DNA from: Pirellulales bacterium
Lineage (GTDB): Bacteria > Planctomycetota > Planctomycetia > Pirellulales > DATAWG01
DNA: 56,006 bases
Reading direction: 5' to 3'
Assembly: GCA_035939775.1 (NCBI GenBank)
Contig: DASZFO010000014.1
Location: 1 to 56,006 of the forward strand
The position numbers and the translations under genes were made by a program. This document shows, in pieces, positions 1 to 56,006 of this stretch. Under the pieces are notes generated by a model. That model was not told the origin of the DNA. It saw nothing but the letters and a program-made list of their open reading frames with translations, and did not search any database. Every line of letters starts with the position of its first letter. The stretch's first letter is position 1.

Positions 1-1998
1 TAACGACTCGAGAGCCATTCCTTTGAGCGGAGAGAGTTCCCGTACATGAGAGACCCGCAAATCTAACTTGGTCAATGGCATCCCTCTGAGCGGCGATAAA
101 TCGGAGATATTCGTGAAGCTGCCATTCAGCTCCGTCAGGCGCATCCCTTTGAGAGGCGACAGGTCGGACACCTGCGAGGCTCCGCAATCCAGCTTCGTTA
201 GGGCCATCCCTTCGAGCGGCGACAGATCAATTAAGTTACTCACTCGCTGCCAACTGCTGCCGCGACAATTCAAATCCTTCAATCCTTGCAGCGCCCGCAC
301 TGGTGAAATATCGGTCAAGTTGTCTGACACAAATCCAAGTTCGGTCACCACACCGTTCACGATCTTCGGCGTCCCTATTCCGTCGGCGCCCGTAACTCTC
401 CCATCGAAGCCGGGATTCAGTTCCATCAGCTTCTTGGCGACGGCATCCACCTGATTCTCCGCGGGCAAGGCTGCGACCTCCTTCACCCATTGCTGGAAGG
501 CGGGGTCTTTAAACGTGGTAATCTTGCTCTCCTGTCGCTCCAACGTCGCCTTGATCGACGCTGTTCCGCCCGAATCCATCTCGAAATCTCTAGCAAAGAA
601 CTTGAACCCATCCTTCTCGACCTTGAGTCGATGCTTGCCCGGATCGACGGAGATCGAGATCGAGCCCTTCTCGCTGGGACGGGTGATCTCAATTCTGCCC
701 TCCTCATTCAAGACTTGCACTGTGGCATCGGGCTGATTGACCTCGACGACTAGCGTGCCATCTTTGGTCTGCAAGTTGAAGACAACGCCAGCCAGGATCG
801 CCACGCCAAGGACCGCACCGCCGACGATGCCCACAAACTTCTTATTGGACTTGCCGGTCTTCACCGAAACCGATTTCTTGTCGAGCGTGGGCTTGCGAAG
901 CGTGTCCAGCGTGACGTTTCTGAGAAAGGTCATGATGCCGCTGCTGGAATTCCTGCCGACCGATGGCTGGAGGCTAAGTGATGTCGGCTGATCGGAATTG
1001 CAATTCTTCAAAGCTGCGATAACCTCGCTCATGTTCTGATAGCGATTTTCGACCTTCTTGGCGAGCATCTTGTTGAATACGGTCTGGAGTTGTGCGGGCA
1101 CGTTGTTTCCCAGGGAAGGAATAGGGGTCTCGCGATGGGCCAGCAGCTTTTCCATCATGGTATCGCCGTCGTAGGCGGCTTTGCCGGTTAGCAGGTAGTA
1201 AAGCGAGCAGCCGAGGCTATAAATGTCGGCCCGTGCATCGGCGTGCTTGGAGCTGAGGGCTTGTTCCGGGGCGATGTAATCCGCAGTTCCCAGAACTGCT
1301 CCACTGCCTGTCAATTCGGCCTGAGTTGCAGCATCGCCATCGGCGTTGATCCAGGCCAAGCCCATGTCCAGAATCTTGACCGTGCCTTCGGAATTGAGCA
1401 GCAGATTAGCGGGCTTGATGTCCCGGTGAATGACGCCGTGCATGTGGGCGTATTCAAGGCCACGGGCCGCTTGCATAATGTAGTTCATGGCCTTGGCGAC
1501 GGAAAGCGGGCCATTTCTCCTGACCAACGCAGAGAGGTCGCTCCCCGCCACGAACTCCATCGCCAAGAAGCGGCTGCCATTCGCCTCATCGGCGTCGTAG
1601 GCGGCTACGATGTTGGGATGGCTCAGCTTCGCCGCCGCCCTAACTTCTCGCTCGAAGCGAGCGACGGTCGCCGCGTCCTGCCTGACGTTCTTGGGGAGCA
1701 TCTTGATCGCCACGATGCGGTCCATCGGTCGGTGCTGAGCCTTGAAGACCAACCCCATGCCGCCAGCCCCGATCTTGTCGAGGATAGTGTAGTTGCCGAT
1801 GTTCAGGGACTTGGCTCGACCGTGGTAGATTTCCTGAGCCTGGAACTTGGTCAGATGATGGCTCTTGACGAGCTGCATAGCGAGTTCCTGGGCGTCCTTC
1901 GGGGTGGCCTTTGGCGGGATGAAGTTATCAAGCTTGCCGGGCGTAATGATCCCCGAATCGGCGATCTGCCGGACGAACTGTTCGAGGGCGACGGCCAT
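1..1998 (-). CDS. Ser/Thr protein kinase with transmembrane segment and leucine-rich tail (3' end outside window)
   Basis: This is the whole open frame from the ATG at 1998 to the window edge (666 codons, no stop seen), so the C-terminus is missing. Residues about 70-335 form a Hanks-type kinase domain: glycine loop GAGGMG at 77-82, Lys99, the catalytic HRDIKPAN around 191-198, DMG (in place of DFG) at 211-213, and an APE-like APEQ. A hydrophobic segment near 380-402 would anchor the protein in the membrane. It is followed by a PEGA-like beta domain and then repeats of the form 'L.L..LS.LKGM.LT.L', a leucine-rich pattern. The kinase would be cytoplasmic and the repeats outside. A GAGGAAG ribosome site lies 5 nt before the ATG. 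Such kinases are abundant in planctomycetes; the substrate is unknown. Confidence 0.93.
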   Translation of the reverse strand, partial: MAVALEQFVRQIADSGIITPGKLDNFIPPKATPKDAQELAMQLVKSHHLTKFQAQEIYHGRAKSLNIGNYTILDKIGAGGMGLVFKAQHRPMDRIVAIKMLPKNVRQDAATVARFEREVRAAAKLSHPNIVAAYDADEANGSRFLAMEFVAGSDLSALVRRNGPLSVAKAMNYIMQAARGLEYAHMHGVIHRDIKPANLLLNSEGTVKILDMGLAWINADGDAATQAELTGSGAVLGTADYIAPEQALSSKHADARADIYSLGCSLYYLLTGKAAYDGDTMMEKLLAHRETPIPSLGNNVPAQLQTVFNKMLAKKVENRYQNMSEVIAALKNCNSDQPTSLSLQPSVGRNSSSGIMTFLRNVTLDTLRKPTLDKKSVSVKTGKSNKKFVGIVGGAVLGVAILAGVVFNLQTKDGTLVVEVNQPDATVQVLNEEGRIEITRPSEKGSISISVDPGKHRLKVEKDGFKFFARDFEMDSGGTASIKATLERQESKITTFKDPAFQQWVKEVAALPAENQVDAVAKKLMELNPGFDGRVTGADGIGTPKIVNGVVTELGFVSDNLTDISPVRALQGLKDLNCRGSSWQRVSNLIDLSPLEGMALTKLDCGASQVSDLSPLKGMRLTELNGSFTNISDLSPLRGMPLTKLDLRVSHVRELSPLKGMALESL

Positions 1999-2601
1999 AG
2001 ACTTCCTCGCCGTAAGCTGGACGGTCCCTCAGTATAGCCTGCCGAAGCCGCCGGATGGGGTTGGCCGCTCGCCGGCTCTAATTCGCGAATAGGATGTCGC
2101 CTGTCGGGAGAGTCAACGGTATTTAGGTGCCGACCACTCGACTTACCGCAGGTAGTTGACAATCTGTAAGGTCCTGCCGCCGCAGGACGAACGGCACCGA
2201 CTCCATCGACCTTGGCTCGGCCCACGGGCTGATCCCCCGAAGACCAGCACGCTCGATGCCAACGGGTGCGGGATATTAAAAAAGGTTCGTCCGCAGAACT
2301 TGTTGTTGTTTTTAGCCATTTCTTGCGAGCGTCGTCCGCCCGACCGACGTAGTTTGCAGCGGCGGTCGAGCCAACCGCCGCAGGCAAGCTAAAGTCGCCG
2401 TTAGCCGAGATACGCCGTCGTCGATGAATGCCGGGAGTTCGTGAAGGTTAGCCTTTAGCCTCATTGCGAGGCAGCCAGTCGGATCGAGGTCTCCAGACTG
2501 ATGACTTCGTCGCACGACAACCTTATACAATTGGCCGCCGGCGCTCAATTGAACGCCGGCGGCCATGCTTGCAGCGGAAACGACTCTGTTCGTCCGGTGA
2601 C
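1999..2601. other. intergenic region, no convincing gene
   Basis: About 600 bp between the kinase and the secreted NTF2-like gene. Open frames here look like shadows: they are Arg/Ser/Pro-rich and lack ribosome sites. Short runs such as TTAGCCT and GGCTAAAGG in both orientations resemble decayed intergenic repeats. I see no RNA gene or clear terminator. Confidence 0.5.
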
Positions 2602-3159
2602 TTATCCGGAAGTGGCGGGTTGCAGCGCCGCAACCAGCGCACGAACATCGACCGAGAAGATTCCGATGAGTTTGATTTTGCCCGCCGGATTGAACGCCAT
2701 ATACACGGCGATTGGCAGAGTGGCCGGATCCTTGGCCTTCGACTCGACGACCAATTCCCCCATCAACACGACTTCAGATCCGCGGGTGATTTCGGTCGTG
2801 ATCCGGAAGTCCTTGTGAAGATCGCCATAGATATCGCGCAGAGCTTTCTTGGCAGCCTCGCGGCCTTGGTATTCCGCATTCATCCCCACGAGCGCGGGAT
2901 CACCGGCGGAGTCCTTGGTCGCCGTGCCGAGCCGGACGTTGAACACCACGTCGTCGGCCAGCAGTTGATTCCAGGTTTTGAAGTCCCAGTGATTCAGCAC
3001 CCCCCGGACCATTTGCCGGGCCTGCGCCAATTGCTCGACTTCGGCGTCGGTTTTGGCCGGGTCGGCGGCCCGTGCGACCGAACCGCCGGCGATCGCGCAA
3101 CAGATCGCCAGCGCCGACGCGACAGAACGAGATTTAAGTTCGACGATGCTACGGTACAT
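2602..3159 (-). CDS. secreted SnoaL/NTF2-like protein
   Basis: 185 residues. The N-terminus has a basic start followed by a hydrophobic core ending in AGGSVARAA, a typical Sec signal peptide cut near residue 31. The mature part has the order expected of a SnoaL-like/NTF2-like cone fold: a helix with VRGVLNHWDFKTWNQLLADDVVF, a glycine/acid linker, and the strand-rich C-terminal half with VVLMGELVVESK and LPIAVYMAFNPAGKI. Family members are small-molecule isomerases/cyclases or plain binding proteins, so no substrate can be given. The start at 3159 has AAGGGGG 6 nt upstream on the minus strand. It stands alone, with no operon partner. Confidence 0.8.
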   Translation of the reverse strand: MYRSIVELKSRSVASALAICCAIAGGSVARAADPAKTDAEVEQLAQARQMVRGVLNHWDFKTWNQLLADDVVFNVRLGTATKDSAGDPALVGMNAEYQGREAAKKALRDIYGDLHKDFRITTEITRGSEVVLMGELVVESKAKDPATLPIAVYMAFNPAGKIKLIGIFSVDVRALVAALQPATSG

Positions 3160-3302
3160 ATTATCCCCCTTTGGGTCGAAAGAGTAATAGTTGTGACGAC
3201 ACGCGTCAGCGGGACGAATGCAACACGCGCTCGCGTCCCCTTGGCCACTCGGGAAAACCTTCTTCGGATTGGCGCCGGCGTTGAAAGTTAGCTCAAAACC
3301 GC

Positions 3303-3378
3303 CTCGGAGAAGGGGACAGACGGACAGACCCCATTTTTCTCCGCGGACTGCGCAAAATGGCGCCAGTCCCCGGCGGCT
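3303..3378. repeat. dispersed palindromic element ('GGGGAC...GTCCCC' family)
   Basis: GGGGACAG near 3306 pairs with CCAGTCCCC near 3367, around a core CTCCGCGGACT. The same core, in the opposite orientation, occurs inside the palindrome within the histidine kinase gene at 55692-55798, and the GGGGACTGTCCCC motif recurs inside imuB at 49511-49532. Here it sits in non-coding DNA. Confidence 0.55.
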
Positions 3379-3551
3379 TTGTGTGCCGGCGTTAGCCGAC
3401 GGGAGCAGACCCGCGGCGCATTTGGCATTCCAAGAGGTTCAAGCGAAAAGGGAGCAACACATGTTTGCCGCACAGGCAGGGACTGGAGAAGCCACCGCCG
3501 TTGAGGTGATTCAATACTAAGGAGGAGGTCGTCGCCTTCGTTCAGCAACTG

Positions 3552-3896
3552 ATGAATGACATTCAAGCGGACTACATCGTGGAGCGACGCGCCGAACCAC
3601 GCTGCCCGGTTTGCATTTCGATGGAGGCGATCCCGTATGATAGCCACGGCCATAGGGCCAACCAGCCATTCACGGCCGTTACGAAGGACGTGTCGGCTAG
3701 CGGCATTTCATTCCTGCACGATGCAGTGATTCTGGATCGGTTCTTGTTGGTCCGATTTCACCGGTTGAACCAGCACAATTCGCAACAGATCGTCTTGGAA
3801 GTGAGTCGCCGGCGACAAGTCTGGCCTCTTTGGGAAATCGCGGGAAAGGTTCATAGCGGAACCGAAGCAATTCAAGGGCAAGACCCCCTCGCGTGA
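3552..3896 (+). CDS. PilZ-like domain protein
   Basis: 114 residues. It carries a PilZ-type signature: ERRAEPR near residues 11-17 and DVSASGISF near 47-55, matching the RxxxR...(D/N)xSxxG pattern that binds cyclic di-GMP in true PilZ domains. Planctomycetes have many short proteins of this kind; whether this one binds the nucleotide is not known. The start is uncertain. The frame is open upstream to a TGA at 3507-3509, and an AAGGAGGAGG ribosome site at 3519-3528 lies 23 nt before the ATG, too far for normal use. The upstream codons (EEVVAFVQQL) look like protein, so a non-ATG start or a lost start is possible. A second PilZ-like gene lies at 41114-41575. Confidence 0.6.
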   Translation: MNDIQADYIVERRAEPRCPVCISMEAIPYDSHGHRANQPFTAVTKDVSASGISFLHDAVILDRFLLVRFHRLNQHNSQQIVLEVSRRRQVWPLWEIAGKVHSGTEAIQGQDPLA

Positions 3897-4565
3897 AGAT
3901 GCGGCTGGCGGCGTTTAGCGATGACGTTACTTCCGCGCCCGTCATCAGCTGCCGCGTCATGCGCTTTTCTCCGGCCGCTTGAATTGCACGTGCACTCAAA
4001 TCGTCGCTGGACCTATTGCCCAACGGTCTGCCACTCAGCGTATACGGCGGTCGGCTCCGAGAATCCCCGATGCGCCGATGGCTGCTCGCGAGCCTTGATC
4101 TTCCGTCACAGCGCCCGCCATTCCGCCTCCGGCCGTAACTCCGAAACGTCGGCTCGCCGATAGAAACGCATCTGCCGATAGCGGCCGACCGGCTTCGCAC
4201 CGGGGCGGGGAGCGAAATAGGCGGTGGGAGCCACCAGGCAGTTGTCAGGGATGTCGGCAATGCGACTGAACTCTTTTATGCGTGGGACGCTCGATTCCCG
4301 CCCGGTGGAACTAAGTCCGCTGTCAGTCGGATCGTAAGTGGAGCGGCCGCGTGGGGCAAGCCGCGACCGGCGAGCCGCCCGATTCTCGTCAGGCTTCCAC
4401 CGGCAACTTGGCCAACCCGAATTCCACGAAAACGACCGCGAGGACTCGCCGGTCATCGAGGTTCGCTTCAAAGTCGCCGAGATCATCAATCTATGGATCG
4501 GATGTTGCGCTGTAGTCAAGTCCATGCGGAGCATCAAGGTTGCAATGAGTCGCGCGGCGCGCGGA
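3897..4565. other. gene-poor region
   Basis: About 670 bp without a gene I can support. A minus-strand frame reading roughly 4106-4300 (containing VAPTAYFAPRPGAKPVGRY) has a protein-like composition but continues into an arginine/serine-rich stretch without a plausible start. It may be a fragment of a lost gene. Confidence 0.35.
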
Positions 4566-5222
4566 CTAAAGAGCAGCCCAGACCATGCCGACACAGTGAC
4601 CAATCACCGTCGGGTCGCCACGGACGATGCGGCGGGCCGACAGGGCCTCCCATCCGCGGTGTCGCTTTGGACGGGCTAGGAATACTCCCTTGGAAGACTC
4701 CAGCACTTGTATTTCCGCAGCGGGCGCGACGGACTGCGAAATCAAGATCAGATCGCTCTTTCGCAAACGGCCGCGTCGATCATCAAGTCCCAGCTGTAAT
4801 AAATACGGCTGCTGGGCCCCACGTACTTGCTTTGCGGCCGGTCCGCTGACCTCGATAACGCTGCCATTCCAAAGAGAATGGACGAATGGGTCGCCTTTGA
4901 TCGGGTCCGCAAAAAGTGGCAAACGGATCCAAAAAGATCGCCATTCGCCGGGCGCAGCTCCTCCCAGATCTCCGTGGCACGGTTCGGCTCCCGAATCAAT
5001 GAACCATCTGTGCCGCCGACCGAATCCTGCTTCCAACCGGCGAGCAAAGAGTTCGCTGATACGTCGTCGTCCGGCACGGCAGTCGCATATATATTGCGGG
5101 CTGACCCCGAGCCGGTGCGCGACACGCTGCTGTGTGATTCCGTCGGCCGCCAGCTCGTCGAGAAACTTGCCGAAACGTACCTGCGGCAGGAAGTCGTCGG
5201 ACACTCCATCGTCACTCGACAT
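4566..5222 (-). CDS. XRE-type helix-turn-helix regulator with S24/LexA-like C-terminal domain
   Basis: 218 residues from the ATG at 5222, which has TGGAG 7 nt upstream; the longer frame from 5258 lacks such a site. Residues about 15-65 contain a Cro/C1-type HTH (ITQQRVAHRLGVSPQYIC.. then RRRISELFARRLE). The C-terminal half (YLLQLG...SDLILISQ, and DPTVIGHCVGMVW at the end) has the strand pattern of the S24 peptidase domain of LexA/CI repressors. I do not see the usual GDSM serine, so self-cleavage is doubtful. It is divergent from the gene at 5356 across 133 bp, the arrangement expected for a repressor controlling itself and the accessory cassette to its right. That role is inferred. Confidence 0.7.
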   Translation of the reverse strand: MSSDDGVSDDFLPQVRFGKFLDELAADGITQQRVAHRLGVSPQYICDCRAGRRRISELFARRLEAGFGRRHRWFIDSGAEPCHGDLGGAAPGEWRSFWIRLPLFADPIKGDPFVHSLWNGSVIEVSGPAAKQVRGAQQPYLLQLGLDDRRGRLRKSDLILISQSVAPAAEIQVLESSKGVFLARPKRHRGWEALSARRIVRGDPTVIGHCVGMVWAAL

Positions 5223-5277
5223 GGCGGGACTCCAGAACGAGAGCGAGACCAATTCCAAAAAAAATCGAAAACCGCTG

Positions 5278-5306
5278 TTGAAACTTCACGATCAGGGTAC
5301 TAGCAT
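5278..5306 (+). promoter_or_regulatory. candidate sigma-70 promoter for the accessory cassette
   Basis: TTGAAA at 5278-5283, a 17-nt spacer, then TAGCAT at 5301-5306, about 50 nt before the start of the 5356 gene. A second TTGAAA at about 5319 gives a direct repeat (TGTTGAAAC / TATTGAAAG) that could be an operator for the divergent XRE repressor. Based on pattern alone. Confidence 0.35.
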
Positions 5307-5355
5307 CGGGTATTGTATTGAAAGCAACGATTCTAACGCACACGGAGGTGCAAAC

Positions 5356-6210
5356 ATGATCAGCCGTCCAAAGCAGCTCGTTCACGCGGAGCGCTATTTT
5401 CACGGACCGGATTGGCGGCGTCAACTGGCTATCGCCGCGGCCGAGCGCGGCGGCCGTCGACGCGGAATTCGCCTGGACGAGGTGATTCGCCGTGCGGCGG
5501 ACTTCTATTGGCTGCGCCAACAGGGCTCATCAAATGCTCGGACCGCGGCGGACCGCTACCCGGAAATCGCCGCCGCTGAGGCGGCCTGGAGCAATCCCTC
5601 GCTCCGCGAGCAATTGCAGCTGATGCTCTTGGGCGGCTGCGAGCCGGCGGAGATCGCCGCACGGCTCGAGCTGTCGCCCACTGTCGTGGAGATGATCGAG
5701 GGTCTCTTTTTCGACGTTCGTCCGATGATCAATTCACCGATCTGGGTCCTGGCCCATGTCATCCGCCGGGAGGCGGACAAGGGGCACGACGATCATGCCG
5801 CGAGGCTGCGAATGGCATTGTTCGGCCGCCAGATCGCGGTGCGAGCGCTGCTCGACGCCGAGGACGGCCTGCCCCTGGATCACTCCGAACGGATCGCCGC
5901 CGACATGCTGCTTCTCGAGGCGAAATCCCGCCAGTGTCTTGAAATTCACCTGGGACCGGAACGGGCACGCGAGTTTTTGGAGCTGTATTCGAATTTCCAC
6001 CTCGAGACGCGTCGCCTCGACTTGGAACGCGAAAAGTTCGCGTTCGCCGTGCAGCGCTGGAAGGAGCTACGCGATCTGGCGCGGGCAAGAATCGAGCTGA
6101 GGCGCGAGGAACTGGCACAGCAGGCGAATCGGGCCGAGCGTGGCCGTGACGCCGCGGGCGTGCCGGAAACGTCCGGCGTCATACCGCTTTCTAGTCAGAA
6201 CGCTGCGTGA
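5356..6210 (+). CDS. conserved hypothetical protein with HTH-like segment
   Basis: 284 residues; ATG at 5356 with GGAGGTG 5 nt upstream. The frame is open far upstream, but the ribosome site and the change to normal protein composition fix this start. A helix-turn-helix-like segment (GGCEPAEIAARLELSPTVVE) lies near residues 93-112. The C-terminal third is strongly helical and charged (about 215-260), likely coiled coil. I recognise the protein type from planctomycete accessory cassettes but know no function. As the first gene after the divergent repressor and its promoter, it may be a regulator or DNA-binding factor of the cassette. Confidence 0.75.
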   Translation: MISRPKQLVHAERYFHGPDWRRQLAIAAAERGGRRRGIRLDEVIRRAADFYWLRQQGSSNARTAADRYPEIAAAEAAWSNPSLREQLQLMLLGGCEPAEIAARLELSPTVVEMIEGLFFDVRPMINSPIWVLAHVIRREADKGHDDHAARLRMALFGRQIAVRALLDAEDGLPLDHSERIAADMLLLEAKSRQCLEIHLGPERAREFLELYSNFHLETRRLDLEREKFAFAVQRWKELRDLARARIELRREELAQQANRAERGRDAAGVPETSGVIPLSSQNAA

Positions 6211-6249
6211 GGAGTTTAGTTTTCTTATCCCTTGTTGGAGAAGCTTGTC

Positions 6250-7857
6250 ATGGACGATATTTACAATAGTTACCTAGAATTCTGCCGCCCCTTCAAAGCG
6301 GCGCCGCCTTGGGACGTCTTGCCGGCCGATCCAAGAGCGTTTGTCGGGCCGTCGAACCCGGCGGCGACACTTGAGAGACTCGTCGAGCGCCATGGCCGGC
6401 AGGCCTTGGTTGGCAGTGGCCTGGCCCAAGTCGGCGCCGATGGCGGCCTCGCGATCTGTCCGTTGTTGGCGGATCCCGACGTGCTGCTGGTCGCCCTCCG
6501 CGCTCCCCATTGCGCCGGCGTCACGGACTTGATGACTTCCGCCGGCAGCATCGGCGTTGAGGGTCTGCCTTACCTGGCGGTGTTGCGCGACGCGCCCACC
6601 GTCAATGCGCTGATCGCCTATGGTCACATGTTATTAGTGACCAGCGACCTAAACGGCGCGATTTTGCTGCGAGCGTTGGGGTTGGCGGCGGTGCCGGTCA
6701 GCGGGCTTGAGAAACTCGATCGACGAGGTCTTGAGTGGCTGAGCACTTTGTTCGGAGTAAAATGTTCATCCTCCGAATTGTACGACGACGAGGCCGCTCA
6801 GCCGGCCGCGCCGGACCAGCAGTGGGCCAGCGAGCTGGATCAGGACGCCTGCACGGATGAAGCGTGCGACGACGATGAAGACGAGATCGCTCAACCCGCC
6901 GCGCCACTGCAGCAGCAGACCGGCGAGCCGGATCAGGACGCCTGCCTAGATGAAATGTGCGACGACGATGACGAAGAGGCAGTAGAGGCCGCCGCACAGC
7001 CAGCCGCGACGCCCCAGCAGCAGGCCGGCAGTCTGGACCAAAGCGCCCCTGCCGTTACCGAATCTGAACCGCGGGCGGTCTCGAAGCCGATCGAAATCGT
7101 GCTCGTCGGTTGGTCGCTGCAAGCGCTTCAGACGAATTTCCTGGAAGGCCTTCAGGCAGCGATCGATCGTCTTAAGGACTTCCACAGGTTTCGAGGACTC
7201 GACCTTTTAAGAATCAGCGTTTGGACGCCAACCACAGAGAGTCTGGCTTCAATTCGTTTTGGCATCGAGCAGCATGAAGCCGACTGGGTCAGAGATGCCA
7301 TCCTCGAGAGCCTGGATAGTCAATTCTGTTGTTTGGAAGACTTGCAGAGACACGATATCGCAGCCGCGGAACCCGTCAACCTGGCGTCGGCGACAGAACA
7401 GCTGGTCGAAGCGCTCGCTGCCGACGACGGGAGCGGCAGCCGCCGCGGGCGTAAAGAGGCGATGGCCAGCTACCGGCGATTGACCTATGAGAAGCTCATC
7501 AAGCCGCTGTTGCGCGACGCCGAAGCCATGTCCGATCCTCTGAAAGCCGCGCAACAGGCGCAGTTCGCCCAACTCACGAATGTGTTTCTCGCAGCGTGGC
7601 CGTCTGCGATGGAGGCCGAGCTGCCGGCCAACTCGAAGGGTCTCGCCGTCGGATTCGGAAAGGATTCGCCACTGGCCGCGCTGCTGGCGACCGGCAAACA
7701 AATGATTGCCCTGGGACAACAATTACAAAAATGTAAGCGAAATCCATCGATCAAGAAGAATCGCGCTCCCTTGACGATCACCGCCAAGCCCGCGGGCAAC
7801 TTGGCGTTGCCGCAAAGCGTTAGCGCCGCAGGGAGACTAAGGATCGAACTAGCGTGA
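6250..7857 (+). CDS. conserved hypothetical protein with internal acidic repeats
   Basis: 535 residues. ATG at 6250 has TTGGAG about 9 nt upstream; an in-frame TTG at 6232 is less likely. There are three parts. An N-terminal domain (about 1-175) begins DIYNSYLEFCRPF and is rich in hydrophobic strands and helices, like a Toprim- or nucleotide-binding-type fold, though no motif proves this. A low-complexity part (about 183-265) has three copies of a unit AQPAAPxQQ...DQDAC.DE.CDDD. A C-terminal alpha/beta domain starts at IEIVLVGWSLQALQ. It follows the 5356 gene by 39 nt, so the two are probably co-transcribed. Function unknown. Confidence 0.75.
   Translation: MDDIYNSYLEFCRPFKAAPPWDVLPADPRAFVGPSNPAATLERLVERHGRQALVGSGLAQVGADGGLAICPLLADPDVLLVALRAPHCAGVTDLMTSAGSIGVEGLPYLAVLRDAPTVNALIAYGHMLLVTSDLNGAILLRALGLAAVPVSGLEKLDRRGLEWLSTLFGVKCSSSELYDDEAAQPAAPDQQWASELDQDACTDEACDDDEDEIAQPAAPLQQQTGEPDQDACLDEMCDDDDEEAVEAAAQPAATPQQQAGSLDQSAPAVTESEPRAVSKPIEIVLVGWSLQALQTNFLEGLQAAIDRLKDFHRFRGLDLLRISVWTPTTESLASIRFGIEQHEADWVRDAILESLDSQFCCLEDLQRHDIAAAEPVNLASATEQLVEALAADDGSGSRRGRKEAMASYRRLTYEKLIKPLLRDAEAMSDPLKAAQQAQFAQLTNVFLAAWPSAMEAELPANSKGLAVGFGKDSPLAALLATGKQMIALGQQLQKCKRNPSIKKNRAPLTITAKPAGNLALPQSVSAAGRLRIELA
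6794..7045 (+). repeat. tandem in-frame repeats coding for Asp/Glu/Gln-rich units
   Basis: Three degenerate units of about 90-100 bp inside the 6250 gene. Each encodes AQPAAP, a Gln stretch, DQDAC and an Asp/Glu run; the third is shortened. Two units carry paired Cys (DAC.DE.C) next to the acidic run. Confidence 0.6.
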
Positions 7858-8179
7858 CCTCCAGATCAGCGGCCACGGCCGGCGGCCGCGCTTTCTATTT
7901 CGGGGCGGCGACGAACCGTTTACCTGGGCCACGATGGCGCTCGAGTCGATCAGGCACGATGGGCGACGGAAACTCGCTTCTCCGCCAGCAGCGAAAAAGG
8001 CGAGTCGAGGTCTGGCGCGACGTGTTTGGGACAAAAATGATTTCGTGACGGCACAGCACGGCTGGTGCTGGCGTCAACACATCTTGGAGTAAAAACTCTG
8101 GCCAAACCATCCGCGAGCGTCGCTTGTGGGGTATGGCAATTGTGGCATCTAACCTATCGACAAAAGGAGAAAAAGGATC
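7858..8179. other. intergenic region without recognised content
   Basis: About 320 bp. Frames on both strands are short and arginine-rich. The end (8160-8175) supplies the AAAGGAG ribosome site of the next gene. Confidence 0.4.
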
Positions 8180-8554
8180 ATGGATGATCGAGAGAATCCC
8201 CCTGAACAGCAATCACCCATCGCCGCCGCTGAAAGCCTATCGGCGGGTCGGCCCCCCAAGAGTCGCGGCGATTCGATATTTCGTCGCCAGCGCCGGCAAC
8301 TTCGGGAATACCGGAGGCAGGCACTCAACAACCCGAATCATCTGGCCGCCGGGCTGGCCTATGTCACTGCAGATTTGTTGGAACTCGAAATGCTTGTCGC
8401 GCGGGTCTTGCGGAGGGACCTGCGCGTCGACTCTTCGGTAGAGGATGTAGAACAGCGGTCTGCGTCAATCGGCCAGGTGATTGGCTTGTCGAAGCAGGCC
8501 GCGCAACTCAGCAAACTTCAAATGCAGCTAACCCGGGTCATCGAGGACGAATGA
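8180..8554 (+). CDS. small conserved hypothetical protein
   Basis: 124 residues. The ATG at 8180 follows AAAAGGAGAAAAAGGATC, a strong ribosome site. The N-terminal third is Pro/Ser/Arg-rich and probably disordered; the rest is helical (HLAAGLAYVTADLLELEMLVARVL and SIGQVIGLSKQAAQLSKLQMQL). It resembles in size and helical layout the 115-residue protein at 25625-25972, where a similar helix pair ends SQISRYTQLVVK, so the two may be distant paralogs. No domain recognised. Confidence 0.65.
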   Translation: MDDRENPPEQQSPIAAAESLSAGRPPKSRGDSIFRRQRRQLREYRRQALNNPNHLAAGLAYVTADLLELEMLVARVLRRDLRVDSSVEDVEQRSASIGQVIGLSKQAAQLSKLQMQLTRVIEDE

Positions 8555-8814
8555 AGCTGAAGGCCGTCGGCCGAGATTGAGTTGTTGCAACACGCTCATA
8601 TTCAGCCCGACGCGGCGTCCATTCACTAGAATACATCCGCGTGGCAGTCGTCGTTCGATTTTTTGGGGCGGAAGTTCATTCACGGCGAGCCGGTCGATGA
8701 GCTTCTCTCCGGCGATGCCTGACTGCTGCCGATCCGTCAATTCAACGAACAGCTCGGATTGACGGCTGAGTTCGCGTCTGCCTTGCACGACACGGTAGGT
8801 TCAATCGGTCGAAT

Positions 8815-9005
8815 TCAGCTTTGCCGAGATTACTCGGGCGGGGAGCTACCGCATCCGGCCCGGCGACGCCGATCAGAACGACCACGACCAGTTGCGTTAG
8901 ATCCCGTCTTCAAGCTGATGCTGGCCACGTGCCCTCGGCGACGAACTGGCTGACCAAACTTGGAAATGCGCCGCGGCCGGCACTCCGGGCCAGAGGGGGT
9001 TGAAA
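8815..9005 (+). pseudogene. degraded transposase N-terminal remnant (IS1380-like)
   Basis: Read across three frames, the strand gives ITRAGSYRIRPGDADQ..., then DPVFKLMLATCP, then NWLTKLGNAP. This order recalls the IS1380-type transposase N-terminus (GY.D..D...LR.DP.FKL...R.P......QPTLSRLENAP). Frame changes and a TAG show it is dead. No inverted repeats were found around it. The assignment rests on the DPxFKL motif and its neighbours only. Confidence 0.4.
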
Positions 9006-9308
9006 GTGCAACCGTTCGGCCCAAGATTTTTCTGGAAATGACGCGGACGACTCGGCAGGGGCCTCGCGCTTCGCGCCGTAACGCATTTTTGAAGGCGCGG
9101 CGACAGGTGGCCGGAATGCCGGGCCGCTGAAATCCATTCGTGACGGATCTCGTCTTTTTTGAGCTAGTTCTGGGGCCATCCTGAGTGACAATGCGGTTTC
9201 GTGAAGTAGAATGGGGGTCGCCGTTTCCGGCGGATTGTCCGCGGTGCGACCGGCCACCGGACGAGAACTTCGGGAGATTCTCAGGCACTTTGATCACGCG
9301 GGCGTCAC
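9006..9308. other. intergenic region upstream of the histidine kinase
   Basis: About 300 bp with no supported gene. No clear promoter or ribosome site is visible in front of the ATG at 9309, so that start is less certain than others. Confidence 0.35.
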
Positions 9309-10658
9309 ATGATTGAGCCAGCTGACACTCGGACCCGTCGTCGGCCGACGGCGGTTGCGAGCCGTAGCCCGGTGGATCAGGAGCCGGGATCTCGTCGTCG
9401 CAAACTCGCTGGCGACGAGGACGCGTCGAGGACGAACGATCAGATCAAGGCCCTGCTCCTGGCCCAATCGCAAGTTCTGGAGTCGATCTCCAAAGAGTCC
9501 CCGCTCACGGAGATGCTGGAATCGTTCGCTACAACGATCGAACGCCAGTCCGACGACATGCTGTGCTCGATTCTTCTCTTGGACGGAATGACGCTGCACC
9601 ATCGCGCGGCGCCGAGTCTCCCCGCCGAATACTGCCACGCGGTGGACGGCGTCAAGATTGGTCGCTCGGTAGGTTCCTGCGGCACGGCGGCATTCCGCAA
9701 AAAGCAAGTGATCGTCTCCAACATCGCGACGGACCCGCTGTGGGCCAACTATCGAGACCTGGCGCTGCGTCACGGGCTGCGCGCGTGTTGGTCGACTCCC
9801 ATCTTCAGCAGCACGAGCAAAGTGCTCGGGACGTTCGCTTTGTACTATCGAACTCCGCGGCGGCCGAGCGAGCGTGAATTGCAGCTAATCGAGACTTGGA
9901 CCCATCTGGCGGCCTTGGCCATCGAGCGGAAACTGGCGGAAGAATCTCTCCAGGCCGAGCGGCGGCGGCTGCTCGATCTTTATGAATCCCAGGAGTACGA
10001 ACGAAAGCTCGCGGCTTACGAGATTCATGATGGCATCACCCAATACGCGGCCGGCGCGATCATGCACCTGGAAAGCTATCAGCGAGCACTGGGTGGTCAG
10101 TCGTCACCGCCGGAACTTCAGTTGGTCGACCATCTCGTGCGAAAGACGTTGGAAGAGAGTCGCCGTCTGATTAACGGATTCAGGCCTCCCATTCTCGACG
10201 AACAAGGGATCGTCGCCGCGATCGAGTATCTGGTCGAAGAGCAGACCGCTGCCGGACCGAAGGTCACCTTGGAACTCAAATCCGAGATTCCGCGCCTGGC
10301 ACCCGCGTTGGAGACCGCCATCTTTCGCATCACTCAGGAAGCGTTGACCAACGCCAGAAAACACAGCGGCAGTCGGAAGGTTGAAATCAAGCTCGACCAT
10401 GATCGCGATTGGATCCATCTCGAAGTGCGGGACTGGGGCAAAGGTTTCAAGCCCTCTCGTGGCCGTAAAGGTCGTTTCGGACTGCGAGGGATTCGTGAAC
10501 GCGTCAGGTTGTTGGAGGGTAAGGTCGCCATCGAAAGCCGACCAGGGAAGGGGACTTCGGTCTCAGTTGATCTGCCGATCCTTGTGCTGCCAAAGCAGGC
10601 CGAAAACCGCAACAATCGCGGACCGCTGCGGTCCGTGACCCGCGGAAGTCCTCGCTGA
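9309..10658 (+). CDS. GAF-domain sensor histidine kinase (NarL/DegS-type, HisKA_3)
   Basis: 449 residues, no transmembrane segment, so cytoplasmic. The first 45 residues are Arg-rich and probably disordered. A GAF domain covers about 55-200 (SVGSCGTAAFRKKQVIV, then DPLWANYRDLALRHGLRACW). The HisKA_3 dimerisation/phosphoacceptor helix is near 235-300 (YEIHDGITQYAAGAIMHLE; His is the likely phosphorylation site). A HATPase domain follows (ITQEALTNARKHS N-box; DWGKGF and FGLRGIRERV G-boxes). Kinases of this class normally phosphorylate a LuxR/NarL-type regulator, but none is encoded next to it, so it is an orphan here. GAF ligand unknown. Confidence 0.9.
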   Translation: MIEPADTRTRRRPTAVASRSPVDQEPGSRRRKLAGDEDASRTNDQIKALLLAQSQVLESISKESPLTEMLESFATTIERQSDDMLCSILLLDGMTLHHRAAPSLPAEYCHAVDGVKIGRSVGSCGTAAFRKKQVIVSNIATDPLWANYRDLALRHGLRACWSTPIFSSTSKVLGTFALYYRTPRRPSERELQLIETWTHLAALAIERKLAEESLQAERRRLLDLYESQEYERKLAAYEIHDGITQYAAGAIMHLESYQRALGGQSSPPELQLVDHLVRKTLEESRRLINGFRPPILDEQGIVAAIEYLVEEQTAAGPKVTLELKSEIPRLAPALETAIFRITQEALTNARKHSGSRKVEIKLDHDRDWIHLEVRDWGKGFKPSRGRKGRFGLRGIRERVRLLEGKVAIESRPGKGTSVSVDLPILVLPKQAENRNNRGPLRSVTRGSPR

Positions 10659-10942
10659 GCGCCGCGGCGCGGTACTCGGCACGCTCGTTCTGGTTCCACC
10701 GTCGCAAGCGTTCGAGACGAAGAGTTGCGTCGTCGAGTCGGGCTTGGCCAAGGCGATTAATCGACTCCAAAACTGCGCCATAAGACGTGAGACCGGAATT
10801 AGCCCTTTGCAGTTGAATTCTCGGCCGGCCTCTCGTCCTTCTCGTCGCCTGCTCGCACTCTTCACGGCTGGAACTTTCTAGCGGCTCCGCATTCGTTGCG
10901 GCGCCGTCTCAACCCTCAAATCTTTCTGAAGGAGACCCGCCC

Positions 10943-11089
10943 ATTGAAACCCCTGTTGTTGTTTTGGTGAGTAGCTCGCTCGCCCTGCTAGTCGTCACGA
11001 TCGCGCTGGTGCGCGAAGTGCGTCTCCGCAGAGCCTTGCAGCGGCTGCTGGCCCGACTATTGGCCCATTGGAGAGGAAAGGAACCATGA
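10943..11089 (+). CDS. small single-pass membrane protein
   Basis: 48 codons plus stop. The frame encodes VLVSSSLALLVVTIALVRE and then a basic amphipathic tail (RLRRALQRLL...HWRGKEP). The stop overlaps the start of the lipoprotein gene (ATGA at 11086-11089), which supports a real, coupled gene. The ribosome site GAAGGAG at 10928-10934 is 8 nt from an ATT codon at 10943, a rare but known start. TTG 10964 or GTG 10967 are alternatives with poorer spacing. The same ribosome site could also serve a TTG at 10944 that gives only eight residues before TGA. Topology: one helix with a cytoplasmic basic tail. Confidence 0.5.
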   Translation: METPVVVLVSSSLALLVVTIALVREVRLRRALQRLLARLLAHWRGKEP

Positions 11090-11598
11090 AGAACTCTTGT
11101 TTACTGCAGCTCGTGTTTTTCTGTCTGCTCGGCACGCTGTCCGGCGGCTGCGATTCGGATGACTCGCGTGTGGCGAGACTTTCACAAGAAGCCGCTGCTC
11201 GCCAAGCGGACCAGAACCGGGAGATGGCCCGCCTAGTCGAGTCCCAGCAGGGCATGCAACAAGGCATCGACGCCCAGCGCGGCCATCTCGACGAGCAGCG
11301 CACGGTGCTGGAAGACGAGCGGCGGGCGATCGCCGCCGAGCGGGTCCGGGACCCGATCATCGCCAACGCCCTGACGGGAGCCGTCGTCCTGGCCGCTTGC
11401 GCATTGCCCCTGATGCTCGCGTTCTTCGTTCTGCGCGGCTCCCACAAGTCCGACCCGGACGATGCCGCGCTCAGCGAACTTCTGGTGCATGAACTCGTGG
11501 CGGACAAACCGCTCTTGCTTCCCCGGCCGACCCTGCCGGCGCTCGAGGAGCAATCCAATCAACTCGAGACCAATTCCCTGCCCACCAAGGATCTTTGA
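11086..11598 (+). CDS. lipoprotein with coiled coil and transmembrane helix
   Basis: 170 residues. The ATG at 11086 follows GAGGAAAGG and overlaps the previous stop. A signal peptide ends in a lipobox-like LSGGC, with Cys at residue 22 as the probable lipidated residue. Residues about 30-85 are a charged coiled coil (QEAAARQADQNREMARLVE, then QQGMQQGIDAQRGHLDEQR). A hydrophobic helix follows at about 93-118 (ALTGAVVLAACALPLMLAFF), then a cytoplasmic acidic tail. Having both a lipobox and an internal helix is unusual, so the N-terminus may instead be a plain first helix. Function unknown. Confidence 0.7.
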   Translation: MKNSCLLQLVFFCLLGTLSGGCDSDDSRVARLSQEAAARQADQNREMARLVESQQGMQQGIDAQRGHLDEQRTVLEDERRAIAAERVRDPIIANALTGAVVLAACALPLMLAFFVLRGSHKSDPDDAALSELLVHELVADKPLLLPRPTLPALEEQSNQLETNSLPTKDL

Positions 11599-11670
11599 AG
11601 CCGAAGATAGTTCGCACACCGCGTGGATCAATTCCCATTTCATTCCTATCCCAAGAAAGGAGGACACCGG

Positions 11671-12018
11671 TTGTCCCACATCGTCGAGATCAAAACCGAA
11701 GTCCGCGATCCGGACGCATTGCGGGCCGCTTGCCGGCGGCTGGGACTGGCTGAACTGGTTCACGAGACCGTGCAGCTCTTTAGCGGCAAGGCGACCGGCT
11801 GGGCGGTCCGGCTTCCCGACTGGAACTATCCGGTCGTCTTCGACACAACCCGCGGCGAGGCTCGCTACGACAATTTCAATGGCCGCTGGGGCGAACAAAA
11901 ACATCTCGATCGTTTAATGCAGGCCTATGCCATCGAGAAGTCGCGGCGCTCACAATGCGCCTCCAGCAATGTATCGGTTCGCCCGGGTCGTACGTCCAAT
12001 CCTGCCACACACAATTAA
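11671..12018 (+). CDS. DUF1257 family protein
   Basis: 115 residues from TTG at 11671, which has AAAGGAGGA 5 nt upstream. Residues 1-90 fit the DUF1257 (Ycf35-like) family: SHIVEIKTEVRDPDALRAAC, ETVQLFSGKATGWAVRLPDW, then YDNFNGRWGEQKHLDRLMQAYAIEK. After AYAIEK the usual C-terminus (a GYS.TEQ..ADGS-type strand pair) is absent and replaced by a Ser/Arg-rich tail in every frame. The 3' end therefore looks damaged or replaced. In planctomycetes DUF1257 genes often sit with AAA ATPases and DUF2997 genes; neither is seen here. Biochemical role unknown. Confidence 0.8.
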   Translation: MSHIVEIKTEVRDPDALRAACRRLGLAELVHETVQLFSGKATGWAVRLPDWNYPVVFDTTRGEARYDNFNGRWGEQKHLDRLMQAYAIEKSRRSQCASSNVSVRPGRTSNPATHN

Positions 12019-12077
12019 AGGCTGTTTGCCTCAGCGTTTTTATCGTCCCTTTGAACCAAGCGGGAGAGACGAAGTCG

Positions 12078-12149
12078 ATGTCACACATCGTCCAGATTCA
12101 AACTACGATTCGCGATCCCGTCGCCGTGACTGCAGCCTGTGCTCGACTT
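12078..12149 (+). pseudogene. truncated second DUF1257 start
   Basis: ATG at 12078, preceded by GGGAGAGACGAAGTCG, begins SHIVQIQTTIRDPVAVTAAC, an N-terminus closely like that of the intact DUF1257 protein (SHIVEIKTEVRDPDALRAAC). After about 24 codons the similarity stops. The frame runs on without a stop into the next gene, so a 228-residue fusion could be made. It is probably a partial duplication or deletion remnant. Confidence 0.55.
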
Positions 12150-12221
12150 ATGTTGGCAGGGGTAAGTTATGAATTGAGGCGCCGCATTGCCGAACCGCCG
12201 CCACACGAAAAGGAGATACCC

Positions 12222-12764
12222 ATGTCGGAACCCATTCCTGCGGAAATCTGGATCGGCGGCAAGACTCGTCGTGAGCAAGTGCCGCAGCTCTGCAAGGCGA
12301 TCGAGGACGCTGGCGTGGCGCTCGAATGGGGCGATGCGTACTTCGCGCCCGAGACGGGCGAGGAACTCGAGACCGCCTGCCAGGACAAAGATGGCGTGCG
12401 ATTGTTGTGTCTTTGCGACGACCAGGCCAACTATGGTGAGTTCAAGCTGCTGGAAGAGTTTCTAGTTCGCGAGAGAATCACGTACCGTCGCAAGTCCGAC
12501 GCGAAGTACGAATTCGACGCCGAGGTCGTCGAGCACCGGCCGCAGGTCGGGCAGGTGCGCTATCCGTCCGACAGCAGCGGCCAGCCATTCGTGCCGCTAG
12601 CGACCATGATGCAAATCGCGGCGACGATCGACGAGGCGGCGAACACGGCCCAGGGACAAACGGCGCTCGAACTCCTGCGCCGACTCCGCAACGTCCAGCA
12701 ACTCCTGCATGAGGCGCTGCCGGTCGTCGTGCCTCCGCTCGAACCATTCGAGATCGTCGGCTGA
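12222..12764 (+). CDS. conserved hypothetical protein of planctomycete cassette
   Basis: 180 residues. ATG at 12222 with AAGGAG 7 nt upstream; this is preferred over the in-frame upstream ATG at 12078, which belongs to the DUF1257 fragment. It begins SEPIPAEIWIGGKTRREQV, has VRLLCLCDDQANYGEFKLLEEFL in the middle and EYDAEVVEHRP-type strands (here KYEFDAEVVEHRP), and ends in a helix pair followed by PPLEPFEIVG. The whole length reads as one compact alpha/beta protein. I recognise it as a companion of DUF1257 genes in planctomycetes but know of no function. No membrane segments or catalytic motifs. Confidence 0.75.
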   Translation: MSEPIPAEIWIGGKTRREQVPQLCKAIEDAGVALEWGDAYFAPETGEELETACQDKDGVRLLCLCDDQANYGEFKLLEEFLVRERITYRRKSDAKYEFDAEVVEHRPQVGQVRYPSDSSGQPFVPLATMMQIAATIDEAANTAQGQTALELLRRLRNVQQLLHEALPVVVPPLEPFEIVG

Positions 12765-12917
12765 ACGATCGGCGCGGTCACCGGCATTCTTCGTCGCCGT
12801 CCTGGGCCACTCTTCCTTTGCTGCGGCTTCGATCGCGCAGTACGGCAGCCGTCCAATTCGCGAAGCGTGCGGCGCTCAACGCGTCTTTCTGGGGCTTGCT
12901 CTCTCGCAAGTCCGCTC

Positions 12918-13472
12918 ATGCCGGCAGAACTCAAGTCCGCGGCCCGCGAGCGACTGGGGAGGCTGTTCAATTCGGCGGACTATCCCGAATCGCTCGACGG
13001 GCTGTTCGAGGTCGAATGGGATTTTCCCAGCGTCGAGCCGCCGGATTATCTCCGGCAGCTCAGCCCCGAACTGTATCGCCAGGAGAGCCAGCGGGTCGCC
13101 GCCCGGTTCGACGAGGCGATTCGCCTGGCGGAAGAGGCGTTCACCGCCGAACTGGCCAAGCTCATCTCGCACCTCACAGAACGGCTCTCCGGTCAGGAAG
13201 ATGGTAAGCCAAAAATCTTCCGCGATTCGGCCGTCGAGAACTTGAACGACTTCTTCCAGCGGTTCCGCGCGCTCAACGTCGGCTCTGACGAGCAACTGGA
13301 TCAGCTCGTTAGTCAGGTGCAGAACATCGTCCGAGGTGTCGAGCCACAGCAGCTCCGCGACCTACAGCCGCTCCGACAGCAGGTGGCCACTCAGTTGTTG
13401 GGCGTTCAATCGGTTCTGGACGGGCTGATGATCGACCGGCCGCGGCGGAACATTCTCCGCCAACCCAAGTAA
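12918..13472 (+). CDS. DUF3150-like protein, apparently missing its N-terminal half
   Basis: 184 residues, mostly helical. The segments ARERLGRLFNSADYP, RFDEAIRLAEEAFTAELAKL and IFRDSAVENLNDFFQRFRALNV, with a final VLDGLMIDRPRRNILR, have the order seen in the C-terminal half of DUF3150-type proteins of phages and conjugative elements. Those are usually nearly twice as long and carry an upstream helical domain. Here the frame upstream of the ATG at 12918 does not look coding and there is no ribosome site. The gene is therefore probably a 5'-truncated remnant. Family assignment is from memory of the pattern and is moderate. Confidence 0.5.
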   Translation: MPAELKSAARERLGRLFNSADYPESLDGLFEVEWDFPSVEPPDYLRQLSPELYRQESQRVAARFDEAIRLAEEAFTAELAKLISHLTERLSGQEDGKPKIFRDSAVENLNDFFQRFRALNVGSDEQLDQLVSQVQNIVRGVEPQQLRDLQPLRQQVATQLLGVQSVLDGLMIDRPRRNILRQPK

Positions 13473-13488
13473 CTCGAGGGCCATCGCC

Positions 13489-13734
13489 ATGGAGATCGTC
13501 ATTTCTCCTCAAGGCCAGGCTAAGGCGATCTACGACGAGGCCATTGAACTGGCAACTCTCGGCCAGCTCGCAATCCGCCGCGCCCCATCCGTCGAGCCAG
13601 ATATGCAAGGCCGGTGGCTGACAGATCTCTCGCCGGTAGCTGGTCCGTGCCTCGGTCCGTTCGTTTGCCGTAGCGTGGCCCTCGAAGCCGAGCGGGCTTG
13701 GCTCGAGACTAACTGGTTAACGGGCCAAGACTGA
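13489..13734 (+). CDS. small conserved hypothetical protein
   Basis: 81 residues, starting 16 nt after the previous stop. The sequence MEIVISPQGQAKAIYDEA, then SIRRAP-like LAIRRAPSVEPDMQGRWLTDLSP, then GPFVCRSVALEAERAWLETNWL suggests a small beta-rich protein. I associate this protein type with the same planctomycete cassettes. No catalytic residues or membrane segment. There is no strong ribosome site (CGAGGG 11 nt upstream), so translation may be coupled to the gene before. Confidence 0.65.
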   Translation: MEIVISPQGQAKAIYDEAIELATLGQLAIRRAPSVEPDMQGRWLTDLSPVAGPCLGPFVCRSVALEAERAWLETNWLTGQD

Positions 13735-13870
13735 CGGCGTCCTCGCTCCGCGGCGCTCTTCCGGCGACCACGTCTCTACGCGTGTTTCATCAGGCCGCAG
13801 TGCGCGTTGCGCCGCGGCTTGTTTTCTTGTTCGCGATTTCATGTCACCCGTTTTGGAAAGGACCCATTCC

Positions 13871-14062
13871 ATGACCCAAGCGCAACTCGAACGCGAGATC
13901 TCCCGCGCCACCGGAGAATCCGTCACCACGATCCGCAACCTGGGCTTCAGTCTGATCGAGCCTCCGGAATTGGAGCCGCTCACCATCGACTGGGACGAAC
14001 TCGAGGCCGCCCGCGTCGGGCTGTTTCCCGCGGCTCACTCGCGGCGTCTGTTGGCCGCCTGA
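13871..14062 (+). CDS. small hypothetical protein
   Basis: 63 residues. ATG at 13871 with GGAAAGGA 7 nt upstream; an in-frame ATG at 13841 has no such site. The protein (MTQAQLEREISRATGESVTTI, then GFSLIEPPELEPLTIDWDELE) begins with an HTH-like amphipathic helix pair and ends with an acidic DWDELEAAR. It precedes the ubiquitin-like gene by 99 bp, so it may be a cassette component or a small regulator. Function unknown. Confidence 0.6.
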   Translation: MTQAQLEREISRATGESVTTIRNLGFSLIEPPELEPLTIDWDELEAARVGLFPAAHSRRLLAA

Positions 14063-14161
14063 ACCGGCTTTTGTCGTTGATCCTCGGCGACGAGCTTTCG
14101 TAGTCCGTGGTCGTCCGTCTTTTTCCTTCGTCCACTCCTATTCGCTCTTGGAGATCAGTAC

Positions 14162-14383
14162 ATGAAGATCTTTTTCATCAATGCCCAGGGGGCCGGCTTC
14201 GCCAACCATATCGAGGTTCGGCGCGGAACCACCGTCGAACAGCTCTTCCACGAGCGGGTCCCCGGCGGCAAGCCGGAGGACTATTTGATCCGCGTCGATC
14301 GTCAGCCGGCCGCGGCCGGCGAAGTCCTCAAGGAAGGGCAGCGGGTTTCGTTCACTCCGACCAAAATTGAAGGCGCCGGCTGA
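14162..14383 (+). CDS. ubiquitin-like beta-grasp protein (MoaD/ThiS-type)
   Basis: 73 residues. ATG at 14162, GGAG 9 nt upstream. The pattern is a beta-grasp: strand MKIFFINAQG, strand NHIEVRRG, TTVEQLF helix, DYLIRVDRQP, then the 'EVLKEGQRVSFTPTK' strand pair typical of MoaD/ThiS and bacterial ubiquitin-like proteins. It ends IEGAG: the last residue is Gly, which an E1 enzyme could adenylate, but the classic diglycine is absent. The next three genes encode an E2-like/RING-like protein, a JAMM protease and an E1. This context favours a protein modifier over a sulfur carrier for molybdopterin or thiamine, whose pathway genes are not here. Confidence 0.75.
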   Translation: MKIFFINAQGAGFANHIEVRRGTTVEQLFHERVPGGKPEDYLIRVDRQPAAAGEVLKEGQRVSFTPTKIEGAG

Positions 14384-14484
14384 AATGCCGATCCGCTGAG
14401 TGGCCTGCCGGCATTATTGCCGGCAGGTCACTTTTCTACCTCCGACATCCTTATCTTCGTCCATCACAAACAGAGGCCCGAACT

Positions 14485-15501
14485 ATGAAGCAGAAACAGC
14501 GCGCACTGCTGGCAATGGTCAACGCCATTCGGGCCGATCTGGCTCGGCGGCAACGGCCCGATGACCGTGCCACCAGGCTGCCGGCGGATGCGTGGGACGA
14601 TCTGGTTCAGATTACGCGGCGAATCGAACGCGCGGAGCGGAAGGGTTGGCATCTGGCCGCCGCGCAACTGGCCGGAGATCAGACGTTCTTGGCCACCTGC
14701 GTTCAGAGCGAACTGGCCACCTGGATGGAGTGTCGGCGGAGCCGTCCAGTTTCCAGACCGCTGCCCAACGCATCAGACCTGTTTCGAGACCTCGCGGCGC
14801 TCCAAGAGGAGTTCGGCGAGGTGAAGTATGAAGGGGGCCAGGAACTCTGGGTGACCACCGAGCCGATCGAGCTGGAAGGGATCCGTTTGGGACGATTTCA
14901 GATTCGGCTCAACTGGTTGGCGATCGGCGCGAGTACGCCCTACCGAGTCGTGGCACTCGATCCCAACCCGGCCGCCAGCGACGACAACACGACCCATCCG
15001 CATGTCCGTCACGAGCACCTTTGCGAAGGTGGTGGGCGGACGGCGATCGAACAAGCACTGCGGGATTGGCGACTTTACGACTTCTTCCTGATCGTCAATC
15101 GGATCTTGCTCACCTATTCTCTGGGCAGCGCCCACGTCGAGCTGGCCGACTGGCACGGCGCGGCCTGCCGGAGTTGCGATTGCTCCGTCGACGAGGACAG
15201 CCGTTACGATTGCCACGGCTGCAATTGCACGCTCTGCGCGGATTGCACCAATTTCTGCGGCTGCGGCTACGACTTCTGCTCGGACTGCATCTCGAATTGC
15301 CCGCGGTGCGACGAGAACTGCTGTCAGTCCTGTCTGTCGATCTGCGCTAAGTGCAAGGCGGCCGTATGTAGCGGCTGCCGTGAAACTGAAACCCTGTGCA
15401 AGAAATGCCATGAACGAGAAACCGCCGATGCCGAAAAGGCCGCTGCGCTTGCGAAGCGGCCACCGAAGCGTAAAACCCGCCGCGCCCGCGCTGCGGTTTA
15501 G
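14485..15501 (+). CDS. fused E2-like and Cys-rich RING-like protein
   Basis: 338 residues. Residues 1-100 are helical. Residues about 110-222 fit a ubiquitin-conjugating (UBC) fold: strands around RFQIRLNWL and YRVVALDPNP, then HPHVRHEHLCEGGG with Cys180 in the place of the catalytic Cys (compare HPN...G.ICL in E2 enzymes), then helices ALRDWRLYDFFLIVNRILL. Residues 228-308 hold 23 cysteines in repeated CxxC pairs (CADCTNFCGCGYDFCSDC, CPRCDENCCQSC, CAKCKAAVCSGC). This would bind several zinc ions and resembles RING/treble-clef or tandem zinc ribbons. A Lys/Arg tail ends the protein. In the likely pathway it would take the modifier from the E1 and, through the Cys-rich part, guide it to a target. 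The E2 call is by pattern, not by search. Confidence 0.65.
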   Translation: MKQKQRALLAMVNAIRADLARRQRPDDRATRLPADAWDDLVQITRRIERAERKGWHLAAAQLAGDQTFLATCVQSELATWMECRRSRPVSRPLPNASDLFRDLAALQEEFGEVKYEGGQELWVTTEPIELEGIRLGRFQIRLNWLAIGASTPYRVVALDPNPAASDDNTTHPHVRHEHLCEGGGRTAIEQALRDWRLYDFFLIVNRILLTYSLGSAHVELADWHGAACRSCDCSVDEDSRYDCHGCNCTLCADCTNFCGCGYDFCSDCISNCPRCDENCCQSCLSICAKCKAAVCSGCRETETLCKKCHERETADAEKAAALAKRPPKRKTRRARAAV

Positions 15502-16150
15502 CCCGACTGCCTGGGCCAAGTTGATTTATTTGCGCGACCGGGGACCGACCGAGGTGGGCGGATTCGCGATCGCGGCCGCCGATGACGGGTTGTTCGTTGA
15601 AGACGTGCAGATGGTCCGCCAGCGGTGCACGCCGGTCTCAGTCAAGTTCGACGACACGGCCGTGGCCGATTTCTTCGATCGGCAGATCGACGCCGGGCTT
15701 GCGATGGACCGCTTCAACCGGATCTGGGTCCACACGCATCCAGGGAATTGCCCGTTGCCGAGCAACACGGACGAAGACACGTTCGACCGCGTGTTCGGCC
15801 AGTTCGAGTGGGCCGTGATGTTCATCCTGGCCGAGGAGGGCCAATCCTACGCCCGGCTACGATTCAGCGTTGGGCCGGGCGGCGCGATCACGATCCCGGT
15901 CAACGTCGATTACACCCGCCCATTTGCCGGCAGCGACTTGGCCAGTTGGGAGCGCGAGTACGCAACCAACTTGAATCACGAGCCAGCGTCCCGCCGCGAT
16001 TGGCTCGGTTCGCCGGTTACGGCAGTTGAAATGGAAGCGAACGGGTTGCAGAATCCGCGGGAGATTTCCGACTCGTTCTTCGATCCCTTTCGGGACGATC
16101 GTCTTGATGATCACGAACTGTTTTTGGAAGGAACCTTGTATGACTCGTGA
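15410..16150 (+). CDS. JAB/MPN (JAMM) metalloprotease-like protein
   Basis: 246 residues from the ATG at 15410, overlapping the previous gene by 92 bp in another frame; GTG 15380 and ATG 15428 are alternative starts. A full JAMM zinc site is visible: Glu48 in PTEVGGF, His108 and His110 in WVHTHPG, Ser118 and Asp121 in [11 protein letters not shown]. Such enzymes cleave isopeptide bonds or trim ubiquitin-like precursors. Here it would process the small beta-grasp protein or remove it from targets. The C-terminal 90 residues form an extension with no clear motif. It lies directly between the E2-like gene and the E1 gene, with overlaps on both sides, so the three are translated together. Confidence 0.8.
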
Positions 16151-16826
16151 AGTAACCCGATTTGAACGACAGAAGGATTTGGTGCCGCCGGAGCGCCTGG
16201 CCACGGTGCGGGCGACTGTGATTGGCGTCGGTGCGATTGGCCGTCAAGTCGCCCTACAGCTAGCGGCCATTGGCGCGCCCCGATTGCAGCTCGTGGATTT
16301 TGATGCGGTGGATCAAACGAACGTTACCACGCAAGGCTATTTGGCCGCCGACATCGGCCAAGCCAAGGTCTTGGCCACGGCGGAAGCGATTCGCTCGCTT
16401 GATCCGGCCATCCAAGTCGAAGCGATACTCGACCGTTATCGTCCATACCCGGACATCGGTGAAGCGCAGTTTTGTTGTGTCGATTCGATCTCGGCCCGCG
16501 ACGCCATTTGGCGCTCGGCCGGCCGCGGCTGTCGGTTCTGGTGTGACGGCCGGATGCTCGGAGAAATCATCCGTGTGCTCGTGGCGGCCGATCCCCGCGG
16601 CCGGGCCCATTATCCCACGACGCTCTTTGCGCAGGCCGAGGCCGAGCCCGGCCGCTGCACGGCCCGCAGCACGATCTACGCGGCCGCCATCGCCGCGGGT
16701 CTGATGGTCCACCAGTTCACGCGCTGGCTTCGCGGGCTGCCTACCGATCTAGATAACACGCTCAATCTGTTGAGCGGCGAATGGTCGGTCGTCTCGCCGT
16801 GCGGCCGGTCCGGAGTTCCTTGGTAG
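16140..16826 (+). CDS. E1/ThiF-family adenylyltransferase
   Basis: 228 residues. ATG at 16140 with GGAAGGA 7 nt upstream, overlapping the JAMM gene by 11 nt. The Rossmann-type ATP site [15 protein letters not shown] (27-41) and [18 protein letters not shown] (51-68) match the MoeB/ThiF/E1 core. Cys173 in [15 protein letters not shown] sits where the E1 thioester Cys is found in several bacterial members. The structural zinc-binding CxxC pairs of MoeB are absent. It would adenylate the C-terminus of the ubiquitin-like protein at 14162 and pass it to the E2-like Cys. The enzyme is short, adenylation domain only, as in other bacterial modification operons. Confidence 0.85.
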
Positions 16827-16902
16827 CCGAGGCGCCGGACGTGATTCGTGGCGTGCGGGATGAGCGCAGTTTCCCCGAAACTATCCTCCAGGGAGTTCTC
16901 CG

Positions 16903-18386
16903 ATGATAACAATCTCGCGATCTTTGGCCCGCCGACTTCGGGCCGTGTTTCGCCGCGCGGGAATCAAACCGCTGGGCGGCTATCGTCCTCGGGTTTCGTT
17001 GCAAGCCGGACCCGACGGATTGCGGATCCATTCACTGACCGCCGACGTTGCGGTCCAGTACCTTCAGCCAGGCGAACATCCGCCTGAAGAATTCGCCGTA
17101 CCGGTGGATTTGCTCGACGAGTGCCACGGGAAGCGGGACGATCCCGTGATGCTGGAAGCGCGGACGAAACAGAAAATCGTCGCCAGTTGGCTCGACGCCG
17201 GAATTCCGCAACGGGCCGAATACGACGCGGAGTCAATCAAGAAACCGTTCCCGGAATTGCCCGCGAGCTCGTGGCCGTCGATTCCGCCTTCTGGCAAACG
17301 CTGCGGGATGCGGCGGAAAGCACGGACCCGAATCCGACTCGCTTCGCGCTCAACGACATTCAGTTGTGCGGCGAGAGCGGCCTGGTCATTGCCACCGACG
17401 GTCGGCAGATCTTCCGGCACGGGGGGTTCCAATTCCCTTGGTCCGAAGACGTGCTGATCCCGGCGCCGGCGGTGCTCGGCTCGACCGAGCTGGCTGACGA
17501 CGGTGGCGTGGAGATCGGCAAAACCGAGCGGTCGCTGGCGTTGCGGATCGGCAAATGGACCTTGGCCCTGACGATCGACCGCGAAGGACGATTTCCGAAT
17601 ATGGAGGAGATCATCGCGCGGGCCGAGTCCGGCAATTCGGTGCTGCGATTGACGCCCGGGGACGCCGAGTTCCTCGCCACCGCGCTGCCGAGACTCCCGC
17701 GAGAGGATCCCACTTGCTGTGGCGTGACGGCCGATCTGAACGGCCGAGCATTTGTCCGAGCGGAGTGCGCGTCGAATGTGCCGGTGACCGAATTGGAGCT
17801 TGCGAATAGCACAGTCGCGGGCGAGCCGATCCGCGTCGCGATGGACCGGCGGTACCTGGTGCGGGCTCTCAAACTCGGCTTCAGAGAATTTCGTTTGACG
17901 ACTCCGGAGGTTCCGGTCCTTGCGGCCGACGGGCGGAGAGAATACATCTGGGCGCCGTTGAGCCCCGCCGGCGCCGTCGGCACCGCTGACAACGCGATCA
18001 AGATCGCATCGCCATCTGAAGGCGCCGCGCGTTCTGCTTCCTCAACAACACCCATCAGGAGACAGTTTACGATGTCCGAAAGCATTACGACGGCACTCAG
18101 TGCCGACGGCGCGGCTGCGATCAGCGCCGAGCTGGTGGCCACTGGCAATCCCGCCGGCAGCGACGCCCGTGGTGCGGCCACCAAGGTCCGGAATACAACG
18201 ATTCGCAAATCCAGCCGTTCGAGCAGCGCCACGACGCTTGACCAAGCGATCGCGCTGCGCGATTCGCTGCGCCGGCCGGCCAGCCAAGCGGGCGACCTGG
18301 TCCGGGCGATGAAGCGGCAGCGCCGTGAGGCAAGTCTGCTTCGCTCAACGCTCGTCTCCCTCAAGCAGCTTCATGCGGCCGGGTAG
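16903..18386 (+). pseudogene. DnaN-like sliding clamp with internal frameshift
   Basis: ATG 16903 has AGGGAG upstream. The first frame runs MITISRSLARRLRAVFRRAG... to DAESIKKPFPELPA near 17262. The protein then continues in the frame one base back: ELVAVDSAFWQTLRDA, LNDIQLCGESGLVIATDGRQ, LTIDREGRFPNMEEI, and VAMDRRYLVRALKLGF. These are the repeated strand-helix blocks of the DNA polymerase III beta clamp, in the planctomycete accessory type. A C-terminal helical extension (about 18220-18386) belongs to the same type. An internal ATG at 18072 with AGGAG upstream could restart translation for this last part. One missing base near 17250-17265 explains the break; I see no classic slippery heptamer. 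It lies 76 bp after the E1 gene. Confidence 0.75.
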
Positions 18387-18801
18387 TTCGCGCCGGCCAC
18401 ACGGGCTTTGGGTCTTGCGTCCGCGCCGGTTCCGTTCCTCGTCGTCGACGATCCGTAAGGTACTGGCGACCCGCTTCGCTCGGCCACCAGTGAAAATGAA
18501 TGCGAGTGTCTCGTCGGTAGCTTCGCCGACCACGGGGCGGTTGTGTTCCTTCCAAGCATGACCGCCCCCGGCCAGCCGCGCTCTTGTTGGCCGGAATATC
18601 GAATCATGATGGCAAGCGTCTTGCAATCAAAGACTTAATGCAAGCGCAGGCCGTGCGTGCCGCATTCTTGGCAATATTCTTGGCAATGCCGACATGGATC
18701 TGCAAACATTCCGGCAGTACCGTCCCCGGGTTGCCGCCTGAAGTGCGCTTCGGCCGCCCGATTAGCGGAATTGCCAGTTTTTCAGCGAAAGGTACGATAT
18801 T
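18387..18801. other. intergenic region
   Basis: About 415 bp between the clamp and the next gene. Short frames only. A minus-strand frame at 18361-18626 is Arg-rich and looks like a shadow. Nothing further recognised. Confidence 0.4.
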
Positions 18802-19220
18802 ATGGTCCCGCCGGAAGGAATTGTTCCGCCGCCATCCGCATTGGGCCTCGTCCTATGCGAGGGAATTTGGACGGACGGAGCGACCGGCAAGAAGTTCATT
18901 CTTAGGTGTTTCACGGCGATTCGTGCTCGCGAGTTCCCGGCGATTCAGCCGCTCTTGAGTGCTTATATTCTTTTGACGAATAGTCGCGGGAAAGTCCCAT
19001 TCAAGGTCGTCGTCGATGTCGATGAGGAGCGAGAGCCACTGGCCGAAATGGCAGGCGAGAATGAGTTCCCCGATGTGCGGACTGTTGTGTCGATCGACGC
19101 AGTCATGATGGGGTCTCATTCCCGTCCGCCGGTGAATACCGACGTCAAGCGTTCGTCGATAACGAGTTCATCATCGAACGCAGTTTTATCGTCGTGAAAG
19201 CTCAATACGTGCCGCAATGA
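18802..19220 (+). pseudogene. DUF6941-type conserved protein, frameshifted in its C-terminal third
   Basis: ATG 18802 opens PPSALGLVLCEGIWTDGATG, RCFTAIRAREFPAIQPLLSAY, and VVVDVDEEREPL, all in one frame to about 19110. There the reading frame must change by one base: the original frame ends in SHSRPPVN..., while the next frame gives VSFPSAGEYRRQAFVDN and EFIIERSFIVVKAQYVPQ, the natural C-terminus of this protein type. The shift falls in a run of four G at 19110-19113; one G more would restore the gene. The true stop (TGA 19218-19220) overlaps the ATG of the next gene as ATGA. I associate it with DUF6941; function unknown. It is broken by mutation or a sequencing slip. Confidence 0.7.
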
Positions 19221-19402
19221 ATCACCATTCAGGTAATACGACTACGATCCCCGAACCCTCGTTCGTCATCAAAAGCGGCACGACGCCGCAGCCGAATGCC
19301 ACAAACCTTACGCTGGGCGCGTCCGTTCTGCCGTTCGACGAGATCAAGGTTCTTCTCTCTGCGACGCCGCTGCGATTGCCCAAGCGAATTCCCAAGAGAT
19401 GA
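19217..19402 (+). CDS. small conserved hypothetical protein
   Basis: 61 residues; the start overlaps the stop of the preceding gene (ATGA), a sign of translational coupling. The sequence MNHHSGNTTTIPEPSFVIKS, then LTLGASVLPFDEIKVLLSAT, ends PLRLPKRIPKR. No membrane segment or motif. A strong terminator follows 22 nt after the stop, so this gene ends a transcript. Confidence 0.65.
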   Translation: MNHHSGNTTTIPEPSFVIKSGTTPQPNATNLTLGASVLPFDEIKVLLSATPLRLPKRIPKR

Positions 19403-19424
19403 AGTTCGCGGATTCGAAATCGCG

Positions 19425-19449
19425 CCCCGCCGATCCAGGCGGGGTTTTT
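19425..19449 (+). terminator. rho-independent terminator
   Basis: Stem CCCCGCC / GGCGGGG (7 perfect pairs) with a 6-nt loop GATCCA, followed at once by TTTTT. It closes the transcript that ends with the 61-residue gene, and probably the whole conjugation-clamp operon. Confidence 0.85.
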
Positions 19450-19933
19450 CATGCGCGAAATATTGCCATGATCGGCGGGAATTTCTTGGGCTACTTCAGT
19501 TCATAGCCGCCGGGACGACCGCGCTCGCAACCCTGTCCGGACGCTGACAGCCCCCAGGCCCGCGAGCAGTAGCGCGTTCTGCTCGGAGATTGACGGTTGC
19601 TGAAGTATGACTTCGGGTTGAACGGATCGGCCGTCCCGCGATCTTGTGGGTCCCAGTTGTCGCCGCCGTCGGTCGTATGCAAGAGCGTACTGTTGAGATC
19701 AACTGCCCGGGCATTCAGTGAGTCGACGAAACTCGCACCAAGCAAAGTGGTGGCGCGAGTGGACTGGGTCGCGCAGTTAGTCCGCGGTTGCACTGGGCTC
19801 TATGGGACACCCAGGTTGCACCGCCGTTTGCCGTGTTTGCCACCGCCGATCCGAAAATCTTGGCCCAGATAGTCTGGGCAGTTATAGCGTCGCGCCGGCG
19901 GCCAACAAATTCTTACAGACAAGGGAGGATTCG
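19450..19933. other. intergenic region
   Basis: About 480 bp. A minus-strand frame (19491-19793) contains LLHTTDGGDNWDP and SRAWGLS, which has some protein-like character and might be a fragment of a lost secreted protein, but no start or domain can be supported. The end provides the GGGAGGA ribosome site of the next gene. Confidence 0.35.
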
Positions 19934-20446
19934 ATGCCACTAAAACTTAATGTCGGACTGAGCAAGAAGGTCGGCCAGCCGAATTACGGCAGCCTCGGTG
20001 CGTCGTGCCACGTCGAAATCGAATTGGACCAATCCCTGATCTTCAGCGACCTCGACGGTTTCCACGAGCGCGTCCGCAACACGTTCGTCGCCTGCCGGCA
20101 AGCGGTGCAGGATGAGCTTTCCCGGTTCGACGGCGCCGCGACCGGCGATACGTCGGCCGATGCCCGCGGCCGCGGCTCCGCCAATGGCGTCTTGAGCGAC
20201 AACGGCTCCCACTGCAATGGCAATGTCTATCGGGCCTCCGAGAAGCAGGTCGATTACGCGCGGCAACTGGCCGGACAGATTCGCGGTTTGGGCATCCGAC
20301 GCCTGGAGACGCTCGCCAACCGCTTACACCACCGGCCGCTGGCGGATTTGTCGAGCCTCGAAGCGTCGACGCTGATCGACGCCCTGAAAGACATCAAGGC
20401 CGGAAAAATCTCTCTCGGCCACATCCTGAATGGAGCCGCCGCATGA
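19934..20446 (+). CDS. conserved protein of ssDNA-binding/phage replication type (tentative)
   Basis: 170 residues; ATG 19934 with GGGAGGA 5 nt upstream. The N-terminal domain (MPLKLNVGLSKKVGQPNYGS, CHVEIELDQSLIFSDLDGFHERVRN) is a compact strand-helix unit; a Gly/Asn/Ser-rich linker follows (about 75-105). The C-terminus (SEKQVDYARQLAGQIRGLGI, then LADLSSLEASTLIDALKDI) is the small helical module often found at the end of phage recombination, ssDNA-binding and helicase proteins. It overlaps the nuclease gene by 4 nt, so they form an operon. DNA-related function is inferred from that module and the neighbour. Confidence 0.65.
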   Translation: MPLKLNVGLSKKVGQPNYGSLGASCHVEIELDQSLIFSDLDGFHERVRNTFVACRQAVQDELSRFDGAATGDTSADARGRGSANGVLSDNGSHCNGNVYRASEKQVDYARQLAGQIRGLGIRRLETLANRLHHRPLADLSSLEASTLIDALKDIKAGKISLGHILNGAAA

Positions 20447-21279
20447 AAAACGAACCCATCACCCGCGACTTGCTCGCGGAGCAGCGAGGCGGCCTGTGGG
20501 ACTACGTCTCGCCGAGTCGGCTGGCCCTCTGGCTCAAGTGTCCGCTGGCCTTCAAATTCCGCTACGTCGACGGAGTCGAAACCCCGATGAGCCCGGGAAT
20601 GTTTGTCGGCCGCGTGGTGCATTCGGCGCTGGAGAATTGGTACCGTCATCGGCAGTTCGGGATCCGGCTCGAGCCGGATGACGTGGCCCGCCGACTCGTC
20701 GAATCCTGGGGCTCGAGTTTGGCGTGCGAGCGGATCGCGTTCGAATCGTGCGCCGAGGAGGAAACAAGCCGGAAGCAGTCCGTCGATCTGGTCCTGGCGT
20801 ATCTGGCTCAGCTCCCTGCGGACGAAGCGCCGCCGCTGGCGATCGAGACGGCGATGAAGGCGCCCCTGGTCGACCCGGGCACGGGCGAAGATTTGGGCGT
20901 GCCGCTCGTGGGCGTGATCGACCTCGTGCTCGACGAGCCGGACGGCGGGGTGATCGCGGATTTCAAGACCACCTCCCGCGGCGGCGAGCCGCTCGAGACG
21001 GCCCACGAGATCCAGCTCAGTTCCTACAGCTATCTGTATCGTCACACGTCGCCCCGGCCCGAATCGGCGCTGGAGATCAGAAACTTGATCAAAACGAAAA
21101 CGCCGAAAATCGAGACATATCGCTACGGTGCTCGAAACGACCACCATTACCGGCGGCTCTTCGCCGTGGTGCGCGCCTATCTCGACGATCTCGACCGGGG
21201 GCGGTTTGTGTTTCGGCCCGGGCTCGGCTGCTCGATGTGCGACTTCCGCGACACGTTGTGCCCCTCATGGGATGGCTGA
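20443..21279 (+). CDS. RecB/Cas4-like PD-(D/E)XK nuclease with probable Fe-S cluster
   Basis: 278 residues. Motifs in order: SPSRLALWLKCPLAFKFRY (25-43), GRVVHSALENWY with the His used in metal binding, GVIDLVLDEPDGGVIADFKTT carrying the Asp and the D...(D/E)xK-like IADFKTT, and HEIQLSSYSYLYR as the QxxxY motif. One Cys in LKCP plus three at the C-terminus (GCSMCDFRDTLC) match the four-Cys iron-sulfur cluster of AddB, Cas4 and RecB-like exonucleases. No helicase is fused. It would degrade or process DNA ends, alone or with the overlapping upstream gene. Cas genes and CRISPR arrays are absent. Confidence 0.88.
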   Translation: MKNEPITRDLLAEQRGGLWDYVSPSRLALWLKCPLAFKFRYVDGVETPMSPGMFVGRVVHSALENWYRHRQFGIRLEPDDVARRLVESWGSSLACERIAFESCAEEETSRKQSVDLVLAYLAQLPADEAPPLAIETAMKAPLVDPGTGEDLGVPLVGVIDLVLDEPDGGVIADFKTTSRGGEPLETAHEIQLSSYSYLYRHTSPRPESALEIRNLIKTKTPKIETYRYGARNDHHYRRLFAVVRAYLDDLDRGRFVFRPGLGCSMCDFRDTLCPSWDG

Positions 21280-21926
21280 AATGGTCGCCGCGGCGATCGT
21301 AATCGTCATCGAACGGAAACCTGCGCCACCCGAGATCAAATGCCTATCCATCCGCTGAGTGATAATGAACTCGTTCGGGGTCCGATTGAGATCGCCAGCA
21401 CTGTCGCTACATCGGATGTGTCGTCTCGCCGGCGCCCTCCCGCTCCGCGCGGGAAGGCGCCGGTCAAGCCGTCGCGCGGATCGGTAGTCGCATGTTTGTT
21501 TTTTTAGCTATTGCGGCTTGAGGCGATTAGGCCGGTCGCTTTCCACCCGACGGTCCCCACGTTTCATCGGGTAAAGTCGTATCCTTGCCAAAGCAGAATT
21601 CGCAGACCATTTCGCATCCGACAGGGCCTGCAGCGGAGATTCCGCCACGCGACACCGATAGACGTAAAACGTCCAAGCAATGTACGTTCCCGAGATTTGA
21701 GGCGACCGATTCGATCGAGAGACCCGCGCTGGAAGGTCGGGACCCAACCGCGACGGAGAATGAGATCGGTCTCCGCGGATTCGATAGGCGCTCTCAGCCT
21801 CGGCCAACGGGAGCTAGGTTAGACGGCTTTAGCGCGGTATCTGAGGATCCCGACCGGCGCGATGCCGGTTAGCGGTTGTGGGGAGCGGGCGATAGTTTTG
21901 TGACGAATTTGGCATTGGAGATCGCT
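21280..21926. other. intergenic region containing a strong hairpin
   Basis: About 650 bp between converging genes. A hairpin at 21429-21463 (CCGGCGCCCTCCCGC with its complement, 14 of 15 pairs) could end nuclease transcription, although the nearest T-rich run is 40 nt further on. A 55-codon frame at 21340-21507 covers the hairpin and looks unconvincing. No other gene is seen. Confidence 0.45.
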
Positions 21927-22736
21927 TCAAGCTTGACCACGGTTGCACCGTTCGGCGGCCGTCTTGTCAGCCCCGCAATCCCGTCCGCCGCGGAGGACTC
22001 GGCGAACAGCCCACAGGCCGGCAACGGCCGCCGCAGCGAGCAGGATCCAAACGAATCCCCAGCCGTAGCGGACGTAATAAAACGGCAGCTTGAGAAACTC
22101 CTTCGAATAGATCGCGAATCCCTCTTCAACTGTCCACCAATTCTCGGCATTGAAACCGTCGGTCGGCACCGAGATGAATTGCAAGCGGTCAGCCCGCTCA
22201 CCGAGTACGTGTCGAAAAACCCAGCGGCTACGGCGCGTATGATAATCGGACGTGACCACCGCCACGGTTGCCTCCGGATGGGCAATCAACATCCGCTCGA
22301 GCGATTCGGCTTCGTCGAACGTCGAAGCACACACGCCATCCAGCACGGCGATGCGATCAACGGGAACGCCAACGGCCGTGAGAATTCGGCGCGCTGCGGC
22401 ATCTGAATCTAGCCCCGTGGGAGAAAAGCGATCCGCGGAGACAACGTGCGTAAGCCAAATGTCGTGGCGGATGAATCCCTTCCGATATAGCGCCGCGGCG
22501 CCGAACGGCCGCGACTCGAAATCGCCGGACAGGACCAGGCAGTAGTCGACCACCCGCGGCGGCTCACTGACATCAAGCCAGCGGCCCGCCGCGGGGAGCC
22601 ACCAACCGCTGCTCAAGTAAATTGCGAACCCGAGCACGGCGATTGCCAGCCAGCGCCGCGGCCAGCGCCGGCGCCGCCGACTTATTTGGCCGGCTGAGCC
22701 GGCGGCAGGCTCTGTTCGTATTGCTCGAGGGTCCAT
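21927..22736 (-). CDS. DUF218 (YdcF/SanA-like) membrane protein
   Basis: 269 residues. An N-terminal transmembrane helix near 28-45 (WLAIAVLGFAIYLSSGWWL) is followed by a DUF218-type domain (DYCLVLSGDFESRPFGAAALY, FDEAESLERMLIAHPEATVAVVTSDYHTRRSRWVF), where SDYHTRRS is the family's hallmark. A second helix near 222-245 is followed by a short basic tail. Relatives act in envelope or exopolysaccharide metabolism; the reaction is unknown. The start overlaps the end of the next upstream gene (22682-23416) by 55 nt, so the two are translated from one message and are probably related partners. Confidence 0.8.
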   Translation of the reverse strand: MDPRAIRTEPAAGSAGQISRRRRRWPRRWLAIAVLGFAIYLSSGWWLPAAGRWLDVSEPPRVVDYCLVLSGDFESRPFGAAALYRKGFIRHDIWLTHVVSADRFSPTGLDSDAAARRILTAVGVPVDRIAVLDGVCASTFDEAESLERMLIAHPEATVAVVTSDYHTRRSRWVFRHVLGERADRLQFISVPTDGFNAENWWTVEEGFAIYSKEFLKLPFYYVRYGWGFVWILLAAAAVAGLWAVRRVLRGGRDCGADKTAAERCNRGQA

Positions 22737-23416
22737 TCGCCTACGCTCGATTTGGTCTCGCCGTGGAGTTCGATGAACGCCAGCTGGACGTAATCCTGGA
22801 ACACCATTTGGATCCCTTCGCGGTCATGCCACCAGTTGGTCTCATCGAAACGGCCGCTCACGGCGGCAAAGTGAAGCCGATTGGAAACGTCACTCGGTAG
22901 CACCGAATTGAAAACGCGCCGTTCGTATCGACCGCGGAATTGTTGGCAGAGCACCTCCAGTCGCGGTGTCGGCCGTTGGTCGAGCCATTGGCCCAGTGCC
23001 CGAGCCGCCTCCCAACTGTCGCGACTCGGCCCCGGTAGGAAGACGATCGAGCCGGCCGCAATGCCGCGGCTCTTTAGGTATTCGCGGATCGCGGTCCCGT
23101 ATTCAGGCCATGCGCCACAGCGCTCGCTGCGGGTCGGCGGCATTTGAAATAAGATCAATCGAGTCGCGTCACCGCGTCGAACTCTCTTGATCGCGCTGTC
23201 GATCGCCACGCGGTCGCTGGCCATCGAGGGGAGAATGACGATAAAGTCGGCGTCGGCCAGCGGCTGATCGGCAACAAGAAACCGACCAACACCGCGGAGC
23301 AATGGGGCATGCAACAGCCACAGCGCCGCGACCACCGCGATCGCAAACACGGTCGGCCGACGCCAGCGATGGCGAGGGATTGCCGGCGGTCTCGGAGTGG
23401 CGTCAACGGGCGACAT
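22682..23416 (-). CDS. DUF218-like membrane protein
   Basis: 244 residues; first gene of a two-gene minus-strand operon. One transmembrane helix at about 23-40 (TVFAIAVVAALWLLHAPLL), then DADFIVILPSMASDRVAIDSAI, GIAAGSIVFLPGPSRDSWEAARALGQWL and LEVLCQQFRGRYERRVF. The last replaces the SDYHTRR motif of its partner with QQFRGRYERR. The fold is the same but the hallmark residues are changed, so the activity may differ or be lost. It ends with an acidic/Gln-rich tail. Confidence 0.7.
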   Translation of the reverse strand: MSPVDATPRPPAIPRHRWRRPTVFAIAVVAALWLLHAPLLRGVGRFLVADQPLADADFIVILPSMASDRVAIDSAIKRVRRGDATRLILFQMPPTRSERCGAWPEYGTAIREYLKSRGIAAGSIVFLPGPSRDSWEAARALGQWLDQRPTPRLEVLCQQFRGRYERRVFNSVLPSDVSNRLHFAAVSGRFDETNWWHDREGIQMVFQDYVQLAFIELHGETKSSVGEWTLEQYEQSLPPAQPAK

Positions 23417-23633
23417 ACCAGATCATTTGTCAAATGCAGCCGATATGGCCGCAGCGGCGACGCTATCGCGCCGGCTCGTTGGGAGAGTCGGACCCGCTGC
23501 GGCAGACTCTGGGGGACGAACGACCGTTTGGTAGCAGCGCTCGTGGGCAGGATAGCCGCTCGATTGAAGTAGTTCAAGGATGCGGATCGGTTGGCGTGCC
23601 GACGGCGGGGCGCGCTGCTCGATGCCCCCGGTG

Positions 23634-23870
23634 TCAGGAGATCCCATGGGACACCCTGGATCGTTTTTTGCGATTGGGCCGCGGCAGCGTTGTCGGCGTC
23701 TTTTGGCATTTAGGACAGAGGGGCCCTATCCTGGCCGCGCGGCACCTCGCGTGCGCACGACTAACCTTGCCATCGGGTCCCGGCAAGAAGCTGAGATCAA
23801 AGATTGAGGCTGCGGCCTGAATATCGTCGATTTCCTTGCCGCACGAGTTGCACTCAGGAATGCGATCCAC
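23634..23870 (-). CDS. small zinc-ribbon-like protein
   Basis: 78 residues from GTG 23870. Two Cys pairs, CNSCGKEID near residue 7 and CPKCQKTP near 52, with HARCRAA between them, suggest a small zinc-binding domain; the tail is Lys/Arg-rich. No strong ribosome site. It lies upstream of the DUF218 pair on the same strand but 218 bp away. Function unknown. Confidence 0.45.
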   Translation of the reverse strand: MDRIPECNSCGKEIDDIQAAASIFDLSFLPGPDGKVSRAHARCRAARIGPLCPKCQKTPTTLPRPNRKKRSRVSHGIS

Positions 23871-23987
23871 CTCTCATGCTCAATTGGAAGAGGCGGCGGG
23901 AACAATGCCCCTTCATGCCAAGATTATAGCCGACGACGACGCGACCGCGACCCGGTCCGGTTATTCATCCACTGGTAGAATGCGGCG

Positions 23988-24089
23988 ATGGTCGCGATCG
24001 GTGCGACTGATCTGCTGATTCTGTTTCCGGTTTGGGCATTCGTCGGCGTGGTCGTCTGGCTGATAATCCGACCGCGCCAGCGGCGCTAG
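23988..24089 (+). CDS. very small single-pass membrane peptide
   Basis: 33 residues, MVAIGATDLLILFPVWAFVG then VVVWLII and RPRQRR at the end: one hydrophobic helix with a basic cytoplasmic tail. No strong ribosome site. The composition supports a small membrane protein, but chance cannot be excluded. Confidence 0.3.
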   Translation: MVAIGATDLLILFPVWAFVGVVVWLIIRPRQRR

Positions 24090-24209
24090 CCGCCGTGTCC
24101 TTGACAAATCCGCGCCTATACCACCTCCGGCAGTCGCGAGCGATTGGACAACGCTCCCGCCGGGATCAAAATCAGGCAGTTTGAAAACTCGGCCACCCGG
24201 AGAATCTCG

Positions 24210-24728
24210 ATGCCGGGTTCCAAAGAGAAATCGCCGAGAACTGCTCCGCGCTCCGCCGGTGGAAAAAGTGCTAATGCCGAATTCATCCGCCAAGCCGCGA
24301 AAGCGAGCGGCACGTCGTTTCGCCCGCGGGATATTGTCGCCGCCTTGAAGGACTGGCGCGTCGTGGTAACGTGTGGCCAAGTCCGAAAGGCGTTGACATC
24401 CAGTGGCTTCTGTCGGAATCGTCGCGGCGCGGAAGCGGCCACCGCATCGTCCCCAGCCGATTCCGGGGCCATGAGCAAAGCCGAATAGATTCGAAAAACG
24501 GCCCGGTCAATGCCCAAAACCGTCCTGTCGCGGGACATCATCGCAGATTCGAAGGAACAAGGCGTCGACGTGTCGTTGGCCCAGGTCAGCACCACCTTGC
24601 GTTCTGCTGGTTTCCGCCGTCGTCGGGGAAAGAAAGCAGCCGCCTCGTCGGCCGCTGGCCCAGCCAACGGCGCCGCCGGGCATGGGTTAAATCTGGAGGC
24701 GCTGCTGGCGATCAAGAAACTTAGTTGA
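24210..24728 (+). pseudogene. two-repeat HTH-like protein split by an amber codon
   Basis: ATG 24210 (GGAG 8 nt upstream) encodes one repeat: SANAEFIRQAAKASG, DIVAALKDWRVVVTCGQVRK, LTSSGFCRNRRG. The frame then meets TAG at 24486-24488 in the second repeat, which reads MSKAE-stop-IRKTARSMP, DIIADSKEQGVDVSLAQVST, LRSAGFRRRRGKK. In the first repeat the same position is Phe (AEFIRQ), so the stop replaces an expected Phe codon. Downstream, ATG 24510 could restart, giving 72 residues. The repeats resemble small planctomycete DNA-binding proteins with basic tails. The C-terminus (LNLEALLAIKKLS) also looks shortened. Either a pseudogene or two new short genes. Confidence 0.6.
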
Positions 24729-24757
24729 CGATCGCGAAAGGATGAGTACCCACTGAA

Positions 24758-25117
24758 ATGAAACTTGTGAAATGCGAAAACTGTCATCAAATCGATATTG
24801 ACAAGGTGGTTTGCAAGATTCCAGAATGGAAGGTATGGGCTGATGAGAATCGAGAGCCGCACGGATGCGACTCGGCGTCGGCCTCCTCAGCCTTGCGGCG
24901 GCAGATAAATGGCCGCGGGAGCGGGCAACATGCCACGGATGGCAATCACGTTCCTGACGAACGCCATCGATCTTCGGGCAGCTATTCGTCCGCGCCCGGT
25001 CGCTGGGCGGCATCCCTGGTGGCGGATCGTATCCCACCCAGATCTCATTCCGCGCAGCCAGCGGTGCCGGTCGGATTGCCGCGCGCGAAACATTTGAAAA
25101 CTCCACCTCCCGGTTAA
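24758..25117 (+). CDS. doubtful small protein with N-terminal Cys pair
   Basis: 119 residues. Only the first 35 (MKLVKCENCHQIDIDKVVCK then IPEWKVW) look like protein, with a CENC pair; the rest is Ser/Arg/Pro-rich and may be non-coding or frameshifted. A weak AAAGGATGAG precedes the ATG. I would not rely on it. Confidence 0.25.
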   Translation: MKLVKCENCHQIDIDKVVCKIPEWKVWADENREPHGCDSASASSALRRQINGRGSGQHATDGNHVPDERHRSSGSYSSAPGRWAASLVADRIPPRSHSAQPAVPVGLPRAKHLKTPPPG

Positions 25118-25162
25118 GCCGATCCGACTGCCGACGCACGACCAAAAACCTTGCCCGTGAAT

Positions 25163-25594
25163 ATGAACAACCACGCTCAAGATGCTTCCGCACCGGAGAC
25201 GGTGAATCGATCGGCGCTTGCCCGACTCGAATTCAATGCCGCCGAATTGGCCGCCCTCAGGCGCCAGGGCTTTGTCGCACGGGAAATTCGCGGTAAGCGG
25301 ACCAGCGTCTTCAAATTGCGATTCCGGTTCGGCGGTCGGCAACGCGTTCGTTACCTGGGGACCGACGCGGACGAAGCAGAGAGGATTCAAAATGAATTGA
25401 ACGAACTTCAGGGAGGGCGGCGGGCGGATCTCGCGCTTGGCCGGCTGAGCCGCTCCGCAGCGCAGCTTTTGCGGGACAGCAAACTACGGCTTGAGCCGTG
25501 GGTGCAGCGGGCTGGCCTGCGGTTTCACGGCCGCGCAATTCGGCGGCCGCGAGCACCTTCGCCTGAATTCTCAATAGCCCGCAACTTTAGTTAA
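25163..25594 (+). CDS. conserved hypothetical protein of planctomycete accessory regions
   Basis: 143 residues from ATG 25163; a TTG at 25151 in frame is an alternative. AAELAALRRQGFVAREIRGK and KLRFRFGGRQRVRYLGTDAD read like a small DNA-binding arm, as in the N-terminal arm of integrases or in HTH-like basic proteins. A helical part with AERIQNELNELQGGRR follows, and then a basic C-terminus (AGLRFHGRAIRRPR). I have seen this type in planctomycete accessory DNA without a known role. Confidence 0.65.
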   Translation: MNNHAQDASAPETVNRSALARLEFNAAELAALRRQGFVAREIRGKRTSVFKLRFRFGGRQRVRYLGTDADEAERIQNELNELQGGRRADLALGRLSRSAAQLLRDSKLRLEPWVQRAGLRFHGRAIRRPRAPSPEFSIARNFS

Positions 25595-25624
25595 GTCCAA
25601 CTCCGACTATAAAGGAATGCCACG

Positions 25625-25972
25625 ATGAAAGGTCCAAAGGGAATTAGAACAAACGACGAAGCGAGCCAAATGGGCGACGATATCGGTCCGGACGAAGTGG
25701 ATGCCCGGTTGGAGCGCATTTCGCAGTACGGCCAAGTATCGCTGAGCGAACCTCCGTTGCAGGCCAACCTCAGGGTCGCGAACGCCGAATTATTGGAGTT
25801 GGCCCTGCGGATGAAGGAGGAACTCGCAGCGGTCCTCGAGCGTCGCCCCGATTCTATCGAGCGACTGGCGCACGTGCGTCGCGGCATGAATCTCTACCTG
25901 CGGATTACCAGCCAGATTTCACGCTATACGCAGCTCGTCGTCAAACATCACCACGGTCAAACCGAGAACTAA
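25625..25972 (+). CDS. small helical hypothetical protein
   Basis: 115 residues, 30 nt after the previous stop, with AAGGAATG before the ATG. Almost entirely helical after residue 45 (NLRVANAELLELALRMKEEL, HVRRGMNLYLRITSQISRYT). The layout resembles the 124-residue protein at 8180-8554. No motif, no membrane segment. Probably co-transcribed with the 25163 gene. Confidence 0.65.
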   Translation: MKGPKGIRTNDEASQMGDDIGPDEVDARLERISQYGQVSLSEPPLQANLRVANAELLELALRMKEELAAVLERRPDSIERLAHVRRGMNLYLRITSQISRYTQLVVKHHHGQTEN

Positions 25973-26169
25973 CTGGGGAGGGACTATCGCAATACGCGCG
26001 GTGGCGGCGATTACCTACTCTGATAGCATTATCATGATATCCTGCTGTGAATCGAATCCGAGTATTCCGCAAGAGTGGGCATTGTCGGCGCGGATTAGGC
26101 CGTGGGGCCGTGCAACGAAGCGAAGAAACGACAACTTGATACCCAACACTGCCGCGGGGGTATTCCGGT

Positions 26170-26856
26170 AGTTAGCATCACCGATTGGACAGAGAACGAA
26201 GTTTGGACCTACGGGCGTTACACGACCCCCACGAGTTCCGACAACGTGGTGCTTTCGAGCTTGTCTATCAGCACCGGGGTCGTGACGTTGCTTGGCAACA
26301 ATGAAGTCAGCCGGGGAAAAACGAGCTGTTCAACTTGACCGGCTCCGGTCAGATGTCCATGCTGACCTCCAATCCCGACTCACCCAACCCGGTTTACTCG
26401 ATGCTCACCTGGAAATCGAACGAACTCACGTTGGGGGCCGGTTTCATGCCGTCGTTCGTCACTTGGACCGCTCAATCCGCGGGACAGTACGTGGTCAGCG
26501 CGTCCTTCGAGACGGGTCAGCCGGACACCGTCACGTCCGCGGGATTGGCCGCGCCGCTCGACAGCCCAGGGGGCTTTACTCTGGGATCTGAGAGCGCGTT
26601 CGTGCCTTACTCAACCACGATCCGAGTCACTGCCGGCGATACCGTTGACCTCTTGGCTTGGGATGGCACCGGCAGCGCCAACGAGTCGGCGGGGCTCAGA
26701 TTCCAATTCTCCCCGGTGACCGCTTCCGATTCCCCCGATCCAGTTCCGGAGCCATCTCGGGTCGTTGCCCTGCTGTTGGGCCTCGCGAGCATGGTCGTCG
26801 TCGGCTGGTTGTGGGATTACCGCCGGCGAAATCGCTGTGTTGTCAGTTTCAAGTGA
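26170..26856 (+). pseudogene. PEP-CTERM secreted protein, frameshifted and without signal peptide
   Basis: Strand-rich frame DWTENEVWTYGRYTTP, DNVVLSSLSISTGVVTLLGN to about 26320, then a one-base frame change to ELFNLTGSGQMSMLTSN, and on to VPEPSRVVALLLGLASMVVV followed by WLWDYRRRNR. That end is a PEP-CTERM sorting signal (PEP motif, one transmembrane helix, Arg-rich tail) normally removed by an exosortase. The shift falls in GGGGAAAAAC near 26313-26324; one extra G would restore the frame. No signal peptide is found upstream, so the 5' end is missing as well. Confidence 0.65.
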
Positions 26857-26989
26857 GGGGCCGCATGGCTGAGTTCCGCAGGGACCGATAGGCCGGCCGG
26901 CCGTGGTCGAATCGCTTTGGGACGGAGACGAACTATCTGCCGCCCGCGCCGCCGGAGTTCGCGTTTGCCGATGGCGGCGACCACGCGCC

Positions 26990-27131
26990 GCGGCCAGCCG
27001 CCGGCCAGCAACTGGTGTTCCGCCGCGAGCTTCAAGACAAAGACGAACATCGCCTCGTGAACTTCCAGCGGCAGGCGGCCACGAATCCGCGACAGGCTGG
27101 AGTGGTCGGGCGTCTCTTCTTCAACCGGCAC
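26990..27131 (-). pseudogene. transposase N-terminal fragment (DUF772/IS1182-like)
   Basis: The minus strand encodes VEEETPDHSSLSRIRGRLPL followed by EVHEAMFVFVLKLAAEHQLLAGG, the conserved N-terminal block of DUF772-containing IS transposases ('TPDHSSLSR.R.RL'). After LLAGG the similarity ends. It is next to, but opposite in orientation to, the C-terminal fragment at 27143. Confidence 0.65.
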
Positions 27132-27142
27132 CCCAAGGAATT

Positions 27143-27352
27143 CGGCTAGCGAGCCATGCGGGCGAGACTCCCTTCGCTTGGATCAAACAGCGGTTTGGGT
27201 TGCGTCAGTTTTTGGTGCGCGGCTTGGACCGTGTGCGGGTGGAATGGCGGTGGGCGGTCACGGCATTCAATCTCTGTCGCTTGATGACGCTGCTGGCCGG
27301 TCACCGAGGGCGTCCGGGCCCCGAGCCGCGGATAGGCACTTGTTCCATATAA
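27143..27352 (+). pseudogene. transposase C-terminal fragment
   Basis: GETPFAWIKQRFGLRQFLVR and GLDRVRVEWRWAVTAFNLCR match the final block of IS1182/IS5-type transposases ('E..F..IK..FG.R.FL.RG...V..EW.W...A.N'). The catalytic Asp residues lie upstream in the full protein and are absent here. It ends at TAA 27350-27352. Confidence 0.6.
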
Positions 27353-27765
27353 CTTTCCCTTCCAGACAACCCGACCATGCTCTGAGCCGAACCCGTCGGC
27401 TCTTGCTGGCGGCTTCCCTGGGGCCCGGGGGAAACTCCTGCAATCACCCGGAGGGCGGAAGTAAATCAACAGGTCGCACGCGAACCGGCCAGCGAAACCG
27501 TTCTGTAATTCGGGCAGCTAGCGACGGTTCAAACATCCCTTGACACGATGGCCGAAATCGCCACAATCCGCGGCGACATTTTGAGGCGGCATGGCACTGA
27601 TGCTTCGCTGCCGCGGGATGTTCGGGCGTCCCGCAACGCCCGTTGTGGCTGAAACCAGTCCATGTCCGTCGGCCGGCGCACAGGAAGTCGCAATGGCCGG
27701 CTGGATTGATTCGTGAGGGCGACGCCGATTCCTATCGGCGGCGCAGGGCAAGGAGGCCTTGCGAT
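27353..27765. other. intergenic region before the mur cluster
   Basis: About 410 bp. Nothing protein-like. It contains the strong AAGGAGG ribosome site of murE at 27750-27756. The usual upstream neighbours of murE (mraZ, rsmH, ftsI) are missing; IS fragments occupy their place. Confidence 0.45.
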
Positions 27766-29286
27766 ATGCCAGCATCGACCCCGCGCACTTGCAGCGTGAG
27801 CCTGAAACGGCTCTGTCCCGGCGCTCGATTCTATGGAGCGTCGGATGTCATCGTCACCTCGGTCTGCGCCGATTCTCGCGCCGTCGATCCGGGCGACCTA
27901 TTCGCAGCACTGGTGGGAAATAATACCGACGGCCACGATCACCTGGCCGAGGCCTTCGCCGGCGGCGCGTCAGCCGTGCTTGCGGAGCGGTTCGTGCCAA
28001 CCGACGGGCGGCCGCTTTGCGTCGTGCCGGATAGTCGCGTCGCGTTCGCCCGAGTTTGCCAGGCGCTGGCCGACAATCCGAGCGGGCGGTTGAAGGTGAT
28101 CGGCGTGACCGGCACCAACGGCAAGACGACCACAAGCTGGCTGATTCGCGGAATTCTCGACGCGGCCGGTTATCGCGCGGGCCTGTTGGGGACCTTGGAG
28201 TACAGCGACGGCGAGACGGCCGAAGCCGCGGACTTGACGACCCCGCCGGCCCCCGTGCTGGCTCATTGGCTCCGCCGGATGGAGGTGGCCGGCTGCTCGC
28301 ACGCGGTGATGGAAGTTTCCAGCCATGCGCTAGCCCAAGCCCGCGTCGAGGGAATCGAATTCAACGCCGCTTGCGTCACCAACGTTCGCCGCGATCATCT
28401 CGACTTTCACAATACGTTGGCCAATTACCGTCGAGCGAAGGCGCGGATTTTCAAGCATTTGGCCGCCGACGGATTCGCCGTGCTGAATGCCGACGATCCG
28501 ATCGCCGCGGGCTTCGCTGAACTGGTTTCCGGGCCAACGCTGACCGTCGGATTGCAATCTCCCGCCGAGGTGACCGCTCAAGTAATCGATCGCTGCCGCA
28601 GCGAGCAGACGTTTCTGCTTTCCGCCGGCAGCGACACGGTGCCGGTTCGCACGCGGATGATCGGCGATCATCATGTAGCCAATTGCCTGGTCGCCGCCGC
28701 AGTTGGGCTGGTTTATGGAATCGAACTGGCTGACGTGGCGCGCGGCTTGGAGCAGGTCGAGCAAGTCCCTGGCCGGATGGAACGGCTGGAATGCGGCCAG
28801 CCGTTCGGCGCGTTTGTCGATTATGCTCATACGCCAGATGCGCTCGAGATTTGCCTGAAAACGCTGCGCGAGGTGACCGAGGGACGGCTGATTTGCGTCT
28901 TCGGCGCCGGCGGGGATCGAGACCGCGAGAAGCGGCCGCAGATGGGGCGCGTCGTCGAAACCGACGCCGACTTGCCGATCGTCACCGACGACAACCCTCG
29001 GCACGAAGACCCAGCTCGCATTCGCCGCGACATCGTGCGCGGATTCAAGTGGCCGAGCGGCGCACGGATCATCCCCGATCGGGCCGAGGCGATCGCTTAT
29101 GCGCTATCGCAAGCCGATTCGGGAGATTGCGTGCTGATTGCCGGCAAGGGACACGAAGAACATCAAATCGTCCGCAACCAGCGGCATTGGTTCGACGATC
29201 GCCACGTGGCTCGGCAATGGCTCTACGACAATTCCTTTTCCACTGAAATGCTCGTCAAACCCTGGCAGCGCGCTCGCGCGGCGTAA
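27766..29286 (+). CDS. murE: UDP-MurNAc-tripeptide synthetase (meso-diaminopimelate adding)
   Basis: 506 residues. ATG 27766 has AAGGAGG 9 nt upstream; the longer frame from 27643 has none. It adds the third residue of the peptidoglycan stem to UDP-MurNAc-L-Ala-D-Glu in the cytoplasm, using ATP. Visible: N-terminal domain with SVCADSRAVDPGDLFAALVG, ATP loop GVTGTNGKTTTS (113-124), central-domain EVSSHAL and NVRRDHLDFH, and a C-terminal domain with VDYAHTPDAL. The DNPR motif at 409-412, followed by HEDP, is the known signature for meso-diaminopimelate rather than lysine. First gene of the intact mur cluster. Confidence 0.97.
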   Translation: MPASTPRTCSVSLKRLCPGARFYGASDVIVTSVCADSRAVDPGDLFAALVGNNTDGHDHLAEAFAGGASAVLAERFVPTDGRPLCVVPDSRVAFARVCQALADNPSGRLKVIGVTGTNGKTTTSWLIRGILDAAGYRAGLLGTLEYSDGETAEAADLTTPPAPVLAHWLRRMEVAGCSHAVMEVSSHALAQARVEGIEFNAACVTNVRRDHLDFHNTLANYRRAKARIFKHLAADGFAVLNADDPIAAGFAELVSGPTLTVGLQSPAEVTAQVIDRCRSEQTFLLSAGSDTVPVRTRMIGDHHVANCLVAAAVGLVYGIELADVARGLEQVEQVPGRMERLECGQPFGAFVDYAHTPDALEICLKTLREVTEGRLICVFGAGGDRDREKRPQMGRVVETDADLPIVTDDNPRHEDPARIRRDIVRGFKWPSGARIIPDRAEAIAYALSQADSGDCVLIAGKGHEEHQIVRNQRHWFDDRHVARQWLYDNSFSTEMLVKPWQRARAA

Positions 29287-29300
29287 TCGTGGCACAGTTT

Positions 29301-29353
29301 GTTGGAGTTCAGGCTTTAGCCTGCCGACCGCAGCCTAAAGGCTGAACTCCAAC
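29301..29353. repeat. long hairpin of the 'GGAGTTCAGGCTTTAGCCTGC' type
   Basis: Two 24-nt arms (29301-29324 and 29330-29353), 22 of 24 positions complementary, with a 5-nt loop CGACC. The two mismatches lie symmetrically, so the arms pair as G-G and C-C opposites. It fills most of the murE-murF gap. Repeats of this wording are common between planctomycete genes. It lacks a T-run, so it is not a classic terminator. Confidence 0.75.
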
Positions 29354-29386
29354 AGTCTGACCGCCAAACCACCTATCTCCGACATC

Positions 29387-30790
29387 ATGCAGCTTACGAT
29401 CGGCGATCTTCACGAATTGCTTGGCGGCGCGCTCCGCTTCGGGGCCATGCCGCCGCGCGACGGTGACGCCGCTCTCGTCGGCCGCGTCGTCACCGACAGC
29501 CGCACCGTCGAGCCGGAGGAGGTCTTCTGGGGGCTGGTCGGTCCGCGGTTCAATGGAGCACATTTCGGTGAAGAGGCGTTTGTCCGCGGGGCGTCGGGAG
29601 TCGTCACTTCCGGTCGCCGGGTCGAGCCGTGGGCCGGTCGCTGGTCGCTCGAGGTCGACGATTCCCATCGAGCCCTGTGGGAACTCGCCGACTGGAGCCG
29701 CCGGCAGTTCACAGCTCCGCTTGTCGCAGTGACTGGAAGCGTTGGAAAGACGACCACGCGGCGAATGATCGACACGGTGCTCGGCTCGCGCTTGGCCGGC
29801 ACAACCAGCCCCAAGAATTTCAATAACCACGTGGGCGTGCCGCTTAGCTTGATGCGACTCGAACGCTGGCATCAGTATGCCGTTCTAGAGCTTGCCGCGA
29901 CCGCTCGCGGCGAAATTCGCCAGTTAGCGATGCTCGCTCGACCGCGGATCGGTGTCATCACCCACATCGCCGATGCCCACCTGGGAAGCTTTGGCAGCCA
30001 CCAGGCGATCGCTCAAGCGAAAGCTGAACTTTTGCCTGAATTGCCGGCGGACGGCTGCGCTGTCCTCGATGGCGATGACCCTCTTCTCCGTCGAATGGCC
30101 GGAAACTGTCCCACGCGAATCGTGTGGGTCGGGCGCGGCGCCGATAACGACGTGCAGGCTAAGCTGGTTCAAAGCCGGAACGGACGGCTGCGATTCCGCG
30201 TCGACGGTCACTCGTTTGACGTGCCCGTCTGGGGACGACATCACTTGACCGCCGCGCTGGCTGCGATTGCCGTCGGCCGGCTATTTGACTTCGATCCGGA
30301 AGAGATCGCCGCGGCGCTCGCCGGTTTTGAAGGATCGCCAAGGCGATGCGAGGTGACGGAAGCCGCCGGGGCAACGATCGTCGACGATTCTTACAATTCG
30401 AGTCCGACCGCGATGCGGGCGGCGCTAGGGTTGATTCGCGAAATCGATTCGGCTGGCAGGCGGATCGTCGTGGCCGGCGATATGGGAGATTTGGGCGCCG
30501 CGGCGCCGCTCTGGCATCGTCGGCTGGGAGAAGAAGTCGTCAGCTTGTGCGGCGCAGATTTGCTGATCGCTTGCGGGGACCATGCCGCCGAGATGGCGAC
30601 CGCGGCGGCGGCGGCCGGCATGCCGCGCGATTGCGCGCTGGCCTGCCGCGATTGGGAGCAAGCGCTGCCAGTGCTGGCTGAAGCGATGCGCCGTGGAGAC
30701 GTGGTGCTGGTCAAGGGAGCGCGAGTGATGGGGATGGAACGGCTCGTCGAAGCGATCAAGGCGCGTCACACAGTCGCCGCAGCCGCATGA
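29387..30790 (+). CDS. murF: UDP-MurNAc-tripeptide:D-Ala-D-Ala ligase
   Basis: 467 residues. It adds D-Ala-D-Ala to the MurNAc tripeptide, the last soluble step of stem-peptide synthesis. N-terminal domain with TDSRTVEPEEVFWGLVGPRF; ATP loop AVTGSVGKTTTRRM (Ser in place of the commoner Thr-Asn); FNNHVGVPLSLMRL and ELAATARGEI in the central domain; EVTEAAGATIVDDSYNSSP and MRAAL in the C-terminal domain, all typical of MurF. Full length for the family. No strong ribosome site is seen before the ATG, so it may depend on translation from murE or on the hairpin region. Confidence 0.96.
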   Translation: MQLTIGDLHELLGGALRFGAMPPRDGDAALVGRVVTDSRTVEPEEVFWGLVGPRFNGAHFGEEAFVRGASGVVTSGRRVEPWAGRWSLEVDDSHRALWELADWSRRQFTAPLVAVTGSVGKTTTRRMIDTVLGSRLAGTTSPKNFNNHVGVPLSLMRLERWHQYAVLELAATARGEIRQLAMLARPRIGVITHIADAHLGSFGSHQAIAQAKAELLPELPADGCAVLDGDDPLLRRMAGNCPTRIVWVGRGADNDVQAKLVQSRNGRLRFRVDGHSFDVPVWGRHHLTAALAAIAVGRLFDFDPEEIAAALAGFEGSPRRCEVTEAAGATIVDDSYNSSPTAMRAALGLIREIDSAGRRIVVAGDMGDLGAAAPLWHRRLGEEVVSLCGADLLIACGDHAAEMATAAAAAGMPRDCALACRDWEQALPVLAEAMRRGDVVLVKGARVMGMERLVEAIKARHTVAAAA

Positions 30791-30822
30791 GGACTCTCAC
30801 GAACACATAACCAATACATTTG

Positions 30823-30988
30823 AGGCTCCATCGTTGGCGTCGGGTTTGCGGGAACCTGGCGCTGCCCTCCCTCCTGGGTTGGAGCATAAAACTCGCCGCG
30901 CCGCGGTTTCTGGGTCAACCGCTGCGGCGAGTGCTTCGCGATGGAGCCTATGACTGAGCACCGGGGCGGCGCTTGCGCCGCTCCGGTG
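30823..30988. repeat. composite palindromic repeat between murF and mraY
   Basis: Outer inverted ends AGGCTCCATCG (30823-30833) and CGATGGAGCCT (30939-30949) enclose 105 bp that contain a second inverted pair (CTCGCCGC..., 30892-30908 and 30917-30931). Directly after lies a hairpin CACCGGGGCGGCGC with its complement (30959-30988, 13 of 14 pairs). This looks like a small mobile palindrome next to another repeat. Confidence 0.6.
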
Positions 30989-31007
30989 TCTCAGGGAAAC
31001 AAGGGTA

Positions 31008-31035
31008 AGTACGAAGTACAAAGTACGAAGTACAG
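31008..31035. repeat. heptamer array, four units (AGTACGA type)
   Basis: AGTACGA, AGTACAA, AGTACGA, AGTACAG in tandem, 28 bp. It ends 9 nt before the mraY start, where the ribosome site is expected. The same array type occurs at 46388, 46439, 49058 and 50877. Confidence 0.9.
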
Positions 31036-31044
31036 AACATTCTC

Positions 31045-32211
31045 ATGCTCGTTTGGCTGCTCAGTTGGCTGCAAGGGTATTCGCCGAACGAGGCCTACGG
31101 CGCCGATCTCGGTCCGCTGGGCAAGATCACGTTCCGTGCGGCGCTGGCGGCGGGCGTCAGCTTTGCCGCGGCGCTCGTGTTGGGTTCGCGCGTAATCGCC
31201 TGGCTCAACCGCCGATTTCGCGAACCGATTGTGACGGACTCGCCGGAGTTACGCGAGCTGCACCAGCACAAGCAATGGACGCCCACGATGGGGGGACTGT
31301 TTCTCGTCGCCGGGTTGCTCGGCGCGACGGTCCTTCTCGGAGATCTGAGCAATCATTATCTGCCGATCATACTGGTGACTCTGATGGGATTGGCCGCGCT
31401 GGGAGCAGCCGATGATCTCATCAAGCTCTCCCACCGCGGCGACGGGCTAAGCGCGCGCCAGAAATTGGCCGGGCAAACACTGGTGGCGCTCGTCGCAGCG
31501 CTCTTACTCTACGGAGTGCAGCGGCAACAGCCGGGAGGCTTGGACTTCGTCGTGCCGCTCGTCGGTCGCGTGGGCGAGTTGGGTTGGCTGTTCGTGCCGC
31601 TGGCGATGTTGGTCGTCATCGGCTCGTCCAATGCCGTGAACCTCACCGATGGTCTCGACGGTTTGGCCGGCGGCTGCTTGCTTTCCGCGACCTGCGCGAT
31701 GGGAGCGATCGCTTATGCGAGCGGTCATGCCGAATGGGCGGCGTATCTCAATTTGCCGCATTTGTCCGGCGCGGGAGAATTGGTCGTCGTCGCGGGCGGG
31801 CTCGTGGGTGGGATCCTCGGCTTTCTGTGGTTCAATTGCCATCCGGCGCAAGTGTTCATGGGGAACACCGGATCGCTCGCGCTCGGCGGAGTGCTGGGCC
31901 TGATGGCCGTCATCGTGCGGCAAGAGCTGCTGCTAGTGATTGTCGGCGGGGTGTTCGTGATCGAGACACTGAGCGTGATCCTACAAGTTGGAGTTCATCG
32001 CTGGACGCGGCGGCGGATCTTGCGATGCGCGCCCTTGCACCACCATTTCCAACTGCGCGGTTGGCCGGAGAGCAAGATCGTCGTGCGATTTTGGATCGCG
32101 TCGATACTTTGCGCCGTGTTGGGGCTATTCACGCTCAAAGCGAATTCCAGCGACCACAATCCGGCCGGTCCGAATCGCCTGACGGCGCGAGCGTCACTTC
32201 CGGCCCGGTAA
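31045..32211 (+). CDS. mraY: phospho-MurNAc-pentapeptide transferase
   Basis: 388 residues, ten predicted membrane helices. It transfers phospho-MurNAc-pentapeptide from UDP to undecaprenyl phosphate, making lipid I at the inner membrane. Signature loops are present: TPTMGGLF, LGAADDLIKL with the paired Asp, NAVNLTDGLDGLAGG, and HHHFQLRGWPESKIVVRFW near the C-terminus. The ATG at 31045 is preceded by the heptamer array and no clear Shine-Dalgarno. The C-terminal 25 residues after LFTLKA are an added polar tail. Confidence 0.96.
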   Translation: MLVWLLSWLQGYSPNEAYGADLGPLGKITFRAALAAGVSFAAALVLGSRVIAWLNRRFREPIVTDSPELRELHQHKQWTPTMGGLFLVAGLLGATVLLGDLSNHYLPIILVTLMGLAALGAADDLIKLSHRGDGLSARQKLAGQTLVALVAALLLYGVQRQQPGGLDFVVPLVGRVGELGWLFVPLAMLVVIGSSNAVNLTDGLDGLAGGCLLSATCAMGAIAYASGHAEWAAYLNLPHLSGAGELVVVAGGLVGGILGFLWFNCHPAQVFMGNTGSLALGGVLGLMAVIVRQELLLVIVGGVFVIETLSVILQVGVHRWTRRRILRCAPLHHHFQLRGWPESKIVVRFWIASILCAVLGLFTLKANSSDHNPAGPNRLTARASLPAR

Positions 32212-32284
32212 TTTTAAGCGAACCTTTCGGCCCATCGATGCGTCAGATGGATGGAACAACGGGGCCGAGCTGCGCTCATCTCAA

Positions 32285-33415
32285 ATGACTACCGATAATC
32301 TTCACGTTGTGTTCGCTGGCGGCGGGACGGGCGGCCACTTGTTTCCTGGTCTGGCCGTGGCCCGGCAGTTGGAAGTGCTTGCTCCATCCGTGCGGATCAC
32401 GATGGCGACTGGCGGCAAGCCGCTGGAGCATTCCCAAGTTGCTGCCGCCGGCTTCAATTACGTCCGCCTGCCTTCGCACCCGCTGACTTCCGCCGCCGGC
32501 GCGTGGCGCTTCGTCAAGGACAATATCTCCGGCTGTCGGCGCGCACGGCGGTTCTTGCAGCGCACGAAGGTGTCGCTCGTCGTCGGGTTGGGAGGTTATG
32601 CCAGCGTTCCAATGGCCTGGGCGGCCGCGTCGGCCCGAGTCCCGCTTGTGCTTCTGGAACAGAACGCGTTTCCAGGCCGCGTGACGCGGTGGCTGGCGCC
32701 GCGGGCGTCGCTCGTCTGCGCAGCCTTCGACGAGGCGCGGCCTCTGTTGAAGGCCGGAGGGCCGATTCGCGTCACCGGCAATCCGATTCGCGCCGGTTTT
32801 CTGTCTAAAGCGGCTGGACATGCTCGTCGCCTCTCTCCAAATCGGCAGCTCGTGATTCTCGGCGGCAGCGGCGGCTCGCGGACGTTGAATGAGCAGGTCC
32901 CGCGAGCGCTCTACAAGGTGCCGCGGGAACTAATCGGCTGGCGGATTCTGCACCAAACCGGTCCGCGCGATTGGGAGGCGACGAAAACCTTGTACCGTAA
33001 ACTGGGCCTTGAGGCCCAGGTCGTTCCGTTCATCGAGCGGATTCAGTCTATCTTGCCTGCCGCCGATCTGGCCATTTGTCGGTCCGGCGGGACGACGCTT
33101 GCCGAACTCTCGGCCACCGGCGTGCCCGCGTTGCTACTTCCCTATCCCAACGCCGCCAACAATCATCAGCGCAAAAACGCCGACGTTTACGCCGCCGCCG
33201 GGGCGGGCCGCATCATCGACGCCCGGGAGGTCAGCGGCCGGCTCGACAATACGATCGCCGAGTCGTTGGCATCTCTATTGAGTGATTCTGCGGGCCGGCA
33301 ACAAATGGCCAACGCGATGCTCCGACTGGCTCGACCGAATGCTGCATGGCATGTGGCCACCATGATTGGTCAAATGCTTGGAGCCGCGGTGCCCGGCCAA
33401 GCTGCGGTCGCTTGA
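32285..33415 (+). CDS. murG: UDP-GlcNAc transferase making lipid II
   Basis: 376 residues. It adds GlcNAc to lipid I at the cytoplasmic membrane face. N-terminal VVFAGGGTGGHLFPGLAVA is the MurG glycine loop; GLGGYASVPMAWAAAS and EQNAFPGRVTRWLAP belong to the N-terminal domain. In the C-terminal domain LVILGGSGGSRTLNEQVP and CRSGGTTLAELSATGVPALLLPYP followed by NNHQRKNA form the UDP-GlcNAc site. Separated from mraY by 73 bp; murD and ftsW, often between these genes in other bacteria, are missing. Confidence 0.96.
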   Translation: MTTDNLHVVFAGGGTGGHLFPGLAVARQLEVLAPSVRITMATGGKPLEHSQVAAAGFNYVRLPSHPLTSAAGAWRFVKDNISGCRRARRFLQRTKVSLVVGLGGYASVPMAWAAASARVPLVLLEQNAFPGRVTRWLAPRASLVCAAFDEARPLLKAGGPIRVTGNPIRAGFLSKAAGHARRLSPNRQLVILGGSGGSRTLNEQVPRALYKVPRELIGWRILHQTGPRDWEATKTLYRKLGLEAQVVPFIERIQSILPAADLAICRSGGTTLAELSATGVPALLLPYPNAANNHQRKNADVYAAAGAGRIIDAREVSGRLDNTIAESLASLLSDSAGRQQMANAMLRLARPNAAWHVATMIGQMLGAAVPGQAAVA

Positions 33416-33582
33416 CGGCAACCAAGCGCTCGCCACTGCCATCCTTGGTTGACCGGCGTGTTGCAGGTCGTACGAATTGCATTGGCCTCTGTTGACACTT
33501 CCGTCCGTCCGGCCGTATCATGCCCCGGCTCATGGTGCGTTGACATAGTTAACCTTTCACGGAAGTTTAACGGCTCTCGCGC

Positions 33583-35034
33583 ATGGACGGCGCTCGTTCG
33601 CAAATCTGTGTCAATTCGGACGTCGAGTTGGCGACGATTGACCATCGCCCGGCGCCGCGCATTGCCCATTTAATCGGCATCGCCGGTTCAGGAATGCGAT
33701 CGCTCGCGGCGGTGCTAATCCGTCGGGGATGGCGCGTCAGCGGCTCCGACGTCGATCGGAACGCGTCGCACGGGCTGACTCACATCGGCGCGACGATCTA
33801 CGAGGGCCACGCGGCGGGAAATGTTCCGACCGACGCCCAGCTCGTGATCCACAGCGACGCGATTCCTGCGGATAACATCGAACGCCGCCGGGCCTTCGAT
33901 TTAGCGATTCCGGCCCGGAGCTATCCCGAGATGCTCGCGGAATTCGCGTGCGACTCGGCGACGTTCGCCGTTGCCGGCACTCATGGCAAATCGACGACAA
34001 CCGCGATGGCCGCCGCCGCGATCGTCCGTGCGGGGCTCGATCCGACCGTGATTTGCGGCGCGGCTCCAATCGGTTGCCTAACGGGCGGCCGGGCCGGCGC
34101 CGCTCCGCTGTTGTTGGTCGAGGCATGTGAATATCGGGCCAACTTCTTGCGGCTGCGGCCCGATGTGGCGGTGATCCTAGGCATTGAGCCGGATCATTTC
34201 GATTGCTTCCGCTCGCGACGGCATTTGTTTGACGCCTTTCGGCGATTCGCCGGCCAAGTCCGGCCGGATGGCTTGTTGCTCGTCAATCACGATTGCCGCA
34301 CGAGCCGGCGCCTGACCCGCGACGTGAAATGCTGGACGAGGACCTTCGGGTTCGACCGCCGCGCCGATTGGACTGCCAAACGCCTTCAAACCTATCGAGG
34401 GCGCTATCGCTTCTGGCTCGTCGAGCGCGGGCGTCCGGTCGCCGAGGTGGCCTTGCAAGTGCCCGGGAAGCATAATGTCTTGAACGCGTTGGCGGCGGCC
34501 GCTTTGGCGACGGCGGCCGGTACCAGTGCGGATACGATTGCCGCGGCGCTGTCCTCGTTTCGAGGGCTGCGACGTCGGCTCGAGGTGATCGGCCGGCGCG
34601 GCGGCATCACCTTCATCGACGACTACGCCCATCATCCAACGGAGATTCGCGCAACGCTGGCAACCGTCCGGCAGATGTATCCGGGCCGGCGTGTTTGGTG
34701 CGTATTCCAACCGCATCAAGTCTCGCGCACGGCCTCCCTGCTGGACGAACTGGCCGCAAGTTTGCACAATGCGGACAAGATCGCCGTGGCGGAGATCTTC
34801 CGGGCTCGCGAGCCGAGCGCTCGGCCGGGGGACGTGACGGCCGCGGACCTGGCCGCGGCCGTGGCGGCGGCGAGCCATGATGTGCTGAATGAATACGATT
34901 GGGACGGGATCGTCGGGCGCGTGGCAGCGGATATTCGCCCCGGCGACGTTTTGATTACCATGGGAGCTGGCGACATTGGGAAAATCCGTCAAACCTTTTA
35001 TCAACGGCTTCGAAAAGATCGTGCGCGAAGCTGA
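33583..35034 (+). CDS. murC: UDP-MurNAc:L-alanine ligase
   Basis: 483 residues. It attaches the first L-Ala to UDP-MurNAc with ATP. N-terminal AHLIGIAGSGMRSLAAVLIR is the nucleotide-binding glycine loop; ATP loop VAGTHGKSTTTAMAAA; VEACEYRANFLRLRP and GIEPDHFD in the centre; FIDDYAHHPTEIRATL in the C-terminal domain, all typical of MurC. It overlaps the start of murB by 59 bp. Upstream lies a 167-bp gap after murG in which the start region could hold a promoter, but none is convincing. Confidence 0.96.
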   Translation: MDGARSQICVNSDVELATIDHRPAPRIAHLIGIAGSGMRSLAAVLIRRGWRVSGSDVDRNASHGLTHIGATIYEGHAAGNVPTDAQLVIHSDAIPADNIERRRAFDLAIPARSYPEMLAEFACDSATFAVAGTHGKSTTTAMAAAAIVRAGLDPTVICGAAPIGCLTGGRAGAAPLLLVEACEYRANFLRLRPDVAVILGIEPDHFDCFRSRRHLFDAFRRFAGQVRPDGLLLVNHDCRTSRRLTRDVKCWTRTFGFDRRADWTAKRLQTYRGRYRFWLVERGRPVAEVALQVPGKHNVLNALAAAALATAAGTSADTIAAALSSFRGLRRRLEVIGRRGGITFIDDYAHHPTEIRATLATVRQMYPGRRVWCVFQPHQVSRTASLLDELAASLHNADKIAVAEIFRAREPSARPGDVTAADLAAAVAAASHDVLNEYDWDGIVGRVAADIRPGDVLITMGAGDIGKIRQTFYQRLRKDRARS

Positions 35035-35869
35035 GCCGCTCGCGCCGCACACTTGGTTCCAACTTGGCGGCCCGGCCGAATACTTCGCCGAGCCGCACAC
35101 GTTCGAGGAGTTGGCGGCGCTCGTGCGGCGCTGCCACGACGACGAAATTCCGATCCGCATTCTCGGCGGCGGCTCGAATCTGCTCGTGCGCGACGACGGC
35201 GTGAGCGGCGTCGTCGTGCGGCTCTCCGCGGCGCCGTTCAGCGGAATCAGCCTACAAGGGCAGATCGTGACGGCCGGCGGCGGCGCGCGGCTCGGACACA
35301 TCATCTCGACCGTGGTTCGCGAAGGATTGGCCGGGCTCGAACCGCTCGTCGGAATCCCCGGCACGCTCGGAGGCGCCCTGCACGGCAATGCCGGCAGTCG
35401 CGGCGGCGACATCGGCCAATGGACGTGCCGGGCCACGGTCATGACGCGCAGCTCTGAGATCCTTCAGCGCGAACGCGAGGATCTCGTTTTTTCGTATCGC
35501 CAAAGCAGCTTGGATGAGCTGGTGATTCTCGGTTGCCAATTCCAGCTTGAGAAAGAAGACCCTCAAGAATTGACCAAACGGATGCAGAAGCTCTGGATCG
35601 TCAAGAAAGCGAGCCAGCCGCTCGGCCACCAAAGCGCCGGTTGCATCTTCAAGAACCCGCGCGGCATCAGCGCCGGCATGTTGGTCGATCAGGCCGGACT
35701 CAAGGGCACGCGCATCGGCGGCGCCGAGGTCAGCGATCGACATGCCAATTTCATCGTCACCGACAGCGATGCCACCTCGGCCGACGTGCTGCGGCTCATC
35801 GAGGTGGTCCGTAGCCGCGTCGCCGAACGGCTAGGCGTCGAACTCGAAACCGAAATCGAAATCTGGTGA
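34976..35869 (+). CDS. murB: UDP-N-acetylenolpyruvoylglucosamine reductase
   Basis: 297 residues from TTG 34976, inside the 3' end of murC in another frame. It reduces enolpyruvyl-UDP-GlcNAc to UDP-MurNAc with NADPH and FAD. FAD-binding motifs: ILGGGSNLLVRDDG, GIPGTLGGALHGNAG; substrate and catalytic region HQSAGCIFKNPRGISAGMLV, then GAEVSDRHANFIV. The Cys-Ile-Phe wording shows the type II arrangement without the extra Tyr loop. The exact start could be later, but the first residues (GFEKIVREAEPLAPHTWF) are family-like. Confidence 0.95.
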   Translation: MGKSVKPFINGFEKIVREAEPLAPHTWFQLGGPAEYFAEPHTFEELAALVRRCHDDEIPIRILGGGSNLLVRDDGVSGVVVRLSAAPFSGISLQGQIVTAGGGARLGHIISTVVREGLAGLEPLVGIPGTLGGALHGNAGSRGGDIGQWTCRATVMTRSSEILQREREDLVFSYRQSSLDELVILGCQFQLEKEDPQELTKRMQKLWIVKKASQPLGHQSAGCIFKNPRGISAGMLVDQAGLKGTRIGGAEVSDRHANFIVTDSDATSADVLRLIEVVRSRVAERLGVELETEIEIW

Positions 35870-35902
35870 TGCGTCAAGCGCAGTGCAGTAACACCGTCTC
35901 CG

Positions 35903-36508
35903 TTAGCCGGCACAAACCTGCTTGAGCATTTCGGCCAATAATTCGAGAGGCAGTCCGACTACGTTCGACGGGCTGCCTTCTACAATGTGGACCCAGCCGA
36001 GACGGTCTTGATAGCCGAAGCCGCCGGCCTTCCCTTCCCACTGCCGGCTGGAAACATATTCGGCGAGTTGTTCGGTGCTGAGCCGATCCATTCGCAGCGT
36101 GGTCAAGGCAACTCGAGTCAGCGGCTCGCCAGCCGGCGCGCTCCAAACACAAATCCCCGTCAGCACGCGGTGTTCTCGGCCGCTCAAGAGTTCAAGCATC
36201 CGTCGTGCCGCTTCGGCCGACTCGGGCTTGCCGAGGATCTGCCCTTTGCACACGGCCACCGTGTCGCAGCCCAGCACCACTCCCCGGCCCATTTGCCGAA
36301 CGACGTCGGCCGCCTTCGCTCTCGCCAGCCGGGCGACATAGTCGGCGGGGCTTTCTGCATGATCCGGCATGTTTTCCTCAGCGCAACTCGGCGGCACCAC
36401 TTCGAATTGATAGCCGGCTTCGGCCAACAGCTCGCGCCGCCGCGGTGAACGGCTGGCCAAGATGAGTGACAGGTGACACGTGGCAAGTGGCAATTGATGA
36501 GGAGGCAT
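35903..36508 (-). CDS. Maf-like nucleotide pyrophosphatase
   Basis: 201 residues. It hydrolyses non-canonical or house-cleaning nucleoside triphosphates in the cytoplasm. LILASRSPRRRELLAEAGY (substrate loop), ARAKA, VVLGCDTVAVCKGQILGKP with the catalytic Asp, and EGKAGGFGYQDRLG fit the Maf family. The first 14 residues (MPPHQLPLATCHLS) are not family-like; they are encoded by a heptamer repeat at 36464-36491. No start codon is available after that repeat, so the repeat seems to supply the N-terminus. Which Maf subtype it is remains open. Confidence 0.9.
   Translation of the reverse strand: MPPHQLPLATCHLSLILASRSPRRRELLAEAGYQFEVVPPSCAEENMPDHAESPADYVARLARAKAADVVRQMGRGVVLGCDTVAVCKGQILGKPESAEAARRMLELLSGREHRVLTGICVWSAPAGEPLTRVALTTLRMDRLSTEQLAEYVSSRQWEGKAGGFGYQDRLGWVHIVEGSPSNVVGLPLELLAEMLKQVCAG
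36464..36491. repeat. heptamer array, four units (AGTGGCA type), coding the Maf N-terminus
   Basis: GAGTGAC, AGGTGAC, ACGTGGC, AAGTGGC in tandem, 28 bp. Three units in inverted orientation (TTGCCAC, CTGTCAC, TTGCAAC) lie at 36596-36616, making an inverted pair around the divergent starts of maf and the pseudouridine synthase. Confidence 0.85.
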
Positions 36509-36595
36509 GACGGTACCCCGACGAGGTAGATATCTGTTCGAGCCGACTCTATCCTATGAAGAGCGATGCACTGGAAGGAAGACAAATCCGCTCCC

Positions 36596-36616
36596 TTGCC
36601 ACCTGTCACTTGCAAC
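36596..36616. repeat. heptamer array, three units, inverted partner
   Basis: TTGCCAC, CTGTCAC, TTGCAAC. It ends 7 nt before the GTG start of the pseudouridine synthase, where a ribosome site would be expected. Confidence 0.75.
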
Positions 36617-36623
36617 TCTTCTC

Positions 36624-37304
36624 GTGAACCGTTCCCGCCTGCAAATCCTGTTTGAAGACAATCATTTGCTGGCCGTCGTCAAGCCGGCCGGTCTGGCGAC
36701 GATGGGCGTCGGCGCCGGCAAGATGAGCCTCTTGACCCTCGCGAAGCAATATATCAAAGCGCGTTACCGCAAGCCGGGGAACGTCTATCTCGGAGTGGTC
36801 AGCCGCATAGACGAGCCAGTTTCGGGGGTCGTGGTATTCGCGCGGACGTCCAAGGCGGCCGCTCGGCTTAGCCGGCAGTTTCACAACCGCGCGGTCGAGA
36901 AGGTCTATTGGGCGATTATCGACGGAAAAATCAGTCCGCCGAGCGACGAGTGGGTCGATTTTATCGCCAAAAATGAAAGCCTGCGGCGGATGATTCGCGT
37001 TGGCTCCAACGTGCCAGGGGCGCAAGAGGCGCGACTCGCCTATCGACTTTTGCGCGAAGTGCCTAATGGTTCGCTGATCGAAGTTCGGCCTGAGACCGGG
37101 CGAAAACATCAGATCCGCGTTCAATTCTCTTCGCGCGGATTCCCGATCCTTGGCGATCAGAAATACGGTAGCCAGGAGCCTTTCACGTCCGGGATTGCCT
37201 TGCATGCGCGGCGCCTGGCGTTCGACCATCCGATATCGAAAGATCGCATTGAATTCACCGCTCCCGTCCCTGCCGCGTGGCACAACTCGGGCATCAGCGA
37301 ATGA
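36624..37304 (+). CDS. RluA-family RNA pseudouridine synthase
   Basis: 226 residues from GTG 36624. The longer frame from 36507 would include the heptamer repeat and has no family-like residues. LQILFEDNHLLAVVKPAGL begins the typical catalytic domain; VSRIDEPVSGVVVFARTSKA carries the catalytic Asp (usual wording HRLDxxTSG); EVRPETGRKHQIRVQFSSRGFPILGD and ALHARRLAFDHP complete the RluA set. It isomerises uridines in rRNA or tRNA; the target is not predictable. No S4 domain is present. Confidence 0.9.
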   Translation: MNRSRLQILFEDNHLLAVVKPAGLATMGVGAGKMSLLTLAKQYIKARYRKPGNVYLGVVSRIDEPVSGVVVFARTSKAAARLSRQFHNRAVEKVYWAIIDGKISPPSDEWVDFIAKNESLRRMIRVGSNVPGAQEARLAYRLLREVPNGSLIEVRPETGRKHQIRVQFSSRGFPILGDQKYGSQEPFTSGIALHARRLAFDHPISKDRIEFTAPVPAAWHNSGISE

Positions 37305-37512
37305 ACTTCGCCAAACCCTTACGACAGCACCCTTCGGGCGCGAAATTTGCTGGCGTACTTGACGCCGCGATAGCGCATCGTTTATTCATCATGGGATCGC
37401 CGATTTTCGACCTTCAATTTGGTGACGAAGGCAAGATGTCCGAGAATATGGCGTGAACGATCGAGAATAGCGGTGGTGCGGTTAATGGCCTAGGTCTCAA
37501 GGAGAGCGTGCC

Positions 37513-38907
37513 ATGACTCAGGTCGCGCGGAATCCGTCGGCTGAGACGGTCGACGGTAGCGGCTCGACGGCCGTCGAGCCCGATCGCGTGTGTACGGTAG
37601 GCCACGAATCGCGAACGACGCAATGCAGCGAGCAGACCTCCGGCGTCACGAATCTTGAGCGCTGGCTGCTGCGGCGAATACTGCAGGGACTCGGGAATCC
37701 CCCGATCGAGATCGCGCTTTGGACCGGCGAGGCGGTCGCCACCTGTTCCTCGCCGCCGGTTGCCACGATGCGCATTCGCGACCGGCGAACTCTCTGGAAG
37801 CTGCTGGGCGATCCGCGGTTTCAATTCGGCGAGGCGTACTCCGACGGACGACTTGAGGTCGAGGGGAAGCTTGTCGACCTTCTCGTCGCCGTCGACTGCG
37901 CGCTAGTCCAATCGGGAAAAATCGACTTCGGCGTCAAGGGGATCTCACGCTGGCTGCACAAGCCGCGCCGCACGACGCTCGTGCAGGCCCGTGAAAATGT
38001 CCATCATCACTACGACCTCGGAAACGATTTCTACAAGCTCTGGCTCGATGAGCAATTGCTCTACACCTGCGCCTATTTTGCCGAGCCGACAATGTCGCTG
38101 GAACAGGCCCAAGTAGCCAAGCTCGATCACGTCTGCCGAAAGATTTGGCTGCAAGCCGGGGAATCGGTGATCGAGGCCGGTTGCGGCTGGGGGGCCCTGG
38201 CGCTGCACATGGCGCGCTGCTACGGCGCGAAAGTCCGAGCCTTCAACACATCGCGCGAGCAAATCCTGTTTGCCCGCGAGCGGGCTCGCGACGAAGGCCT
38301 TCAAGACCGCGTCGAATTCATCGAGGACGATTGGCGAAATATCGCCGGCGAGTGCGACGCGTTCGTTTCGGTCGGGATGTTGGAACACGTCGGGCCGGCG
38401 AATTACGGCGAATTGGGCGACGTGATGCATCGTTGTCTCAAACGCGAAGGTCGCGGTCTGATCCATTCCATCGGCCGAAATCGGCCCCACCCGACCGATC
38501 CGTGGATCGAGCGGCGGATTTTCCCAGGGGCTTACCCGCCGGCGCTCAGCGAAATGACGTCCATATTCGAGCCGCACGGCTTTTCCGTCCTCGACGTCGA
38601 AAACCTTCGACCACACTATGCCGAGACGCTACGCCACTGGTTGGCGAGATTCGAGGCCGCATATCATCGAATCGTGCGGATGTTCGACGAGCGCTTCGCC
38701 CGCATGTGGCGGCTGTATCTGGCCGGATCGATGGCCGCCTTCGAGGCGGGTTGCTTGCAGCTTTTCCAACTCACATTTGCGACCGGTTCGAGCCGGCAGA
38801 GTCCGCGGACGCGAGCCCATATCTACGCGCGACGGGAACTCGCGCCCGAACGATTCGATCCGCCCAACCGGCAAGAGAGCATCCCATGCAGCGATGTGAC
38901 GTCTTGA
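37513..38907 (+). CDS. cyclopropane-fatty-acyl-phospholipid synthase family methyltransferase
   Basis: 464 residues. ATG 37513 with AAGGAG 9 nt upstream. It uses S-adenosylmethionine to add a methylene (or methyl) group to unsaturated acyl chains of membrane lipids. HHHYDLGNDFYKLWLDEQ and YTCAYF are CFA hallmarks; SAM motif VIEAGCGWGALALHMARCY; FVSVGMLEHVGPANY; RRIFPGAYPPALSEM. The first 60 residues are a variable, Ser/Thr-rich extension. The end overlaps the FAD reductase gene by 22 nt, and both are likely lipid enzymes made from one message. Confidence 0.9.
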   Translation: MTQVARNPSAETVDGSGSTAVEPDRVCTVGHESRTTQCSEQTSGVTNLERWLLRRILQGLGNPPIEIALWTGEAVATCSSPPVATMRIRDRRTLWKLLGDPRFQFGEAYSDGRLEVEGKLVDLLVAVDCALVQSGKIDFGVKGISRWLHKPRRTTLVQARENVHHHYDLGNDFYKLWLDEQLLYTCAYFAEPTMSLEQAQVAKLDHVCRKIWLQAGESVIEAGCGWGALALHMARCYGAKVRAFNTSREQILFARERARDEGLQDRVEFIEDDWRNIAGECDAFVSVGMLEHVGPANYGELGDVMHRCLKREGRGLIHSIGRNRPHPTDPWIERRIFPGAYPPALSEMTSIFEPHGFSVLDVENLRPHYAETLRHWLARFEAAYHRIVRMFDERFARMWRLYLAGSMAAFEAGCLQLFQLTFATGSSRQSPRTRAHIYARRELAPERFDPPNRQESIPCSDVTS

Positions 38908-40004
38908 TCGTTGGCGGTGGACCGGCGGGATCGACCTGCGCGGAGAAGCTCCGCGCGGTCGGGGCCGACGTCGTGGTCATCGACAAGAAAGTCTTTCCTC
39001 GCGAGAAGCCGTGTGCCGGTTGGATCACGCCGCACGTGATCGAAACGCTCAAGTTGGACGTTGAGGCCTATCGTCGGGATCACGTGTTTCAGCCGCTGAC
39101 TGGTTTCCGAACCGGACTGATGAGTGGCCGCGAGGTCGAGACGCATTATGGAAAGGCCGTGAGCTTCGGCATTCGCCGGTATGAATTCGATCGCTATCTG
39201 CTCGAGCGCTCGGGGGCGGAGTGCCGGCTCGGCGAAGCGCTCGCGAAACTCGAGCGCGCCGGCGATCGCTGGATTGTCAACGGTCATCTCGACGCGGCGC
39301 TCGTCGTCGGCGCCGGCGGGCACTTTTGCCCCATCGCGCAGCGCCTCGGCGCACGGCACGATCGAGCGGCCTCGGTCGTCGCCGCACAAGAGGTGGAATT
39401 CGAAGCCTCGGCCAGCGATCTCGCCCAGGGGCGCATCGATCCGGAGATTCCCGAACTCTTCTTCTGTGACGATCTCAAGGGCTACGGTTGGTGTTTTCGC
39501 AAAGGCAATTTCCTGAACATCGGCCTAGGTCGAGTCGATTCGCGGGAACTGTCGCGGCAAATGGGAGAATTCTGTCGCTTATTGCAAGATCGCCGCAAGT
39601 TCCGCTGCGAGATTCCGTCGCGCTTTCGTGGCCACGCGTACCAGCTCTATGAGCGCACCCCGCCGAAGCTGATCGACGATGGAGCGATGCTCGTCGGCGA
39701 CGCGGCCGGACTTGCTTATCCGCACAGCGGCGAGGGAATTCGCCCGGCCGTGGAGTCGGGCTCGATGGCAGCGGAGGTCATCGCCGCGGCCGCTGGAGAT
39801 TTTTCCGCGTCCAAGCTCGAGCCCTACCGGCAGCGGGTTCTTGCTCGGTATGGCGAACCGCGCGGCCAGGGGCCGACGGATTGGCTTCCCGCCGGATGGC
39901 TTCATTTTTTCGCCGCTCGACTCATGGCGTCGAGTTGGTTCGCGCGCAAGGTCGTGCTGGATCGTTGGTTTCTGCACGCCCACGAGCCGGCGTCGGTGTC
40001 GTAG
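38886..40004 (+). CDS. FAD-dependent geranylgeranyl-reductase-like oxidoreductase
   Basis: 372 residues; ATG 38886, inside the 3' end of the CFA gene. FAD site VLIVGGGPAGSTCAEKLRAV (N-terminal Rossmann), then KPCAGWITPHVIETL, the 'CGG'-like motif of the geranylgeranyl reductase branch, ALVVGAGGHFCPIA in the middle and DGAMLVGDAAGLAYPHSGEG as the second FAD motif. Such enzymes reduce isoprenoid or fatty chains of lipids. Its partner, the CFA-type methyltransferase, supports a lipid-modifying role. The true substrate is unknown. Confidence 0.85.
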   Translation: MQRCDVLIVGGGPAGSTCAEKLRAVGADVVVIDKKVFPREKPCAGWITPHVIETLKLDVEAYRRDHVFQPLTGFRTGLMSGREVETHYGKAVSFGIRRYEFDRYLLERSGAECRLGEALAKLERAGDRWIVNGHLDAALVVGAGGHFCPIAQRLGARHDRAASVVAAQEVEFEASASDLAQGRIDPEIPELFFCDDLKGYGWCFRKGNFLNIGLGRVDSRELSRQMGEFCRLLQDRRKFRCEIPSRFRGHAYQLYERTPPKLIDDGAMLVGDAAGLAYPHSGEGIRPAVESGSMAAEVIAAAAGDFSASKLEPYRQRVLARYGEPRGQGPTDWLPAGWLHFFAARLMASSWFARKVVLDRWFLHAHEPASVS

Positions 40005-40179
40005 CCATTGTGCCGGCTGGTCCGCTCCCCGAAGTCTCGTGGGAAATCGGGCCGCGCCTCTTGCTCCGGCCATTCGTTTCTGAAGATAATGACGCTCCCG
40101 GCGGCAAGCTCCGCGGCGATTGCTCATCGGCGTGCTGGATGCCCTTCTGGTTTGGTTCCCCACTTCAATCGTCAGGTCA

Positions 40180-41151
40180 ATGAGTCGCAAACGCAAGTGG
40201 ATCGCCGTCGACTCGCCGCACGAGCCGGTCACCCGGGTCGCATGCCGGGCTCTCGAGAACCGGCTCATTTCCGTTTGGGATTACCTGCCGCGCGCTGCAA
40301 AATGCGCCGACGAAGACCCGGAGTACGTGCATCAATTGCGAGTGTCTAGCCGGCGCGCCGTGGCGGCGGTCGAAATGTTCGAGCCGTATTTGCCCCAGCG
40401 GCGGACGGCGTGGTTCAAGAATCAACTCAAGAAGGTTCGTCAAGCCGCGGGGGAAGCCCGCGACTTTGACGTGCTGGCGGTGCGCCTCGGAAAGACTCTC
40501 AAGGACGACGCCGACAGCGCGGCTCGGCATCTGCTGGATTGGATAGCTAAATGCCGCCGCGATGCGCAGCCAGCAATCCGCAAGATCCATCAGCGCCTGC
40601 GCGATCGGGACTACAAACGCCGCGTCGCAAAACTCTTGGACAAGACCCGCGCGAGCCGTGGCGATGCCCGCGCCGAACCGGACTTCAGCCAGGTGGCGCG
40701 CGATGCGATGCGGCAGACGGTAGACGCGTTCTTCGCGGCCTCGCACGCGAACCTGGCCGATACCGCGAAGCTGCACCTGTTTCGCATTTCCGGCAAGGAG
40801 TTGCGTTACGCCATGGAGATCTTCGCCGGCGCCTTCCCGTCGAGCTTCGTCGAGCAGCTCTATCCGCAGGTCGCGGAGCTGCAAGAGAAGTTGGGCGAAA
40901 TCAACGACCACGTCTCGGCGCTAGCCCATTTCCAAGAGTGGCTGCCGAAATCCGATTGCGACGACGAGCAAGCACTCTTAGTGCGGCTGGCTGAAGCCGA
41001 GGCGCAAATGCGCGACGATCGTCTCACGGCATTTTTCCAGTTTTGGACCGCCGATCGCAACGAGCGACTGCGCTATCAATTCTCGCGCGAATTGGGCGAC
41101 GGCCAGATCGCGATCAGGCCGGAGTCGTTGCCAGTGGCCGAGAGCGGTTGA
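40180..41151 (+). CDS. CHAD domain protein
   Basis: 323 residues from ATG 40180; an in-frame start at 40120 adds 20 hydrophobic residues and is less likely. A CHAD domain covers most of the length: VHQLRVSSRRAVAAVEMF (conserved His and Arg), KKVRQAAGEARDFDVLA, and FRISGKELRYAMEIFAGAF. CHAD proteins are helical, positively charged and bind inorganic polyphosphate, often as part of polyphosphate granules. No CYTH domain is fused here. It lies 175 bp after the reductase and ends inside the convergent PilZ gene (38-nt overlap). Confidence 0.9.
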   Translation: MSRKRKWIAVDSPHEPVTRVACRALENRLISVWDYLPRAAKCADEDPEYVHQLRVSSRRAVAAVEMFEPYLPQRRTAWFKNQLKKVRQAAGEARDFDVLAVRLGKTLKDDADSAARHLLDWIAKCRRDAQPAIRKIHQRLRDRDYKRRVAKLLDKTRASRGDARAEPDFSQVARDAMRQTVDAFFAASHANLADTAKLHLFRISGKELRYAMEIFAGAFPSSFVEQLYPQVAELQEKLGEINDHVSALAHFQEWLPKSDCDDEQALLVRLAEAEAQMRDDRLTAFFQFWTADRNERLRYQFSRELGDGQIAIRPESLPVAESG

Positions 41152-41575
41152 GCGGAGCGCCGGTCGGAACGGTTCTCAGAAATCGGCCGCCGCTCTCGTA
41201 CCAGCCGTGACGCGTGAATCGGCACCAAGTCAAATCAATTAGCAGGCCGAACCAATGGCCATTCGCCATTTCCAACGAGACCACGGCCTGCCGGCAGGCC
41301 AGCGGTTGCTGATGAAAAAAGCCGAGACCTCCTTCGGAAAGATGCTTGCCGATGACGACGATCGGCTCACTGGTGGGAGTGGCGCCGTCTTCCCCGACAG
41401 GAGTCAGGTAGACGAGATGCGGGTAGGGAAATCGCCGCTCGCGGCGGCGCTCAACCACCAGACCGTCTGGATAATACGACGCCAGAAGGCTTTGGATGCC
41501 GCTGCGAATCTCAGGATCCACGCCGGGTTTGGGCGCGATGCGATCCAATCCGCGATAGCCGGAAGCCGCTTGCAT
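41114..41575 (-). CDS. PilZ-like domain protein
   Basis: 153 residues from ATG 41575. The start region has AGAGAGAACTC; the longer frame from 41671 has an Arg-rich N-terminus that looks non-coding. VVERRRERRFPYPHLVYLTP (near 48-67) and the GKHLSEGGLGFFHQQPL segment match the R-x3-R and (D/N)xSxxG strands of PilZ domains, although His-Leu-Ser replaces the usual Asp/Asn. FGLLIDLTWCRFTRHGWYES GG gives the final strands. It probably binds cyclic di-GMP or is a degenerate relative; compare 3552-3896. Confidence 0.65.
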   Translation of the reverse strand: MQAASGYRGLDRIAPKPGVDPEIRSGIQSLLASYYPDGLVVERRRERRFPYPHLVYLTPVGEDGATPTSEPIVVIGKHLSEGGLGFFHQQPLACRQAVVSLEMANGHWFGLLIDLTWCRFTRHGWYESGGRFLRTVPTGAPLNRSRPLATTPA

Positions 41576-41840
41576 TGAGTTCTCTCTTACTGGCTGGACG
41601 AAATTAGAATGGCGGCGGCGCAATGCGGCGGCGCGGCACGCCTGCCGATTTGCATGCGGGGATAGCTTCAATCAGGTTTCCGATGCCTACTCAAGCGGCC
41701 GCGATAAGCATCCGGATGACGCGAATTGCAGATGAGTCAACACGTGGCGTCCGTTGTGTGTGGCGAGTGCCATTGAATATCTAGGTCGAAAACCGGCCGA
41801 TGTCAAATCGGCCCGGAATAGCGTTCCAAAATCGGACCGG

Positions 41841-41872
41841 AAAACAAAAAACGCCGGCCTTCGAGGCCGGCG
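41841..41872 (-). terminator. rho-independent terminator for the 41905 gene
   Basis: On the minus strand a perfect 9-bp stem (CGCCGGCCT / AGGCCGGCG) with a TCG-type loop is followed by TTTTTTGTTTT. It lies 33 nt after the stop of the secreted-protein gene. Confidence 0.85.
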
Positions 41873-41904
41873 CTGAGTTCATCCCGCGTTGAGAGCCAAG
41901 TTGC

Positions 41905-42282
41905 CTACCGCACTCGTCCGCCGGAATAGTAGTGCGATAAATCCATGTAGGTGGCGGCATGCCCAGTCGGGCGAATCCGGCCCCCAGTGCCAGTGACGCC
42001 CAATCCGGAATTCGATCGGATCTGATTCAATTGCTGTTGCAGTTGAAGATTCGTCGCCGACTGGCTGGAGTTGATATCGTTCTGACTGAGAAACGGGCGA
42101 ACCAAAGTTTGATAGACGCCGACCCCGTTGGGGTCATTGAACAAGTTCAAATAGGGGCTGACGGTGGGCTTGGGGGTAAACTGTATATTCGACGGGCCAC
42201 CTTGTGCGAGCGCCACGGAACCATGCACCGCGAGGGCAACCGATAACACCGCCGGCCCAGCCATCCACGTCAAAGCCTTCAT
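41905..42282 (-). CDS. small secreted hypothetical protein
   Basis: 125 residues from ATG 42282 with GGAGG 6 nt upstream. A Sec signal peptide (MKALTWMAGPAVLSVALAVH, cleavage after AVALA-like VALA near 30) precedes a mature part with no known domain: SPYLNLFNDPNGVGVYQTLV and a Gln-rich QLQQQLNQIRSN stretch, ending YMDLSHYYSGGRVR. This small Gln-rich, Tyr-ending type is common in planctomycete secretomes. It lies downstream of the polysaccharide export gene on the same strand and has its own terminator. Confidence 0.75.
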   Translation of the reverse strand: MKALTWMAGPAVLSVALAVHGSVALAQGGPSNIQFTPKPTVSPYLNLFNDPNGVGVYQTLVRPFLSQNDINSSQSATNLQLQQQLNQIRSNSGLGVTGTGGRIRPTGHAATYMDLSHYYSGGRVR

Positions 42283-42397
42283 AAGTCCTCCAATGCTCAA
42301 ACCCGCCGAATCAGACGATCGTAAGGGCGAAAAACCCTTCAAACAATCGTACGCTCCCATTGGAAAAACGGCAACCGGTCGGTCGCACGCCGTCATG

Positions 42398-43498
42398 TTA
42401 AAACACGCCGCCGTTGTTGCTGAGCCCCGGATGCTTGACTTCCTCGACCGTCTGCACTCCCAACGTCGTGAAACCGAAGAGTCGCTCAAAGGGCGAAATG
42501 ATCTTGCCCATCATTGAATCGAGGGCGATCAGCTTGTCTTCTGAGATGTAGATCCGATCGCCGGGCAGAATCTGGTAGTTCGTCGCCGTCGAGGCCCCGC
42601 GGGTGATTTCGTCCCAATGCACCGGCAGAATCTGGTCGCATCCGGCGCCGCCGGGGGCAGGCCGAGCAATCCAAATCTTCTTGCTCGCCAGTCGAGTTAG
42701 ACCGCCGGTCTGCGAGATGGCATCCAGCACCGTTTCATTGCCGGTGATCTGCACCCGCACCAGGCTGTCGCCGAAGCCGGCCCCTTGGCCCACGATGTAA
42801 TAGACCTTGCTGGCATAATTGAAGACGTCGACCGACACCTCGGGTGTGTCGAGGAATTCGGCCAGATGTGTCTCGATCGCCTTCTTGGCCTCCTCGACCG
42901 TCATGCCAGTCACGTAAACCGTTCCATAAGTTCCCAGATTGACAGTCCCGTCGGGACCAACGCGATGCTCGCCGGCAATTTGCTGCTGGCCCGACGAAGC
43001 CGCCAAAGTGACTGAAACTTCCGGTTGTTTGAGCACGCGGCTCAACACCCTGTAAATCGCCTCGGCCGCCTCCTCGAGCGTCAGGCCCTCGACTTTCGCC
43101 CGGCCATACGCTGGCCCGAGATTGACGGTTCCTCCCGGTTCGACGGCATACGTCCCCGTGATCGGTTCGTCGCGCAGGGTGCCGTTGACGTTGATTCCCA
43201 AATAGTCGAGCGCTTCGATCTTATACGGCGCCTTCGGTACGACCTTGATCGCATCGACCTCCAGAATATCCGGGGGTTCGATGATATACGGCGGCAACGA
43301 AACTTTATTTTGCTCCGAGGCGATCGGGGCCAAAGGAGGGCCTGCTGGAGCGGACGGGAGAGGCGCCTCGGCTGGACGATCACCGATGAATCGGCAACCG
43401 TTCGCCAGCCCGCCGGCTAGAAAGGCTATCAGCATCAAGCGGATGCGCAGCGAGCGATTCTGCATAGGCACAGCTTTTTGAGGCGTTACCGCAGCCAT
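42398..43498 (-). CDS. Wza-like polysaccharide export lipoprotein
   Basis: 366 residues; an in-frame ATG at 43465 is an equally possible start. Signal peptide with lipobox LANGC, then a Pro/Ala linker. Poly-export domain: PYIIEPPDILEVDAIKVVP, GTVNLGPAYGRAKVEGLTLE, and a second GTVNLGTYGTVYVTGMTVEE. Then an SLBB-type domain: YIVGQGAGFGDSLVRVQITG and TVLDAISQTGGL. It would form the outer-membrane channel for exported polysaccharide. The C-terminal part (DSMMGKIISPFERLFGFTTL) is a planctomycete-style extension, lacking the barrel helix of E. coli Wza. No glycosyltransferases are adjacent. Confidence 0.85.
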   Translation of the reverse strand: MAAVTPQKAVPMQNRSLRIRLMLIAFLAGGLANGCRFIGDRPAEAPLPSAPAGPPLAPIASEQNKVSLPPYIIEPPDILEVDAIKVVPKAPYKIEALDYLGINVNGTLRDEPITGTYAVEPGGTVNLGPAYGRAKVEGLTLEEAAEAIYRVLSRVLKQPEVSVTLAASSGQQQIAGEHRVGPDGTVNLGTYGTVYVTGMTVEEAKKAIETHLAEFLDTPEVSVDVFNYASKVYYIVGQGAGFGDSLVRVQITGNETVLDAISQTGGLTRLASKKIWIARPAPGGAGCDQILPVHWDEITRGASTATNYQILPGDRIYISEDKLIALDSMMGKIISPFERLFGFTTLGVQTVEEVKHPGLSNNGGVF

Positions 43499-43761
43499 TG
43501 GGTCGATCGCAGTCGAGAATATGCCCGATAGGCAATGGGATGGTCGTGCCGTTTCAATACAATATGCCCCGTCAAACTCACCCTAACCGGAGCAGTCGGA
43601 ATAATCGGCAGATTTGCCCGCAAACTTTGCCAAGTCTGCCGCCAACCGACGTTGATAGCATCGAGTCCCTTGTCAGAAAACAATCTTGGGCATACTCGGC
43701 AACCTAGGAAGACCTCGTGACTGTCTTCCGGTTTCGGGTTTAGTCGTTCAAGCCGCGTCGA

Positions 43762-45564
43762 TTATTCAGTTTGCCGCTCTTCTGCCGGGCCTCCACCGCC
43801 CGACAGATTTCGTGCCGAGTTGATAAGCGCGACGTGGGAAAATGCTTGCGGGAAATTGCCGACAAGACGCCCGGCGGTGGGATCATATTCTTCCGACAGC
43901 AGGCCGACGTCGTTGGCCAAGCCGATGAGGCGCTCGAAATGCCGCACTGCCTCAGCGCGTTTTCCCTGTAGAGCCAGGTTGTCAACGTACCAAAAGCAGC
44001 AGGCCAAGAATGCCCCTTCCGCGTCAGCTAGGCCGCCGGATTCCGCGACTCGTACGTATCGCCATACCAAACCGTCGCGCAATAGTTCTTGCTCGATCGC
44101 ATGGACCGTGCCGAGCATCATCGGGTCTTTCGCGGGCAAGAATCCGACCAACGGAATCAAGAGCAGCGCGGCGTCGAGCTTATCGGCGCCGTAATAGTGC
44201 ACGAACGAGTTTCGCTTCGCGTCGAAACCTTTCGTGCAGATTTCTTCGCGAATGTCGGATCGCAGTTGCCGCCAACGTTCGACGGGACCCTCGATGTGGC
44301 TGCAATCCACGGCCTTTACGGCTCGGTCGAAGGCGACCCAGGCCATCACCTTCGAATGCACGTAGTGCTGCGGCTCGCCGCGCGATTCCCAGATTCCGCG
44401 ATCGGGCCGCTGCCAGGCCCCTTCGAGGAAATCGAGCAACGCCGCCTGAAATCTGCGGCCAATTTCGTCCGTCTTGTCCGCGCGGCGCCGCGCGGATTCG
44501 AACGAATCCATTACTTCTCCGTAAACGTCGAGTTGAAGCTGCGACGATGCGGCATTCCCAATCCGAACGGGCTTCGATCCTTCATAGCCGGAGAGCCAAT
44601 CGACCTCCCACTCGGGAATCAGGCGCTCGCCGGAGAGGCCGTACAGAATCTGCAGTTTGGCAGGTTCGCCGGCAACGGCCCGAAGCAACCAATCGCGCCA
44701 ACGGCAGGCCTCTTCGTGGTATCCGCCGGTTATGAGGGCGTAGAGCGTGAACGTCGCGTCGCGCAGCCAGCAGAAGCGATAATCCCAATTGCGAAATCCG
44801 CCGAGTTTTTCCGGCAGCGAAGTCGTTGGCGCGGCGACGACCCCGCCCGTCGGCTCGTAGATCAGGGCCTTCAGCGTGATCAGCGATCGGACAACCGCCT
44901 CGCGCCAGCGGCCGCGATAGGTGCAGTGATTCGACCATTCTTTCCACCATTTCTCGGTCGCTTCAAGTTCCTTTTCGGCGGGTGGTAGACGCCCGAGATG
45001 GCGATGCGAAGGGCGCCAGGCGAGCGTGAACGGCACTTGCTCTCCCTTGCCGACGGTGAACTCGCCTACCGTGTGAAAACCCTCGCCGTGCAGCGGCACC
45101 GGTGTTCTCAGACGCAAGCTGTTCGCTCCGGCGATCGCTCGCAATCCTTTGGACGCCTTTCGCACCCAAGGGATCACCGAGCCGTAATCGAATCGGATGG
45201 TGATATCGACGCGCATCTTAACCTGGCCACGTTTCCCCTCGACGATGCGCACTAAATCCGGCTCCTCGCGTCGCGGGGGCATGAAATCGATGAGCGTCGC
45301 GGTCCCTTCGTCGGTCTCGAATTCAGTCTCCAAGATAAGCGTGCCCGGGCGATACCGTCTCCGAACGCGGCGCACTTCACCAGCCGGCCCGATCAGCCAC
45401 CGCCCCTGCTCAGGCGTTCCCAAGAGCGCCGCAAAACAGGCCCCCGAATCGAAGCGGGGAACGCAAAGCCAATCGATCGAGCCATCCTTGCCGACTAGAG
45501 CGGCCGTTTCCAAATCGCCAATGAGTGCGTAATCTTCAATCGGTAATGGCATGATCGGCGTCAT
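43762..45564 (-). CDS. glycoside hydrolase family 15 protein (glucoamylase/trehalase type)
   Basis: 600 residues. It hydrolyses alpha-linked glucose or trehalose from non-reducing ends. Typical layout: an N-terminal beta domain (PIEDYALIGDLETAALVGKD, GSIDWLCVPRFDSGACF) and a C-terminal (alpha/alpha)6 barrel from about 210 with VRSLITLKALIYEPTGG, LPEKLGGFRNWDYRFCWLRD (the conserved NWDYR.CWLRDA block), and LSEEYDPTAGRLVGNFPQAF with the catalytic-region Glu. Full length for the family and no signal peptide, so cytoplasmic; this fits glycogen or trehalose breakdown. Stand-alone gene. Confidence 0.93.
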   Translation of the reverse strand: MTPIMPLPIEDYALIGDLETAALVGKDGSIDWLCVPRFDSGACFAALLGTPEQGRWLIGPAGEVRRVRRRYRPGTLILETEFETDEGTATLIDFMPPRREEPDLVRIVEGKRGQVKMRVDITIRFDYGSVIPWVRKASKGLRAIAGANSLRLRTPVPLHGEGFHTVGEFTVGKGEQVPFTLAWRPSHRHLGRLPPAEKELEATEKWWKEWSNHCTYRGRWREAVVRSLITLKALIYEPTGGVVAAPTTSLPEKLGGFRNWDYRFCWLRDATFTLYALITGGYHEEACRWRDWLLRAVAGEPAKLQILYGLSGERLIPEWEVDWLSGYEGSKPVRIGNAASSQLQLDVYGEVMDSFESARRRADKTDEIGRRFQAALLDFLEGAWQRPDRGIWESRGEPQHYVHSKVMAWVAFDRAVKAVDCSHIEGPVERWRQLRSDIREEICTKGFDAKRNSFVHYYGADKLDAALLLIPLVGFLPAKDPMMLGTVHAIEQELLRDGLVWRYVRVAESGGLADAEGAFLACCFWYVDNLALQGKRAEAVRHFERLIGLANDVGLLSEEYDPTAGRLVGNFPQAFSHVALINSARNLSGGGGPAEERQTE

Positions 45565-45676
45565 CTTCGAACGGGCAGTTTGCGGCGTGTTTGTACCATG
45601 TTTTGGAGATGCAAACGATGTGCCGCGAACGAAGGTGGGAGTTGCAAAAGCGGCCGAACCTAGGCTGAAACTACGC

Positions 45677-48600
45677 TCAACGAAAATCTCGCGATTGTGA
45701 GTTTAGTCCTTTGAGTTGCTCGGAGAGATCGACCAGCCGCGTGACGAGTACGTGAATGATCCCGTCTTGGCTTTGCAGGCGGCCATGGGCGATGAGAGCG
45801 GCGGCGGTGCGGGCGGCGCGGTGGAACCGCTGCCAAACGTCTTGGCGGATGATGAGATTGGCCACGCCCGTTTCGTCTTCGAGCGTGACGAACGTGATCC
45901 CCTTGGCCGTGCCGGGACGCTGCCGCACCAGCACCAATCCGGCCACGCGCACGAACGAGCTGTTCACTAGCTCCGCCAGCTTGGAAGCGGGCACGATCTC
46001 AAGCGCCGCGAGTTGCTCGCGGTGGAACTGAAGCGGATGCGCCCGCAGCGAAAGGCCGGCCGTCTGATAGTCGACCACCACTTCTTCTCTTGGCGAGAGC
46101 GGCGGCAGAGCCGGCGGCTCCTCGAAATTGGAGAGGCTATCCAGCAGCGGCGTCCGATCCGGCCGATGATCGAGCGCGAGCGCTTGCCACATCGCGTCCC
46201 GCCGGTTCATCGCGAGCGAGCCGAATGCATCCGCCTCGGACAGCAGCGCGACCACGGAGCGGCTCAACTTGGTGCGGCGAACAAAATCGTCGAGCGATTG
46301 GAATGGCCCCGCCTGTCGAACCTCCTCGATCCGCCGCGCATCCGCCTCGCGCAACCCCAGCAGCATCCGCAGGCCAAGCCGGAGGCAAGTACAAAGTGCG
46401 AAGTGCGACGTACGAAAACGGGCATCGTCCGCCTTCGTTTCGTCCTTCGCACTTTGTCCTTCGTACTTCTCTAGCGTGCAGTCCCAATCGCTATAGTTCA
46501 CGTCGATGCCGCGGACCTCGCCGCCGTGCTCGCGGAGATTGCGCACGAGTTGGGCGGGGGCGTAAAAACCCATCGGCTGGCTATTGATGAGCGCGCAGCA
46601 GAACGCGGCCGGATGATAACACTTGAGCCAGGCCGAGGCATAAACCAACAGCGCGAAGCTCGCCGCATGGGATTCGGGAAATCCATATTCGCCGAAGCCG
46701 CGAATCTGATGGAATACTTGCTCGGCAAATTCAGCCGACAGCCCGCGGGCAAGCATCCCGTCGATCAACTTTTTGCGGAACTGCTCGATCACGCCGGTGC
46801 GCCGCCAGGCCCCCATCGCGCGGCGAAGCTGGTCGGCCTCGCCCGGCGTGAACCCGGCCGCCACGACGGCCAACCGCATCGCCTGCTCCTGAAATAGCGG
46901 CACGCCGAGCGTTTTGTGCAGCACCTCGCGAATCGCTTCGCTGGGATAGTTGACCGGCTCCTCGCCGGCGCGGCGGCGAAGATACGGGTGCACCATGTCT
47001 CCTTGAATCGGGCCCGGTCGCACGATCGCCACCTCGATCACCAGATCGTAATACTCGCGCGGCTTCAATCGCGGCAGCATGCTCATCTGCGCCCGGCTTT
47101 CGATCTGAAACACACCCATCGTGTCGGCCCGGCAGATCATGTCGTAAACCGCGGGATCCTCAGCCGGGATGGTGGCCAGCGTCAGCTCCGGCGAGGAGAT
47201 CGGCCGGAGGTCGGAGGTCGGAAGTCGGACGTCGGAAGTCCGGTTAACCAACTCCAGGCATTTGCGAATCGCCGTGAGCATGCCGAGCGATAGGCAATCG
47301 ACTTTCAGGATCCCCAGCGCATCGAGATCGTCTTTGTTCCACTGGATCACTGTGCGGCCGGGCATCGCGGCGTTTTCGATCGGCACCAAATCGGCCAGCG
47401 GCCCGCGCGTGATCACCATCCCGCCGACGTGTTGGCCGAGATGCCGCGGAAAGCCGCCGAGTTCGCCGACGAGCGTGACGAGCTGCCTTCCGACGTCCGA
47501 ATCGGGATCGAGTCCCACGTCCTGGCAGCGCTCCTCGAGCCGACTGTCGTGATGGCCGTCGAGGCTCTTGGTCAGCTTGTCGATCCGGTCGAGCGACAGG
47601 CCGAGCGCTTTTCCCACGTCGCGCACGGCCGATCGCGAGCGGTAGCTGATCACCTCGGCGGTGATGCCGGCCCGATCGCGGCCGTATTTCTCATAGATGT
47701 ATTGCAGCACCTCCTCGCGCCGCTCGTGCTCGAAGTCGATGTCGATGTCCGGCGCTTCGGCACGCTCGCGGCTGATAAACCGCTCGAAGAGCACGTCCAG
47801 CCGCTCGGGATCGACGGGCGTCACGCCGAGACAAAAGCAGACGGCCGAGTTGGCGGCCGAGCCGCGCCCCTGGCAAAGAATGCCGCGGCTGCGCGCGAAC
47901 CGCACCAGATCGTAGACCGTGAGAAAATAGGCCTCGTAGCGCAATTGGGCGATCAACTCCAATTCGTGCTCCACCAGGCGGCGAACTTTTTCGGGCACTC
48001 CGCCGGGATAGCGCTCGGCTGCTCCAGACCACGTGAGCCGAGCGAGATAGTCGAGCGGCGTTTCTCCGGCGGGGGCAAGTTCTTCTGGATACTCGTAGCG
48101 CAGCTCATCGAGCGAAAATGTCGCTCGAGCGGCGATCTCGCAGCTTCGCTCGACGGTCCCGCGCGCAGGGGCGAATCGCAGGGCCATCTCCTCCGGGTCT
48201 TTGAGATAGCGTTCGGCGTTGGGAAAGAGCGCATCGCCCGCCTCGGCCACCGTGCAACCGAGGCGCGTGGCGGTGAGCACGTCGGCCAGCGGCAACCGGC
48301 TGCGGCGATAGTAATACACGTCTCCCGCGGCAACCAACGGCACCCGCGCCCGCCGACAGAGCGCGAGCCATTCGTCTAAGAGCTGCTCGTCGCGGGGCCC
48401 GCAATGCAATTCGGCCAGTGCATAACACCGATCGCCGAACAATTCGCGATAGCGCTCCAGGCCGGCTATGCCGTCGGCATTGGTGAGGCCGGCGGCATCC
48501 GTCGTTCCCTCTCCCAGAGGGAGAGGTTTAGGGTGAGGGGAAGCGGCGATGGATATTGCTTCCCCCTCACCCCGGCCCTCTCCCAGAGGGAGAGGGAGTG

Positions 48601-49057
48601 ATTGCGCCATCGAAGTTAATAATACCCCTGCCAACAGCCCCGCGGCATGGTCGGCCACGTCGGCCAGCGTGACTTGACATTTTCCCTTCTCCGACCGCCG
48701 GCAACCGCGGGTGATCAATTGAGCTAGTCGCCCATAACTGGCCCGATCGGTCGCCCAGAGCACGACAGCCGGTGCATCGGTGGGAGCGATCTCGGCGCCG
48801 ATGAGCAGTTTCAGTCCCGCTTGTTTAGCGGCCTCATGCGCGCGGACCACGCCGGCCAAGCTGTGCCGATCGGTGATGGCTAGCGCTGTATAGCCGAGTT
48901 CCGCGGCCCGCAACACCAATTCATCCGGATGCGAAGCCCCTTCAAGAAATGAGAAATTCGTTTTGCAATGCAGCTCCGCATAGCGCACCGCGCCCCCCCG
49001 CGGCGTCGGCGCGGCAACAATCGGCGGACGTTTGCTGGAGGGAGGTTGGTCAGGCAT
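45677..49057 (-). CDS. dnaE2: error-prone DNA polymerase DnaE2 (mutasome catalytic subunit)
   Basis: 1126 residues from ATG 49057, the family-like start; the frame is open to 49195, inside imuB. The enzyme carries out translesion synthesis together with ImuA and ImuB. PHP domain: YAELHCKTNFSFLEGASHPD; polymerase active site with the Asp triad EAPDIDIDFEHERREEVL; FPRHLGQHVGGMVI and FGEYGFPESHAASFALLVYA downstream; OB fold at the C-terminus (FVTLEDETGVANLIIR). Three stretches that are not family-like coincide with dispersed repeats: about 154-185, 606-617 and 864-890. All keep the frame. The protein is otherwise full length. Confidence 0.95.
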   Translation of the reverse strand: MPDQPPSSKRPPIVAAPTPRGGAVRYAELHCKTNFSFLEGASHPDELVLRAAELGYTALAITDRHSLAGVVRAHEAAKQAGLKLLIGAEIAPTDAPAVVLWATDRASYGRLAQLITRGCRRSEKGKCQVTLADVADHAAGLLAGVLLTSMAQSLPLPLGEGRGEGEAISIAASPHPKPLPLGEGTTDAAGLTNADGIAGLERYRELFGDRCYALAELHCGPRDEQLLDEWLALCRRARVPLVAAGDVYYYRRSRLPLADVLTATRLGCTVAEAGDALFPNAERYLKDPEEMALRFAPARGTVERSCEIAARATFSLDELRYEYPEELAPAGETPLDYLARLTWSGAAERYPGGVPEKVRRLVEHELELIAQLRYEAYFLTVYDLVRFARSRGILCQGRGSAANSAVCFCLGVTPVDPERLDVLFERFISRERAEAPDIDIDFEHERREEVLQYIYEKYGRDRAGITAEVISYRSRSAVRDVGKALGLSLDRIDKLTKSLDGHHDSRLEERCQDVGLDPDSDVGRQLVTLVGELGGFPRHLGQHVGGMVITRGPLADLVPIENAAMPGRTVIQWNKDDLDALGILKVDCLSLGMLTAIRKCLELVNRTSDVRLPTSDLRPISSPELTLATIPAEDPAVYDMICRADTMGVFQIESRAQMSMLPRLKPREYYDLVIEVAIVRPGPIQGDMVHPYLRRRAGEEPVNYPSEAIREVLHKTLGVPLFQEQAMRLAVVAAGFTPGEADQLRRAMGAWRRTGVIEQFRKKLIDGMLARGLSAEFAEQVFHQIRGFGEYGFPESHAASFALLVYASAWLKCYHPAAFCCALINSQPMGFYAPAQLVRNLREHGGEVRGIDVNYSDWDCTLEKYEGQSAKDETKADDARFRTSHFALCTCLRLGLRMLLGLREADARRIEEVRQAGPFQSLDDFVRRTKLSRSVVALLSEADAFGSLAMNRRDAMWQALALDHRPDRTPLLDSLSNFEEPPALPPLSPREEVVVDYQTAGLSLRAHPLQFHREQLAALEIVPASKLAELVNSSFVRVAGLVLVRQRPGTAKGITFVTLEDETGVANLIIRQDVWQRFHRAARTAAALIAHGRLQSQDGIIHVLVTRLVDLSEQLKGLNSQSRDFR
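46388..46466. repeat. inverted pair of heptamer arrays inside dnaE2
   Basis: AGTACAA, AGTGCGA, AGTGCGA, CGTACGA at 46388-46415 and the inverted set TTCGTCC, TTCGCAC, TTTGTCC, TTCGTAC at 46439-46466: four units on each side, 23 bp apart. In the polymerase it encodes about residues 864-890 (EKYEGQSAKDE..., RFRTSHFALCTC). Confidence 0.85.
47206..47240. repeat. heptamer array, five units (GTCGGAA type), inside dnaE2
   Basis: GGAGGTC, GGAGGTC, GGAAGTC, GGACGTC, GGAAGTC. It codes for RTSDVRLPTSDLRP between the LELVN helix and the SSPELTLATIP segment of the polymerase. Confidence 0.85.
48505..48597. repeat. palindromic element (CCCTCTCCC...GGGAGAGGG type) inside dnaE2
   Basis: CCCTCTCCCAGAGGGAGAGG at the left and CCCTCTCCCAGAGGGAGAGGG at the right, with GGGTGAGGGG and CCCCTCACCCC as inner inverted arms. 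In the polymerase it encodes a Pro/Leu/Gly-rich insert (LPLPLGEGRGEGE..., PLPLGEGTT). A related block lies in imuB at 49461-49500. Confidence 0.85.
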
Positions 49058-49085
49058 GTACTTCGTACTTTGTACTTCGTACTTC
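49058..49085. repeat. heptamer array, four units, filling the imuB-dnaE2 gap
   Basis: GTACTTC, GTACTTT, GTACTTC, GTACTTC on the plus strand. It occupies exactly the space between the imuB stop (TGA 49086-49088) and the dnaE2 ATG (49055-49057), leaving no Shine-Dalgarno site. Confidence 0.9.
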
Positions 49086-50774
49086 TCATCCGAATTCGCC
49101 GTGTAAAAACCAGCGGGTGTCGGCGAGGCGGCGGAAGAGCCAGAAGCGATGGCCGCTAGTAGTTTCGATCCGATAGTAATCGCGGCGGATGCCAAAAGCG
49201 GGATTCGGGACTCGGGACTCGGGACTTGGACGCGCCGGCGTTCCGCTAGCCGAGCCCCGATTGCCCGCGCGCCACCAGCCGGTTTCGATCCGCTCCGGCC
49301 CCCAACTTCGCGCGATCCGATAATCGACGCCGTCGAAGTGGAATTGAGCAGGCGGGCCGGCCGGAACCACCGAGATCACGGAAATCGGCACGGGACGATC
49401 GGCCAACCACAACGGGCGAACGCCTAGTTGGACGCAAGAACCGCCGGAGGCTGTCTTCGACTTCTCCCTCTCCCTTGATGGGAGAGGGCCGGGGTGAGGG
49501 TGTCGCGGAGAAAAAGGGGACTGTCCCCCTTTCCATAGGCGGTTCTTCTTCGCGGTCAACGAAGTCTTGGCGTCTGCCACTTGCCACTTGCCACTTCCTC
49601 GCACTCCGGTCCACGGCAGATCGACGCTGGCGTATTCCGGCTGAGCATCGGGAAGTAAACAGGGGCGCACCACCGCTTCCCGACCGAGCCGGCTGCTCAG
49701 CCGTTCCACGAGCGCCGCCAAATGCCGCGGCACATCGCGGCTACGGTCCGGGGCAAACAGGTCTTGCTGTTCGTGCGCAATCCGATCGGCGACCGTCACC
49801 TCGATGCCGAGCGCCGCCACCGGCGCCGCCAGACGGATCGTTTCCAATCGCAGACGAAGCAGCTCCCAAAGATGCTTGGGCGAGGCGCTGGGACGAAACA
49901 AGCCGACCGGCAAAGCGATCCGCTCGCGATCCGCGCAATCGATCCGGCAAACGAAGCTGAGCGCCCCCTCGTCGCGCGCAGCGAGCGGCTTGCTGACGCG
50001 GCGGATCAATTCCTCCAGCACTTGCTCGATGGCCTCGGCAGAATCGACGGGCGATTCGAACGCCCACTCGGCGGCCAGTTGCGGGGCCGCGCGATGCGGC
50101 ACGAGCAATTCGCTCGTCGCGCCGGTCGCCCAATCGAGATGTTTGAGAAGCTGTGGGCCGAAGCGCGTCGAGAGGCTGGCCCGGGGCAACGCGGCAACCT
50201 GCTCGATCGTGCGGATACCCACCGCCGCCAGCAGATCGACCGTTTCCTCCGGCAATCGCAAGGCCGCGACGGGCAGCGGCGCTAAGACGGAAAGCGATCC
50301 GCCGGGCGGGATGATGCAAGGAAGTGGCAAGTGACAAGTGGCAGGTGGCAAATTGGGCGCAAGCGGAGACGACGCGGAAGGCGATACGGACATCTGCTTG
50401 CCACTTGCCACCTGCCACTTGTCACTCGTCACTCGCCACTTCGCCGCCGCCCAGGCGGCGCCCAGCGTGTCGGCGATCGCCACGCAAACCGACAAGCCTC
50501 GCTCGCGAAACTCGCGCACGACGCGCTCGGCCAAGGCCGCTTCGCCGCCGAATAGCGGCCCCAGCCCAGTCACATCCAGTGCCAAGCCGTCGGGACACTC
50601 GGCCGATTCGATCGCCACCGCCGGGCTGAATCGCTCACACCACTGAGCCAGTTCCACCAGCGCCGCCCGATCCGCCGCCAGATCGTGTGCTTCGATCGCG
50701 CTAAGCTCCGGTCGAGCGGCCGCCAGCCGCTGGAGCGGCCAATCGGGAAGCCAAATCCACAGCACTCGATTCAT
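49086..50774 (-). CDS. imuB: ImuB, Y-family polymerase-like mutasome subunit
   Basis: 562 residues from ATG 50774, overlapping imuA by 74 bp. N-terminal MNRVLWIWLPDWPLQRLAAA, then the Y-family-like fold with VAIESAECPDGLALDVTGLG and the helix-hairpin region LPEETVDLLAAVGIRTIEQV, and a C-terminal DNA/protein-interaction part. ImuB is an inactive Y-family relative that connects DnaE2 to the sliding clamp. Four inserted stretches are encoded by repeats: residues about 112-151 (KWRVTSDKWQVASGK...), 394-400, 415-438 (HPGPLPSREREK) and 515-524 (SPESRVPNP). All keep the frame, so the protein is longer than usual. Confidence 0.88.
   Translation of the reverse strand: MNRVLWIWLPDWPLQRLAAARPELSAIEAHDLAADRAALVELAQWCERFSPAVAIESAECPDGLALDVTGLGPLFGGEAALAERVVREFRERGLSVCVAIADTLGAAWAAAKWRVTSDKWQVASGKQMSVSPSASSPLAPNLPPATCHLPLPCIIPPGGSLSVLAPLPVAALRLPEETVDLLAAVGIRTIEQVAALPRASLSTRFGPQLLKHLDWATGATSELLVPHRAAPQLAAEWAFESPVDSAEAIEQVLEELIRRVSKPLAARDEGALSFVCRIDCADRERIALPVGLFRPSASPKHLWELLRLRLETIRLAAPVAALGIEVTVADRIAHEQQDLFAPDRSRDVPRHLAALVERLSSRLGREAVVRPCLLPDAQPEYASVDLPWTGVRGSGKWQVADAKTSLTAKKNRLWKGGQSPFSPRHPHPGPLPSREREKSKTASGGSCVQLGVRPLWLADRPVPISVISVVPAGPPAQFHFDGVDYRIARSWGPERIETGWWRAGNRGSASGTPARPSPESRVPNPAFGIRRDYYRIETTSGHRFWLFRRLADTRWFLHGEFG
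49203..49230. repeat. heptamer array, four units (ACTCGGG type), inside imuB
   Basis: ATTCGGG, ACTCGGG, ACTCGGG, ACTTGGA, 28 bp. It encodes the PSPESRVPNP segment near the C-terminus. Confidence 0.8.
49461..49532. repeat. two palindromic elements side by side inside imuB
   Basis: CTTCTCCCTCTCCC...GGGAGAGGGCCGGGGTGAGGG (49461-49500), followed by AAAAAGGGGACTGTCCCCCTTT (49511-49532). The first is related to the dnaE2 palindrome at 48505; the second to the elements at 3303 and 55692. Confidence 0.75.
49574..49594. repeat. heptamer array, three units, inside imuB
   Basis: CTGCCAC, TTGCCAC, TTGCCAC. It encodes GKWQVAD on the minus strand. Confidence 0.75.
50322..50439. repeat. inverted pair of heptamer arrays (AGTGGCA type) inside imuB
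   Basis: Four units (AAGTGGC, AAGTGAC, AAGTGGC, AGGTGGC) at 50322-50349 and six in inverse orientation (TTGCCAC...TCGCCAC) at 50398-50439. They flank a 48-bp Ser/Pro-coding segment; the translation contains KWRVTSDKWQVASGK and later LPPATCHLPLP. Confidence 0.85.
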
Positions 50775-51630
50775 ACAAGGCGCCTGTCTGTTCGTCCAAT
50801 TCCAACTCGACCGTCCCTTGCGCCCCGCCGCGCGAACGGATCACCTCGACACGAAGCCGCCGCGCAGCGGCCGTCTTTCGTACTTCGCACTTCGTACTTC
50901 GTACTTGTGCTCCCTGCTTCGCCGGCGTGACCAAGAGCCGCAGTTCAGCCCACGAGGGTTCGTCGCGGGCTTGCTCGGGGCGCACAATCAAGCCGAGCGT
51001 GCCTCCCGCTTCGGCCGCCAACTGCATCTGCCGGAACCGCCGCTCCCCCAGCTTTCGTGGCCAGCAGAGAACGCTTCCCACTCCGGCCGACCGCAACACT
51101 TGATCGAGCGTCCAGGCCTCGTCCCGATCACTCTGTGGCCGCACGACGACGAACCAGTTCCAATCGATCCCCAAGCCGGCCGCGGCAGGGGGATAAAACA
51201 TTCGCGGCCGATCCACCACCACCAGCGCTCCCGCCTCGCGACAGGCCCGAGCGGCGATCGCCAAAGCCAAAGTCGCCGCGCCGCTCCCGCGCCCCGCGGC
51301 CTTCACATCACTGCCGCGTCCCGTGGCCAATCCATCGCTGCCGCGCCCTGGGTGAAAAAGGGGACGCGACTCGTTTCTAAAACGAGCCGCGTCCCCTTTT
51401 TCTGACGTATCGCTGTCGCGTCTTGCGGCCCTCGCCTCACTGCCGCTACCGGCGGCCAGCCATTCGACCAGCGTTCCCCGGCAAAACCCCCGATCGGCCA
51501 ACAGCCGGTCGAGGGCCGGGCAACCGCTGGAGACGATCTCAGCCGGCCCACGACGATCGCGCTCCCAACTGCGGAGCCGCTCCTGAAGCGAACGGACAAT
51601 GTCGCGGGTCGTTTCAGACTCTCGGGTCAT
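50701..51630 (-). CDS. imuA: ImuA, RecA-like mutasome accessory protein
   Basis: 309 residues from ATG 51630 (GGAGGA upstream); the longer frame to 51774 adds only untranslated leader. It has the RecA/SulA-like ImuA outline: SSGCPALDRLLADRGFCRGT, LVEWLAAGSGS, ATLALAIAARACREAGALVV (after the ATP-loop position), DRPRMFYPPAAAGLGIDWNW, and RRFRQMQLAAEAGGTLGLIV. Between LAAGSGS and GRGSGAATLA lie about 50 extra residues (77-92 from a palindrome, plus copies of GRGSD.KA), placed at the nucleotide-binding loop. A second repeat at 50877-50904 codes for QVRSTKCEVR. First gene of the imuA-imuB-dnaE2 operon. Confidence 0.88.
   Translation of the reverse strand: MTRESETTRDIVRSLQERLRSWERDRRGPAEIVSSGCPALDRLLADRGFCRGTLVEWLAAGSGSEARAARRDSDTSEKGDAARFRNESRPLFHPGRGSDGLATGRGSDVKAAGRGSGAATLALAIAARACREAGALVVVDRPRMFYPPAAAGLGIDWNWFVVVRPQSDRDEAWTLDQVLRSAGVGSVLCWPRKLGERRFRQMQLAAEAGGTLGLIVRPEQARDEPSWAELRLLVTPAKQGAQVRSTKCEVRKTAAARRLRVEVIRSRGGAQGTVELELDEQTGALYESSAVDLASRLAAPAAGGRSTGA
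50877..50904. repeat. heptamer array, four units, inside imuA
   Basis: TTCGTAC, TTCGCAC, TTCGTAC, TTCGTAC on the plus strand, 28 bp. It encodes VRSTKCEVRK on the minus strand, near residues 243-251. Confidence 0.85.
51355..51401. repeat. palindrome inside imuA
   Basis: AAAAAGGGGACGCGACTCGTTT pairs with AAACGAGCCGCGTCCCCTTTTT, one mismatch in about 21 pairs, around a two-base loop region. In frame, it encodes EKGDAARFRNESRPLF. Confidence 0.85.
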
Positions 51631-51655
51631 GCTAGCATCGCTCCTCCGCTGTAAT

Positions 51656-51684
51656 TGTGTACATTTGTATAGATATCTTGTCAA
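51656..51684 (-). promoter_or_regulatory. candidate imuA promoter and LexA-like operator
   Basis: On the minus strand TTGACA (51684-51679) is followed after 17 nt by TACACA (51661-51656), a weak -10. Inside the spacer lies ATACAAATGTAC (51670-51659), containing the palindrome TACA-AA-TGTA. It resembles the TAC-N-GTAC boxes bound by some LexA proteins. Mutasome operons are commonly LexA-controlled; this site is a guess from pattern. Confidence 0.35.
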
Positions 51685-51739
51685 GCAAAGGGCCGCGAAA
51701 TTTTTGCCAGATGGCCGCGCCTCACAAGAGAAATCTTCG

Positions 51740-51813
51740 CCGCCAAGACGCCAAGGACGCCAAGAGGCAATCAACGATCCCGCCCTAACTTGGCGCTCTT
51801 GCCGTCTTGGCGG
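51740..51813. repeat. inverted repeat of GCCAAGAC-type units
   Basis: CCGCCAAGACGCCAAGGACG (arm 51740-51764) and its complement ending in CTTGGCGG (51789-51813), 22 of 25 pairs. It lies between imuA and the DoxX gene. Confidence 0.75.
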
Positions 51814-51838
51814 TTTATCGTCAGGCCAGTAGCTCGGC

Positions 51839-52897
51839 CTAGCTTTTCGCCGGGGCGGCGCCGATCTTCAGGTCCTTGGCTTTGGCGAGCCGCTCGAATC
51901 TAGCGCGGGCGAGTTTCCAGGTCTCGTCTTTGAGCGGCACGGCGCAGGCCCCTTTGCCGTTGCAGCGATTGATGCCGGCCGTGCCGTCGCAGCCTCCATG
52001 CCCTTTGCAATCGTTCAGGCCATTACAAGCGTGGCTGGCGACCGTGGCGCAGTCGCCTTGGCCGGCGCAGGAATTCTTGTGGTCTTTGCCTTTCCCCTTG
52101 CAGGTGTTCAATCCGCGGCAAACGTGAAGATCGCCGGCCAGCATGAGATCGGGATCGGTGCCCGAGGGCGCTTTCGCCTCCATGCTAATTGTGCTTGAGG
52201 CGGTGCTTTCCACGGCCTTATCGTCCTGCGGCGATTTTGCCGAATCGGTTTTCTCCTTCGCGTTGCCAATCTCCGCCGGCGGGGTAGCCGCGCGGCGGAT
52301 CAAGACTCCGGCGGTCAAACCGGCGAGGGCCGCCACCATCAACTTCGCGAATTCGCGCCGGCCGGGACTCATCGATTCGACCGCGTTTGTGGAAAGCGCT
52401 GCGCGCGCCGCGCCTCCTTCGGCCGGCAATCGCCCGAGGAATAATCCCAACAGGCCGTCGAGCGAAATCGTGCCGGAGCCGAACAACAAGACGAGCAGGC
52501 AGGCGAGGAGATATAGAAACTCCGGTGCCGTGACGAAATCATTCGGGTTGGTGAATAGGGCGCGAAACCGGTCGCCGCTATTGGTGGCAAATGCCACCAG
52601 CATATTGAACGCGAGCGGCACGGCGGCCAGCCGCGCGGCCAAGCCAACCACCAGGAGCGCGCCGCATCCCAACTCGGTCGCGCCGGAAAGCACGGCGTTA
52701 GCCTTTGGCCAAAAGATCCCCAGACTTTCGAAGAACTTCGTAGTTCCATCGAGATCGGCAAACTTGTTCCAACCGCTCCTGACAAGCATCGAGCCCCAGT
52801 AGAGCCGCACGATCAACAGAAATAAATCTTGAAGATAAGACAGGCCCCAGACGAAAGCCAGATAACCGCGCCGGCCTCGATCAATCCAGTATTGCAT
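51839..52897 (-). CDS. DoxX-family membrane protein with Cys-rich C-terminal domain
   Basis: 352 residues from ATG 52897, with GGAGGG 6 nt upstream. The N-terminal part (about 20-150) is a four-helix DoxX/TQO-type membrane domain (LIVRLYWGSMLVRSGWNKFA, VLSGATELGCGALLVVGLAA). After a linker with a fifth helix (FAKLMVAALAGLTAGVLI), a nine-Cys domain follows: CRGLNTCKGKGKDHKNSC, CNGLNDCKGHGGC, CNGKGAC, with Asn/Lys/Gly between the cysteines. It resembles the Cys-rich proteins of copper-induced gig/bufferin operons, which also encode a DoxX protein. It is probably a metal-binding or redox protein at the periplasmic side; metal binding is inferred. Confidence 0.75.
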   Translation of the reverse strand: MQYWIDRGRRGYLAFVWGLSYLQDLFLLIVRLYWGSMLVRSGWNKFADLDGTTKFFESLGIFWPKANAVLSGATELGCGALLVVGLAARLAAVPLAFNMLVAFATNSGDRFRALFTNPNDFVTAPEFLYLLACLLVLLFGSGTISLDGLLGLFLGRLPAEGGAARAALSTNAVESMSPGRREFAKLMVAALAGLTAGVLIRRAATPPAEIGNAKEKTDSAKSPQDDKAVESTASSTISMEAKAPSGTDPDLMLAGDLHVCRGLNTCKGKGKDHKNSCAGQGDCATVASHACNGLNDCKGHGGCDGTAGINRCNGKGACAVPLKDETWKLARARFERLAKAKDLKIGAAPAKS

Positions 52898-53111
52898 TTT
52901 GCCCTCCACATAATTCACTCGGCGCACTTGGGGCGCGACCGACAAACATTGTGATTATAAGAGCACCGCGCGAGCAAACGCGAATGGGAGCAAGAAACGT
53001 GCCGCGATTACGACAAGTGAATCGCGATGCGATAATCTCTGCGGATAAATCGAGGCCAACTCGATTCAGGGCCGGTCCAAAGAACCGCTCACGGAGAAGG
53101 GACCAATCCAC

Positions 53112-54557
53112 TTAGTCGCCTCGCCCGGAATCCGGTAAAACGCGCTTGGCGATCGTCATCCCCAGATCGCTGATCCGCCCGCGGAGCGTGCTGCGGGCGA
53201 TACCGAGCAATTGACTGGCCAGCACTTGATTTCCCCCGACCCGCTCGATGATCTCGGGAAGTAGGATGCGGTCGACTTCGCAATGCACGCGGCGATAGAT
53301 ATCGTCCTCGCCCGCGTCGAGCAGATTTCGCGCGTACTCCGCCACATGAAAGCTGCCATCGGGAAGCGCGGTCGGCACACCGGCGTCAGGAGATACCTGG
53401 CAACTTGGCGGCAGACACTCGGGGACGATCGTGTCGCTCACGGCATGCACCAGCGCGTATTTCACGGCGCTCTGCAGTTCGCGGACGTTGCCCGGCCAAG
53501 GATGCTGCCGGAGCAAGGCCATTGCTTCCGGCGAGACCGACCGGACGTTCTTCCCCAGCTCTTGGTTAAACTGTCGAATGAAATAATCCAAAAGCAAGGC
53601 AAGATCATCCAGCCGCTCGCGGAGCGGCGGGAGCCGGATCGCAAACACCTTGAGCCGATAATACAAATCGCGGCGGAACAAACCTTCTTCGACGAGTTCC
53701 TCCAGGTTCTGATTGGTGGCGGCGATCACGCGGACGTTGGCCCGGAGTGTCTTGTTGCTCCCCACGCGCTCGAAGCTGCCATCCTGCAGCACGCGGAGCA
53801 CTTTCGCCTGAGCGGCTAGCGGCATGTCGCCGATTTCATCGAGCAACAACGTGCCGCCATCAACCTGCTGAAACTTGCCGACGCGCAGGTCCGCGGCCCC
53901 GGTGAACGCCCCGCGTTCGTGGCCGAAGAGTTCGCTTTCCAACAGCGGTTCGGGAATCGCGGCACAGTTGATGGCCAGAAACGGTCCCTGGCTGCGGCGA
54001 CTGTAATGATAGATCACCTGAGCGAGCAATTCCTTGCCGACGCCGCTCTCTCCCTCGATGAGCACGGTCACATCTTGCGGGGCGATGCGGCCGATCGCCT
54101 TGTAGACCTCTTGCATGGCGGGCGATTGGCCGACCATGAGTCCTTCGCTTGCAACGCCGTCGTTCGCTTCGCTCCGGCCCGTTGGCGACTCGCCCCGGCG
54201 GATTTCCAGCGCCCTCTGGACGGCGCCGCGAAGCTGATCGAAAGGAACCGGCTTGAGCAAGTATTCATAGGCGCCGCGCTTGGTGGCCTCGATCGCGGTT
54301 TCCATCGTCGAATAGGCCGTGATCATAATCACGGGCAATCGAGAATCGATCGTCGCTATCTCGGAGAACGCGTCCAACCCCGACATGTCCGGCAGGCGCA
54401 CGTCGAGAATGACAACGTCCGGATTCAGCTCACGGACCTTATCGATGCCGTCGCGCGCCGTTTCAGCGGTGACGACCTCCAGTGAATCGCTCCGCAACGC
54501 CTTCTTGAGCGAATAGAGAAGGTTCGGTTCGTCATCGACGATCAAGAGCTTAGGCAC
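53112..54557 (-). CDS. sigma-54-dependent response regulator (NtrC family)
   Basis: 481 residues from GTG 54557, AAGGAG 7 nt upstream; the long open frame upstream is not used. Receiver domain with LLIVDDEPNLL, phospho-acceptor Asp52 in VVILDVRLPDMSG, and TAYSTMETAIEATKRGAYEY followed by LLKP. AAA+ domain with GESGVGKELLAQVIY (Walker A), GHERGAFTGA (the sigma-54 loop), GGTLLLDEIGDM (Walker B). A Fis-type HTH (NQVLASQLLGIARSTLRGRI) is at the C-terminus. It activates sigma-54 promoters after phosphorylation by the kinase just upstream; the start overlaps that gene's stop (GTGCCTAA). Confidence 0.95.
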   Translation of the reverse strand: MPKLLIVDDEPNLLYSLKKALRSDSLEVVTAETARDGIDKVRELNPDVVILDVRLPDMSGLDAFSEIATIDSRLPVIMITAYSTMETAIEATKRGAYEYLLKPVPFDQLRGAVQRALEIRRGESPTGRSEANDGVASEGLMVGQSPAMQEVYKAIGRIAPQDVTVLIEGESGVGKELLAQVIYHYSRRSQGPFLAINCAAIPEPLLESELFGHERGAFTGAADLRVGKFQQVDGGTLLLDEIGDMPLAAQAKVLRVLQDGSFERVGSNKTLRANVRVIAATNQNLEELVEEGLFRRDLYYRLKVFAIRLPPLRERLDDLALLLDYFIRQFNQELGKNVRSVSPEAMALLRQHPWPGNVRELQSAVKYALVHAVSDTIVPECLPPSCQVSPDAGVPTALPDGSFHVAEYARNLLDAGEDDIYRRVHCEVDRILLPEIIERVGGNQVLASQLLGIARSTLRGRISDLGMTIAKRVLPDSGRGD

Positions 54558-56006
54558 TGCTCGCTCCTTCCGCTTGCAGCAACGGACTGGATTCAATCGC
54601 GGCCGGCGGCGGCTGATCTGCCGACAGGGCGGGCCTCGCCGGCAGACTGACGGTGAAAACCGTCCCACCTCCCGTCCGGATTGAAGCGACGATTGATCCG
54701 CCATGCGATTCGGCAATTCGCCGGCAGATGGCCAGGCCGAGCCCCAGCCCCGTCTCCTTCGTGCTGAAAAACGGCTCGAAGATCCGCTCCGCATTCGCGG
54801 CCGGCAGGCCGCGACCGTCATCGGCGACCGTGAGAAAAACCGCGGGAACCGGGATCAGCGTTCCCAGTTCATCGAACGACGCCCGCCTTCCCGAACCGAC
54901 TTCAATCCAAATCGTACCGTGGTCGGCCACGGCGTCCAACGCGTTCAACAACAGATTCAGCGCGACCTGACGGACCTGCGTTTCATCCGCGTCTATCAGA
55001 ACAGGCCGGTCCGGAAAGCACCTATGGATCACGACGTTTCGGCGCGCAGCCCGCGCGGCGAGGATCGCCGCGGTTTGCGATACCACGGGGCGCAAATCGA
55101 TTTCCCTTCGCTCCAACTTCGCCGGCCGGGCGAAATCGAGAAAGCTCTGCAGTAGTTCTTGCAGCCGAGTGATCTCCTCATCCAGCACTTGAAGGTCATA
55201 GCTATCGAGGGCGGCGGCCCCGTCGGATCGCGCCGACTGAACAAGTATCTTGATGCTCATCAGCGGGTTGTGCAGCTCGTGCGCAAGACCTGCCGCGAGT
55301 TGGCCGAGCGCGGCAAGCTGGTCGGCTCGAATCACTTGCCGGTGCGTGGCGTGGAACTTTTCGATCACCGAGTTGACCTCCGCCGCGATCTTTTGAAGCA
55401 CTCCCGCGAGGTCCTCGATGGCAGGATCCTCGTCGATCTCGATGGGGCCAACGACTTGATTCAGGCGCCCGGCCACGTCGCGCAGCGGAATCGTAAGTTG
55501 ATAGACGGTTCGGCGAATGCCCCGGGCCAGGCCGAAGCCTGCCGCCGCGCCCGCCGCCGCACCGCCGATTCCCAACGAGACCAGTGCGAACACGATCCAC
55601 GAGGCCATTGCTTCGTTGTCGTGACTGCGATCAGCCAGCTCCGCTTCGTTGAAATCGAGGTATTGCTTGACGTATGGCAGAACGTCTTCCACTAAGAGCC
55701 TATCCGAGAACCGCCGGGGACTGTCCCCCTTTTGCGAAGTCCGCGGAGCAAAACGGGGGCTGTCCCCATTGCCCCGCGGTTCTCGGATAGGCTCTAAGAC
55801 TTGCGCGTCGACCTTCGGCGGTGGCGGTGCGGAAGCGGCGGAAACATCTTGCGCCAGCTCGCGCAACTGGCCCAAATATCTCGTCAGTCCGTCGTTCATC
55901 TTTGCGACAATGCCGTACTCGGTTTCGGTGGACGCGAAATGAGTCACATCGCCAGCCGCTCGCTCGACATCCTTTTGCATTGCGACGGCCTTGTCGATAA
56001 ACGACC
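54550..56006 (-). CDS. sensor histidine kinase, NtrB-like (5' end outside window)
   Basis: 485 codons, open to the window edge, so the N-terminal sensor part is incomplete. One membrane helix near the frame middle (VFALVSLGIGGAAAGAAAGF), then HAMP-like region, phospho-acceptor LAHELHNPLMSIKILVQSAR, N-box QVALNLLLNALDAVADHG, G-boxes DDGRGLPAAN and ETGLGLGLAICRRIAE. It phosphorylates the NtrC-type regulator translated from the overlapping GTG. A 107-bp palindromic element at 55692-55798 inside the sensor part keeps the frame and adds about 35 residues (REPRGNGDSPRF...QKGDSPRRFSD). Confidence 0.92.
   Translation of the reverse strand, partial: SFIDKAVAMQKDVERAAGDVTHFASTETEYGIVAKMNDGLTRYLGQLRELAQDVSAASAPPPPKVDAQVLEPIREPRGNGDSPRFAPRTSQKGDSPRRFSDRLLVEDVLPYVKQYLDFNEAELADRSHDNEAMASWIVFALVSLGIGGAAAGAAAGFGLARGIRRTVYQLTIPLRDVAGRLNQVVGPIEIDEDPAIEDLAGVLQKIAAEVNSVIEKFHATHRQVIRADQLAALGQLAAGLAHELHNPLMSIKILVQSARSDGAAALDSYDLQVLDEEITRLQELLQSFLDFARPAKLERREIDLRPVVSQTAAILAARAARRNVVIHRCFPDRPVLIDADETQVRQVALNLLLNALDAVADHGTIWIEVGSGRRASFDELGTLIPVPAVFLTVADDGRGLPAANAERIFEPFFSTKETGLGLGLAICRRIAESHGGSIVASIRTGGGTVFTVSLPARPALSADQPPPAAIESSPLLQAEGASSA
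55692..55798. mobile_element. MITE-like palindromic element inside the histidine kinase gene
   Basis: Terminal inverted repeats of 23 bp (55692-55714 and 55776-55798, 22 of 23 matching), wording TAGAGCCTATCCGAGAACCGC, surround an inner palindrome with GGGGACTGTCCCC and CGCGGAGC. Element length 107 bp. No transposase inside. The ends resemble those of some IS5-related elements. Confidence 0.7.

Follow-up and report, generated by a model that had tools for sequence, protein, structure and literature searches.

Ubiquitin-like operons of bacteria have been known chiefly for a role in defence or as clusters without a description. One of them, operon type 6d, presumably corresponds to the PRTRC system. 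Type 6d, reported by Iyer et al. in 2006 (PMC1779556), is the nearest described type to the locus presented here, and related RING-containing operons of Planctomycetes are ascribed in a review (PMC4197634) to Burroughs et al. (2011), who may already have included or named the present family. Other planctomycete Ubl systems were reported in eLife in 2020 (PMC7159879). In the Caldiarchaeum/Asgard system, a JAMM protease trims a precursor ubiquitin to its di-Gly end (PMC5654768). Genes for DUF1257 and DUF2997 proteins adjoin in cyanobacteria and plastids (PMC4284462).

The window, i.e. the whole 56,006-nt stretch of Pirellulales DNA analysed here, contains a block of four adjacent genes for a ubiquitin-like protein (Ub), an E2-like protein (E2R), a JAMM protease and an E1-like enzyme (Table 1). 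All four open reading frames proposed in the earlier note were recovered, and the overlaps that it gave (92 bp between E2R and JAMM, and 11 nt between JAMM and E1) are exact. Overlaps at these two junctions are present in 40 and 33 of 42 loci, respectively, and the dN/dS values between close copies of the block, all from genomes other than that of the window, are 0.0–0.6; the block is under purifying selection in these genomes. Together with the conserved gene order, these data indicate that the four frames did not arise by chance, and the four genes of the window are real and intact. The block probably specifies a self-contained ubiquitin-like conjugation cascade that is an add-on of a mobile DNA-metabolism module. 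Our best reading is that a known bacterial kind of conjugation cascade is present in a new form, which has been spread by phages and mobile modules.

Table 1. Cassette genes identified in the window
Feature	Position	Strand	Basis or remarks
F6, small predicted membrane protein or lipoprotein, first gene of the cassette	11068–11598	+	Lipobox-like start and hydrophobic segment (by eye)
DUF1257 (Ycf35-type), broken after ...YAIEK, C-terminal third missing	11671–11946	+	Full-length relatives
F23, start of a second DUF1257 (remnant), then a small conserved ORF	11955–12764	+	Fills the DUF2997/AAA+ place of complete cassettes
F7, conserved, mostly helical protein	12867–13472	+	N-terminal part missing here; relatives ~312–340 aa
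F11, conserved 81-aa cassette protein	13489–13734	+	Distant relatives in three phage contigs
sm2, conserved small protein (~63 aa), immediately upstream of the Ub gene	13871–14062	+	Conserved
Ubiquitin-like protein, ThiS family, C-terminus ...TKIEGAG	14162–14383	+	73 aa
E2-like protein (E2R)	14485–15501	+	338 aa; helical hairpin, UBC-like core, Cys ladder
JAMM/JAB metalloprotease	15410–16150	+	246 aa; E48, H108-T-H110, S118 and D121 invariant in the family
E1/ThiF-like adenylating enzyme	16140–16826	+	228 aa; GxGxxG, R10, K76, D115, C173-T174; no UFD
Beta sliding clamp homologue	16903–18386	+	PDB beta clamps, E 0.0016–0.0036
Conserved protein of 214 aa, flanked by clamp and nuclease	19802–20446	+	Also in the Ub-less modules L225 and L232
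PD-(D/E)XK nuclease, which closes the module	20443–21279	+	Pfam PDDEXK_1, E 9.2e-28

The first product, proposed earlier to be a MoaD/ThiS-type beta-grasp protein, was confirmed as such: the Pfam ThiS profile matches 14 of 16 family members (best E-value, 2.6e-5), and the model, a beta-grasp fold with a pLDDT of 89.7, resembles MoaD, SAMP1, Caldiarchaeum ubiquitin and ubiquitin with Z-scores of 8–9.4. The C-terminal Gly that had been ascribed to it does not form a bare end. The family ends in I-E/Q-G-A plus 0–3 residues, with a single invariant Gly followed by Ala, so that trimming would be needed to expose a Gly end. At L039 (6533–7405), a TOPRIM-type domain and a Ub-like protein lie in one open frame, possibly a fusion, and the two are separate genes in L033.

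E2R comprises an N-terminal helical hairpin (residues 1–95), a UBC-like core (96–222) and a Cys ladder (228–308). No match to it was obtained in Pfam, PHROGs or NCBIfam, and a search of plasmid and named-phage collections found no E2R. The active-site motif is H171-P-H-V...C180 (HPHV-x5-C), in which H171, upstream of C180, is invariant. The UBC fold proposed for this protein was borne out when its AlphaFold2 model (20 relatives in the alignment; pLDDT, 88.7) was compared with known structures. In the Foldseek list against PDB, most entries from rank 3 onwards are E2 enzymes, and VIA matched the model to UBE2S with an rmsd of 3.9 over 125 residues, although in absolute terms these model-based matches are weak (0.18 is the best E-value for an E2; Z-score for UBE2S, 6.8). 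The outcome that the earlier note had named as refuting, a lack of any UBC-fold match, thus did not occur. In hhalign, a profile of the E2 core (54 sequences) matched four yeast UBC sequences, entered by hand, with an E-value of 1.7e-5, whereas four other families used as controls gave 0.14–0.47; HPHV-x5-C falls on HPNI-x6-C of yeast UBC, which places the catalytic motif in register. VIA matches for residues 1–111 of the model (ClpC, Smc, etc.) were set aside as generic helical-hairpin resemblance. BFVD fold matches had low TM values and were mostly to Cys-rich proteins. HPH is present in 46 of 48 E2-like proteins of one set and 33 of 37 viral proteins of another (three contigs, L151–L153, are common to both), HPN replaces it in the remainder, and the Cys always follows. 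Two E2-like proteins, reading HPNV...C and HPNI...C, are encoded on viral contig L152; the latter, with the canonical motif, is the second E2-ladder protein of the same operon (8905–10254).

A RING-like domain fused to the E2 had also been proposed. The Cys-rich part is indeed on the E2 chain, but in place of the pattern of a single RING with eight ligands the window protein has a ladder of ten CxxC/CxC pairs with 20 invariant Cys residues, and its RING/PHD-like database matches are weak (E 0.007–0.2). Ten pairs are present in 34 of the 48 proteins of the first set, whereas the 37 viral proteins have 0–21, and the ladder is absent from several of the deepest viral E2s. This variation argues in favour of a putative zinc module that can expand, and against a single RING.

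Both remaining enzymes agree with their first assignments. The E...HxH-x7-S-x2-D zinc site of the JAMM protein, read earlier as complete, is invariant in all of its residues in 13 members; the conserved domain starts ~25 residues after the protein start, and the match to Pfam Prok-JAB (E 7e-4) is below the cut-off. The E1 matches Pfam ThiF with an E-value of 1.8e-21, and its adenylation and CT sites are invariant, i.e. G29/G31/G34 of the nucleotide loop, R10, K76, the Mg Asp (D115) and C173-T174. At the position of the NxxRQ motif of related enzymes such as MoeB it reads TNVTTQ and lacks the usual Arg. The profile of the family matched BubCD among solved structures, and the NCBIfam model PRTRC_ThiF gave an E-value of 2.4e-8 and 33.6 bits, far below its cut-off of 144.75. 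Between L155 and L157, the dS of E1 is 1.76 versus 0.4–0.5 for Ub, E2R and JAMM, which suggests gene exchange within the cassette.

In a scan of 97 genomes, nearly all of the same order, E2R was found in 13, with 33 copies and up to seven per genome (a 34th listed row, a short weak match, was not counted). Among 392 genomes of the phylum, 14 contain a full-length E2R, and nine more match its Cys-rich part only. The order Ub, E2 plus ladder, JAMM and E1, which the earlier note had suggested searching for in planctomycetes, recurs across genomes and was also found in other planctomycete orders. An E1 scan yielded at least four true relatives; among the matches listed, the named ones were from planctomycetes and one Chloroflexota MAG contig. 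Copies within one genome have just 3–8 kb in common, and many loci have a serine recombinase gene close by. This patchy, multi-copy distribution with a recurring set of neighbours fits the proposed accessory cassette. The same island-like pattern is what would be expected if the cascade tagged an invader protein, as in BilABCD and type II CBASS, in defence against phages or of one phage against another, with the AAA+ protein, nuclease and TOPRIM protein of the cassette as co-effectors. The AAA+ protein matches the IetA profile (1.7e-18), the TOPRIM protein weakly matches GajA, and L224 has beside it what looks, by eye, like a type I restriction operon. The IetA match is, however, a general AAA match, the profiles that PADLOC matched were all generic ones (JAB and E1-E2) with low scores, none being for Ub or E2R, and dozens of phage-like contigs bear the system themselves. 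We thus give a defence function a low, if appreciable, probability, and prefer a cascade belonging to a DNA-metabolism module.

The phage-like contigs were obtained by an E1 alignment search of IMG/VR, which gave 43 contigs of up to 208 kb, including the three found earlier (L151–L153). By profile search, 29 of them contain Ub, E2, JAMM and E1 in the order of the block and 11 more contain E2, JAMM and E1 without Ub (L217 only at E 0.08), giving 40 of the 43; the remaining contigs are truncated or have E1 alone. All catalytic motifs are kept in the phage members. A PF03237 terminase was detected in 12 of 32 viral contigs checked (11 over the cut-off), and a search for the T4 portal gave no match in the viral contigs or in the control. 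The cassette AAA+ is present in 18 of the 43 (E<1e-100), and F7-, DUF1257-, F11- and DUF2997-like genes are close to it in some. Relatives of the four-gene set are thus found among DNA-handling genes of dozens of large phages, which suggests a mobile tagging system and not a one-off; phage-borne versions were not found in the literature searched. More distant E1s occur in isolated Flavobacterium phages, a bajarodcaudo virus and crAss-type phages. E1 and a JAB gene adjoin each other in Flavobacterium phage FpV4 (L223) and in the bajarodcaudo virus (L222), with primase, uracil-DNA glycosylase and exonuclease genes around them. Next to these two genes, both genomes also encode an unannotated protein whose HSH...C recalls an E2, and a protein with a Ub-like start is encoded in this neighbourhood of FpV4, where the genes are mostly annotated as hypothetical.

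In an E1 tree that was built quickly, is unrooted and has low support at many branches, the planctomycete rows, three viral rows and the Chloroflexota row form one set (support 96) among viral rows, and the Phycisphaerae rows group with viral row L181 (support 93). Phage rows are on most of the basal branches, with weakly supported deeper joints, so the indication of transfer from phages to planctomycetes is a weak one. This nesting of the planctomycete E1s and the retention of the catalytic motifs in phages would suit a phage device for taking over the host or countering its defence, one that tags a protein of the host or of that defence and was captured by planctomycetes. The copies that planctomycetes share with phages, however, retain partners of DNA metabolism, a sign that the system serves the DNA of the element itself, and no prophage with a PF03237-type terminase was found near the planctomycete loci, leaving their location inside terminase-bearing prophages unsupported. 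Host takeover is a doubtful explanation, and we rate it slightly below defence.

The block is often part of such a larger module. At 22 of 47 loci, genes for DUF1257, DUF2997, an AAA+ protein and two conserved unknown proteins lie upstream of the block, accompanied at some by a TOPRIM-type gene, and F6 homologues are at the same position in about half of the loci. In phage L186 the Pfam DUF1257 profile reaches an E-value of 1.8e-9; with cellular members it scores under its cut-off. Nine loci without Ub have the same module order, with the clamp in six of them and a PD-(D/E)XK nuclease wherever examined; the nuclease homologue is at the same place in L225, and L224 has one of the same family. 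The AAA+ protein, for which Ycf46-like is our own label, has its best matches in the CDC48 and PAN/proteasome-activating families, and its association with E2R in the 392 genomes is strong (both in 10, E2R only in 4 and AAA+ only in 11; Fisher p 1.5e-11, with phylogeny not corrected for). These two features would fit a proteolysis or remodelling pathway in which the AAA+ protein is the unfoldase of tagged proteins, but the AAA+ module is without the Ub block in the 11 genomes just mentioned, the AAA+ is absent from about half of the Ub-bearing loci (including the window), and the conserved set contains no protease gene, so that we regard this pathway as unlikely. A sulfur carrier system of ThiS/MoaD type with ThiF, to which the ThiS family membership of Ub and the ThiF-like profile of E1 would point, is very improbable, because an E2 core with a conserved active site and a JAMM are always present beside them, the CT motif is typical of conjugating E1s, and no ThiG, MoaE or rhodanese partner was seen in the cassette.

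The DNA-replication neighbours that had been pointed out around the block are real, i.e. the clamp homologue and the nuclease. The window has the gene order of L225 (DUF1257, F7, F11, sm2, clamp, 214-aa protein and nuclease), with DUF1257 broken and F7 cut, and the Ub block lies between sm2 and the clamp. The clamp is in two frames (N-terminal part, 16903–17457; rest, 17121–18386), both matched by the family profile, which reflects either decay or an assembly error. Clamp and Ub block are together at only 3 of 47 loci, which weakens the clamp as a general substrate. In L156, a serine-recombinase element of ~2.97 kb (1381–4352) with a DUF1257 of its own is inserted in the cassette DUF1257 after codon 90; a 5-bp overlap of the two alignments is a possible target duplication. 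The DUF1257 match of the window ends at the same codon, and the next bases resemble the left end of the element. DUF2997 and AAA+ are missing from the window, and no cassette-type AAA+ was found in the whole assembly; both were probably lost through insertion of a recombinase element in DUF1257. The Ub block is intact despite this damage upstream. Elsewhere in the window, mur-type genes (27–36 kb, by eye) and, 30 kb from the block, a DnaE-type polymerase gene (Pfam) followed by ImuB- and ImuA-like genes (45677–51774) indicate a chromosomal setting.

If the block works as a conjugation cascade, the I-E-G-A end suggests that JAMM would trim the Ub-like precursor to expose its C-terminal Gly. The minimal E1 would then adenylate this Gly and, judging from its CT motif, probably hold the thioester on C173, from which Ub would pass, by homology, to C180 of the E2 core. 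The Cys ladder may position the substrate or prime discharge in place of a separate E3, and JAMM may also take the tag off. The cascade would be an add-on of a module of AAA+, DUF1257, DUF2997, sliding clamp, PD-(D/E)XK nuclease and sometimes TOPRIM genes, which large phages and genomic islands of planctomycetes appear to have exchanged. The missing Arg of the E1 motif and the lack of the AAA+ gene at about half of the Ub-bearing loci count against this reading. The likeliest targets, and the least certain step, would be proteins of the module or replication proteins that it encounters. It is conceivable, if improbable, that phage-borne cascades, with an E2 fused to an expandable E3-like Cys ladder, modify the DNA replication and recombination machinery of mobile elements together with the Ycf46-like AAA+, as a counterpart of Rad6-Rad18-PCNA that arose outside eukaryotes.

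One lineage of E1, E2, JAMM and Ub, with a zinc module on the E2 chain, occurs both in planctomycete islands and in dozens of phage-like contigs and is associated with genes for AAA+, clamp and nuclease. Should the cascade work, it would provide a four-protein system in which to ask what bacterial Ub-like tags do outside immunity. It would also connect genes of the DUF1257/DUF2997/Ycf46 type, which have long lacked an explanation in cyanobacteria and plastids, with the modification of proteins in some elements, and would bear on the origin of E2-E3 coupling.

Like the type 6d/PRTRC operons, the present block has separate genes for its components (a Ub-like protein that stands alone, and E2-like, JAB and E1 proteins) and is sporadic and mobile (PMC1779556). 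It differs from type 6d in three respects: the E2 has HPH or HPN before the Cys, whereas in the 6d E2 this His is missing and one further downstream serves instead; the E2 is fused to a Cys ladder; and the JAMM is without the large N-terminal alpha+beta domain (JAB-N) of the 6d JAB (PMC1779556). The operons of Burroughs et al. (2011), as summarized in the review, share E1, E2, RING-type, JAB and Ub components and their presence in Planctomycetes (PMC4197634). The E1/E2/JAB logic is that of type II CBASS, Bil and Bub, but, unlike in type II CBASS, E1 and E2 are separate genes rather than a Cap2 fusion and the E2 carries the ladder. General profile scans of the cassette proteins gave no CD-NTase match, and no Bil-specific match was obtained in PADLOC or NCBIfam, which may hold no Bil models. 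The adjacent DUF1257 and DUF2997 genes recall the Ycf35-DUF2997-Ycf46 genes of cyanobacteria and plastids, for which no Ub block is mentioned, whereas here they are joined to a Ub cascade, a clamp and a nuclease (PMC4284462). Finally, the block resembles the Caldiarchaeum/Asgard E1-E2-srfp-Rpn11-Ub operon in having a complete cascade, a zinc-finger component and a Ub precursor, which here too would be trimmed by a JAMM protease, but that operon has its RING as a separate small protein and its precursor is cut to a di-Gly end, whereas here the Cys ladder is on the E2 (PMC5654768).
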